Assembly: GCA_030681525.1 (NCBI GenBank)
Contig: JAUXSD010000015.1
Location: 1-44,613, forward strand
Direction: 5' to 3'
DNA from: Solirubrobacteraceae bacterium
GTDB taxonomy: Bacteria > Actinomycetota > Thermoleophilia > Solirubrobacterales > Solirubrobacteraceae
DNA length: 44,613 bases
Shown: one piece after another, positions 1 to 44,613 of the stretch
Position numbering within the stretch: the first letter of the stretch is position 1
How the letters are laid out: each line of letters begins with the position of its first letter
Program-made: the position numbers and the translations under genes
The notes under the pieces: model-generated
What the model was told of the DNA's origin: nothing
The model's database searches: none
What the model saw: the letters and a program-made list of their open reading frames with translations, nothing else

Positions 1-1
1 G

Positions 2-1354
2 GCCTACGGCTGGCACGTCTCGGCGGTGCACGACGCCAACGACATGGCTGCGCTCGAGGCCGCGATCAAGAACGCGCAGAAGGTCGAGGACAAGCCGTCG
101 CTCATCCGCGTGAAGTCGGTCATCGGCTACCCGTCGCCCAACAAGTCCGGCTCGAGCAAGGCGCACGGCGCCGCGCTGGGCGAGGACGAGGTCCGCCTGA
201 CCAAGGAGGTCATGGGCTGGGATCCCGACAAGCAGTTCTACGTCCCCGACGAGGCCTACGCGGCCGCCTCGATGAAGGAGGAGGGCGCCAAGCAGCACGC
301 CGAGTGGACGGAGCGCTTCGACGCCTGGCGCGAGGCGAACGCCGAGCTTGCGAAGGAGTGGGACCTCGCCTGGGAGGGCAAGGCGCTCCCCGGCCTGGCG
401 GACAAGCTGGCGAACATCGACTGGTCCGAGAAGCCGAAGGTGGCCACCCGCAGCGCGGGCGCCAAGGTCATGGCCGCCTTCGAGCCGTTCACCCCGACGA
501 TGGTGGGCGGCGCGGCCGACCTGTCGGAGTCCACGAAGACCGAGTTCCCCGACTCCGCGCGCTACACGGCCGAGTCGGCCGGGCGCAACGTCTTCTTCGG
601 CGTGCGCGAGCACGGCATGGGCGGCGCGGTCAACGGCATGGCCGCGCACGGCGGCATCGTGCGGCCCTACGGCGCGACGTTCATGCAGTTCGCCGACTAC
701 ATGCGCGGCGCGATCCGCCTGTCGGCGCTGACCGGCCTGCCGTGCACGTGGGTCTTCACGCACGACTCGGTCGCGCTCGGCGAGGACGGTCCGACCCATC
801 AGCCGGTCGAGCACCTCGCGGCGCTGCGTGCGATCCCCGGCCTCGTCGTCCTGCGTCCCGCCGACGCACACGAGACGGCCGAGGCGTGGCGCGTCATGAT
901 CGAGGATCTCGAGGGCCCGGCGGCGCTCGTGCTCTCGCGCCAGGACCTGCCGGTGCTCGATCGCGAGAAGTACGGCGCGGTCGACGGCGTCGGCAAGGGC
1001 GCCTACGTGCTGGAGGACGCAGACGACCCCGAGGCGATCATCATCGCCACCGGCAGCGAGGTCTGGGTCGCGCTGGCCGCGGCCGAGGAGCTCGACGTGC
1101 CGGTGCGCGTCGTGTCGATGCCGTCGTGGGAGCTCTTCGAGCAGCAGGACGAGGACTACAAGACCGCCGTCCTGCCGATCGACCTGCCGACGGTCTCCGT
1201 CGAGGCCGGCGTGCGGATGGGCTGGGAGCGCTACGCCGATGCGATCGTGTCGATCGACCGCTTCGGCGCCTCGGCGCCCGGCGAGAAGATCCTCGAGGAG
1301 CTCGGCATCACGCCGGCCAACGTCGCCGCGCACGTGCGCGAGCTGCTCGACTAG
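2..1354 (+). CDS. tkt: Transketolase, 3' portion (5' end outside window)
   Basis: This is the C-terminal ~450 residues of a thiamine-diphosphate transketolase, which moves two-carbon ketol units between sugar phosphates in the pentose phosphate pathway. The reading frame is open to the first bases of the window, and a full enzyme is about 650-700 residues, so the N-terminal ThDP domain is mostly missing. The visible part has the tail of that domain, the pyrimidine-binding domain (VREHGMGGAVNG, which carries the conserved Glu-His, then THDSVALGEDGPTHQP) and the C-terminal domain (ATGSEVWVAL). The gene ends on TAG. The apparent GTG near base 26 is internal and not a start. Identity is very secure; only the 5' boundary is unknown. 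Confidence 0.96.
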   Translation, partial: AYGWHVSAVHDANDMAALEAAIKNAQKVEDKPSLIRVKSVIGYPSPNKSGSSKAHGAALGEDEVRLTKEVMGWDPDKQFYVPDEAYAAASMKEEGAKQHAEWTERFDAWREANAELAKEWDLAWEGKALPGLADKLANIDWSEKPKVATRSAGAKVMAAFEPFTPTMVGGAADLSESTKTEFPDSARYTAESAGRNVFFGVREHGMGGAVNGMAAHGGIVRPYGATFMQFADYMRGAIRLSALTGLPCTWVFTHDSVALGEDGPTHQPVEHLAALRAIPGLVVLRPADAHETAEAWRVMIEDLEGPAALVLSRQDLPVLDREKYGAVDGVGKGAYVLEDADDPEAIIIATGSEVWVALAAAEELDVPVRVVSMPSWELFEQQDEDYKTAVLPIDLPTVSVEAGVRMGWERYADAIVSIDRFGASAPGEKILEELGITPANVAAHVRELLD

Positions 1355-1420
1355 CGGGGGCGAATCGTGCGCCGTCCGCACCTCTATCGGGTGTGGGCGG
1401 CGAGCGACGAGGGCTTTACG

Positions 1421-2002
1421 ATGGACAGCACGATGGCCGTAGCGCAGCGGATGACCGTGGCGGAGTTCCACGCGTTGCCGGAGCAGCGGTGGGCAACCCT
1501 CATCGAGGGTGAGGTCGTGGTCAACCAGCCGCGGGCGTTGCATCAGCGCGTCGTCCTCGACCTGGTCGTCGCGCTGACCCTCTGGACTCGCGACGGGGCC
1601 GGCCGTGGCGAGGTCACCAGCGAGATCGCGGTCGAGCTCGACGAGCACAACTGGTTCGGGCCCGATGTCATGTGGTACCGCGGAGGCCGTGAACCCGGCC
1701 GATCCGAGACGGCGCCCCAGCCCATGCCCGACATCGCCGCCGAGGTCCGCTCGCCCTCGACGTGGCGGTACGACATCGGGCCGAAGATGGCGCGCTACGA
1801 GCAGTACGGGCTGCCCGAGCTCTGGCTCGTCGACACCGCCGCCGACGTGATCCTCGTCTACCGACGCTCCACCCCGCAGGCGGCGACGTTCGACGTCTGC
1901 CTCGAGCTCGCGCGCGGCGATGCGCTGACCTCGCCGCTGCTGCCCGGCCTCGCCCTCCCGCTCGACGAGCTGTTCGGCCCGCCGCCCGCCGCTACGGGCT
2001 GA
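1421..2002 (+). CDS. Uma2 family (DUF820) putative PD-(D/E)XK nuclease
   Basis: A 193-residue protein of the Uma2 family, which has a restriction-endonuclease-like fold and is abundant in actinobacteria and cyanobacteria; its biological role is unknown. Visible family motifs are MTVAEFHALPE near the N-terminus, GPDVMW, then DIAAEVRSPST followed by a Lys and YGLPELWLVD. The Asp/Glu/Lys set matches the PD-(D/E)XK arrangement. ATG at 1421 is preceded by a GAGGG-like ribosome site about 10 bases upstream. A GTG at 1367 would add 18 residues that do not look like the family. The 3' end overlaps the converging transglycosylase gene by 11 bp. No partner methyltransferase or toxin lies beside it. Confidence 0.8.
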   Translation: MDSTMAVAQRMTVAEFHALPEQRWATLIEGEVVVNQPRALHQRVVLDLVVALTLWTRDGAGRGEVTSEIAVELDEHNWFGPDVMWYRGGREPGRSETAPQPMPDIAAEVRSPSTWRYDIGPKMARYEQYGLPELWLVDTAADVILVYRRSTPQAATFDVCLELARGDALTSPLLPGLALPLDELFGPPPAATG

Positions 2003-3419
2003 CGACCGCCGCCAGCCGCTCTGCCTCGGCCGACACCGTCACGTGGATCGCCGCCGGCTCGCGCACCCAGGCGATGAGGTTGTGCGATTGCAGCCGGCCG
2101 AGCATGAACTCGAACGCCAGCGCCTGGGCACGCGAGGCGTAGGTCCGCAGGATGTCGAACGACCAGCCGGTGGTGTGCAGCGAGTAGTTCGGCGTCGCCT
2201 CGCGGTTGCGGCGCAGCAGCAGGCGCTGGTAGGCGCGGTCGCGCACGGTGCTCGTGACGACGAGCGGCTCGGCGCCGGAGATCTCCTTGACGGCGGCGCC
2301 GACGTAGGCCAGCAGGTCCAGGGCGGGCTTGCGCAGGCCGCGGTAGGTCGTGCGGGAGCGCTTCAGGCGGCTCGCCAGCTCGCCCATCCCGCGGTCGATC
2401 GCGATGCCGCGCTCGAGCAGGTCGGCCCGCGGGAGGGCGACGATCAGCCCGTCGTCATAGGCCGCGCGCAGGTCGTCGGGGGTGGCGAACTGCTCCGTCT
2501 CGCCCTGGGGATGGAGGACCTCCTCGGCGGAGTTCTTCGCGTTCTGCAGCTCCGACAGGCGATCGAGCTCGTCGGGATCGGAGCGGTACAGGCGCATGAT
2601 CTCGCGCGCCGCCATGACGCGCCACAGATACGTCGCGGAGTCGTCGCCGAGCGCGGCGAGCCGGCGGTAGGCCTTCGCGTGGTTGACCGGCGTGGAGTCG
2701 AAGTACAGCCGCGCGTAGGAGATCTCGTCCTCGCCGTAGTCGCGCAGCGCGTTCTGCAGGTTGCCGATGCCCATGTGGTAGCTCTGCACGGCGAGGTCGG
2801 TGCGGCCGAGCTCCTCGCGCGCGATGAGCAGGTAGCGCGCCGTCGCGGCGAGCGCCTTGGGCGGATCGAAGCGCTCGTCGATGCGCCGCCGGCGCTCGCG
2901 CAGGCGCTCGACCAGCGCGGTGTCGCGCTTGCGCTCGGCGCGGCGCAGCGAGCGCCCGATCCGGCGCGCGCCCGCCGGGTCGACCTGCATCTCCAGCAGG
3001 TTGCGGCCGGTCTCGGCGAGGATCTGCGTGAGCCCGACCGCGCCCTCGAGCTGCGGGTCGGCGGCGGCGTCCGCGCGGCCGGCGCTCTCGAGCAGGACCA
3101 GCCCCTCCAGCGTGTCGGGCTCGACGTCGGCGGTCTCCGCGGCCGCCTCGACGAGCGAGCGGTACTGCGCGACGCGCTGGGCGCTGGCGCGCGCCCCGCC
3201 CGGCGACTTGGCGTAGATGACGTGCGCGTGGCCGCGGGCGGCGGCGGCGGCGAACTCGTCCTCGCGGCCCTCGGTGTAGGCCAGCGGGTCGTTGTCGACG
3301 GTCGTGCCGGGCACCAGCGGCGGGCTGGACGTCTCGTCCTCGAACAGCACGACGACGGCGACGACCGTGAGGACGACGACGACGAGCAGCACGAGCACGC
3401 GGCGAACGAGGGACGCCAT
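1992..3419 (-). CDS. Membrane-anchored lytic transglycosylase (SLT) with M15/DUF5715-like C-terminal domain
   Basis: A 475-residue predicted cell-wall enzyme. Residues ~6-27 form one hydrophobic segment (VLVLLVVVVLTVVAVVVLF), a signal anchor placing the rest outside the membrane. Residues ~80-260 look like a soluble lytic transglycosylase fold: the Glu of LLESAGR is the expected catalytic acid, followed by GAVGLTQIL and later SYHMGIGNLQNAL. The C-terminal ~150 residues contain SLHTTGWSFDI, reminiscent of the His-x-x-Gly-x-x-x-Asp metal motif of M15 peptidase/DUF5715 proteins. The product may therefore cut both glycan and peptide parts of peptidoglycan. ATG at 3419 was preferred over an in-frame TTG six codons upstream. 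Convergent with, and overlapping, the Uma2 gene. The transglycosylase domain is secure, the C-terminal activity is inference. Confidence 0.82.
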   Translation of the reverse strand: MASLVRRVLVLLVVVVLTVVAVVVLFEDETSSPPLVPGTTVDNDPLAYTEGREDEFAAAAARGHAHVIYAKSPGGARASAQRVAQYRSLVEAAAETADVEPDTLEGLVLLESAGRADAAADPQLEGAVGLTQILAETGRNLLEMQVDPAGARRIGRSLRRAERKRDTALVERLRERRRRIDERFDPPKALAATARYLLIAREELGRTDLAVQSYHMGIGNLQNALRDYGEDEISYARLYFDSTPVNHAKAYRRLAALGDDSATYLWRVMAAREIMRLYRSDPDELDRLSELQNAKNSAEEVLHPQGETEQFATPDDLRAAYDDGLIVALPRADLLERGIAIDRGMGELASRLKRSRTTYRGLRKPALDLLAYVGAAVKEISGAEPLVVTSTVRDRAYQRLLLRRNREATPNYSLHTTGWSFDILRTYASRAQALAFEFMLGRLQSHNLIAWVREPAAIHVTVSAEAERLAAVVSP

Positions 3420-3459
3420 CCGCCCACACCCTCGCAAATCGTGCGCCCGCGCCGCGTCG

Positions 3460-3729
3460 TCAGCGCTGCTCGAGCTCGATCTTCTCGCCGTTGGCGCTCA
3501 CGCGCGCGCCGTAGGTGCTCTTCAGGCCGTTCACGCTCACCTCGCACTCGTAGGCGCGATCCGCGGACGCCTCGGTGCACCTGGCCTCCGCGGCGCCGCC
3601 CTCGTTGTCGCCGACGAGCGTGCCGACGCGACGCTCGACCTGCGACAGGTCGGGCTGCACGTCGGTGTTGCCGCAGCCCGCGACGAGACCTGCGCAGAGC
3701 ACGACGACGACAGCGGCGCGGCGGAGCAT
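3460..3729 (-). CDS. DUF4333-type small lipoprotein
   Basis: An 89-residue predicted lipoprotein of unknown function. It has a charged MLRR start, a hydrophobic stretch and the lipobox LVAGC with the lipidated Cys at residue 19. The mature part resembles DUF4333 domains: QVERRVGTLVGDNEGG, a Cys in EARCTEA and a second in YECEVSVNG that could form a disulfide, then a short beta-rich tail. DUF4333 proteins are common, uncharacterised secreted proteins of actinobacteria. A TACGCT -10 hexamer ends exactly seven bases before the ATG and no ribosome site is visible, so the message is probably leaderless. Divergent from the GNAT gene. Confidence 0.8.
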   Translation of the reverse strand: MLRRAAVVVVLCAGLVAGCGNTDVQPDLSQVERRVGTLVGDNEGGAAEARCTEASADRAYECEVSVNGLKSTYGARVSANGEKIELEQR

Positions 3730-3736
3730 GCCGGCG

Positions 3737-3742
3737 AGCGTA
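3737..3742 (-). promoter_or_regulatory. -10 element, leaderless promoter of DUF4333 lipoprotein
   Basis: On the minus strand TACGCT fits the actinobacterial TANNNT -10 pattern. Seven bases separate it from the ATG at 3729, which would place the first transcribed base at or next to the start codon. No clear -35 element is visible. Confidence 0.45.
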
Positions 3743-3787
3743 CCCCGCGATCACGCGCGGGCAATCGCGGCCGCCGGCGGGTGGCCG

Positions 3788-3793
3788 TAGATT
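3788..3793 (+). promoter_or_regulatory. -10 element, leaderless promoter of GNAT gene
   Basis: TAGATT fits TANNNT and is followed by six bases and then the GTG at 3800. There is no Shine-Dalgarno sequence between them. With the minus-strand element at 3737-3742 this makes a compact divergent promoter in the 70-bp intergenic space. Confidence 0.5.
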
Positions 3794-3799
3794 GCGCCC

Positions 3800-4330
3800 G
3801 TGTCCCAGATCCGGCCCTGTCGCGACGACGAGCGCGGCGCCATCCTCGCGATCGTCAACGCGGCGGCCGAGGCCTATCGCGGCGTGATCGCCGCCGATCG
3901 CTGGCGCGACCCCTACATGCCGGCGGCGGCGCTCGACGCCGAGATCGCCCGCGGGGTCGCGTTCTGGGGGTACGAGCTCGACGGCCGGCTCGCGGGCGCC
4001 ATGGGCATCCAGCCCGTGCGCGACGTCGACCTCATCCGCCATGCCTACGTCGCCCCCACCCACCAGGGGCACGGGATCGGCAGTGCGCTGCTCGAGCATC
4101 TGTTGCGACGCAGCACCCGCCGGACGCTCGTCGGGACGTGGGCCGCCGCCGGGTGGGCGATCGGCTTCTACGAGCGCCACGGCTTCGCGCTCGTGCGGCC
4201 GGAGCGCGCGGCCGCGCTGCTCGAGGAGTACTGGACGATCCCGCAGCGCCAGATCGAGACCTCGGTGGTCCTCGCCTGGCCGCCGCTCGACGCCGCGGAC
4301 CCCGGCGGGGGCGACCGTCCCCCGCCGTAG
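3800..4330 (+). CDS. GNAT family N-acetyltransferase
   Basis: A 176-residue Gcn5-related N-acetyltransferase that would transfer an acetyl group from acetyl-CoA to an unknown amine. The acetyl-CoA loop is clear (YVAPTHQGHGIGSALLEHLL, matching Q/R-x-x-G-x-G/A), followed by WAIGFYERHGFALV, the usual strand-helix end of the fold. The length is typical of the family. GTG at 3800 is chosen because a -10 element lies just ahead of it and the N-terminus MSQIRPCRDDERGAI matches the usual first strand of GNATs. The stop TAG is reused as the first bases of a -10 hexamer for the next gene. Confidence 0.87.
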   Translation: MSQIRPCRDDERGAILAIVNAAAEAYRGVIAADRWRDPYMPAAALDAEIARGVAFWGYELDGRLAGAMGIQPVRDVDLIRHAYVAPTHQGHGIGSALLEHLLRRSTRRTLVGTWAAAGWAIGFYERHGFALVRPERAAALLEEYWTIPQRQIETSVVLAWPPLDAADPGGGDRPPP

Positions 4331-4333
4331 GCT
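4328..4333 (+). promoter_or_regulatory. -10 element overlapping upstream stop codon (methyltransferase gene)
   Basis: TAGGCT fits TANNNT. Its first three bases are the TAG stop of the GNAT gene, and nine bases separate it from the ATG at 4343. No ribosome site lies in that gap, so the transcript would have almost no leader. Confidence 0.4.
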
Positions 4334-4342
4334 GCACCCACG

Positions 4343-5125
4343 ATGCGCACCCTGCGGGCCGGCGCCCCCACCCTGCTCGACGACGACCTGCTCATCGCGG
4401 GCGACAACCTCGCCGCGATGGCCACGCTGCCCGACGGCGCGTTCGACATGGCCTACCTCGACCCGCCGTTCAACACCGGCAGCGAGCAGCGCCGCGGCGA
4501 GCTGCGCTACGCCGACGCCTTCGCCGACTATGCCGGCTTCCTCGCGCCGCGGCTGGAGCGCGTGCGGGAGCTGCTGGCGCCGCACGGCACGTTGTACCTG
4601 CACCTCGACTACCGCGAGTCGCATCGCTGCAAGCTCGCGCTCGACGAGCTCTTCGGGCCGGAGTGCTTCCTCAACGAGCTGATCTGGATCTACGACTACG
4701 GCGGGCGCCCCAAACGCCGCTGGCCGGCCAAGCACGACACGATCCTCGTCTACGTCAAGGACCGCGAGCGCTACCACTTCGACGACGACGAGGTCGACCG
4801 CGAGCCGTACATGGCCCCGGGCCTCGTCGGGCCCGAGAAGGCGGCCCGCGGCAAGCGCCCGAGCGACTGCTGGTGGCACACGATCGTGCCGACGAACTCC
4901 CGCGAGAAGACCGGCTACCCGACGCAGAAGCCGGCCGGCATCGTGCGCCGGATGGTCGCCGCGTCCTCGCGCCCCGGCGGCTGGTGCCTGGACCCGTTCG
5001 CCGGCTCGGGCACGCTCGGCGCCGTCTGCGGCGAGCTGGGCCGGCGCTTCGTGCTCGTCGACGAGAACCCCGAGGCGATCGCCATCAGCAGCGCGCGGCT
5101 CGCCCAGCAGCGCTTGTCCGCATAG
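4343..5125 (+). CDS. Orphan site-specific DNA methyltransferase (N6-adenine/N4-cytosine, beta-type order)
   Basis: A 260-residue S-adenosylmethionine-dependent DNA methyltransferase. Catalytic motif IV DPPFNTG is at residues ~40-46 and the SAM-binding motif LDPFAGSGTLGA is near the C-terminus (~215), the order of beta-class enzymes. TGYPTQKP before motif I is also typical. The fold resembles type III Mod and CcrM-like enzymes but is shorter; the target recognition part must lie in the ~120 residues between the motifs. No restriction endonuclease or Res helicase is nearby, so it may act in regulation or chromosome marking. The recognition sequence cannot be read from the protein. The neighbouring GNAT gene is probably unrelated. 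Confidence 0.9.
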   Translation: MRTLRAGAPTLLDDDLLIAGDNLAAMATLPDGAFDMAYLDPPFNTGSEQRRGELRYADAFADYAGFLAPRLERVRELLAPHGTLYLHLDYRESHRCKLALDELFGPECFLNELIWIYDYGGRPKRRWPAKHDTILVYVKDRERYHFDDDEVDREPYMAPGLVGPEKAARGKRPSDCWWHTIVPTNSREKTGYPTQKPAGIVRRMVAASSRPGGWCLDPFAGSGTLGAVCGELGRRFVLVDENPEAIAISSARLAQQRLSA

Positions 5126-5219
5126 AGCGCCGACGCGCCAGGACGAGAAGGTCCGTTGGATGCGGCCGGCCCATCCGTGGTCGAAGCAGAGACCCACCCA
5201 GATCCCACGGAGAACAGCC

Positions 5220-5633
5220 ATGACCATCACACGCAAGCTCACCGCCGCCACGATCACCGCACTTCTCGCGGGCGCCGGCATCGCCGCCGCGGCCGACGCG
5301 CCGATCGTGTCCAAGCAGCACACCTCGACCGCCGGGACCGCCCCGCTGACGATCCCCGGCAGCGGCCTGAAGAAGGGCGACCGCCTGCCCACCGGCGCGC
5401 GCCTCGTGTACCGCAACGTCACGCTCGAGGGCGACCAGACCGCGACGTTCAACATCAAGGCGATCCACGGCAAGCGCCTGCGCGGCCTCGGCACGAAGGA
5501 GGGCCAGGACGTCGGCTTCGTCGTCGTCAACCGGGCCAGCTACGCCGGCAGGACGAAGGTGCAGGTCCGCGCCTACGCCAACCCGAACGCCGACGGCGAG
5601 GTCGAGGGCCGCATCTACGGGCTCGTCCGCTAG
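5220..5633 (+). CDS. Small secreted protein, unknown function
   Basis: A 137-residue exported protein. The N-terminus MTITRKLTAATITALLAGAG ends in an AAADA-like cleavage region at about residue 25. The mature part is ~112 residues, rich in beta-prone sequence, without Cys, and I recognise no family. A GGAG ribosome site lies seven to ten bases before the ATG, which decides this start over an in-frame ATG 60 bases upstream. A strong hairpin follows the stop codon, so it is probably a single-gene unit. Role unknown; an envelope or extracellular protein is the most that can be said. Confidence 0.75.
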   Translation: MTITRKLTAATITALLAGAGIAAAADAPIVSKQHTSTAGTAPLTIPGSGLKKGDRLPTGARLVYRNVTLEGDQTATFNIKAIHGKRLRGLGTKEGQDVGFVVVNRASYAGRTKVQVRAYANPNADGEVEGRIYGLVR

Positions 5634-5651
5634 GCATCCATCCCCCGACAC

Positions 5652-5683
5652 AGCGGCGCGCCGGACCACCCCGGCGTGCCGCT
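5652..5683 (+). terminator. Strong 13-bp hairpin, probable intrinsic terminator
   Basis: Bases 5652-5664 pair with 5671-5683 around a six-base loop (ACCACC). Twelve pairs are Watson-Crick and one is G-T. There is no T-run, as is usual for terminators of GC-rich actinobacteria. It separates the secreted-protein gene from the sigma factor gene. Confidence 0.65.
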
Positions 5684-5688
5684 AGCGT
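5683..5688 (+). promoter_or_regulatory. Candidate -10 element of ECF sigma gene
   Basis: TAGCGT fits TANNNT, starts on the last base of the upstream hairpin and ends ten bases before the ATG at 5699. There is no ribosome site in the gap. The leader would be about three bases. Confidence 0.35.
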
Positions 5689-5698
5689 CGATGACCGT

Positions 5699-6754
5699 AT
5701 GTCCCCGCTCCTCCAGCGCTCCCGTCACGACGACGCCGAGCTCGCCCGCCGCGTCGCGGCGGGCGACGGCGCCGCGTTCGCCGAGCTCGACGCCCGCCAC
5801 CGCAAGCCGCTGACCCGCTATGCCCGCTCCCTGCTACGCCGCTCCGAGCACGACGCCGAGGACGTCGTCCAGGACGTCCTCATCCGCGCCCACACCATCC
5901 TGCGCGAGGGCCGCGGACCCGACGAGCTGCGCCCGTGGCTGTACCGCCTCACGCGCAACCGGGCGATCGACGAGGTGCGCCGCGCGCGCTGGGGCGACGC
6001 GTCGCTGGGCGACGAGGCCGGGCTGCCCGACGAGCGCGAGGACCCCGAGGCCGTGCTGAGGCGCCGCGAGACCATGCGCCGGCTCGTCGACGACCTCGCC
6101 GACCTGCCCGTCCGCCAGCGCACGGCGCTGCTGGCCCGCGAACTCGACGACCAGACGCCCCAGCAGGTCGCCGAGCAGCTCGGCGTCAGCGTGGCCGCCG
6201 CCCAGATGCTGGCCACGCGGGCGCGCGAGAATCTGCTCAAGACCCGCGCCGCGCGCGACGCTGATCACGCCGACATCCAGGCCGCGCTGCTCGACGCCCA
6301 CGAGCGCGGGGTGCGCCCCACCGAGCACGTGCGGCGCCACCTCGAGGGCTGCGCCGCCTGCCGCGCCTACGCGCAGGACCTGCGCAAGCTCAGCAGGCAG
6401 CTGCACGCGCTGGATCCCGTCATCGGGCTGCCCCTGCTGGCCGGCGTCGCGAAGCTGCTGGGCACCGGCGGCGGCAAGGCCGCGGCGGGCGCCGCCGCCG
6501 CGATCGCGATCGCCGCCACCGGCGGGGTGCTCGTGCTCTCCACCGACACGCGCAGCAGCGGCGAGGCGGCGCCGTTCGTGCTCAAGGGCATCAAGCCGCT
6601 GACCGGCCGCGCGGTGAACACCGGCGACGCCGTGCCGCGCGGCACCGCGCTCGTCACCGCCCGCGTGCGCGTCCCCGCCGGCGCGCCGCAGGACGGTGAG
6701 CGGCGCAGCGTCACGCTCGCCTGCCCGGGGGCGATGAAGGTCGCCGGGCTGTAG
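5699..6754 (+). CDS. ECF sigma factor fused to zinc anti-sigma motif and membrane segment; ends at in-frame TAG
   Basis: A 351-residue product combining a promoter-recognition factor and its likely own sensor. Region 2 of sigma-70 is at ~15-95 (DAEDVVQDVLIRAHT and LYRLTRNRAIDEVRR) and region 4 at ~125-182 (LADLPVRQRTALLARE, then a helix-turn-helix). Residues 214-221 (HLEGCAAC) are the His-x3-Cys-x2-Cys core of zinc-binding anti-sigma domains. A hydrophobic stretch at ~261-281 would span the membrane. An extracytoplasmic part starts at ~282 and is interrupted by TAG at 6752-6754. The same frame continues for 126 more codons with normal high-GC third positions and an SH3-like end. Either this is a recent nonsense mutation, a sequencing error, or read-through occurs. 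Confidence 0.85.
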   Translation: MSPLLQRSRHDDAELARRVAAGDGAAFAELDARHRKPLTRYARSLLRRSEHDAEDVVQDVLIRAHTILREGRGPDELRPWLYRLTRNRAIDEVRRARWGDASLGDEAGLPDEREDPEAVLRRRETMRRLVDDLADLPVRQRTALLARELDDQTPQQVAEQLGVSVAAAQMLATRARENLLKTRAARDADHADIQAALLDAHERGVRPTEHVRRHLEGCAACRAYAQDLRKLSRQLHALDPVIGLPLLAGVAKLLGTGGGKAAAGAAAAIAIAATGGVLVLSTDTRSSGEAAPFVLKGIKPLTGRAVNTGDAVPRGTALVTARVRVPAGAPQDGERRSVTLACPGAMKVAGL

Positions 6755-7135
6755 GCGCCCGAGCAGCGCTTTCCGCTCAGCTACGGCCTGTCGAGGGGCA
6801 CGATCATCGGCAACTCGACCCGGGCGCGGATCGACTTCGGCCGCGCGATCCTGCCGCGCGACTACGACGTGACGGTCGGCGTCCTGTGCCGCCGCGCCGA
6901 CGCGGCCGGCTCGATCACCGACAACCCCCGCCCGACGCAGGCCGGCGAGACGAGGGGGCGCGTGTGCGACAGCTCGGCGTACCTGTACCGCGAGCCCGGC
7001 AAGCTGTTCGAAGGCACGGTGTTCAAGGGCCAGCCGGTCTCGATCCTGCGCCGCAGCCCGTCGGGCGAGTGGGCGCGGGTGATCACCGACACGCGCAACA
7101 AGGGCTGGATGAAGGTCAGCGCGCTCTGCGGCTGA
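6755..7135 (+). pseudogene. In-frame continuation of the ECF sigma fusion: extracytoplasmic SH3b-like domain after the TAG
   Basis: Directly after the TAG, in the same frame, 126 codons run to a TGA. Codon use is like a normal gene of this genome. The text begins APEQRFPLSYGLSRGTIIGN, has two Cys (VGVLCRR, GRVCDSS) and ends in a bacterial SH3-like segment: SAYLYREPGKLFEGTVF, GQPVSILRRSPSGEWARV, KGWMKVSALCG. It would be the outer sensing domain of the membrane-tethered sigma factor. A GTG at 6869 could in principle restart translation but has no ribosome site or signal peptide. I treat it as the detached C-terminus of the gene before it. Confidence 0.7.
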
Positions 7136-7137
7136 CG

Positions 7138-7488
7138 CTAGTCCCACGCCTCCACGTCGACGTGGAGCACGATCCGGCCGTCGCGCACGTCGGCGATGAC
7201 GTGCTCGACGATCCGCTTCCCGTCGCCGAGGTCGACCGTGCAGGCGAACGCGATGCGCTCCTCGCCCAGCACCTCGCGCGACAGCTGCAGGTCGATCGGC
7301 ATGGCCGCCACCCGCTCGAGGAACGCGCCGATCTCGCTGCTGCCGCGCATGACGTTCGGCGCCCGCGGCGGGTCGCTGTGGCGGTACTCGATCCATTCGG
7401 CGTCGTCGGAGTAGAAGGCGAGCCAGCGCCCGACGTCCTTGCTCTCGAAGGCGCTGCGATAGGCGTCGAAGTCAAACGCGGCGGCCAT
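7138..7488 (-). CDS. NTF2/SnoaL-like protein
   Basis: A 116-residue protein with the small cone-shaped NTF2-like fold of SnoaL-type proteins, which include cyclases, isomerases and many uncharacterised members. Family-like features are FDAYRSAFESKDVGRWLAFYSDDAEW at the start, a central GSSEIGAFLERVAAMP helix and a beta-rich C-terminus (VDLGDGKRIVEHVIADVRDGRIV). ATG at 7488 gives the normal family length; upstream in-frame starts would run into the divergent DUF1360 gene region. The substrate is unknown and no pathway is suggested by neighbours. Confidence 0.75.
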   Translation of the reverse strand: MAAAFDFDAYRSAFESKDVGRWLAFYSDDAEWIEYRHSDPPRAPNVMRGSSEIGAFLERVAAMPIDLQLSREVLGEERIAFACTVDLGDGKRIVEHVIADVRDGRIVLHVDVEAWD

Positions 7489-7572
7489 GGCGGTCGAGTA
7501 TCGCGGGAGCCCGTGCGCGTTACGCGCGAGCAGCGGGTGAGCGGGGGCGGCCGGAGGGGTAGCCGGGCGCTC

Positions 7573-8118
7573 ATGGACAACGTCTCGCAGACCCCGACCG
7601 AGCCCCACGACTACGCGGCCGTCAACGTCGCCTGGGCCGGCCTGCTGACCGCGCTGCTGCGGGCAACCGCGCGCGACGACAGGACGGGGCCCGGGCCGGC
7701 CGAGCTACCGGTGTACGGGCTGGCGACCTTCGCGCTGACGAAGGCGCTGGCCAAGGAGAAGGTCGGCGTGTGGGCCCGCGAGCCGCTCGTCGAGGAGGAC
7801 AGCGCCGACGGCGATCGCCGGCCGCGCGGCCGCGGCCTGCGCTACGTGCTCGGCGAGCTCGTGACCTGTCCGCGCTGCCTGGGCACATGGGGCTCGCTCG
7901 GCCTCGTCGGCCTGCGGGTCGTGCGCCCGCGCGAGGGCCGGATCGTGGCCGGCGTGCTCGCCACCGCGGCGATCAACGACATCCTGCAATCGGGCTTCAC
8001 GCTGCTGTGCGCCAAGGCCAACGCCACCCAGTCCGGCGCGCAGGTCGCCGAGCACCAGGCACATCGCGTGCAGGCGCTCGACAACGCGGCGGCGCCCGCG
8101 TCGTCGGCGCGCCGCTGA
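7573..8118 (+). CDS. DUF1360 membrane-associated protein
   Basis: A 181-residue protein of the DUF1360 family, whose function is unknown. Family marks are VYGLATFALTKALAKEKVGVWAREP near the middle, a Cys-x2-Cys pair in ELVTCPRCLGTWGSLGLVGLR, and a hydrophobic helix around VAGVLATAAINDILQSG. The Cys pair could bind metal or be redox-active. The gene starts 84 bases away from the divergent NTF2-like start. GGGTAG at 7557-7562 resembles a SigB-type -10, but there is no matching -35, so I do not call a promoter. Confidence 0.75.
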   Translation: MDNVSQTPTEPHDYAAVNVAWAGLLTALLRATARDDRTGPGPAELPVYGLATFALTKALAKEKVGVWAREPLVEEDSADGDRRPRGRGLRYVLGELVTCPRCLGTWGSLGLVGLRVVRPREGRIVAGVLATAAINDILQSGFTLLCAKANATQSGAQVAEHQAHRVQALDNAAAPASSARR

Positions 8119-8121
8119 CGT

Positions 8122-8463
8122 TCAGGGGGCGCGGCGCCGCCGGCGCAGCACGACGATCGCCACGAGCAGCACGGCCGCGGCTCCGGCCAGCACCGGTGGC
8201 GGCAGCTCCTGCGCGCGGGAGCGGACCTGCACGGCCGTCGGACCGGCCTTCGCCCTGACCTGCTCGGCGGCGGGGGCGACCTTCGCCCGCACCTGCTCGG
8301 CCGCGCCCTCGGCACGCGCCTTGACCTCCTCGGCCTTGTCGTGGGCGCGGCTCTTGACGTCGGCCTTGTAGGCCAGCGCCTCGACGGTCTGGCCGAGCTC
8401 CTCGCGCGTCTGCTCGACCTGCGCGCGGGCCGCCGCGATGCTCTCCTCGGGATCGGTGCTCAT
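8122..8463 (-). CDS. DUF3618 protein (coiled coil plus one C-terminal membrane helix)
   Basis: A 113-residue DUF3618 protein. The start MSTDPEESIAAARAQVEQTREELGQTVEAL is the family signature. It is followed by amphipathic Ala/Glu/Lys-rich repeats (AEQVRAKVAPAAEQVRAK), and one membrane helix (PPVLAGAAAVLLVAIVVL) ending in RRRRR. The protein is probably a membrane-tethered coiled coil. Its ATG overlaps the TGA of the upstream holin-like gene by four bases, so the two are translationally coupled, a pairing seen in many actinobacteria. Function unknown; envelope stress is the usual guess. Confidence 0.83.
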   Translation of the reverse strand: MSTDPEESIAAARAQVEQTREELGQTVEALAYKADVKSRAHDKAEEVKARAEGAAEQVRAKVAPAAEQVRAKAGPTAVQVRSRAQELPPPVLAGAAAVLLVAIVVLRRRRRAP

Positions 8464-8903
8464 CGGGCGCTCCTCGCCTTGATCTCCCCGATGTCGTCCT
8501 GCACGCTGTCGATCGCGCGCTCGGGCTTGGCGGGCGCGGCCTCGGCGACCTCCTGCTTGCCGGCCAGCGCCATGCCGCCGGCCGCCGCCAGCAGCACGAG
8601 CGCGACGATCAGGGCCGCCAGCCAGGCGTCCATCGCGGTCGCCAGCGCGAGCACGATGCATGCGATGAGCACGGCGACGCCGAACAGCGCCACGATGCCC
8701 GCGGCGCCGAGCAGCCCGGCCCCGATGCCGGCGTGCTTGGCCTTCTGCTGCATCTCGAGCTGCGCCAGGCGCAGCTCCTCGCGGACGAGCCGCGACGTCT
8801 GCTCGCTCGCGCGCTTGAGCAGCTCGCCGATCGGCAGTTCGCCGGGGTCGGCGCCGGCTGGGCCGGAACTGCCGGCCGGGGGGCGAGCGAGACGCTCAGC
8901 CAT
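8460..8903 (-). CDS. Phage holin family (DUF1469) membrane protein
   Basis: A 147-residue protein of the actinobacterial holin-superfamily-III/DUF1469 type. Signature stretch: ELLKRASEQTSRLVREELRLAQLEMQQKAKHAG, followed by two membrane helices (LLGAAGIVALFGVAVLIACIV and WLAALIVALVLLAAAGGMAL) and a charged tail. Despite the name there is no phage context; such genes are chromosomal and paired with DUF3618 as here. A near-perfect AAGGAGG ribosome site lies five to twelve bases before the ATG. On the same strand GGGTAC at 8958-8953 resembles a SigB-type -10 but its -35 is poor. Confidence 0.84.
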   Translation of the reverse strand: MAERLARPPAGSSGPAGADPGELPIGELLKRASEQTSRLVREELRLAQLEMQQKAKHAGIGAGLLGAAGIVALFGVAVLIACIVLALATAMDAWLAALIVALVLLAAAGGMALAGKQEVAEAAPAKPERAIDSVQDDIGEIKARSAR

Positions 8904-8995
8904 GGATGCCTCCTTCGTCAGCGTGGGAAACGGTCTGCACCGCGGCCAGCGTGTACCCGCGGCCGCATCTGCCATGCACGCACCGCCGAGCGCGG

Positions 8996-9781
8996 TCAGG
9001 CCCTGACGAGCAGCTCCTCGGAGCGCGCGGCGCCGAGGCGCATGCGCTGCAACGCATGGCGGATGATCCGCGAGACCTGCATCTGGCTGACGCCGAGGAC
9101 GTCGCCGATCTCGCGTTGCGTCATGTCCAGCTCGAAGTGCATCCGCAGCACCCGCCGGTCGCGCTCGGTGACCATCCGCAGCAGGCGTTCGAGCACGACG
9201 CGCTCCTCCGCGACGTCGTAGGCGTCGTCGTCGAGCCCGATCCGATCCTCCAGCCGGGCCGTGCCGTCGTCCTCGCTGCCGAGCTGGGCCTGCATCGAGA
9301 CGGCGTAGCGCGCGTGGTGGGCGTGCAGCGCCTCGAGGACATGCTCCTGCGGCTCGTCGAGCTTCTCCGCCAGCTCGGCGACGGTCGGGGCGCGTAGGTC
9401 CTCGGTCAGCTCGACGACCGCCGCGTCGACGCGCAGCGCGAGCTCCTGCAGGGCGCGCGGCGGGCGCACCGACCATGTCCGGTCGCGGAAGTAGCGCTTG
9501 ATCTCGCCGGAGATCGTCGGCACCGCGTACGTCGAGAACGCTACCCCGCGGGCGGGATCGAAGCGGTCGACCGCGTTGATGAGGCCGATCGTCGCGACCT
9601 GCAGCAGATCTTCGAGCGTGTCACGCCGCGAGGAGAACCGCAGGGCGATGCTGCGGGCGAGCGGGAGGAAGCGCTCGATGAGCTGCTCGCGAGCGGCGGC
9701 GTCGCGCGTGGCGTGAAAGCGGGCAAACAGCGCGGCCTCGCCGGGAACGCGGGCGCTCGGATCCACTGTACGGCTCGGCAT
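8996..9781 (-). CDS. SigB/SigF/SigG-type alternative sigma factor
   Basis: A 261-residue group 3 sigma-70 factor. Region 2: LIERFLPLARSIALRF and LEDLLQVATIGLINAVDRFDPARGVAFSTYAVPTI; region 3: RPPRALQELALRVD; region 4: LLRMVTERDRRVLRMHFELDMTQREIGDVLGVSQMQVSRIIRHAL. This architecture is that of stress and sporulation factors controlled by RsbW/SpoIIAB-type kinases. A STAS antagonist gene lies 172 bp upstream on the same strand, and a kinase/phosphatase fusion lies 2 kb away, supporting partner-switch control. The intergenic space upstream holds a weak SigB-like element (GTAG, 14 bases, GGGTAA, minus strand 9943-9920). A second paralogue follows at 11.0 kb. Confidence 0.93.
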   Translation of the reverse strand: MPSRTVDPSARVPGEAALFARFHATRDAAAREQLIERFLPLARSIALRFSSRRDTLEDLLQVATIGLINAVDRFDPARGVAFSTYAVPTISGEIKRYFRDRTWSVRPPRALQELALRVDAAVVELTEDLRAPTVAELAEKLDEPQEHVLEALHAHHARYAVSMQAQLGSEDDGTARLEDRIGLDDDAYDVAEERVVLERLLRMVTERDRRVLRMHFELDMTQREIGDVLGVSQMQVSRIIRHALQRMRLGAARSEELLVRA

Positions 9782-9953
9782 GGGTGCCCCCTCGCGTCAG
9801 GATGACGTTGCCTTGCCGGCCGCCGAGCTCCCGTGTCGCACGCGAGTGCTCGTCTTCCCTGCAGTTTCCAGCACGTTGACGTTGCCCGTCCGATGCCGAA
9901 CTTCGTCCTCGGCCGCACCTTACCCTACGAGCGATGCGCCTACGCGCGGTGGG

Positions 9954-10304
9954 TCAGCCGGCGTCGGCGCGCACCAGGCCGAGCAGGCCGCAGACCTCGA
10001 GCGCGCGCTGGACGGCGGGCGGGCCGCTGAGCAGCGAGAACTCGTGCTCGGTGTCCTCGGCGAAGCGGTGCTCGGCGACGATGACGCGGATCCCGCTGGA
10101 GTCGATGAACGTCAGCTCGCGCAGGTCGAGGACGACGTGCTCGAAGCCCGCGCTGCGCAGCTCGTGCAGCTGCTTCTCGAGCAGGCTCGCCGTCGCGAGG
10201 TCGAGCTCACCGACCGGCGCGACGCGGACGGTGTCGCGCTCGGGGTGCACGTCGACGCGAAACGGCGGCGCGGGCTGGCTGAGCGGTTCGGTGTTCGCGG
10301 GCAC
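9954..10304 (-). CDS. STAS-domain anti-sigma factor antagonist (RsbV/SpoIIAA-like)
   Basis: A 116-residue STAS protein. Such proteins bind and sequester an RsbW-type anti-sigma kinase when their serine is unphosphorylated, freeing the sigma factor. The motif VVLDLRELTFIDSSGIRVIV carries the phosphorylatable Ser of DSSG. GELDLATA earlier is also typical. It begins on GTG only three bases after the DUF2294 gene stop, so both are one transcript. The likely kinase partner is the HATPase domain of the 11.9-14.3 kb protein, and the likely phosphatase is the PP2C domain of that same protein. Partner assignments are inference. Confidence 0.9.
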   Translation of the reverse strand: MPANTEPLSQPAPPFRVDVHPERDTVRVAPVGELDLATASLLEKQLHELRSAGFEHVVLDLRELTFIDSSGIRVIVAEHRFAEDTEHEFSLLSGPPAVQRALEVCGLLGLVRADAG

Positions 10305-10307
10305 GGC

Positions 10308-10739
10308 TCAGCCCGCGGACGAGCCGTCGGCCCCGGCGCCGTCCGTTGACGCGGCCGCGTCGAGGCGCTCGTCGCCGCTGCCGCGCGGCTTGAGGATGAA
10401 CATCTCGACGGCGATGTCGGGATCGATGTGGTGGTCGCTGAGGAAGGCGAGGACCTCGCGGCCGGTGTGCTGCTCGACGGCCGCCACGAGATCGTGCTTC
10501 ATCGTGCGCTGAAAGCGGCGGCGCATGTCGATGACCGCGTCGGAGTGGCCGTCCTTGACGAGGCTGCGCTCGGCCTTGAGCAACGCGTCGCGCAGCACGA
10601 CGATGACATGGGACTCGGTGATCGTCGTGTAGGCCTGCGTCGGGCCGCGGCCCGTGTAGTCACGCAGCAGTCGCACGAGTGCGTTGCTGATCGCCTGGGC
10701 GGCTTCACCTCGGCTTACGAAAGCTTCTGGACTCGTCAC
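10308..10739 (-). CDS. MpsC-family (DUF2294) protein
   Basis: A 143-residue DUF2294/MpsC-family protein. Signature segments are AISNALVRLLRDYTGRGPTQAYTTI, VIVVLRDALLKAERSLVKDG and MRRRFQRTMKHDLVAAVEQHTGREVLAFLSDHHIDPDIAVEMFIL. The last ~25 residues are low-complexity. MpsC is named from a cation/bicarbonate uptake system in staphylococci, but actinobacterial members sit beside signalling genes, as here, and their role is open. Starts on GTG with a GGAAAGG stretch upstream, and heads the STAS gene. Confidence 0.85.
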   Translation of the reverse strand: MTSPEAFVSRGEAAQAISNALVRLLRDYTGRGPTQAYTTITESHVIVVLRDALLKAERSLVKDGHSDAVIDMRRRFQRTMKHDLVAAVEQHTGREVLAFLSDHHIDPDIAVEMFILKPRGSGDERLDAAASTDGAGADGSSAG

Positions 10740-11040
10740 GAACGGACAAGCCTTTCCCGTCTCCTGCGGAGGATCGTACCGGGTCGGCGGGCATGGAGAC
10801 GCTACGAGCCCAGACGCGGTGCCAGATCCCCCCAGAAGTGCCCCGCGGCCGATGGCCGCCGGTCAGCAGAGAGCGCAGGTCGATCAACCTTAGCCCACCC
10901 GGCGCGTTGTTGGTGACGCAACGCCGGTTTTCGGCGTCCGTGGCCCGGGTAGAGGCTCGGCCAGGGACGACCGCCTCGCTTGTCACCAGTACGACAGGTT
11001 TCGCCGGTCATCAGACGAACGACTGCCTTGAGGTGAAAAC
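10740..11040. other. 301-bp divergent intergenic region between DUF2294 and sigma factor genes
   Basis: No credible coding frame. It contains a SigB-like promoter at 10927-10952 and a GCGTTG-N9-CAACGC inverted repeat at 10904-10924 immediately upstream of the -35. On the minus strand GGTACGAT near 10777-10784 could be a housekeeping -10 for the DUF2294/STAS genes. The rest shows nothing recognisable. Confidence 0.5.
10927..10952 (+). promoter_or_regulatory. SigB/SigF-type promoter of second sigma factor gene
   Basis: GTTT at 10927-10930, 16 bases, then GGGTAG at 10947-10952 matches the GTTT-N14-16-GGGTA pattern known for SigB/SigF-class factors. It lies 88 bases before the GTG start. An inverted repeat (GCGTTG-N9-CAACGC, 10904-10924) just upstream could be an operator. 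It suggests auto- or cross-activation by the two sigma factors encoded here. Confidence 0.6.
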
Positions 11041-11880
11041 GTGGCCGCACCGAATCCAACTGCCGCCTGCGCGGACGGTGAAGCGGACGCAGCGCTCGCG
11101 CAGGCCGCGGGCGATCGTCGTGCGCGTGAGGACCTGCGCCTGTTTCGCGCCTGGGTGGACCAGGGCGATCGCCGGGCGCGCGCGCAGCTGATCGAGCGCT
11201 TCCTGCCGCTGGCACGCTCGCTGGCGCGCCGCTACGAGCGCGGAGCCGAGCCGCTGGAGGATCTCGTCCAGGTCGCGTCGGTCGCGCTCGTCAAGGCGAT
11301 CGACCGCTACGACCCGGCGCGCGGCTACGCGTTCAGCTCGTTCGCCGTCCCGACGATCGCCGGCGAGCTCAAGCGCCATTTCCGCGACCAGACGTGGATG
11401 GTGCGCCCGCCCCGCGGCATCCAGGAGGTCACCCTGCGCGTCGAGGGCGCGCTGGCCCGCCTGACCCAGCAGCTCGACCGGTCGCCCACGACGCGCGAGC
11501 TGGCCGACGCCGTCGGTGTCGACGACGAGGCGATCCTCGAGGCGATGCAGGCCCGCAGCGCCCGCGGCGCGCTGTCGCTGCACGCGCCCCAGGGCGACCC
11601 CGCCGACGCGATGTCGCTGCAGGACACGCTCGGCGCCGTGGATCCCGACATCGAGCGCGCCGAGACGCGCGCCGAGCTCGATCGGCTCATGACCGAGGTG
11701 TCCCCCCGCGCGCGCGAGATGCTGCGCATGCGCTTCGAGGAGGACATGACCCAGGCGGAGATCGGCGCCGCGATCGGGATCAGCCAGATGCAGGTCTCGC
11801 GGATCCTGCGCCAGACGATCGCCAAGCTGCGCGAGGTCGCCGGGGCGGGCGCTCAGCCCGACGAGCCGACGCTCGTCTGA
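11041..11880 (+). CDS. SigB/SigF/SigG-type alternative sigma factor (second copy)
   Basis: A 279-residue paralogue of the factor at 9.0-9.8 kb. Regions: LIERFLPLARSLARRY, LEDLVQVASVALVKAIDRYDPARGYAFSSFAVPTIAGELKRHF, RPPRGIQEVTLRVE and RMRFEEDMTQAEIGAAIGISQMQVSRILRQTIAKLR. The N-terminal ~35 residues are specific to this copy. GTG at 11041 has a TTGAGGTG ribosome-like site about seven bases upstream. Its promoter looks SigB-dependent. The 3' end overlaps by 28 bp the converging gene for the PP2C/HATPase regulator, which may control this factor. Confidence 0.93.
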   Translation: MAAPNPTAACADGEADAALAQAAGDRRAREDLRLFRAWVDQGDRRARAQLIERFLPLARSLARRYERGAEPLEDLVQVASVALVKAIDRYDPARGYAFSSFAVPTIAGELKRHFRDQTWMVRPPRGIQEVTLRVEGALARLTQQLDRSPTTRELADAVGVDDEAILEAMQARSARGALSLHAPQGDPADAMSLQDTLGAVDPDIERAETRAELDRLMTEVSPRAREMLRMRFEEDMTQAEIGAAIGISQMQVSRILRQTIAKLREVAGAGAQPDEPTLV

Positions 11881-14309
11881 CCGGCGGCCGTCGCCGGGGC
11901 GATCGCCAGGCGACGGCTCATCCGCACCGTCGTGCCGCCGGGCCGCGGCTGCACGTCGACGACGTCCATGAGCTTGCGCATGAGCGGCAGGCCACGGCCG
12001 CGGTCGGAGCGCTCGCGCGGCTCGCGCCACGTCCCGTTGTCGCGCACGTTGATCGAGATCTCGCCGCCCTCGGCGGAGAACTCGACCGTGAAGAGGTCGT
12101 CGCCGAAGTCGTAGCCGTGCTCGATGGCGTTCTCGCAGGCCTCGTTGCAGGCCATGATCACGTCCTCGGCCTCGTCGACGTCGGCGCCGTGCTCGACGAG
12201 CCAGCGGCGCAGCGTCTGGCGCATCGCGAACAGCCCGCCCGAGTCCTTGGAGACCTCCAGGGCGACCGTTGCGCCGAGCGTCTCCTGCAGGCGCACGACG
12301 AGCAGCGTGACGTCGTCGGAGCGCGCGGTGTCGTCGCGCAGGCGATCGAGCAGCAGCTCGCATGTCGCCTCGACATCGGTGCTCATCTCGGTCGCCGCGC
12401 TGCGCAGGCGCTCGAGGCCGACGTCGAGCACCTCGGTCGGCTCCTCGACGAGCCCGTCGGTGTACATGACGAGCGTCGCGCCGGGCTCCAGGCGCCGCGT
12501 GTGCTGCTTGTAGCGCGGCGTCGCCAGGACGCCCATCGGCGGCGAGGGGGGCTCGTCGAGGTAGGCCGCGTTGCCGCCCGCGCCGACGAGCAGCGGCGGC
12601 GGATGGCCGGCGTTCGTGAAGCGCAGCGTGCCCGTGCCCGGCTCGAGGATCGCCAGCACGACGGTCGTCATGATCGCCTCGTCGGAGCCGAGCGCGAGCG
12701 TGAAGCGGTTCAGGCGGTCGGCCATCTTGCCGGTGTCGTCGGCCTGCATGAGGATCGCCCGCAGCGCGCTGCGCATCTGGCCCATCGTCGAGGCGGCCTC
12801 GATCCCGCGCCCGACGACGTCGCCGATCGCCAGCGCCACCCGGCCGCTGGGCAGCGCGATCGCGTCGTACCAGTCGCCGCCGACGGCGGTCCCGTTCTCG
12901 CCGGGCTCGTAGCGCGCGCCGAGCGCGATGCCCGCGACGTCGGGCAGGCGCTTGGGCAGCAGCGAGCGCTGCAGCTCCTGCGCGATGCGCCGCTCGCGCT
13001 CGTAGAGCCGGGTGCGGCCGATCGCCAGGCCGGCGCGATCGGCGGCGAGACGCAGCAGGGCGATCGTCTCGCGGTCGAAGTCGCGCCGCGTGAGCGTTCC
13101 GACCTGGATCGACCCGATGACGTGCGCGGCGTCGAAGAGCGGGACGGCCAGCAGCGACGTGATCGCGCCCCCGAGCGAGTGCGCGTCGACGCCGTCGGCG
13201 GGGACGTCGGCGATCATCACCGGGCCGCGCTCGCGGGAGACGCGCTCGACGATCCCGTCGACGACCGCCTCGCGCGCGTCACGCTCGACGATCGTCTCCA
13301 CACCGCCGGCCGCCCGCGCTCTGATCGGGCGCGGCTCGTCGGTCAGGACCGCGGCGACACGATCGACGTCGAGCGCGTCGAGGATGCGGTCCAGCAGTTC
13401 GCGCAGGAGATCCTCCAGGCTGACGGCGTCGAGCACCGCAGCGGCGATCGACTGCATGATCTGCAGGCGCTCGGCGGCGGCCTCGGCCTGCGCGCGCGCC
13501 GACTGCGCGCGGATGAGCTGCTCGCGGTCGCGCTGCGCGCGGCGGCGCTCGCGCAGGTCCTGCAGCTGCAGGATGAGGTCGGGCCGCCCGCCGTTGGAGG
13601 GCCGCGCCAGCGACGCGCTGACGAGCACCGGGATGGTCGTCCCGCGCGGGCCGGTGAGGCGCCGCTCGAACTCGTACCTGCGGATCGCTCCCGTCATGAG
13701 CTCGTCGCGCCGGGCGGCGTCGATGCCGATGTCGGCGGGCGGTCCCAGCTCGTCGAGCGTGTGGCCGACGAGCTCCGCGGCGCTGCGCCCGACGGTCTCC
13801 TCGAGCGCGCGGTTGACGTGGCGGATGCGGCCGTCCGGATCGGCTCGCGCCATCCCGATCGGCGCGTCCTCGAACGTCGCACGCAGCTGCTCCTCGCGCT
13901 CGGCCAGCGCGCGCCCGCGCTCGTGGAGCTCGCCGAAGACCTCGACCTTCGAGCGCAGGATCAGCGGGTCCACCGGCTTGAAGAGGTAGTCGACCGCGCC
14001 CGCGTCGTAGCCGCGGAAGACGTGCTCGGGCGTCTTGCTGATCGCGGTGACGAAGATGATCGGGACGTTGCGCGTGCGCTCCCGGGCGCGGATCAGCCGC
14101 GCGGTCTCGAAGCCGTCGATGCCGGGCATCTGGACGTCGAGCAGGATCGCCGCGAACTCGTCGCGCAGCAGGGCCCGGAGCGCCTCGTCGCCCGAGCGCG
14201 CGCGCACGAGGCGGTAGCCGGTCGGCTCGAGGATCGCCTCCAGCGCGAGCAGGTTCTCCTCGTGGTCGTCGACGAGCAGGACCGCGGTGGTCGAGCGCGC
14301 GTCTCTCAT
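11853..14309 (-). CDS. Receiver-PAS-GAF-PP2C-HATPase partner-switch regulator (RsbU and RsbW activities in one chain)
   Basis: An 818-residue cytosolic regulator. Domains in order: receiver ~8-125 (LLVDDHEENLLALEAIL; phosphoacceptor Asp ~58 in LLDVQMPGIDG; Lys in FKPVD); PAS ~145-265 (APIGMARADPDGRIRHVN); GAF ~310-455; PP2C/SpoIIE phosphatase ~475-680 (AVGGDWYDAI, AIGDVVGRGI, FTNAGHPPPLL, VMYTDGLVE); and an RsbW-like GHKL ATPase ~690-800 (N box ACNEACENAIEHG, G1 VRDNGTW, G2 RGRGLPLM). The phosphatase would dephosphorylate a STAS antagonist and the ATPase domain would phosphorylate it or bind sigma. The ATG overlaps the cheB stop by four bases, making it the last gene of the HAMP-kinase operon, where the kinase is the likely donor to its receiver. 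Confidence 0.92.
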   Translation of the reverse strand: MRDARSTTAVLLVDDHEENLLALEAILEPTGYRLVRARSGDEALRALLRDEFAAILLDVQMPGIDGFETARLIRARERTRNVPIIFVTAISKTPEHVFRGYDAGAVDYLFKPVDPLILRSKVEVFGELHERGRALAEREEQLRATFEDAPIGMARADPDGRIRHVNRALEETVGRSAAELVGHTLDELGPPADIGIDAARRDELMTGAIRRYEFERRLTGPRGTTIPVLVSASLARPSNGGRPDLILQLQDLRERRRAQRDREQLIRAQSARAQAEAAAERLQIMQSIAAAVLDAVSLEDLLRELLDRILDALDVDRVAAVLTDEPRPIRARAAGGVETIVERDAREAVVDGIVERVSRERGPVMIADVPADGVDAHSLGGAITSLLAVPLFDAAHVIGSIQVGTLTRRDFDRETIALLRLAADRAGLAIGRTRLYERERRIAQELQRSLLPKRLPDVAGIALGARYEPGENGTAVGGDWYDAIALPSGRVALAIGDVVGRGIEAASTMGQMRSALRAILMQADDTGKMADRLNRFTLALGSDEAIMTTVVLAILEPGTGTLRFTNAGHPPPLLVGAGGNAAYLDEPPSPPMGVLATPRYKQHTRRLEPGATLVMYTDGLVEEPTEVLDVGLERLRSAATEMSTDVEATCELLLDRLRDDTARSDDVTLLVVRLQETLGATVALEVSKDSGGLFAMRQTLRRWLVEHGADVDEAEDVIMACNEACENAIEHGYDFGDDLFTVEFSAEGGEISINVRDNGTWREPRERSDRGRGLPLMRKLMDVVDVQPRPGGTTVRMSRRLAIAPATAAGQTSVGSSG

Positions 14310-14893
14310 GGCAGCGAGCGCGTCGACGTGGCGGCGAGCTCGACGAGCGCCGGCCCGATCTCGTCGAGCTCGAGCACGCGCGCCTCCGGTGTCGACCACA
14401 GCGCGGCCTCGGGCATCTCGCGGCGCTCGGCGGTCTGCGGGTTCTGAACGATCGTCGTCCCGCCGCGGGCGGCGATCTTCGCCAGACCGACCGCCCCGTC
14501 GGCGTTGGCGCCGGTCAGCACGACGCCGGCGCTGCGCGCACCGTAGGCATCGGCGGCCGAGCCGAGCAGGACGTCGATCGACGGCCGGCTGAAGTGCAGC
14601 GGCTCGTCGACCGACAGCGAGACGGCGCCGGGCTCGACGAGCAGGTGGTACCCCGCCGGCGCGACGATCACGACTCCGGGCGCGAGCTGCAGCTTGTCCT
14701 CGGCTTCGCAGACGGGTATCGCGCAGCGCTCGTCGAGCAGGTGCTCGAGCGCGCCGTCGCGCCCGTCGTCCGGGCGGTGCTGGGCGATCACGACCGCCGC
14801 GCCGAAGTCGGCGGGCAGGCAGCCGAGCACGATCTCGATCGCGTGCAGGCCGCCCCACGAGGCGCCGACCGCGACGAGCTCGACGCGCGTCAT
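14306..14893 (-). CDS. cheB: CheB methylesterase domain protein without receiver
   Basis: A 195-residue stand-alone CheB catalytic domain, which removes methyl esters from (or deamidates) glutamyl side chains of receptors. Active-site elements are visible: GASWGGLHAI (Ser 12), IAQHRPDD (His) and LTGANADGAVGLAKI (Asp). The N-terminal receiver that gates classical CheB is absent, so control must come from elsewhere. It overlaps cheR upstream and the PP2C regulator downstream by ATGA, so all are translated together. No chemoreceptor, CheA or CheW is in the window; the likely substrate is the neighbouring HAMP-array kinase (inference). Confidence 0.9.
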   Translation of the reverse strand: MTRVELVAVGASWGGLHAIEIVLGCLPADFGAAVVIAQHRPDDGRDGALEHLLDERCAIPVCEAEDKLQLAPGVVIVAPAGYHLLVEPGAVSLSVDEPLHFSRPSIDVLLGSAADAYGARSAGVVLTGANADGAVGLAKIAARGGTTIVQNPQTAERREMPEAALWSTPEARVLELDEIGPALVELAATSTRSLP

Positions 14894-15719
14894 GTGCGCC
14901 TCCGGAAGATCTTCTCGGCCTCGACCAGCGGCTCGTACTCGGCGGCGTGGCGCGAATGGCGCAGCGACTCCTTGCGGCCCAGCGCGAGGATTCCCTTGCG
15001 GGTCATGCTCGCGCCGAAGAGCCCCAGCACCTTCTCCTGCAGCTCGGGCCCGAAGTAGATCAGCACGTTGCGGCACACGATGAGCTGAAACTCGTTGAAC
15101 GATCCATCCGTGACCAGATTGTGCTGGGCGAAGACCGTGCCCGCCACCAGCGCGGGGTCGAAGCGCGCGACGTCGCCCTCGGCGGTGTAGTAGGCCGAGA
15201 AGGAGTCCGTGCCGCCGGCGCGCTGGTAGTTCTCGGTGTAGAGCTGCATCCGCTCCAGGGCGAACGCGCCCGCCCGGGCGCGCTCCAGCGCCGTCTCGTC
15301 GATGTCGGTGGCGTAGATCCGCGAGCGCTCGAGCAGGCCCTCCTCGCGCAGCGCGATCGCCACGGAGTAGATCTCCTCGCCGGTCGAGCAGCCCGCGTTC
15401 CAGACCCGGATGAACGGATAGGTGCGTAGCAGCGGAAGCACGTGCGCGCGCAACGCGCGATGGAAGCTCGGGTCGCGGAACATCTCGGTGACGTTGATCG
15501 AGAGGTCGCGCAGCAGGCGGTCCATGCAGGCGGGCTCGTGCAGGATGCGCTCCTGCAGACCGGAGATCGTCTCCAGCCCCTCGCCGTAGACGCGGTGCCA
15601 CAGCCGGCGGCGCAGCGACGCCAGCGCGTACCCCCGGAAGTCGTAGCCGTAGGCGCGCTGGATGGCCTCCAGCAGCAGCTCGATCTCCAGCCGCTCGCGT
15701 GCCTCGTGGGCATCGCCGG

Positions 15720-15735
<16 letters not shown>
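14890..15735 (-). CDS. cheR: CheR-type glutamate O-methyltransferase
   Basis: A 281-residue protein-glutamate methyltransferase of the CheR family using S-adenosylmethionine. Visible: N-terminal helical domain ([15 protein letters not shown]), [17 protein letters not shown]-binding [33 protein letters not shown] and CRNVLIYF, at family-typical spacing and length. Its start lies inside the end of the HAMP kinase gene (16-bp overlap), showing tight coupling. It lacks the C-terminal pentapeptide tether site search that chemoreceptor systems may use, and there is no receptor nearby. Likely target: the Glu/Gln-rich coiled coil of the kinase (inference). Confidence 0.93.
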
Positions 15736-21584
<5,849 letters not shown>

Positions 21585-21628
21585 GCTGCCTGACCCCCAA
21601 CTCGTTGCTCGTCCCCAACCGGGGCGCG

Positions 21629-21653
21629 GTACCCGTCCGCGATCCACCCTAAC
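21629..21653 (-). promoter_or_regulatory. SigB-like promoter of the HAMP kinase-cheR-cheB-PP2C operon
   Basis: On the minus strand GTTA (21653-21650), 15 bases, GGGTAC (21634-21629) is one base off the GTTT-N-GGGTA pattern. It lies 44 bases before the ATG at 21584. This would put the regulator operon under the class of sigma factor it is predicted to control. Confidence 0.5.
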
Positions 21654-21685
21654 CCTACGTTTGGCCCGGCGCCGCGGCGGGGCAA

Positions 21686-22738
21686 GTGCCGAGCGTGAAC
21701 ACCGCCCGGCCCGCCTGGCCAGCCCGCCATCGCTCGCGCCGCCCCGCCGGCTACCGGCGCCGCGGTCCGGAACGACGGCCGCTGCTCGTGCAGTGGATGG
21801 AGAGCGCCGCGCTGTACCGCCGCCGCGTCACCCGCCGGCGCCGCCTGCAGCGCCAGGTGCACTACGGCGCGATGGCGTACGCCCCCGCGGCGATCGCGCT
21901 GACGACGTTTCGCGAGCGCGTCAACCTGCCGCCGTGGCTGGCCGTCGCGATCGCCAGCGGGGCGCCGCTGGCCGTCGCGGCCGCGCTGCCGCCGCGCAGC
22001 CGCGTGCGCTACGCGGCCGCGGGGATGGCCTACATGTGGCTGTTCAAGATCAGCTGGGAGCTGCCGGCCGACGACGAGGGCACGCATCGCCGGCGGCTGA
22101 ACGTCGACTACCCGATTCGCTTCGACAGCGTGCTGTGCGGCGGCGCGCCGCCGAGCCAGCGGCTGCAGCGCGCGCTGCGCCGCAGCGGGAGCGTGTCGCT
22201 GCTCGACGGCGCCGTGTGCGTGATCTACGGGTCGTGGTTTCTCCCGCACGTGCTGCTCGGCTACGCACTGCTGCGCCACCCGCAGTACGTTCCGCGCGCC
22301 GCCGGCCGGCTCGCCGCCTCCTACCACCTGACGACGCCGTTTTACTGGTTCGTGCCGACCGCGCCGCCGTGGTGGGCGTCGGAGGTCGCCGGCCAGATGG
22401 ACGGCGAGGTGCGCCGCGTCGTGCGCCACGTCGTCTGCAAGGTCCTCGACCGGCCGCCGCCCAGCGAGGACGACGAGGTGCCCGGCAACCCGTGGGGCTC
22501 GATGCCGTCGGACCACATCTCCTCGGCGGCGATGACGGCGATGGCGCTGTCGGAGATCGGCGTCGCCCACGGCGTGGTCGGCTGGCTCTACGTCAGCGGC
22601 GCCGCGTTCGCGGTGATCTACCTCGGCGAGCACTACCTCATGGACGTCCTCGCCGGGCTCGCCATCGCCGAGGTCGTGCGCCGGGCCGAGCCGCTGGCGG
22701 CGCCGGTCGTGCGGGCGGTGGCCTACGCGTTGGAGTAG
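21686..22738 (+). CDS. PAP2-superfamily membrane phosphatase/phosphotransferase
   Basis: A 350-residue membrane protein of the PAP2/phosphatidic acid phosphatase superfamily, which hydrolyses or transfers lipid phosphates at the membrane. The catalytic signature is split as usual: [11 protein letters not shown] (SGH-like motif) and [17 protein letters not shown] (third motif, His nucleophile). Hydrophobic helices are visible at ~70-115, ~180-200 and in the C-terminal third. The sequence resembles the inositol-phosphotransferase (Aur1/Ipt1-like) branch, but substrate is unknown. Start is uncertain: GTG 21686, GTG 21695 or ATG 21797 are possible; the Arg-rich N-terminus before residue ~40 may be untranslated. 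Divergent from the HAMP kinase operon. Confidence 0.78.
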
Positions 22739-22818
22739 GGCGCGCCCGCGCGCGGGTAGGAGCATGGTCACGGCGGCCCCGCCGCCCTCCCGATTCCCCG
22801 AGCCCGAGAGGACCCACC

Positions 22819-23694
22819 ATGGCTGAGCGACCCCGCGCTCACGCGCTCAGCGAGCGCATCGTCGCGTCGAGTGCCGCGCTCGACGGCGCCGGCAGCGTCA
22901 TCGCCAAGAAGATCCGCGGCATCATGCCGGCCGGCGGAGGCGTCAAGGACGTCTTGAGCGGCGTGTTCCTCGGCCACGCCCTGCACCCGCTGCTGACCGA
23001 CGTGCCGATCGGCGCCTGGACCAGCGCGACGATCCTCGACCTCGTCGGCGGCGAGTCGAGCCGCCCGGCGGCGCAGAAGCTCGTCGGCATCGGCCTCGCG
23101 GCCGCGGCGCCGACGGCGTGGACCGGCTGGACGGACTGGGCCGACACCGAGCCCGGCAACCCGACCGTGCGACGCCTGGGGCTGGTGCACGCCGCCGCCA
23201 ACGGCACCGCGGCGCTCATGTACGGGCTGTCGCTCGCCGCGCGCCGGCGCGGCGCGCACACCACCGGCGTGGTGTTCGGTCTGGCGGGCGCGGGCGCGAT
23301 GGGCGCCGGCGGCTGGCTCGGCGGGGACCTCGTCTTCGCGCGCGGCGTCGGCGTCAACCAGACGGCGTTCGACGCCGAGCCCGGGGACTGGACCGCGGTG
23401 CTCGACGCCAGCATGCTCTCCGACGACCGCCCGACCGCCGCCCTGGCCGGCGAGCTGCCGCTGGTCGTCGTCAAGCGCGACGGCACGATCTACGCGATGG
23501 CCGATCGCTGCGCCCACCGCGGCGGCCCGCTGCACGAGGGCGAGCTCGAGGGCGACTGCATCGCCTGCCCGTGGCACGGGTCGCGCTTTCGCCTGGCCGA
23601 CGGCTCGGTCGAGCGCGGCCCGTCGGCCTACCCGCAGCCCGTGTACGAGGCGCGCGTGCACGACGGCCGGGTGGAGGTTCGCGCGGCACGCTGA
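22819..23694 (+). CDS. DUF2231 membrane domain fused to Rieske [2Fe-2S] domain
   Basis: A 291-residue protein. The N-terminal ~185 residues form a DUF2231-like membrane part: FLGHALHPLLTDVPIGAWTSATILDLVGG, then three more helices (WTGWTDWADT between them). The C-terminal ~100 residues are a Rieske ferredoxin: CAHRGGPLHEGELEG (Cys-x-His) and CPWHGSRFRLADGS (Cys-x2-His) bind the 2Fe-2S cluster. It probably passes electrons at the membrane; the conserved His residues of DUF2231 could bind heme, which I cannot confirm. A GAGAGGAC ribosome-like site precedes the ATG. This fusion is recurrent in actinobacteria. No oxygenase partner nearby. Confidence 0.86.
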   Translation: MAERPRAHALSERIVASSAALDGAGSVIAKKIRGIMPAGGGVKDVLSGVFLGHALHPLLTDVPIGAWTSATILDLVGGESSRPAAQKLVGIGLAAAAPTAWTGWTDWADTEPGNPTVRRLGLVHAAANGTAALMYGLSLAARRRGAHTTGVVFGLAGAGAMGAGGWLGGDLVFARGVGVNQTAFDAEPGDWTAVLDASMLSDDRPTAALAGELPLVVVKRDGTIYAMADRCAHRGGPLHEGELEGDCIACPWHGSRFRLADGSVERGPSAYPQPVYEARVHDGRVEVRAAR

Positions 23695-23822
23695 CGCCGA
23701 GCGCCGAGACTGCGTCACCATCTAGAGAGGCAGCGCTTGCGGGTAGGAGCCTCGCGAGGCAGCGCCTGGCGTGACCCGCAGGCTGGCTGCCGCACAGTGC
23801 AAACGAAAGCTCGGAGGAGCAG

Positions 23823-23993
23823 ATGGCGGCAGAGCGCGGCAGCGGCGGAAACATCGGCGGGATCGGCCTGGGCGGCATCCTGGTCATCGTGGGCATCGTC
23901 GTGATGCTCGTTTGGAGCTTCTTGCTGGGGCTCATCATCACGCTCATCGGACTCGTCGCGTTCGGCGGCTTCGCGAAGGGAAAGTGGTACTGA
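23823..23993 (+). CDS. Small hydrophobic membrane protein (56 residues)
   Basis: A short gene with a strong GGAGGAG ribosome site three to nine bases before ATG. The product starts MAAERGSGGNIGGIGLGG, has one long hydrophobic stretch (ILVIVGIVVMLVWSFLLGLIITLIGLVAFGG) that is one long or two short membrane helices, and ends FAKGKWY. I know no family; similar small Gly-rich hydrophobic peptides are common in high-GC actinobacteria. Upstream, GGGTAG at 23741-23746 lacks a -35. A ten-base direct repeat (GAGGCAGCGC at 23727 and 23756) flanks it together with a 12-bp palindrome GCCTCGCGAGGC (23749-23760). Confidence 0.7.
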   Translation: MAAERGSGGNIGGIGLGGILVIVGIVVMLVWSFLLGLIITLIGLVAFGGFAKGKWY

Positions 23994-24041
23994 CCCGCCA
24001 AGGGTTCACGGGTGCAGCGGCCGGGCTCGGTTCGCGTCTCG

Positions 24042-25115
24042 CTAGCCGGCGCGGTGCGGGGGGCGGCCCCGCCCTCTCCCGGTGTGACCGGCCTCGTCGC
24101 GGATCTCGCCGACGAGTTCCTCGAGCACGTCCTCGAGCGCGACGACGCCGAGGGTCTTGCCGTGGTCGTCGGCGACGCGGGCGAGGTGGGCGCCGCTTTG
24201 CTGCATCGTGCTGAGGATCGCGCGCAGGCGGTCGGTCTGCCTGACCGTGGGCAGCGGCCTGATCCACGACCGGGCGATCGGGCGCTGGCGGTGTTCGTCC
24301 TTGAACTCGAGGACGTCCTTGAGGTGCAGGTACCCGATCATGTTGCCGTCGCCGCTGACGGGGAAGCGTGAGTAGCTGGTCTGTCCGGCCAGCTGCTCGA
24401 GGACGGCGGGCGTCACCGCGTCGTTGACCATGACGAGGTCGCCCGTCGGGAGGAGCACGGAACGGGCGTCGCGGTCCTCGAACTTCAGGGCCCCGACGAG
24501 CAGCCGCTCTTCGAGTGGGTCGAGCAGGCCCTCGCGCCGCGACTCGTCGACGAGGCCGGCCACCTCGTCACGGGTGAACGCGCTCGTCACCTCGTCCTGA
24601 GGGGTGACGCCGACGAGGCGCAGTGTCGTGTTGGCGAGCGCGTTCAGACAGACGATGGCGGGGCGCAGGATGCGTACGACCAGCGCGAGCGGGGGACCGA
24701 GCGCGAGCGCGGCGCGCTCGGGGCCGGCGAGGGCGAGGTTCTTGGGGACCATCTCGCCGAGGACGACGTGCAGGAAGCTCACGATCGCCAGGGCGACAGT
24801 GAACGCGATCGGGTGCAGAAGTCCGCCCGGTACGCCGACGCTCTCGAGCGGACCTTCGATGACGTGCGCGATCGCGGGTTCGCCGAGGTAGCCCAGGCCG
24901 AGCGAGCAGATCGTGATGCCCAGCTGTGCTGCCGCCATCATCAGCGATACGTTCTCGATCGCGCGCAGCGTGATCTTCGCCGCCCAGCTGCCGGCCTGCG
25001 CGCGCGGCTCGATCGTGGTCCGCCGTGCCGATACGAGCGCGAACTCGGCCCCGACGAAGAAGGCATTGGCGCCGAGCAGGACGACGGACAGCGCGATCGC
25101 CGATCCCGTGCTCAT
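24042..25115 (-). CDS. CNNM/CBS-domain (hemolysin C/CorC-type) membrane protein
   Basis: A 357-residue transporter-like protein of the CNNM (DUF21) family linked to magnesium and divalent cation efflux. The membrane domain (1-~185) has EFALVSARRT, AAQLGITICSLGLGYLGEPA and VLGEMVPKNLAL, the family signature. Two CBS motifs follow (SYSRFPVSGDGNMIGYLHLKD and GVVALEDVLEELVGEIRDE). It lacks the C-terminal CorC_HlyC domain present in the upstream paralogue, ending shortly after CBS2. ATG overlaps the stop of that gene by four bases, making a co-translated pair that may form a heteromer. Confidence 0.88.
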   Translation of the reverse strand: MSTGSAIALSVVLLGANAFFVGAEFALVSARRTTIEPRAQAGSWAAKITLRAIENVSLMMAAAQLGITICSLGLGYLGEPAIAHVIEGPLESVGVPGGLLHPIAFTVALAIVSFLHVVLGEMVPKNLALAGPERAALALGPPLALVVRILRPAIVCLNALANTTLRLVGVTPQDEVTSAFTRDEVAGLVDESRREGLLDPLEERLLVGALKFEDRDARSVLLPTGDLVMVNDAVTPAVLEQLAGQTSYSRFPVSGDGNMIGYLHLKDVLEFKDEHRQRPIARSWIRPLPTVRQTDRLRAILSTMQQSGAHLARVADDHGKTLGVVALEDVLEELVGEIRDEAGHTGRGRGRPPHRAG

Positions 25116-26467
25116 CGCTCGTCGCCCCGGTTGTCACCCGACGGGCGTGGCGTGCTGTCGAGGTGCACGCGGTCGACGCGCAGCCCGTCCATAGCCGAGA
25201 CGGTCAGGATCACGCGCTGGGGACGGCGCTCGGTATCGAGGGTGTCGAGCTTGATGGTGTCGCCCTCGCGGGGCATCCGTCCGAGCCGGAAGCCCACGAG
25301 CCCGCCGAGGGTGTCGTACTCCTCGTCCTCGGGCAGCGCCAGCCCGACGGCGCGCGCGACCTCGTCGGGTCGCAGCAGGCCCGAGAGCGACCATGCGCCA
25401 TCGGGTTGGCGGCGGATCGAGTCGTCGTATCTGTCGTGCTCGTCGCGGACCTCGCCGACGATCTCCTCGATGAGGTCCTCGAGCGTGACGATGCCGTCGA
25501 CGGCGCCGAACTCGTCTACGACGACCGCCATCTGCAGGCCCCCGCGCTGCAGCTCACCGAGCAGACGGTCCAGGCCGACCGATGAGGGCACGAAGACCGG
25601 CTCCGCCATCAGCGCGCGTACCGGCACCGCGCCGCGGCGCTCGTGCCGGACCGACATCGCGTACTTGATGTGAACGATCCCGATGACGTGGTCGTTGTCG
25701 CCGTCGATCACCGGAAAGCGCGATCGGCCGGTGCGGCGCGCGCACTCGAGCATGGTGAGCACGCTGGTGTCGGCCTCGACCGTCTCCATCCGGACCCGGG
25801 GGGTCATGACGTCCGCGGCGTGCCGATCGCCGAAGGCGATCGAGCGTTCCAGCAGCGTGGCCGTTTCAAGCTCGAGCGTTCCACGTTCGGCGGAGCGGCG
25901 CACGAGCGACGTCAGCTCCTGGGCCGAACGCGCCGACCTGAGTTCTTCCTGCGGCTCGATGCCGAAGCGACGCAGGATCGCATTGGCGGTGTGGTTGAAG
26001 AACCGGATCGCCGGTCCGAAGAGGCGGGTGAACCCCCGATGAAAGCCCGAGACGGCCCTGGCCGTCTCGAGCGGCCGCGCGATCGCGAGGTTCTTCGGCA
26101 CGAGTTCGCCGAACACCATCGTCACACCGGTCGCCAGCGTGAAGGCGATCACGACCGACAGGCCGCTGACCGAGCCGTCGGGCACACCGGCCGCCTCGAG
26201 CGGTCCGTCGACGACCCGTGCGACGGCCGGTTCGGCGAGAAAGCCGATCAGGAGATTTGTCAGCGTGATGCCGACCTGCGCCCCCGACAGCTGGGTGGAG
26301 AGCGACCGCAGCGCCGCCAGGATTCCGGCCGCGCGCGCGTCGCCATCGGCAGCCGCCCGTTCGACGCTCGACCGGTCGACCGTGATGAAGGAGAACTCCG
26401 CCGCCACGAACGCGCCGCAGGCGGCGACGAGCAGCAGCGCGATGAGCAGCAGCAGAACCTCGGTCAC
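25112..26467 (-). CDS. CNNM/CBS/CorC_HlyC membrane protein (full-length)
   Basis: A 451-residue member of the same family with all three parts: CNNM membrane domain (EFSFITVDRSSV, GAQVGITLTNLLIGFLAEPA, VFGELVPKNLAIARP), CBS pair (SRFPVIDGDNDHVIGIVHIK; GIVTLEDLIEEIVGEVRDEHD) and the C-terminal CorC_HlyC/transporter-associated domain (EEYDTLGGLVGFRLGRMPREGDTI). It begins on GTG. Expected role is Mg2+/Co2+ homeostasis rather than haemolysis. Its product and the shorter downstream protein are made together. Confidence 0.9.
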   Translation of the reverse strand: MTEVLLLLIALLLVAACGAFVAAEFSFITVDRSSVERAAADGDARAAGILAALRSLSTQLSGAQVGITLTNLLIGFLAEPAVARVVDGPLEAAGVPDGSVSGLSVVIAFTLATGVTMVFGELVPKNLAIARPLETARAVSGFHRGFTRLFGPAIRFFNHTANAILRRFGIEPQEELRSARSAQELTSLVRRSAERGTLELETATLLERSIAFGDRHAADVMTPRVRMETVEADTSVLTMLECARRTGRSRFPVIDGDNDHVIGIVHIKYAMSVRHERRGAVPVRALMAEPVFVPSSVGLDRLLGELQRGGLQMAVVVDEFGAVDGIVTLEDLIEEIVGEVRDEHDRYDDSIRRQPDGAWSLSGLLRPDEVARAVGLALPEDEEYDTLGGLVGFRLGRMPREGDTIKLDTLDTERRPQRVILTVSAMDGLRVDRVHLDSTPRPSGDNRGDER

Positions 26468-26744
26468 GCGGTCTGCGCCTTGGCCGGCGCGCCCTCAGCG
26501 CGCCGCGAACTGCAGCTCGGGTCGTCGTCGGCGTCGTCGTCGACGCGTGCGGGGCTCATGCCGTTCGCCAGACAGTCAATCAACCCGCACGGGCTTACGC
26601 GTCGGTTACGATCACGCGCGCTTGCCTCGATGCTGCTCGTAGTCTTCGGGCTGCTGTTCGCTGCGCTGGCCGTGGCGGGGACGCGGTGCCGGGTTCGGCT
26701 TGGCGTTTGGTGACCGCGACAAGACGCGGACGGCGATCGAGCGG

Positions 26745-26876
26745 ATGCAGGACCGCGCGTTCGACGCGTTGTTGGAGAACACGCTGTTCGACAAGGCGAT
26801 CGACCGGCTGACTCCACGTCGCTGCCCCCGCTGGGTCGCGCGCGATCGGCCCATGGCGTCTGAGCATCCGGGCTAG
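26745..26876 (+). CDS. Doubtful 43-residue ORF, possibly the end of a broken gene
   Basis: The frame reads MQDRAFDALLENTLFDKAIDRL, a plausible amphipathic helix, then an Arg/Pro-rich tail ending at TAG. The same frame is open upstream to 26643 without ATG (FGDRDKTRTAIER directly precedes). A hydrophobic peptide in another frame overlaps just upstream, so a former gene with one membrane helix plus this tail and a frameshift near 26700 is possible. No ribosome site. Very low certainty. Confidence 0.25.
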   Translation: MQDRAFDALLENTLFDKAIDRLTPRRCPRWVARDRPMASEHPG

Positions 26877-26919
26877 GTGCAACGACGACGGCGTGAGCTT
26901 CACTTGGCGTCCCCGAACA

Positions 26920-26945
26920 CGACCCTGAACCCGCGTCAGGGGTCG
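26920..26945 (+). terminator. Bulged hairpin, possible terminator
   Basis: CGACCCTGA (26920-26928) pairs with TCAGGGGTCG (26936-26945) with one bulged G and a seven-base loop. There is no T-run. It could end transcription from the short ORF upstream. Confidence 0.35.
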
Positions 26946-27049
26946 GGCACGTCTAGCCCTTGGTCCGGTGTTCGCGGGCGCGTCGGTCGACGAGCCTTGC
27001 GCTCATCAACCACAGCGCGCCACGCCGGCGCCCCACGAGGAGGCTCACC

Positions 27050-27769
27050 ATGTTCCGCACCACGCTCAAGAGGTCCGCTCTCGCCGCCGTCGCCGTCGCC
27101 GCCACGGCCGCCACGGTCGCCCCCGCCGCTGCATCGGCCGCCACGGTCAACCAGTCGGGCGGCACGCTCTCGGTCAACGCGCTCTCCGGCGAGACGAACA
27201 ACATGCGCGTCACGCTGACCGACACCTACCTCGAGATCCTCGAGAACAACAGCGGCGGCGTGCAGCCCCAGGCCGGCACGACCTGCATCAGGTTCTCGCC
27301 CGGCCACGCGCGCTGCAACCTCACGGGCGTGAGCTTCATCCGCATCAACGCCGGCGACATGCACGACTACGTCGTGGGTGACCTGTACAGCTCCAGCCGC
27401 GCCTTCACGATGACCGGCGGGACCGGCAACGACTACCTCGACGTCATGGGCTCGGTCGACAACCGCGCGTTCATCCACGGCGACGACGGCGACGACCAGC
27501 TCTACGGCCGCCAGTTCGGCGACACGATCTACGGCGGCAACGGCAACGACATCATCGGGGCCGGCGGCGGCGTCGACTCGCTCAACGGCGGCCCCGGCGT
27601 CGATCGCATCGACGGCGGCGCGGAGAACGACTTCATCTACGCCAAGGACGGCGGGACCCGCGACTACGTGCAGTGCGGCACCGGCTCGGACTGGGCGCAG
27701 GTCGACCGCAACTGGTACGGCGGTGTGGTGGACACCGTGTACGCCGGCTGCGAGACGCTCGCAAGCTGA
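27050..27769 (+). CDS. Secreted RTX-like calcium-binding repeat protein
   Basis: A 239-residue exported protein. A signal peptide (MFRTTLKRSALAAVAVAATAATVAPAAASA) is followed by a ~95-residue beta-rich region with two Cys (TTCIRFSPGHARCNL) and then several glycine/aspartate nonapeptides: GGTGNDYLD, GDDGDDQLYG, GGNGNDIIGAGGGVDSLNGG, GGAENDFIY. These form calcium-binding beta-rolls. No type I secretion genes are nearby, and the Sec-type signal suggests export by the general route, as is normal for actinobacterial RTX-like proteins. ATG at 27050 has an excellent GAGGAGG ribosome site. Followed by a clean terminator. Confidence 0.85.
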   Translation: MFRTTLKRSALAAVAVAATAATVAPAAASAATVNQSGGTLSVNALSGETNNMRVTLTDTYLEILENNSGGVQPQAGTTCIRFSPGHARCNLTGVSFIRINAGDMHDYVVGDLYSSSRAFTMTGGTGNDYLDVMGSVDNRAFIHGDDGDDQLYGRQFGDTIYGGNGNDIIGAGGGVDSLNGGPGVDRIDGGAENDFIYAKDGGTRDYVQCGTGSDWAQVDRNWYGGVVDTVYAGCETLAS

Positions 27770-27792
27770 GCCTGCACCGCTAACGTGGACCG

Positions 27793-27817
27793 AGCAGCCC
27801 GCCATCGGCGGGCTGTT
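27793..27817 (+). terminator. Intrinsic terminator after RTX-like gene
   Basis: CAGCCCGCC (27795-27803) and GGCGGGCTG (27807-27815) form a perfect nine-pair stem around the loop ATC; an A-T and a G-T pair extend it. It lies 23 bases after the stop. Its right arm touches the -35 of the next promoter. Confidence 0.75.
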
Positions 27818-27840
27818 CGTCGTTGGCGCGAGGCGGGTAT
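27815..27840 (+). promoter_or_regulatory. SigB-like promoter of RTX-like/multicopper oxidase genes
   Basis: GTTC (27815-27818), 16 bases, GGGTAT (27835-27840): the -10 is a perfect consensus and the -35 is one base off. The start codon is 125 bases downstream. A second, housekeeping-like TAGGGT at 27869-27874 also lies in the leader. Confidence 0.55.
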
Positions 27841-27965
27841 CCGGCGGCGACAACCGCCGCCGCGGCGCTAGGGTGGTGGAACACTGTGTGGAGGGCTCCT
27901 ACCGGGGACCGCAGGGCAGGAGCCGCGCCGGTCGTGGTGCCATGAACTTGTCGAGGAGGATCTTG

Positions 27966-28826
27966 ATGGTCTCGCGTCGCATCTACGTTGGATTTCTGGG
28001 TGTTCTTGCCGTCCCGCTCACGGTGGTGTCGCTGGCCTGGGCCTGCGTCCCGGCGGGTAGCGTGACGATCAGCCCGGAGAGTGCTCCGAGCGGCTCGACC
28101 ATCACGGTCACGGCGGCGAACTTCCCCAATCAGGAAGTCGCCCTGTACTGGAACGGCTTGAGCGGGCCAAGGCTGGCGACCGGCATGGGCCCGAGCTTCA
28201 CGGCCGATGTCAGGGTGCCGAACGTCGCGGCAGGCTCCTACGTCGTCTCGGCGGCCGTGACCGACGAGCATGCGCAGCACTCCGAGGGTCGCGCGCCGTT
28301 CGAGGTCATCGGCTCCGCCAACTCCCCCACTGCGCCCACGCCGACGCCCGGCTTCGACCCGAACCCGGCTCCGCTGAACCCGTTCGCACCCGCGCCGAGC
28401 AACGGCGGCAAGGTCATCACCGGCACCTCCGGCAACAACCGGCTCATCGGCACGTCGGGCCGTGACGTCATCCGCTGCGGTGGCGGCAACGACGTCGTGA
28501 TCGCCGGCGCCGGCAACGACTACATCGATTGCGGCGCCGGCCGGGACCGCGTCAACGGCGGCTCGGGCCACGACGAGATCCGCGGCGGAAGCGGCAACGA
28601 CCACCTGACCGGCGGCTCGGGCAACGACGAGATCCGCGGCGACTCCGGCAACGACAAGCTGTTCGGCGGGATCGGGTCCGACAACCTCAACGGCGGGCGC
28701 GGCATCGATCACCTGCGCGGCAACGGTGGCCGTGACCGCCTCAACGGCGCGGCCGGACGGGACACGCTCTACGTCGACAAGTCCGATCGCATCTCCCGCG
28801 GCGTGGGCGACAAGGTCCGCCGCTGA
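27966..28826 (+). CDS. Membrane-anchored or secreted Ig-like/RTX repeat protein
   Basis: A 286-residue exported protein. The N-terminus (MVSRRIYVGFLGVLAVPLTVVSLAWA) is a signal peptide or anchor, next to Cys 27. Residues ~32-115 look like an Ig-like IPT/TIG or bacterial Ig-type domain (VTISPESAPSGSTITVTAANF). A Pro-rich linker follows, and ~150-275 are RTX-type repeats (GGGNDVV, GAGNDYIDCGAGRDRVNGG, GGSGNDEIRGDSGND). ATG at 27966 has AGGAGG eight to thirteen bases upstream, preferred over ATG 27942. Its TGA stop overlaps the next gene's ATG by one base (TGATG), so it is translated with the multicopper oxidase. Confidence 0.85.
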   Translation: MVSRRIYVGFLGVLAVPLTVVSLAWACVPAGSVTISPESAPSGSTITVTAANFPNQEVALYWNGLSGPRLATGMGPSFTADVRVPNVAAGSYVVSAAVTDEHAQHSEGRAPFEVIGSANSPTAPTPTPGFDPNPAPLNPFAPAPSNGGKVITGTSGNNRLIGTSGRDVIRCGGGNDVVIAGAGNDYIDCGAGRDRVNGGSGHDEIRGGSGNDHLTGGSGNDEIRGDSGNDKLFGGIGSDNLNGGRGIDHLRGNGGRDRLNGAAGRDTLYVDKSDRISRGVGDKVRR

Positions 28827-29929
28827 TGCCGAGCCGCGGTCGACCGTTCTCCTGGCTTCGCAACGCGCTGCTCGTCGCCGCGGTCTGGCTGATGGCGGCG
28901 GACGTCGCGCACGCGGTCCAGCGCGACATCTGGGTCGCGGCGGTTCCCGTGGTGTTCGATCAGGTGCCGTGGGGCCTGGACCCGATCTCGGGGCGGGTGA
29001 TGACCCACGAGGAGCGGTTCATGAACGCGACGATCTTCCGGCGCACGACGGCGAACTGGCGCAGGCCGCTGCGCAACGCCGACGTGAGCAGCCAGCCGCG
29101 CGACCAGGTCCCCGGACCGCTGATCCGCGCCAGGGTGGGCGACACGATCAACGTGCACTTCAAGAACATGGAGCCACCGGGCGGCCGCGCGCACTCGATG
29201 CACTTCCACGGTGTGAAGTATCCGCCGAGCTCCGACGGCGCGTTCGTGCCCGGTGTCTCGGGCCCCGATGCCGAGGTCATGCCGGGGCAGACCTGGACCT
29301 ACAAGCTGCGGGCGCTGAGCGAGTCCGAGGGCGTGTGGCCCTACCACGACCACGCGCCGGACATGCACCACGCGATCGAGGAGGGCATGTACGGCGCGCT
29401 GTCGATCATCGGCAAGAAGGATCGCTGGCCCGACCGCGAGTTCGTCGTGTTCTTCAACACGACGCACGACTTCGAGACGATCAACAACCGCGCCTTCATC
29501 CGCAACACGCCGACCTTCCGGGCGCGTGTCGGCGAGCGCGTCCAATGGAGCGTGCTCGCGCTGGGCTCGGCGCATCACACGTTCCATGTGCACGGCCACC
29601 GCTGGGTGAAGGGCGAGCGCGTGCCCGTGCCGGAGGACACGCGTACGCTCGGACCCGCCGAGAGCTTCCGGGTCAGCTGGACCGAGCGAGATCCCGGAAC
29701 GTGGCTGTATCACTGCCACCGCGAGGACCACATGTCGCGCGGCATGGTCGGGCTCTACAAGGTCGAACCGGCGCTGAAGTCCCTGCGAAAGCTGAAGGCC
29801 CGCCGGGACGCAAAGCTGCCGAACCGGCGCCAACCGCCGACGCGCCCCGCGCCGCAGCCGGTGAAGACGCCGCCGCCGCCCGCCGACGATGGGCACGACC
29901 ACGAGCACGCGCCGCCGGTAGGACCGTGA
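28826..29929 (+). CDS. Two-domain multicopper oxidase (small laccase type)
   Basis: A 367-residue exported copper oxidase. Signal peptide: residues ~1-30 (ALLVAAVWLMAADVAHA). Copper ligands: HFHGVKY (~124), HDHAPDMHH (~172), HTFHVHGH (~250) and the type 1/trinuclear motif HCHREDHMSRGM (~296-307), whose Met is the axial ligand of the type 1 site. Two cupredoxin domains are present instead of three, as in small laccases. The tail (~330-367) is Pro-rich and ends in a His/Asp-rich stretch (DDGHDHEHA) that may bind copper. Likely reaction: one-electron oxidation of phenols or metal ions coupled to O2 reduction. Coupled to the RTX-like gene upstream, which may hold it at the cell surface (inference). 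Confidence 0.92.
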   Translation: MPSRGRPFSWLRNALLVAAVWLMAADVAHAVQRDIWVAAVPVVFDQVPWGLDPISGRVMTHEERFMNATIFRRTTANWRRPLRNADVSSQPRDQVPGPLIRARVGDTINVHFKNMEPPGGRAHSMHFHGVKYPPSSDGAFVPGVSGPDAEVMPGQTWTYKLRALSESEGVWPYHDHAPDMHHAIEEGMYGALSIIGKKDRWPDREFVVFFNTTHDFETINNRAFIRNTPTFRARVGERVQWSVLALGSAHHTFHVHGHRWVKGERVPVPEDTRTLGPAESFRVSWTERDPGTWLYHCHREDHMSRGMVGLYKVEPALKSLRKLKARRDAKLPNRRQPPTRPAPQPVKTPPPPADDGHDHEHAPPVGP

Positions 29930-29941
29930 GCCGGTCCTGCC

Positions 29942-29960
29942 GTGAGTGAGTGAGTGAGTG
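29942..29960 (+). repeat. (GTGA)n short tandem repeat
   Basis: Nearly five GTGA units lie between the multicopper oxidase stop and the 3' end of the tRNA gene. On the minus strand it immediately follows the tRNA and may be part of its trailer. Confidence 0.7.
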
Positions 29961-30031
29961 GAGCTAGGGGGACTCGAACCCCCGGCCTCCTGGGTGCGAT
30001 CCAGGCGCTCTCCCAACTGAGCTATAGCCCC
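29959..30031 (-). tRNA. tRNA-Ala (anticodon CGC)
   Basis: A 73-nt tRNA on the minus strand. Acceptor GGGGCTA pairs with TAGCTCC (one G-T), D arm AGCTCAGTTGGGAGAGC, anticodon arm CCTGG/CCAGG with loop ATCGCAC (anticodon CGC, reading GCG alanine codons), T arm CGGGG-GTTCGAGT-CCCCC. The discriminator base is A and CCA is not encoded. GCG is a frequent codon here. No integrase or attachment repeat is seen beside it. Confidence 0.95.
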
Positions 30032-30096
30032 GAGACGACGGAGTCTAGCTTCATTCCCATGCATCCAGGGGTGCGGGAACCGCGCCGATGCGCCGA

Positions 30097-30102
30097 TACG
30101 CT
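30097..30102 (+). promoter_or_regulatory. -10 element, leaderless promoter of diguanylate cyclase
   Basis: TACGCT fits TANNNT and ends eight bases before the GTG at 30111. No ribosome site lies between. Confidence 0.4.
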
Positions 30103-30110
30103 CCGCACAC

Positions 30111-32051
30111 GTGAGCTTTCGCAATCGCCTGACGCTGTTCTTCGTCCTCATCGTCATCGTGCCGATGCTCGCCGTCACGTTTCTTCTGTTCCGTCTCATC
30201 GACGAGAGCGAGCGGGGCCAGACGGCCGCGGCGATCGCCCAACAGCACAGCACCGCCAGCCAGCTCTTCGGTGAGCAGCGCCGCCTCGCCGCGGCGGCGC
30301 TGGCGGAGGTCGCCGGTGGGAGCGGCACGCCGGCGATCGAGGACTTCAGAAGCGCGTTGCAGGACGGCCGCCGCGGTCGCGCCCGGGCGCAGGCCGCCGC
30401 GCAGCGGATCATCGCCGGCCAGCGCGAGCTGCCCGTGTCGAGCCGGCGCATCGAGCGGATCGTGGTCGTCCGTGGCAGGGAGGTCATCGTCCAGGCCGGC
30501 GTGCGCACCGCGATCGCCCCGGCGATCGCGCCGGTCCAGTCGCGCAGCCGGCGCGACCTGGGCGACCTGGCCCTGTCGGTGACCGACGCCCCGACGTACG
30601 CCAAACGGGTGCGCACGCTGACGACCGAGAGCGACCGCACCGGCCTGCACGTCGTCGTCCTCAACGGCTCTCGCATCCTCGGTAGCACCCTGCCCACGGT
30701 CGACATCGAGGCGCTGGAGGCCGCGCGCAACGAGCCGCTGACGATCGACGACGTCGACTACCGCGTGCGGAGCTTCAGCGACGCGGGCGCCTTCACGAAC
30801 CAGAACGTCCGCGTGTTCACACTCGGCTCGCTGGCCGGCAACGCCGGATCGGCCTCCGACAACCGCACGTTCGCGGCCGCCATCCTGCTCGGCTTCCTGC
30901 TCCTGGCGCTGGCCTGCGCGATGCTCGTCTCGCGCACGCTGCAGCGCGAGATCGCCGGGTTTCTCACGGCGGCGCGCAAGCTCGCCGCCGGGGATTTCTC
31001 CGCCCAGGTGCCGACCACCGGCCGCGACGAGTTCGCCGCGCTCGGCGAGGAGTTCAACAAGATGTCCGGCGAGCTGGAGCGCCGGCTCGCCGAGCTCTCC
31101 CAGGAGCGCGGCCGCGTGCAGTCCTCGATGCGCCGTCTCGGCGAGGCCGTCGCCTCGAACCTCGACCGCGACGCGCTGCTGGAGCTCGTCGTACGCACCG
31201 CGGTCGACGGCGTCGGCGCCGACGCGGGTCGCGCATGCGTTCGCGTGAACGGAAGCGGCTCGCTCGAGGAGCGCTCGCGGGTCGGCAACCTCAACGGCTT
31301 CGAGACCGCGCTGCAGTCCGTCGAGACCGAGGCCCTGAGCAGCGGCAGCGCGCGCGAGACGACGCACGGCGCGACGACTGCGATCGCCCATCCGCTGCGC
31401 GGCGCCGACGCACTGCACGAGGTCGTCGGCGTCGTCTCGGTCGCGCGCAACGGCCGCTTCACCGCCGGCGACCGCGAGCTGTTCTCCTACCTCGCCGGCC
31501 AGGTCGCGCGCTCGATGGAGAACGTCGAGCTGCACGAGACGACCGCGCGCCGCTCGGTCACCGACGAGCTCACGGGGCTGTCGAACCGGCGCGCGTTCGA
31601 CGATGCGCTCGCGGCCGAGGTCGAGCGCGCCAAGCGCTTCGGCACGGACCTCGGGCTCGTGCTCATCGACATCGACGACTTCAAGCGCGTCAACGACACC
31701 TACGGCCATCCGCAGGGCGACGTCGTGCTGCGCGAGGTCGCGCGGGTGCTGCGCGACAGCTCGCGCGAGGTCGACCATCCGGCCCGCTACGGCGGCGAGG
31801 AGCTGGCCGCCGTCCTGCCCGGCACGGACCTCGAGGGCGCGTTTCAGCGTGCCGAGCGCATCCGCGAGGAGATTGCCCAGCTGCGCATCCCGCGCCTCGA
31901 CGGCAGCGGCTCGCTGAGCGTCACCGCGAGCTGCGGGGTCGCCATCGCGCGCGGCACGAGTGCCGATTCGCGCGGGCTCGTGCAGGCCGCGGACAGCGCG
32001 CTGTACGTGGCCAAGCGCAGTGGTAAGAACAAGTCTGTGCGGGCGAGGTAG
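30111..32051 (+). CDS. Membrane diguanylate cyclase (sensor-HAMP-GAF-GGDEF)
   Basis: A 646-residue sensor that makes cyclic di-GMP. Two membrane helices (~10-28, LTLFFVLIVIVPMLAVTFLLF; ~258-278, FAAAILLGFLLLALACAML) flank a ~230-residue outer sensor domain. A HAMP domain follows (~280-335), then a GAF domain (~350-475) and GGDEF (~480-640). The active site is RYGGEEL, a functional variant. A product-inhibition site RxxD (REVD) lies exactly five residues before GGEEL, so feedback inhibition is expected. No EAL or HD-GYP partner is in the window. Start is GTG with a -10 element just upstream. Confidence 0.93.
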   Translation: MSFRNRLTLFFVLIVIVPMLAVTFLLFRLIDESERGQTAAAIAQQHSTASQLFGEQRRLAAAALAEVAGGSGTPAIEDFRSALQDGRRGRARAQAAAQRIIAGQRELPVSSRRIERIVVVRGREVIVQAGVRTAIAPAIAPVQSRSRRDLGDLALSVTDAPTYAKRVRTLTTESDRTGLHVVVLNGSRILGSTLPTVDIEALEAARNEPLTIDDVDYRVRSFSDAGAFTNQNVRVFTLGSLAGNAGSASDNRTFAAAILLGFLLLALACAMLVSRTLQREIAGFLTAARKLAAGDFSAQVPTTGRDEFAALGEEFNKMSGELERRLAELSQERGRVQSSMRRLGEAVASNLDRDALLELVVRTAVDGVGADAGRACVRVNGSGSLEERSRVGNLNGFETALQSVETEALSSGSARETTHGATTAIAHPLRGADALHEVVGVVSVARNGRFTAGDRELFSYLAGQVARSMENVELHETTARRSVTDELTGLSNRRAFDDALAAEVERAKRFGTDLGLVLIDIDDFKRVNDTYGHPQGDVVLREVARVLRDSSREVDHPARYGGEELAAVLPGTDLEGAFQRAERIREEIAQLRIPRLDGSGSLSVTASCGVAIARGTSADSRGLVQAADSALYVAKRSGKNKSVRAR

Positions 32052-32054
32052 GCT
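32049..32054 (+). promoter_or_regulatory. -10 element made from the upstream TAG stop
   Basis: TAGGCT fits TANNNT and uses the diguanylate cyclase stop codon as its first three bases. Eight bases separate it from ATG 32063, suggesting a leaderless message for the Pro-rich protein. Confidence 0.4.
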
Positions 32055-32062
32055 TCGGCGAG

Positions 32063-33073
32063 ATGGGACTGCTGGACGACGCCATCCGTGAGCATCTCGA
32101 GCTCAAACGGCGGCGCGGTGCTGACGCCGGCGATATCTCCAGGGAGGAGAGCGAGGCGCTCGGGCCCGTTCGCCGTGGGCCCGACGGGGCACCGGACCTC
32201 TCCGACACGTTCGTGCCGCCCGGGATGGCCGACGAGGCTGCGCCGGCGCCGCCGCCCGACGAAGGCGACCAGACCTCCGTGCTCGGCCCGCCGCCCGCCG
32301 CGCCGCAGCCGCCGCCGTCCGCGCCCGCCTACGAGCGTCCGTCGCCGCCGTCCGCCGCGCCGCCGCCGTCCGCCTACGAGCCGGCCGAGCCGCCGCCGTC
32401 CGCCTACGAGCCGCCGGCGCCGCCGTCCTACGAGCCGACGGCCGGCGGCGCGGCCTACGAGCCGCCGCCCTCGCCGATCCACGAGCCGCCCCCCTCCACC
32501 CCCGCCGACGAGCGTCCGTCGCCGCCGGCCGCCGAGCCGCCGCCGTCCGCCTACGAGCCGGCCGAGCCGCCGCCGTCCGCCTACGAGCCGCCATCGCCGC
32601 CGCCCTCCGCCTACGAGCCGCCCGCTGCGCCGCCGGCCAAGCCCGATCACCCGTGGTTCGAACGCGCCGACGACGAACCCGCGACCTCGGCCTTCGAGCG
32701 CGAGCCGCACCCGGAGCCGGAACCCGAGCCCGACCACCCGTCGCTGCTCTCGCGTTTGCGCGTCGGTCGCAAGTCGAAGTCGCCGCCGCCGCCCGCCGCG
32801 GCGGAGTCGCCCGCGAGCTACGAGCCGCCGCCGCTGCCGGGCAGCTACGAGCCGGCGTCCCCGTACGAGCCCCCGCCGCCCTCGCCGCGGCCACCGGCCT
32901 CCCCCAGCTACGACGCGCCGGCACACCACGAGCCCGACATCGTCCCCGCCGACGACGAGGGCGAGGTCGAGGACGTGCTCGAGGAGACGCCGGACTTCCT
33001 CGAGGAGACGCCGGAGCACGACCGGCTCTGGTTCGAGCAGCGCCCCCCGCGCGACTTCGACTTCGACGACTGA
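32063..33073 (+). CDS. Pro-rich low-complexity cytosolic protein with conserved N-terminal segment
   Basis: A 336-residue protein without signal peptide or membrane helix. The first ~35 residues (MGLLDDAIREHLELKRRRGA) form a conserved helix that I recognise from Solirubrobacterales-type proteomes. Residues ~60-290 are disordered, made of Pro/Ser/Tyr/Glu repeats of the type PPPSAYEP, with at least ten Tyr-Glu-Pro or close variants. The last ~50 residues are acidic (EVEDVLEETPDFLEETPEHD) and end in an Asp/Phe-rich tail. The regular tyrosines suggest a scaffold or phosphorylation substrate, which is only a guess. An 83-bp segment is duplicated within it. Confidence 0.75.
   Translation: MGLLDDAIREHLELKRRRGADAGDISREESEALGPVRRGPDGAPDLSDTFVPPGMADEAAPAPPPDEGDQTSVLGPPPAAPQPPPSAPAYERPSPPSAAPPPSAYEPAEPPPSAYEPPAPPSYEPTAGGAAYEPPPSPIHEPPPSTPADERPSPPAAEPPPSAYEPAEPPPSAYEPPSPPPSAYEPPAAPPAKPDHPWFERADDEPATSAFEREPHPEPEPEPDHPSLLSRLRVGRKSKSPPPPAAAESPASYEPPPLPGSYEPASPYEPPPPSPRPPASPSYDAPAHHEPDIVPADDEGEVEDVLEETPDFLEETPEHDRLWFEQRPPRDFDFDD
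32333..32592 (+). repeat. 83-bp direct repeat inside the Pro-rich gene (32333-32415 and 32510-32592)
   Basis: Two nearly identical copies offset by 177 bp (59 codons), both in frame, each encoding two PPPSAYEP units. This is evidence of recent internal duplication. Confidence 0.8.
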
Positions 33074-33082
33074 CCGCCGCCG

Positions 33083-33937
33083 GTGCGCCGGCCCGTCACC
33101 TGGCTCGACGTCTTCACCGCGACGTTGCTGAGCGGCAACCAGCTTGCGGTCGTCCATGACGCTGACGGCCTCGACGACGCCACGATGCTCGCGTTCGCGC
33201 GCGAGACGCGGCTGTCGGAGACGACGTTCGTGCAGACGGCCGACCGCAACGGCGCGGACTACCGCAACCGGATCTGGACCATGGCCGGCGAGCTGCCGTT
33301 CGCCGGCCATCCCTCGCTCGGCACCGCCGTCGCCGTCGCGCGCGCCCGCGGGGAGACACACGCCGACTACGTCCAGCAGACGCCGGCCGGCCTGCAGCCG
33401 GTCGGCGTGCAGCTCGACGGCGACCGCGCGCGGGCGTCGATGCTGCAGGAGCCGGCGTCCTTCGGCTCCGCGGCGGCGGCCGCGGACGTGCTGGCGGCCG
33501 CCGGCCTGCGCGAGGGCGACCTGGATCCCGAGCTGGGACCGCTGGTCGTCTCGACCGGCGTCGCGCACCTCGTCGTCGGGCTGCGCGATCGCGCGGCCCT
33601 GGCCGGCGCCGCCGCCGAGCGGGCGCCGCTGCAGGCGCTGCTCGAGCCGCTGGAGGCCGTCCTGCTCTACCTCGTCGCCGTCGACGGCGACGTCGCCCAC
33701 GCGCGCGGCTTCTTCCTCGGTCCCGGCGGCGTCATCGAGGATCCCGCGACCGGCTCCGCCGCGGGTCCGCTGCTCGCCTACCTGCGCGCGCGCGGCGGGG
33801 CCGACGAGCTCACGGTGCACCAGGGCATCGAGATGGGCCGCCCGAGCCGGATCGACTGCGCGTGGGAGGACGACCGCCCGCGCGTGTCAGGCGACGTCGT
33901 CGTCGTGGGCGACGGCCACCTGCTGCTCGGCAACTGA
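33083..33937 (+). CDS. PhzF family isomerase-like protein
   Basis: A 284-residue member of the PhzF/diaminopimelate-epimerase-fold family. Signature segments: TWLDVFTATLLSGNQLAVV at the start, LSETTFV with the conserved catalytic Glu (~residue 45), FAGHPSLGTAVAVA and EDPATGSAAGPLLAYL in the second half. PhzF isomerises a dihydro-anthranilate in phenazine synthesis, but most members outside phenazine clusters have unknown substrates, and no phenazine genes are here. Starts on GTG. The last 51 bp overlap the converging ABC ATPase gene. Confidence 0.88.
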   Translation: MRRPVTWLDVFTATLLSGNQLAVVHDADGLDDATMLAFARETRLSETTFVQTADRNGADYRNRIWTMAGELPFAGHPSLGTAVAVARARGETHADYVQQTPAGLQPVGVQLDGDRARASMLQEPASFGSAAAAADVLAAAGLREGDLDPELGPLVVSTGVAHLVVGLRDRAALAGAAAERAPLQALLEPLEAVLLYLVAVDGDVAHARGFFLGPGGVIEDPATGSAAGPLLAYLRARGGADELTVHQGIEMGRPSRIDCAWEDDRPRVSGDVVVVGDGHLLLGN

Positions 33938-35032
33938 CCGCCCCGGCGGAGATCCGCCGTTCGTGCGCGGCAGCACCTCGGCCGGCCCCTCGATCCACGC
34001 CTGCACGCGGTCGCCCGGGTGCCATGCCGGGAAGCCCAGCCGCCGCGAGCAGATGACCTGCCCCGACTCCAGTCGCAGGCCGACGAGCTGGTCATGGCCG
34101 AAGAAGCGCCGCGAGACGACCTTCGCGTGCGCCGCGCTCGACGGGCCGCTGACCCCGATCGCGACGGACTCGGGTCGCACGAGCACGTCGCAGTCGCCGC
34201 TGACGTCGCCGGCCGGCAGGCTGCCCAGCTCGCAGCTCGCACGCCCGTCGGCGGCGTCGCCCGGCAGCACCTCGATGTCGCCGAGGAACTCGGCCATCCA
34301 GCGCGAGGCCGGGCGCAGGTAGACCTCCTCCGGCGTGCCGGCCTGCTCGACGCGACCGTCGCGCATGACCGCGACCGTCTCGGCGATGCTCATCGCCTCC
34401 TCCTGGTCGTGCGTGACGAACAGCGCCGTCACGCCCGCGGTGCGCAGGATCTGCGAGACCTCCTGGCGCAGGCGGTCGCGCAGGGAGGCGTCGAGGTTGG
34501 AGAACGGCTCGTCGAGCAGCACGAGGTCGGGCGTCGGCGCCAGCGCGCGGGCCAGCGCGACGCGCTGCTGCTGGCCGCCGGAGAGCTCGTGCACGGGGCG
34601 CTTTTCGGAGCCTGTCAGGCCGACGAGCTCGAGCGCCTCGCGGATGCGGCCGCCGTCCGGCTTGCGGCCCAGGCCATAGCCCACGTTGCCGGCGACGTCG
34701 AGGTGCGGAAACAGCGCGTAGTCCTGGAAGACCATGCCGATCCGGCGCTGCTCGGCGGGAACGAAGCGATCGGCGCTGGAGACGACGCGCCCGCCGACGA
34801 CGATCTCGCCCGCGTCGGGCCGCTCGAGCCCGGCGATGAGCCGCAGCGTCGTCGTCTTGCCGCAGCCCGACGGTCCGAGCACCGAGCACGTGCCGCCGGC
34901 GCGCAGCTCGAGGTCGGCGCCGTCGACCGCGCGCACGGCGCCGAACGACTTGCGCAGGCCGTGCAACCGCAGGCCGACGCACGGCGGTGTGAAGGCGCCG
35001 TTGCCGTTGCGGTTTGCGGTTGCCGCGCTCAT
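33887..35032 (-). CDS. fbpC: Ferric iron ABC transporter ATP-binding protein
   Basis: A 381-residue ATPase that powers ferric iron import. Walker A GPSGCGKTT, Q-loop VFQDYALFPHL, signature LSGGQQQRVALARAL, Walker B LVLLDEPFSNLD and switch VTHDQEEAM are all intact. The C-terminal ~140 residues form a TOBE-type regulatory region (LVRPESVAIGVSG). It is the last gene of an fbpA-fbpB-fbpC operon, two bases after fbpB. It overlaps the 3' end of the PhzF gene. Assignment to iron rests on the FbpA-like binding protein and the iron-box-like operator, as the ATPase alone would also fit sulfate or polyamine systems. Confidence 0.9.
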   Translation of the reverse strand: MSAATANRNGNGAFTPPCVGLRLHGLRKSFGAVRAVDGADLELRAGGTCSVLGPSGCGKTTTLRLIAGLERPDAGEIVVGGRVVSSADRFVPAEQRRIGMVFQDYALFPHLDVAGNVGYGLGRKPDGGRIREALELVGLTGSEKRPVHELSGGQQQRVALARALAPTPDLVLLDEPFSNLDASLRDRLRQEVSQILRTAGVTALFVTHDQEEAMSIAETVAVMRDGRVEQAGTPEEVYLRPASRWMAEFLGDIEVLPGDAADGRASCELGSLPAGDVSGDCDVLVRPESVAIGVSGPSSAAHAKVVSRRFFGHDQLVGLRLESGQVICSRRLGFPAWHPGDRVQAWIEGPAEVLPRTNGGSPPGRSVAEQQVAVAHDDDVA

Positions 35033-35034
35033 CC

Positions 35035-36654
35035 CTATGACCCCACGCTGCCCTTCTTGTCCAGAAGGTACAGCGGCGGCGCCGCGATGAGCAAAAGCAG
35101 CAACGCCGGGATCGCGCTCGCTTCGAAGAAGCCGAACGAGGTCTGGCGCCACACGTCGGTGGCCAGCGTGTCGAAGCCGATCGGCGCCAGCAGCAGCGTG
35201 GCGGGCAGCTCCTTGAGCGCGTGCAGGAACACGAGCGCCGCTCCGCCGAGCACGCCGCTGGCGACGAGCGGCGTCGTGATCGTGCGAAACACCGCCATCG
35301 GGCTGCGTCCGAGGCCACGCGCCGCCTCCTCCAGCCGCGGCGGCACCTGCAGCAGCGACGAGCTGACCGGGCTGACCGCGAGCGGCAGGTAGTGGATCGC
35401 CAGCGCGAAGACGAGCACGGCCAGCGTCTGGTAGAGCGGCAGCGCGACGCGCGTCGTGAAGAACACGAGCGCGAGCGCGACGACGATCCCCGGCAGCGCG
35501 TAGCCCGCGTAGCCGACGCGCTCGACCGCGCGGGTCACGTAGCTCGGGTAGCGCACGGCGAGCAGCGCGACGACGATCGCGGCGAGGCCGGCGGCCAGCG
35601 CGGCGAAGGCGGCGGCGAGCAGCGAGTTGCCGGCGTTCGCCATCAAGGTGCCGAGCTCGAGGCCGCTGGAGATCTGCTTCGTCGCCCAGTACGCCAGCAC
35701 GCCGACCGGCAGCACGAGCGCGACGCCGACGACCGTCGCGCAGAAGCCGAGCGCCGGCCAGCGCCAGCGCCCCAGCCGCACCGGCTCGAGCGGGCGCGGG
35801 GTGCCCGGCGTCGAGCGATGCAGCGCCCGCGCGGCGCGCACGCGGGCGTAGAGCGCGAACAGGACGAGCATCACGAGGACGAGCACCATGCCCAGCGCTG
35901 CCGCCTCCGTGCGCCCGAAGCCCGACTGGAAGGCGATGTAGATGTCGCGCGTGAACGAGTTGAAGCGCATGATCGAGACCGCGCCGAAGTCGCTCAGGGT
36001 GTAGAGCGCCACGAGCACGCTGCCGGCGCCGATGGCCGGCGCGAGCTGCGGCAGCACGACGGTGCGAAACACGTCGCGCTGCCCGCGCCCCATGACGCGG
36101 GCCGCCTCCTCCAGCGACGGGTCCATCCGGCGCAGCGCGCTGCGCAGCGGGATCAGCACGAGCGGATACGTGAACAGCGTCAGCACGAGGAAGGCGCCGG
36201 CGAAGCCGTAGATCGACGGCAGCCGCACGCCGAGCAGGTCGGCGAGCGCGCCGCGCGGGCCGAGCGCGGACACGAAGAGGTAGGCGCCGATGTAGCTCGG
36301 GATGACGAGCGGCAGGGTGGCGAGCGTGGCCCAGGTCCGCCGCCCGGGCAGGTCGGAGCGCACGGTCAGCCACGCGAGCGGGACGGCGATCGTCACCGCG
36401 GCGACCGTGACGGCCGCCGCCAGGCCGAGGCTGCGGGTGATGAGCCCGACCGTGCGGCCCGTCAGGATCGCGTCGAGCGCGGCCGAGAAGTCCTCGACGA
36501 CAGCGACGACGAGGTACAGCGCCGGCAGCGCGGACGCCAGGCCGATCGCCAGGCCGAGGCCGAGCAGGACGAGCGGCGGCCGGCGCACGCCGAGCACGCG
36601 CGCCGCCGACGGCAGTCGGCGGCCCAGCGCGCGTCCGGCAGAGGCGGCGGTCAC
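35035..36654 (-). CDS. fbpB: Ferric iron ABC transporter permease (two fused permease halves)
   Basis: A 539-residue inner-membrane permease with about twelve hydrophobic helices, made of two homologous halves as in FbpB/AfuB-type proteins. Each half has the EAA loop that contacts the ATPase: EEAARVMGRGQRDVFRTVVLPQLAPAI (~185) and EEAARGLGRSPMAVFRTITTPLVASG (~450). Starts on GTG, 13 bases after fbpA stops. Imports iron(III) handed over by FbpA. Confidence 0.9.
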   Translation of the reverse strand: MTAASAGRALGRRLPSAARVLGVRRPPLVLLGLGLAIGLASALPALYLVVAVVEDFSAALDAILTGRTVGLITRSLGLAAAVTVAAVTIAVPLAWLTVRSDLPGRRTWATLATLPLVIPSYIGAYLFVSALGPRGALADLLGVRLPSIYGFAGAFLVLTLFTYPLVLIPLRSALRRMDPSLEEAARVMGRGQRDVFRTVVLPQLAPAIGAGSVLVALYTLSDFGAVSIMRFNSFTRDIYIAFQSGFGRTEAAALGMVLVLVMLVLFALYARVRAARALHRSTPGTPRPLEPVRLGRWRWPALGFCATVVGVALVLPVGVLAYWATKQISSGLELGTLMANAGNSLLAAAFAALAAGLAAIVVALLAVRYPSYVTRAVERVGYAGYALPGIVVALALVFFTTRVALPLYQTLAVLVFALAIHYLPLAVSPVSSSLLQVPPRLEEAARGLGRSPMAVFRTITTPLVASGVLGGAALVFLHALKELPATLLLAPIGFDTLATDVWRQTSFGFFEASAIPALLLLLIAAPPLYLLDKKGSVGS

Positions 36655-36667
36655 CGGCGCTCCACGC

Positions 36668-37681
36668 CTACAGCGCCCCCGTGTCGCGCATGAGCTCCAG
36701 CGTGCCCCGCTGATCGCCGAGCTTGGCGAGATCGACGCGCGGCGACGGGATGTCCTCCAGCGGCGTGAGCTCCTCGGGCGCCTGCACGCCGGCCGCGAGC
36801 GGGTACTCCTTGGAGCTGTCGGCGAAGTAGGTCTGCGTCTCCTGCGAGAGCATCTGGCGCACGAAGGCCAGCGCCCGTTCCCTGTCCTCGCCGGCCGAGG
36901 CGAGCACGCCGACGCCGGCGACGTTGATGAGCGAGCCGAGGTCGTCGGGCGGGAAGTGCACCTTGACGGGGTAGTCGGGATCCTCCGCGACGGCCTCGGC
37001 GACGTAGTAGTGGTTGATCAGGCCGATATCGATCTCGCCCTCGGCGATGGCGTCACGCACGGGAATGTTCGAGTCATACACCTGGACGTCGTTGGCCACC
37101 ATCCCCTCGAGCCACTGCTTCGCGACGTCGTCGCCCTCGACGAGCCGCAGCGCGGTGATGTAGCCCTGCAGGGAGGCGTTCGTCGGCGCCCAGCCGACGC
37201 GCCCCTTCCACTTCTCGTCGGTGAGGTCCAGCGGCGAGTCGGGCAGTTCGGCCTCCCGCAGCTTCTCGCTATAGGCGATGATCCGCGAGCGCCCCGTGGT
37301 GCCGACCCAGCTGCCGGTCGCGGAGCGGTACTGCTTCGGGACCATCGCGAGGATGTCGGCCGGCAGCTTGGCCAGCAGACCCTGCTTCTCGACGGAGTCC
37401 AGGGAGCCGGCGTCCTGCGCGAAGAAGAGGTCGGCAGGCGAGTTCTGGCCTTCCTCGACGAGCGTCGCGGCGAGCGCCGGGCTGTCGCCGAAGCGCGTGC
37501 GGACTTCGGTGCCCGACGCGTCCTCGTACTGCTTGATCGCCGGGTTGATGATCGGGCCGATCCGCCCGCTGTACAGCGTGATCGCGTTGTCGCCCTCCGA
37601 CGACGAGGATCCGCAGGCCGGGAGTGCGACGAGCAGCGCCGCGAAGGCGGCGATCGCTGCGGGGTGGCGACGAACTACCAT
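36668..37681 (-). CDS. fbpA: Ferric iron-binding lipoprotein of ABC transporter
   Basis: A 337-residue extracytoplasmic solute-binding lipoprotein. Lipobox: LLVALPAC with Cys at ~23. The mature part reads NAITLYSGRIGPIINPAIKQYE and has INHYYVAEA, the Asn-His-Tyr-Tyr site whose tyrosines bind Fe3+ in FbpA-type proteins. A GGAGGAG ribosome site precedes ATG 37681. The promoter -10 (TAAGAT) overlaps a 14-bp palindrome resembling a DtxR/IdeR iron box at 37727-37740, so repression under iron-replete conditions is expected. First gene of the fbpABC operon. Confidence 0.92.
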   Translation of the reverse strand: MVVRRHPAAIAAFAALLVALPACGSSSSEGDNAITLYSGRIGPIINPAIKQYEDASGTEVRTRFGDSPALAATLVEEGQNSPADLFFAQDAGSLDSVEKQGLLAKLPADILAMVPKQYRSATGSWVGTTGRSRIIAYSEKLREAELPDSPLDLTDEKWKGRVGWAPTNASLQGYITALRLVEGDDVAKQWLEGMVANDVQVYDSNIPVRDAIAEGEIDIGLINHYYVAEAVAEDPDYPVKVHFPPDDLGSLINVAGVGVLASAGEDRERALAFVRQMLSQETQTYFADSSKEYPLAAGVQAPEELTPLEDIPSPRVDLAKLGDQRGTLELMRDTGAL

Positions 37682-37723
37682 GCTGGACTCTCCTCCTGGG
37701 TGATGCGGACGGCCTCGCGGCGC

Positions 37724-37740
37724 ATCTTAGGCCACCCTAA
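37724..37740 (-). promoter_or_regulatory. fbpA promoter -10 overlapped by iron-box-like palindrome
   Basis: The palindrome TTAGGCCACCCTAA is at 37727-37740. Read on the minus strand (GTTAGGGTGGCCTAAG) it agrees at 13 of 19 positions with the IdeR/DtxR consensus TTAGGTTAGSCTAACCTAA. The minus-strand hexamer TAAGAT (37729-37724) would be the fbpA -10, so a bound repressor would block it. It also lies 14 bases before the divergent GT-C gene start. Confidence 0.65.
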
Positions 37741-37754
37741 CGCCTGACGCCACG

Positions 37755-39155
37755 ATGCCCCGCCGACTGCTCCTCGCCGTTCTTGCCTGCACGGGCCTCG
37801 CCGCGGCCTCGCTGCTGGCCGCTGCCGAGCCCGTCTACGACGCCTGGGCCTGGCTCGTCTGGGGACGCGAGCTGACGCATCTGCGCATCGACCTGACGAC
37901 CGGTCCGTCGTGGAAGCCCCTGACGGTCATGCTCACGATGGCGCTCGCGCCGGCCGGCGACGCCGCGCCCGCCCTGTGGCTGGTCATCGTGCGAACGGCA
38001 TGGCTGCTGTCCCTCGTACTGGCCGCCGAGCTCGCCCACCACCTGACCGCCGGCCGGCCGCGGGCGCACCGGATCGCCGCCGCCGCGTTCGCCTCCGCGG
38101 CCCTCCTGCTGCTGTTCGACAACGTGACGCTGTGGGGACGTCAGGCCGCGGGCGGGATGTCCGAGCCGCTGCTCGTGGCGCTCGTGCTGGGCGCCGTGCG
38201 CGCTGCCCTCGCCGGCCGGCTGCGCGTGGCGCTCGTCCTCGGGGCGCTGGCCGCGCTGCTGCGGCCGGAGGCGTGGCCGCTGCTGGCGCTGTTCGGGCTG
38301 TGGTGCTGGCGCACCGAGCCGCGCGCGCGTCCGGTCGTCGCCGCGGTCGCCGTCGCGGTGCCCGCCCTGTGGTTCGCGCCCGAGCTGCTGGCCGACGGCG
38401 GGGGTGGCGCGGGCCGCGCGCAGCGCGACACGAGCGACCCGCTCGAGGCGCTGGGCCGCGCGGCGCTGCTGCCGCTGGCCGTCGCCTGGCCCCTGGCCCT
38501 GCTGGCGCTGCGCGGCGGCCGGGCCGCGCGCGTCCTCGCGGACGGCGCGCTCGCGTGGATCGCGGTCGTCGCGGCGATGACCACGATCGGCTTCGCGGGC
38601 CTGCCGCGCTTCATGGCGCCGGCGGCCGCGGTCGTATGCGTGCTCGGCGGCGCCGGGCTGGCCGAGCTGCTCGCTCACGTGCGCGCCGGCGCGCGCCCGC
38701 GCGCGGGAGCGCTCGCGGCCGGCCTGCTCGTGGCGCTGGGCGCCGGCGTCACCGCGGCGGGACTGGTCGATCGCGTCGCCGACGTGCCGCAGGCGTGGCG
38801 CGTCGCGGCCCGCGGCGAGGACGCCAACGACCGCCTGCGCCGGCTCGTGCGCCGGGTCGGCCGCGAGCAGCTGTTGCGCTGCGGCAAGCTGGCGACGAGC
38901 GACGCGCTCGTGCGCACCGCGCTGGCGTGGGAGCTCGACGTCGCGCTGTCGCAGGTCGTGGTCTTCGGCGCGCCATCACGCGCGTCGGGCGCGTTCGTCG
39001 TCGGCCTCGGCGCACCGCGGGACCTGCACGACGACGTTCGTGCGGCCGGGCGGCTGCTCGGCGTCAGCGGCGAGTGGCGCGCCTACTCGATCGGCTGCCC
39101 GGTGACCGCGAGCGCGTCGCCGCGCAGTGCCGGCGTCACGGGTGCGTCGCGGTAG
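37755..39155 (+). CDS. GT-C-type polytopic glycosyltransferase (putative)
   Basis: A 466-residue membrane protein with about nine to eleven hydrophobic helices over residues 5-340 and a ~120-residue C-terminal soluble part. The first outer loop has VYDAWAWLVWGREL, with acidic and Trp residues as in GT-C enzymes that use polyprenyl-phosphate sugars, and ALLRPEAWPLLALFGLW resembles their Arg-Pro-Glu motif. It would add a sugar to a glycan or lipid outside the membrane. Donor and acceptor are unknown. It is divergent from fbpA across a 73-bp gap containing an iron-box-like site, and its 3' end overlaps the FAD oxidoreductase gene by 73 bp on the opposite strand. Family assignment is moderate. 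Confidence 0.68.
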   Translation: MPRRLLLAVLACTGLAAASLLAAAEPVYDAWAWLVWGRELTHLRIDLTTGPSWKPLTVMLTMALAPAGDAAPALWLVIVRTAWLLSLVLAAELAHHLTAGRPRAHRIAAAAFASAALLLLFDNVTLWGRQAAGGMSEPLLVALVLGAVRAALAGRLRVALVLGALAALLRPEAWPLLALFGLWCWRTEPRARPVVAAVAVAVPALWFAPELLADGGGGAGRAQRDTSDPLEALGRAALLPLAVAWPLALLALRGGRAARVLADGALAWIAVVAAMTTIGFAGLPRFMAPAAAVVCVLGGAGLAELLAHVRAGARPRAGALAAGLLVALGAGVTAAGLVDRVADVPQAWRVAARGEDANDRLRRLVRRVGREQLLRCGKLATSDALVRTALAWELDVALSQVVVFGAPSRASGAFVVGLGAPRDLHDDVRAAGRLLGVSGEWRAYSIGCPVTASASPRSAGVTGASR

Positions 39156-40582
39156 GGCTGCTCGGGCACGCGCGCCTCCTCGTGGTACTCGCCGTCCGCG
39201 TTGACCGCCCAGAGGTCGTGCTCGGCGCCGTGGCAGGCGTTCTCGACGGCGCGCAGCGCGGTCAGCATCGAGTGGTCGGAGTTGTTGTAGCGGTGCAGCC
39301 CGTTGCGTCCGATCTGCTGGAGGTTCTCGATCCCGGCCAGCCACGCGCGGATCGTCGCCACGCGGGCGTCGTAGTCGGCGTCGTAGATCGGATAGGCCTT
39401 CGGCACGCGGACGACATGGCCGCGCTCGACGCGCGCCGCGTCGGCCAGCCCGATCGCGTCGAGCTCGCGCGTCGCGCGCGCGACGAGCTCGGCGTCGCCG
39501 GCGTTCCAGAGCTCGTCGCCCTCGAAGCAGAAGTACTCCAGGCCGACGCACGTGCGGTCGGGGTCGGGCACCATCGCCTCGCTCCAGGCGCGGAAGTTCT
39601 GGATCCGCCCGACCCGCACGTCCGGGTCGTGGACGTAGATCCAGTTGTCCGGGAACAGGTCCTCGCCGCGGACGACGAGCGCGACCGTGAGGAAGTCGCG
39701 GTAGCGCAGCCCGGCGGCGGCCGCGCGTACGGCGGGCGGTGGCGGCGGATCGGCGAGCGCGACCACGTCGCGCAGCGCCAGCGAGGAGACGACCTGCGAG
39801 ACGGCCACCCGCTCGCCGCTGCCGTGCACCGCCGCCACGCGGTCGCCCGCGAGCTCCAGGGCCGTCACCCGGGTGCCGAGCCGCACCTGGCCGCCGGCGC
39901 CGACGATCTCGGCCGCCATCGCCTCCCACATCTGCCCGGGACCCAGCCGCGGGTAGTGAAACCGCTCGATGAGGCTGCGAACGTCGCCGCCGTCGTTGAG
40001 CAGCGCGGCGCGCACGACGCGCGAGAACGACAGCGTCCGGATGCGCTGCGCCGCCCACTCGGCGCGGATCTCGGATGTCGAGACGCCCCACACCTTCTCG
40101 GTGTAGCTCTTGAAGAACAGCTCGAACAGGCGCCGGCCGAAGCGATCGCAGACCCACTGCTCGAAGGTCTCGGGCGCGCGCCGGCGCCGCCGGCCGCGGC
40201 GGGCGACGGCCAGCCCGTACGACGCCGAGCAGCGGGTCAGCTCGAGCGGGCCGACCTTGCGCACGACGTCGCCCAGACGCAGCGGGTAGTCGATGAAGCG
40301 CCCGCGCCAGAAGATCCGCGAGAGCCGGTCGCGCACGAGCAGCTCTTCGCCGAGCACCTGCTCCCACAGCGTCTGCACCTCGGCCGACTTCGTGAAGAAG
40401 CGATGGCCGCCGAGGTCGAAGCGATAGCCGTCGCGCACGACGGTGCGCGCCAGACCGCCGACCTGCGTGTCGGCCTCGAAGACGACGACGGCGCGCTCGT
40501 CACGCGCAAGCACGTAGCCTGCCGTCAGCCCGGCCGGTCCGCCCCCGAGTACGGCGAAGGGTTCGCTTCCGTCCTCTCCCAC
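39083..40582 (-). CDS. NAD(P)/FAD-dependent oxidoreductase (protoporphyrinogen oxidase/UDP-galactopyranose mutase-like)
   Basis: A 499-residue flavoprotein. The dinucleotide-binding motif VLGGGPAGLTAGYVLA is at ~10-25, GGLARTVVRDGYRFDLGGHRFFTK at ~43-66, TEKVWGVSTSEI at ~150 and GRNGLHRYNNSDHSM near the C-terminus. This subgroup, annotated as HemY-like or UDP-galactopyranose-mutase-like, is commonly found in polysaccharide loci and may rearrange or oxidise a nucleotide sugar or amine. The GTG start is fixed by an in-frame TAA directly before it. A TAGAGT -10 ends seven bases upstream, so the message is probably leaderless. Divergent from the GT2 gene with only 30 bp between, all of it iron-box-like sequence. 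Confidence 0.85.
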   Translation of the reverse strand: MGEDGSEPFAVLGGGPAGLTAGYVLARDERAVVVFEADTQVGGLARTVVRDGYRFDLGGHRFFTKSAEVQTLWEQVLGEELLVRDRLSRIFWRGRFIDYPLRLGDVVRKVGPLELTRCSASYGLAVARRGRRRRRAPETFEQWVCDRFGRRLFELFFKSYTEKVWGVSTSEIRAEWAAQRIRTLSFSRVVRAALLNDGGDVRSLIERFHYPRLGPGQMWEAMAAEIVGAGGQVRLGTRVTALELAGDRVAAVHGSGERVAVSQVVSSLALRDVVALADPPPPPAVRAAAAGLRYRDFLTVALVVRGEDLFPDNWIYVHDPDVRVGRIQNFRAWSEAMVPDPDRTCVGLEYFCFEGDELWNAGDAELVARATRELDAIGLADAARVERGHVVRVPKAYPIYDADYDARVATIRAWLAGIENLQQIGRNGLHRYNNSDHSMLTALRAVENACHGAEHDLWAVNADGEYHEEARVPEQPYRDAPVTPALRGDALAVTGQPIE

Positions 40583-40611
40583 TTAGGGCACTCTAACTTA
40601 GGTCCGCCTAA
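40583..40611. promoter_or_regulatory. Double iron-box-like operator with overlapping divergent -10 elements
   Basis: Two 14-bp palindrome-like units, TTAGGGCACTCTAA (40583-40596) and TTAGGTCCGCCTAA (40598-40611), one base apart. Extended to 19 bases, the second agrees with the IdeR/DtxR consensus at 14 positions and the first at 13. Minus-strand TAGAGT (40595-40590) and plus-strand TAACTT (40594-40599) are candidate -10 elements overlapping by two bases. The entire intergenic space is operator and promoter. Confidence 0.62.
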
Positions 40612-40612
40612 C

Positions 40613-41515
40613 TTGCTTTCCGTCGTCATCCCCGCCACGGACGCCCCGCCCACGCTCGGCCGCTGCCTGGCCGCGCTGGGACGCTCGACCGAGCCGCACG
40701 AGGTCGTCGTTGTGGCCGATCCGCCGGGCGCCGGCCCGGCCGCCGCGCGCAACGCGGGCGTCGCCCGCACGAGCGGCGACGTCGTCGTGTTCGTCGACGC
40801 CGACGTCGAGGTCCATCCCGACGCGCTGCGGCGCCTGCGCGAGACGTTCGAGTGCGCCGTCGCGCCCGACGCGGTCTTCGGCGCCTACGACGACCGGCCC
40901 GCCGTGACCGCCGTCGTGTCGCGCTTTCGCAACCTCCTGCACCACCACGTGCACGCCGGAGCGGGCGGGCCCGCGACGACGTTCTGGGCCGGCCTGGGCG
41001 CGGTCCGCCGCGAGGCGTTCGTTGCCGCCGGCGGCTTCGATGCCGAGCGCTACCCGCGGCCGTGCATCGAGGACATCGAGCTCGGGATGCGCCTGCATGC
41101 GGCCGGCCGGCGGATCGTGCTCGACCCGGCGGTGCGTGGGACGCACCTCAAGCGCTGGACGCTGGCGTCGATGCTGCGCACCGACCTCACCGCGCGCGGC
41201 GCTCCCTGGGTGGCGCTGCGCCTCGAGCGCGGCGGCGCGGGCGGCGGCGCGCTGAACCTCGCCTGGGGCCAGCGCCTGGCCGCCGCGTGCGCGGTGCTCG
41301 CCACGGCCGCCGCGCTGGGCGGCCGGGGGCGCCTGGCGCTCGCCGCGCTGGCCGCGATGCTCGCGCCCAACGCCGGCTTCTACGTGCTGCTCGCCCGCCT
41401 CGGCGGCCCGCGCCTGGCGCTGGGCGGCGTGCCGCTTCACCTCGTCCACCACCTCACCGCCGCCGCCTCGGTGCCCGCCGGCGTCGTGCTCTGGGCACGC
41501 CGGTCGCGCCCATGA
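40613..41515 (+). CDS. GT2 family glycosyltransferase with C-terminal membrane helices
   Basis: A 300-residue GT-A fold transferase. The start reads (TTG) LSVVIPATDAPPTLGRCLAAL; the nucleotide-sugar metal motif is VVFVDADVEV (Asp-x-Asp ~62-64), and the catalytic-base region is RPCIEDIELGMRLHAAGRR. Residues ~225-300 hold two or three hydrophobic helices. TTG is the only possible start after the flavoprotein promoter, and -SVVIP is where GT2 enzymes normally begin. Its TGA overlaps the next ATG by four bases. Sugar and acceptor unknown. Confidence 0.85.
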   Translation: MLSVVIPATDAPPTLGRCLAALGRSTEPHEVVVVADPPGAGPAAARNAGVARTSGDVVVFVDADVEVHPDALRRLRETFECAVAPDAVFGAYDDRPAVTAVVSRFRNLLHHHVHAGAGGPATTFWAGLGAVRREAFVAAGGFDAERYPRPCIEDIELGMRLHAAGRRIVLDPAVRGTHLKRWTLASMLRTDLTARGAPWVALRLERGGAGGGALNLAWGQRLAAACAVLATAAALGGRGRLALAALAAMLAPNAGFYVLLARLGGPRLALGGVPLHLVHHLTAAASVPAGVVLWARRSRP

Positions 41516-42456
41516 GCGAGGCCCCCCTGCGCCTCGGGCTCGTCGGCTGCGGGCGATTGGCCGAGCTGGGCTACGCGCCGGCCGCGCGCGTCGCGTCGAG
41601 CGTCGAGTTCGTCGCCGTCGTCGACCCGGACCGCACGCGCCGCGGCGTCGTGGCGGCGAAGCTCGGCGTCCCCGGCCACGCGCGGCTCAGCGAGTTGTTC
41701 GCCGCCACGACGCTCGACGGCCTCGTCATCTGCACGCCCGCCGAGCAGCACGAGGAGACGACCGCGCTCGCCGCCCAGGCGGGCCTGACCGCGCTCGTCG
41801 AGAAGCCGCCGGCGCCGGACGCCGAGGGTGCGCTGCGGATCGCCGCCCTGAGCCCGGCGCCGTGGATCGCGTTCAACCGGCGCTTCGACCAGGGCCTGCA
41901 GCTCCTCCGCAAGGTGCCGCCGGGCGGCGACCTGACGATGAGGATGGTCCTGCACTACCGGCGCAGGTCGTGGCGGCCGGTGCAGCGCGGCGACGACGCG
42001 CTGCTCGACCTCGCCCCGCACCTCATCGACCTGGCGCTGTTTCTCACCGGCTCGCTGCCGCTCGCCGTACGGGCCAACGCGACGCGCGACCGCGCCGGCC
42101 TCGTGCTCGCCACGACGCGCGCCGAGGTCCAGATCGAGTGCGCCACCGACCGCCCGCACCACGAGCTCGTCGAGATCCGCAGCGCGGGCGGCCGGGTCGC
42201 CGGGCGCGCCGTCAGCGCTGGCCGCGCCCGCGGCGCGCTGGCCCGGCTGACCCCCGGAGCCCACCCGCTCGTGCGCTCCCTGGCCCAGCAGCTCGAGGCC
42301 TACGCGCGCGCGCTGCGCGGCGCCGATCCCGGCCCGCTGGCGACCGCCGCCGAGGGTGCCGCGGTCATGCGCGTGCTCGACGCCGCGCGGCGCTCGGACG
42401 CCGTCGGGGGCGACACCGTGGCCGTCGAGGGCGTCACGGTGAGAGACCACGCGTGA
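41512..42456 (+). CDS. Gfo/Idh/MocA family oxidoreductase
   Basis: A 314-residue NAD(P)-dependent dehydrogenase of the glucose-fructose oxidoreductase family, which often modifies nucleotide sugars or inositols. N-terminal Rossmann motif GLVGCGRLAELGYAPA; cofactor and catalytic segment TALVEKPPAPD (Glu-Lys-Pro); the second half has the expected beta domain (DLTMRMVLHYRRRSW, LLDLAPHLIDLALFLTG, with a Asp/His pair typical of the active site). Translationally coupled on both sides (ATGA with GT2, GTGA with the phosphatase-like gene), so the three products work together. Confidence 0.88.
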   Translation: MSEAPLRLGLVGCGRLAELGYAPAARVASSVEFVAVVDPDRTRRGVVAAKLGVPGHARLSELFAATTLDGLVICTPAEQHEETTALAAQAGLTALVEKPPAPDAEGALRIAALSPAPWIAFNRRFDQGLQLLRKVPPGGDLTMRMVLHYRRRSWRPVQRGDDALLDLAPHLIDLALFLTGSLPLAVRANATRDRAGLVLATTRAEVQIECATDRPHHELVEIRSAGGRVAGRAVSAGRARGALARLTPGAHPLVRSLAQQLEAYARALRGADPGPLATAAEGAAVMRVLDAARRSDAVGGDTVAVEGVTVRDHA

Positions 42457-43973
42457 TCTGCGTCCTGCAGTTCGACGCCGCCAGCGTCGCGGTGGTCGGG
42501 CGCATGCTCGCCGCGGGGCGACTGCCGGTGCTGACCGGCCTGATCGCGCGCGGCGAGCAGATGACGCTGCGGACGCCGGCCGACCACTTCGCCGCCGGAG
42601 CGTTTCACACGCTCTACAGCGGCATCGAGCTGGCCGACCACGGCCTCTTCTATCCCTTCCAGTGGGACGCGGCGTCCCAGCGGGCGCGCTACATGACGGC
42701 GTTCCCGGCGCCGCCCGCGATCTGGGAGCGGCTGGCTCGCGGCGGCCTGCGCACGCTCGCGATCGACCCGTACGAGAGCCGCCCGCCGCACGACTGGCTG
42801 GGGACCTACGTCTGCGGTTGGGGCTTTCGCGACCGGGTCGTGCTGCCGCGCTGGTCGCTGCCGCGCGCCGCGGCGACGCAGCTCGCCGGGATCCACGGCG
42901 AGGGTCCACACGCGACGGAGATCTTCGGGCGCCCGACGGTCCGCGAGCTGCTCGCGCTGCGCACGAAGCTCGTCGCGGCGCCGGGCCGCGTGGCGGCCGC
43001 CGCCGTCGAGCTGCTGGGCCGCGAGCGATATGACCTCGCCTGGCTGACGTTCAGCGCCGCGCATCTCGCCGGCCATCAGTTCTGGGACCTGTCGCAGCTC
43101 GCCCAGGCGCCCGAGGGCCGCGAGCGCGAGCTGCTCGAGGGCGCGCTGGAGGACGTCTACGCCGAGGTCGACGCGGCGTTGGGCAAGGTGCTCGCCGCAC
43201 TGCCCGGCGACTGCGACGTGATCGTCGCCTCCGCCGTCGGGATGGACGTCAACAGCTCGCGCGCCGACCTGCTGCCGCAGATGCTCGAGGCCGTGCTGCG
43301 GGGCGGGCCGCGCCCGGCCGACGGCGGCGGCGACGCGGAGGGCGGGGCGGGGGCGATCTGGCGGCTGCGCGCGGCGATCCCGACCGGCGCGCGTGGCGCG
43401 ATCGCCCAGGCCCTGCCCGACCGCGTCGCGCTCGAGCTCACCGCGCGGCTGGAGCTGCGCGGGATCGACTGGTCGCAGACGGCCGCCTTCTGCCACCCGG
43501 CCGACAACCAGGGCTACATCCGCCTGAACCTGCGCGGCCGCGAGCGCGACGGGATCGTCGACCCCGGCGAGGCCGACGCGCTGCTGCGGACGATCGCCGA
43601 GGGCCTGGCGACGTTCTGCGATCCCGACGGCGCGCCGGCGGTCGCGAGCATCGACCGCGTCGCCGAGCACCACGCCGGCGAGCGCACCGGCCGGCTGCCC
43701 GACCTGGTCGTGCAGTGGAGCGAGCGCCCCGCCACGACGCTCGCCGGGGTCCACTCGGCGAGCTTCGGCGACGTGATGCGCCGCGGCACCGGTAGCGGCC
43801 GCTCGGGCAACCACACGCCCGGCGACGCCTGGGCGGTCGTCGTGCCGGGGGCGCACGCCGCCCGCTCGCCCGCCCGCCCGCCGCGGCTCGCCGACGTCGC
43901 GGCCACCGTCGCGGCGGTCTGCGGCGTCGACCGCGCCGGGCTAGCGGGCGAGCCGCTGCTCGGCGAGGGCTAG
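42453..43973 (+). CDS. Alkaline-phosphatase-superfamily (type I phosphodiesterase-like) protein with altered metal motif
   Basis: A 506-residue protein of the nucleotide pyrophosphatase/phosphodiesterase fold. The N-terminus MICVLQFDAASV supplies the first metal Asp (residue 8), AFHTLYSGIELADHG the nucleophile Thr (53), and SGNHTPGDAWAVVVPG the late His. The usual Ser-Asp-His-Gly metal motif is VASAVGMD here (A261-V262 replace Asp-His), so one metal site may be lost or moved. Many relatives are secreted, but there is no signal peptide. Starts on GTG within the dehydrogenase stop. It could trim a phosphorylated or nucleotide-linked sugar, or be a pseudoenzyme. Confidence 0.8.
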   Translation: MICVLQFDAASVAVVGRMLAAGRLPVLTGLIARGEQMTLRTPADHFAAGAFHTLYSGIELADHGLFYPFQWDAASQRARYMTAFPAPPAIWERLARGGLRTLAIDPYESRPPHDWLGTYVCGWGFRDRVVLPRWSLPRAAATQLAGIHGEGPHATEIFGRPTVRELLALRTKLVAAPGRVAAAAVELLGRERYDLAWLTFSAAHLAGHQFWDLSQLAQAPEGRERELLEGALEDVYAEVDAALGKVLAALPGDCDVIVASAVGMDVNSSRADLLPQMLEAVLRGGPRPADGGGDAEGGAGAIWRLRAAIPTGARGAIAQALPDRVALELTARLELRGIDWSQTAAFCHPADNQGYIRLNLRGRERDGIVDPGEADALLRTIAEGLATFCDPDGAPAVASIDRVAEHHAGERTGRLPDLVVQWSERPATTLAGVHSASFGDVMRRGTGSGRSGNHTPGDAWAVVVPGAHAARSPARPPRLADVAATVAAVCGVDRAGLAGEPLLGEG

Positions 43974-44613
43974 CGCCGCGCCGGCGGCGACCGCGGCCTG
44001 CGCCAGCACGACGCAGGCCGCCGTGCGTGGCCCGGCCGCAGCGGTCGCTCGCGCCAGCCGGCGATAGAAGGCGCCGCCCGCCAGCGCGCCGCCGGCGTCG
44101 CGGAAGCCGACGGCGCCGCGGCCGTAGCGCACCTGCTGGCGCACGAGCCCGCGCACGCCGAGCGCCGGGCGATGCACGACGGCCGCGCCGGGCACATGGT
44201 GCAGGACCCGGCCGCCGGCGACGAGCCGGGCGCACCAGTCGCGGTCCTCGCCGGCGGCGAGCGGGAACGCCTCGTCGAACGGCACCGCGCGCAGGGTGGC
44301 GGCGGGGCAGGCCAGGTTGCAGGTCGGCGCGAAGCGCAGCGTCGCCGAGCCGTCGGCGGCGGGCGTGAGCGTGGAGAGCATGAGCGTGTTCGTCAGCAGC
44401 TGGGCCGCCGCTGCGGCGGCGCCGGCGGCGGGGTCGGCGAGCGTGGGGCCGGCGGCCGCACCGCCGTCCGCGCAGGCGGTGGCCAGGCGCTGCGCCCAGT
44501 CGGGTGCCGGCACGCAGTCGTCGTCGGTGAAGCAGACGATCTCGCCGCGCGCGGACCGCACGCCGAGGTTGCGGGCGGCCGCCGGACCGCGGCCGCCGCC
44601 GTGGACGACGTGC
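43941..44613 (-). CDS. GT2 family glycosyltransferase, 5' end outside window
   Basis: At least 223 residues of a GT-A transferase; the frame is open to the right edge of the window. The visible part starts within the first domain: GRGPAAARNLGVRSARGE, then IVCFTDDDCVPAPDWAQRL with the Asp-x-Asp motif, PTCNLACPAATLRAVPFDEAF and AGEDRDWCARLVAGGRVLHH (Glu-Asp region of the catalytic base). One or two hydrophobic helices close the C-terminus. It converges on the phosphatase-like gene with a 33-bp 3' overlap. Probably part of the same glycan locus. Confidence 0.85.
   Translation of the reverse strand, partial: HVVHGGGRGPAAARNLGVRSARGEIVCFTDDDCVPAPDWAQRLATACADGGAAAGPTLADPAAGAAAAAAQLLTNTLMLSTLTPAADGSATLRFAPTCNLACPAATLRAVPFDEAFPLAAGEDRDWCARLVAGGRVLHHVPGAAVVHRPALGVRGLVRQQVRYGRGAVGFRDAGGALAGGAFYRRLARATAAAGPRTAACVVLAQAAVAAGAALALAEQRLAR

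What the first reader, a model, noticed from the sequence alone, without database searches (positions are those of the whole stretch)
37724..40611. Same iron-box-like palindrome on fbpABC and on a glycan-type gene cluster
Seen: TTAGG-N4-CCTAA or one-base variants at 37727-37740, 40583-40596 and 40598-40611, all overlapping candidate -10 elements. Known: IdeR/DtxR boxes in actinobacteria follow TTAGGTTAGSCTAACCTAA, and fbpABC imports ferric iron. Inferred: a DtxR-family repressor co-controls iron uptake and the surrounding GT-C, flavoprotein, GT2, dehydrogenase and phosphatase-like genes, i.e. surface glycan or glycolipid synthesis tied to iron state.
Basis: partly seen in the sequence, partly recalled or inferred. 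Interest (0 to 1): 0.75.

Follow-up and report, generated by a model that had tools for sequence, protein, structure and literature searches.

The report
Iron-switched glycan genes beside iron importer
In an actinobacterium and several of its relatives, the genes of a ferric-iron importer and a neighbouring set of sugar-building enzymes carry the same iron-repressor landing site in front of them, which suggests that these cells turn on an unknown sugar product together with iron uptake when iron runs short.

Summary
The three palindromes are real. TTAGG-N4-CCTAA is the published one-dimer half of the IdeR box (PMC8464063). The genome holds 12 perfect copies (reversed control 0), all between my called genes; with eight 1-mismatch copies they mark mostly iron genes: fbpABC, DtxR/siderophore synthesis, Rieske/Suf, ferritin, FUR/VIT1, imelysin. 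In 31 genomes of the order (own included) perfect half-sites number 143 against 10 reversed; the full 19-bp box at <=3 mismatches occurs once. The bolder claim also holds: fbpABC, GT-C, UGM-like flavoprotein, GT2, Gfo/Idh and AP-superfamily genes recur as an island, and in 11 of 11 fetched genomes with GT2 and an fbp-type importer (own included) a half-site with <=1 mismatch precedes GT2. Three GT2 loci without fbpA/B lack it. In Pseudonocardiaceae and Acidimicrobiales the module sits beside a FutA-type importer, but only one of seven GT2 genes there has a convincing box. The likely regulator reads DNA like IdeR but has Glu/Glu where IdeR has Met/Cys. Binding, metal, direction of control and product are untested. 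A new variant of a known kind.

The parts
37727..37740 (.). IdeR-type half-site, perfect, between fbpA (minus) and the GT-C gene (plus)
   Evidence: a perfect site precedes fbpA in 9 of 9 genomes with the window's FbpA type (the G002 and G003 fbp loci were fetched by the site itself)
40583..40596 (.). IdeR-type half-site, 1 mismatch, distal member of the twin site
   Evidence: the same TTAGGGCACTCTAA word stands next to a perfect site in G003, offset 14 instead of 15
40598..40611 (.). IdeR-type half-site, perfect; with 40583-40596 it fills the divergent promoter gap of the flavoprotein and GT2 genes
33887..35032 (-). fbpC-type ATPase of a ferric ABC importer
   Evidence: Pfam ABC_tran 6.2e-34, TOBE_2
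35035..36654 (-). fbpB-type double permease
   Evidence: Pfam BPD_transp_1, 2 stretches
36668..37681 (-). fbpA, ferric-iron-binding protein (HitA/FbpA type)
   Evidence: PDB 7w3w E 1.3e-76, HitA 6iwf 2.9e-55
37755..39155 (+). GT-C fold membrane glycosyltransferase (no Pfam match)
   Evidence: AlphaFold2 model pLDDT 86; ArnT 5f15 E 4.1e-6, TM 0.57; AftA 8if8 TM 0.47
39083..40582 (-). FAD oxidoreductase of the PRK07208 group, distant to UDP-galactopyranose mutase
   Evidence: NCBIfam NF005548 641.7 bits, cut-off 389; PDB 4u8l E 5.7e-22
40613..41515 (+). GT2 glycosyltransferase
   Evidence: Pfam Glycos_transf_2 8e-14
41512..42456 (+). Gfo/Idh/MocA oxidoreductase
   Evidence: Pfam 3.8e-15
42453..43973 (+). 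alkaline-phosphatase-superfamily protein (phosphodiesterase-like fold, catalytic motifs look altered)
   Evidence: Pfam Phosphodiest 6.6e-9; model pLDDT 91, matches 1ei6 and NPPs
43941..44612 (-). second GT2-type gene, cut by the contig end; conserved neighbour, no half-site at its start in the islands fetched

Best explanation
An iron-sensing DtxR/IdeR-family repressor, most likely the IdeR-like protein at C267 (L029:4931-5647), binds single or tandem 14-bp half-sites, one dimer per half-site. Metal-loaded, it covers the divergent fbpABC/GT-C promoter and the divergent flavoprotein/GT2-Gfo-PDE promoter; when iron falls it leaves, and ferric importer and glycan module are expressed together (inferred). 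The module (GT-C sugar transferase, UGM-like flavoprotein, GT2, sugar oxidoreductase, AP-superfamily protein) makes an envelope glycoconjugate (inferred from families). My working guess is that it helps to hold or deliver Fe(III) to the importer; that last step is speculation (about 0.2-0.3). Shown: motif, positions, conservation, gene families. Inferred: regulator identity, metal, direction of control, product.
For: A half-site is bound by IdeR in vitro, apparent KD 78 nM (PMC8464063). Own genome: 12 perfect vs 0 reversed, 12 of 12 between called genes, mostly beside iron genes. 31 genomes of the order: 143 vs 10. Upstream regions of GT2 and fbpA in 13 genomes: <=1 mismatch in 20 of 24, perfect in 19; 29 permuted palindromes of equal make-up reached at most 1 (two of the regions were fetched by the site, without them 18 of 22). 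GT2 with an fbp-type importer: 11 of 11. G201 and G308 have fbp rearranged, yet a perfect site stands at both divergent promoters. G006 has flavoprotein-GT2 away from the rest of the module and two 1-mismatch sites stand before that pair. The module pairs with two ferric importer types: the window's FbpA type (50-75% identity in 8 other genomes) and a FutA-like type (61-88% to the A. cinnamomea protein in 8 other loci).
Against: No expression or binding data. Outside the class only 1 of 7 loci with GT2 (L184) has a convincing box, a 19-bp one with 2 mismatches. G166, G313 and G397 have GT2 and flavoprotein without a site: 20 of 27 regions if they are counted. fbpA of the FutA type in G011, G336 and G052 has no site within 150 bp, although G011 and G336 have a 1-mismatch site in the fbpA-fbpC gap next to fbpC. 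Enrichment is uneven: in G010, G020, G029 and G030 the perfect count exceeds the reversed one by at most 1. The putative regulator has Glu at the IdeR Met10 and Cys102 positions (17 of 17 orthologues examined); Glu for Cys102 marks MntR (PMC10317159). No sigma-70 promoter found. Own genome is a draft with 5.35% contamination; several sites are on short contigs.
Confidence: 0.8

Rival explanations
1. The sites serve a manganese (or mixed Fe/Mn) DtxR regulator: either C235 or C267 with its Glu/Glu site, and the regulon answers to Mn.
For: C267 orthologues have Glu/Glu at the Met10/Cys102 positions in 17 of 17 examined; C235 is closest to 5zr4 and 8pvt (that 8pvt is a Mn regulator is recalled, not from a call).
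Against: Most genes at the sites are iron genes: ferric importer, IucA/IucC siderophore cluster, Suf, ferritin, VIT1, imelysin; C267 shares the Ser-x-Pro-Thr reading helix with IdeR.
Confidence: 0.15
2. The glycan genes are passengers: they came under the iron switch only because they landed next to fbpABC, and have no role in iron physiology.
For: GT2 loci without fbpA/B (G166, G313, G397) have no site.
Against: GT2 has its own site(s) about 3 kb from fbpA, kept in 11 of 11; in G006 the flavoprotein-GT2 pair has no fbp gene within the 20 kb fetched and still has two 1-mismatch sites; two different ferric importer types are paired with the module.
Confidence: 0.25
3. The module remodels the envelope under iron stress (glycolipid or capsule change), without binding iron.
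For: Family content is generic glycan synthesis; the conserved island has no siderophore-synthesis gene.
Against: The lasting physical pairing with ferric importers of two types hints at a closer link.
Confidence: 0.4
4. The palindromes are chance or a general promoter feature.
For: Window-only statistics are weak (7 of 100 shuffles).
Against: 12 vs 0 and 143 vs 10; 20 of 24 vs at most 1 for permuted words.
Confidence: 0.01

Closest known systems
IdeR half-site of Saccharopolyspora erythraea (PMC8464063)
   Different: There it was found beside 19-bp boxes; in the 31 genomes of this order the 19-bp box is all but absent and half-sites often stand in tandem, e.g. 14-27 bp apart
Classic IdeR/DtxR regulons
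   Same: Iron uptake, siderophore, storage and Fe-S genes behind TTAGG/CCTAA palindromes
   Different: No 19-bp box in the own genome; glycan module included; putative regulator lacks the Met10 and Cys102 ligands
FbpABC/HitABC and FutABC ferric importers
   Same: Substrate-binding proteins match solved ferric-binding proteins
   Different: Recurrent genomic partnership with a glycosyltransferase/AP-superfamily module; my literature searches for such a link listed nothing on it
MntR on the mneP promoter (PMC11275975, passages)
   Same: A DtxR-family protein on several neighbouring one-dimer sites
   Different: 18-bp Mn sites and activation; here 14-bp words close to start codons, so repression is likelier

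Membership tests
IdeR half-site | TTAGG-N4-CCTAA palindrome | tested here: met
   2 perfect, 1 with one mismatch
IdeR half-site | Bound by a single IdeR dimer | not testable with these tools
   needs gel shift
Full 19-bp IdeR/DtxR box | TTAGGTTAGSCTAACCTAA, <=3 mismatches | tested here: not met
   0 in own genome; 1 of 31 genomes of the order, reversed control 2 of 31. Same search over the phylum: 28 of 119, reversed control 14 of 119; clear excess in G501 (21 vs 0), G449 (11 vs 1), G424 (7 vs 0)
IdeR iron regulon | Sites in promoters of iron genes | tested here: met
   exceptions C6, C244, C335
IdeR protein (C267) | DtxR N-terminal and metal/dimer domains, FeoA/SH3-like domain | tested here: met
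IdeR protein (C267) | DNA-contact residues Ser37, Pro39, Thr40, Gln43 | tested here: inconclusive
   Ser, Pro, Thr kept and Gln43 is Glu in the own protein; in 17 orthologues Ser37 is Ala in 2, Thr40 is Ser in 1, position 43 is Glu in 17
IdeR protein (C267) | Met10 and Cys102 sulfur ligands | tested here: not met
   Glu/Glu in the own protein and in 17 of 17 orthologues examined; so it is called IdeR-like here, not IdeR
IdeR protein (C267) | NCBIfam DtxR (NF053665) cut-off | tested here: not met
   133.1 bits, cut-off 290
FbpABC ferric importer | Ferric-binding SBP, double permease, ATPase | tested here: met
FbpABC ferric importer | Fe(III) transport | not testable with these tools
   needs uptake assay
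GT-C glycosyltransferase (37755-39155) | GT-C fold | tested here: met
   ArnT TM 0.57, AftA 0.47
NPP/alkaline phosphatase superfamily (42453-43973) | AP fold | tested here: met
   322 PDB matches at E<=0.001, query-normalised TM about 0.5; a sequence-profile search of the PDB found none
NPP/alkaline phosphatase superfamily (42453-43973) | Canonical nucleophile and two-metal ligands | tested here: inconclusive
   read by eye: where SDHG is expected (recalled motif) 14 of 14 aligned sequences have S-x-V/L-G/D-M; no residue-level superposition made
UDP-galactopyranose mutase (39083-40582) | TIGR00031 cut-off | tested here: not met
   26.9 bits, cut-off 303.75

The most novel reading that the evidence does not exclude
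A yet undescribed iron-acquisition system: a dedicated glycoconjugate, built by the GT-C/flavoprotein/GT2/Gfo-Idh/AP-superfamily module, captures Fe(III) at the cell surface and passes it to an Fbp- or Fut-type importer, and in this order the whole is switched by an IdeR-like sensor without sulfur ligands that works through one-dimer half-sites.
Probability: 0.22. Interest if true: 0.85.

Novelty: new variant of a known kind. Interest (0 to 1): 0.62.

Why it matters
The 2023 IdeR review leaves open whether half-sites occur in other species and what IdeR does there (PMC10317159, passage). Here an order of actinobacteria has an iron regulon written almost only in half-sites, so the question becomes directly testable. 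It also shows a recurrent partnership of two kinds of ferric importer with an uncharacterised glycan module in lineages named as Solirubrobacterales/Thermoleophilia, Pseudonocardiaceae and Acidimicrobiales, and a likely iron-regulon sensor whose metal site looks like that of a manganese sensor.

Tried and rejected
Chance was rejected by reversed-pattern, permuted-word and cross-genome controls. The full 19-bp box was looked for and is at or below its control in this order (1 against 2 reversed); the same search shows a clear excess only in some other lineages. In the rest of the class half-sites are not enriched: 0, 0, 4, 0, 0, 0, 0 perfect copies in 7 same-class genomes outside the order against 3, 1, 2, 0, 1, 0, 0 reversed, so the half-site habit belongs to the order rather than the class. 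A sigma-70 scan gave nothing. The C172 DtxR in the siderophore cluster was dropped as general regulator because close relatives of it are in only 2 other genomes of 31 (87% and 59% identity). A profile search of the AP-superfamily protein against PDB sequences found nothing. Of 29 one-per-genome sites taken from relatives, 13 had homologues of this genome's regulon or island within the locus (one of them only a weak 38% ATPase match); what lies beside the other 16 was not annotated. Sites on contig C6 stand beside proteins I could not assign; those on C244 and C335 have no evident iron gene.

Weak 19-bp words with 4-5 mismatches near the module in L182, L185 and L193 were not counted; they may be chance.
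Full report
What is there. The three palindromes are at the stated places: 37727-37740 (perfect), 40583-40596 (one mismatch), 40598-40611 (perfect). The first lies between fbpA (minus, start 37681) and a GT-C gene (plus, start 37755). The other two fill the 30-bp gap between the divergent flavoprotein (start 40582) and GT2 (start 40613) genes, with a single base after each. Start codons are my own reading; the simple gene caller missed GT-C and GT2, which I placed by hand.

What the motif is. TTAGGNNNNCCTAA is the 14-bp half-site that Marcos-Torres and co-workers proposed as revised consensus for IdeR/DtxR targets after showing that one IdeR dimer binds it (PMC8464063: passages, one section). 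The known 19-bp box is two such half-sites overlapping at an offset of 5 (read from the sequence).

More than chance. Window shuffles alone are weak (7 of 100). In the own genome (4.56 Mb, 352 contigs) there are 20 places at <=1 mismatch against 7 for the reversed pattern and 12 perfect against 0. By my gene of 12 perfect and 19 of 20 in all lie between genes. Neighbours (Pfam) of perfect sites: fbpABC (C51); a DtxR-family gene and a siderophore-type cluster of class III aminotransferase, PLP decarboxylase and IucA/IucC (C172); Rieske and SufBD (C90); ferritin (C311); a Fea1-like protein (C112). Neighbours of 1-mismatch pairs: FUR and VIT1 (C32), imelysin and di-haem oxidoreductase (C122). C244 and C335 have no evident iron gene, although a site between the same RsiG-like and HNH genes recurs in G006; C6 is unassigned. 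In 31 genomes of the order (own included) perfect half-sites number 143 against 10 reversed (my sums); 31 of 31 have at least one, but the excess is uneven, and G010, G020, G029 and G030 exceed their control by at most 1. The full box at <=3 mismatches is found once in those 31, with 2 reversed matches; across the phylum the same search matches 28 of 119 genomes (reversed 14 of 119), with a clear excess in G501, G449 and G424. Tandem half-sites recur at offsets such as 14, 15, 18, 20, 21 and 27.

The island. The AP-superfamily gene (window 42453-43973) is rare: 22 of 399 genomes of the class at E<=1e-20, 16 of them at 45% identity or more. I fetched the surroundings for 15 of the 22 (G023). 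Around it the set fbpA, fbpB, fbpC, GT-C, flavoprotein, GT2, Gfo/Idh, AP-superfamily, second GT2 recurs. G000, G001, G023, G026, G113, G201 and G308 have a perfect site before both fbpA and GT2 on one contig; G003 has both on two contigs; of G002 only the fbpA/GT-C part with its site was seen. G011 and G336 have two sites before GT2, one before GT-C and a 1-mismatch site next to fbpC; G052 has one 1-mismatch site before GT2. That is 11 of 11 for GT2 with an fbp-type importer. G006 carries GT-C, Gfo/Idh, AP-superfamily and second GT2 without fbp and without sites, and its flavoprotein-GT2 pair elsewhere with two 1-mismatch sites. G166, G313 and G397 have GT2 without fbpA/B and without site; in G176 and G329 no GT2 was found in the stretch. 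In 24 upstream regions of GT2 and fbpA (-150 to +20, start extrapolated from tblastn) from 13 genomes, 20 have a site at <=1 mismatch and 19 a perfect one; 29 permuted palindromes reach at most 1, mean 0.03. Left out of that count: G166, G313, G397 (20 of 27 if added) and the loci outside the class. Two of the 24 regions (G002, G003 fbp) came from loci fetched by the site itself; without them it is 18 of 22.

Rearrangement is informative. In G201 and G308 fbpC points away from fbpA-fbpB-GT-C and a perfect site stands between; in G001 and G026 the flavoprotein is missing from the island but GT2 keeps its site. The second GT2 gene has no site at its start in the islands fetched.

Names and spread. 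The other 11 include Pseudonocardia, Actinomycetospora cinnamomea DSM 45771 and Acidimicrobiales. Seven of these 11 hold GT2 and six of the seven have fbp genes nearby; L191 has none. Their binding protein is of another type: the A. cinnamomea one is FutA-like (2pt1 E 3.8e-61) where the window's is HitA/FbpA-like (7w3w E 1.3e-76). The two types part cleanly: 8 relatives are 50-75% identical to the window's FbpA, while G011, G336, G052 and five outside loci are 61-88% identical to the A. cinnamomea protein (L184 only over 122 residues). Only L184 (Pseudonocardiaceae) has a convincing site at GT2, a 19-bp box with 2 mismatches about 20 bp upstream. So the gene partnership is wider than the half-site control shown here.

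The regulator. Three DtxR-family genes. C267 is closest to the S. erythraea IdeR structure 7b1v (E 2.9e-31), helix SAPTVHE against SGPTVSQ; C235 is closest to 5zr4 and 8pvt; C172 is a local siderophore-cluster protein. Of 30 DtxR loci inspected, one best match per genome, 17 were best matched by C267; all 17 have Glu at the Met10 and Cys102 positions and keep the equivalents of His79, Glu83, His98, Glu105 and His106. The review says Met10/Cys102 favour Fe2+ and that MntR has Asp/Asn and Glu there (PMC10317159, passages). An IdeR-like reading head with an acidic metal site in front of an iron regulon is an open point, and the assignment of C267 as the binder is inference. No half-site at <=1 mismatch was listed near the C267 gene itself.

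The enzymes. The GT-C protein has no Pfam match, but its model (pLDDT 86) matches ArnT and AftA. The flavoprotein passes NCBIfam NF005548 and is only distantly like UGM. The AP-superfamily model (pLDDT 91) matches phosphonoacetate hydrolase and NPPs, but conserved catalytic words look altered (read by eye). A membrane sugar transferase of the kind that uses lipid-linked donors, plus sugar-modifying enzymes, points to an envelope glycoconjugate; the product is unknown.

Mechanism. In known IdeR-repressed genes the box overlaps the -10 or the start site (PMC10317159, passage). Here the sites lie within about 100 bp of the start codons and several abut or overlap them, so repression in iron-replete cells is the likely mode; activation at some promoters is not excluded.

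Literature. Searches on IdeR in this class or on half-sites elsewhere and on iron-regulated glycan clusters listed no paper describing this; only open-licence PMC papers are held, and besides the three papers named here I saw listings only.

Noticed in passing
window 11853-21584: A signalling block: a 1954-aa hybrid kinase with ten HAMP stretches, GAF, HisKA/HATPase and three receiver domains (15720-21584, minus), a CheR methyltransferase (14890-15723) and a SpoIIE phosphatase with receiver, PAS and GAF (11853-14309).
   Followed up: no
window 28826-29929: Multicopper oxidase a few kb from fbpABC; could be a ferroxidase, but no half-site beside it.
   Followed up: no
L029:4931-5647 and 17 orthologues: DtxR-family regulator with IdeR-like helix but Glu/Glu at the Met10/Cys102 positions, across the order.
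   Followed up: partly
L019 (contig C6) 1715, 4245, 4301: Three intergenic half-sites (one perfect) beside secreted-looking or unassigned proteins, plus a 1-mismatch one inside a doubtful ORF at 761; no iron link recognised.
   Followed up: partly
L027:1798-1811 and L072:1501-1514: A half-site between RsiG-like and HNH/sigma-like genes recurs in G006, hinting at a link between iron and a sigma/anti-sigma system.
   Followed up: no
window 42453-43973: AP-superfamily protein whose SDHG-like metal motif looks lost in 14 of 14 aligned sequences; may be a non-canonical enzyme or binding protein.
   Followed up: partly
L198, L194: Homologues of the AP-superfamily gene in records named Burkholderiales and Gemmatimonadetes, without the island in the stretch held; transfer or mis-binned contigs.
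   Followed up: no
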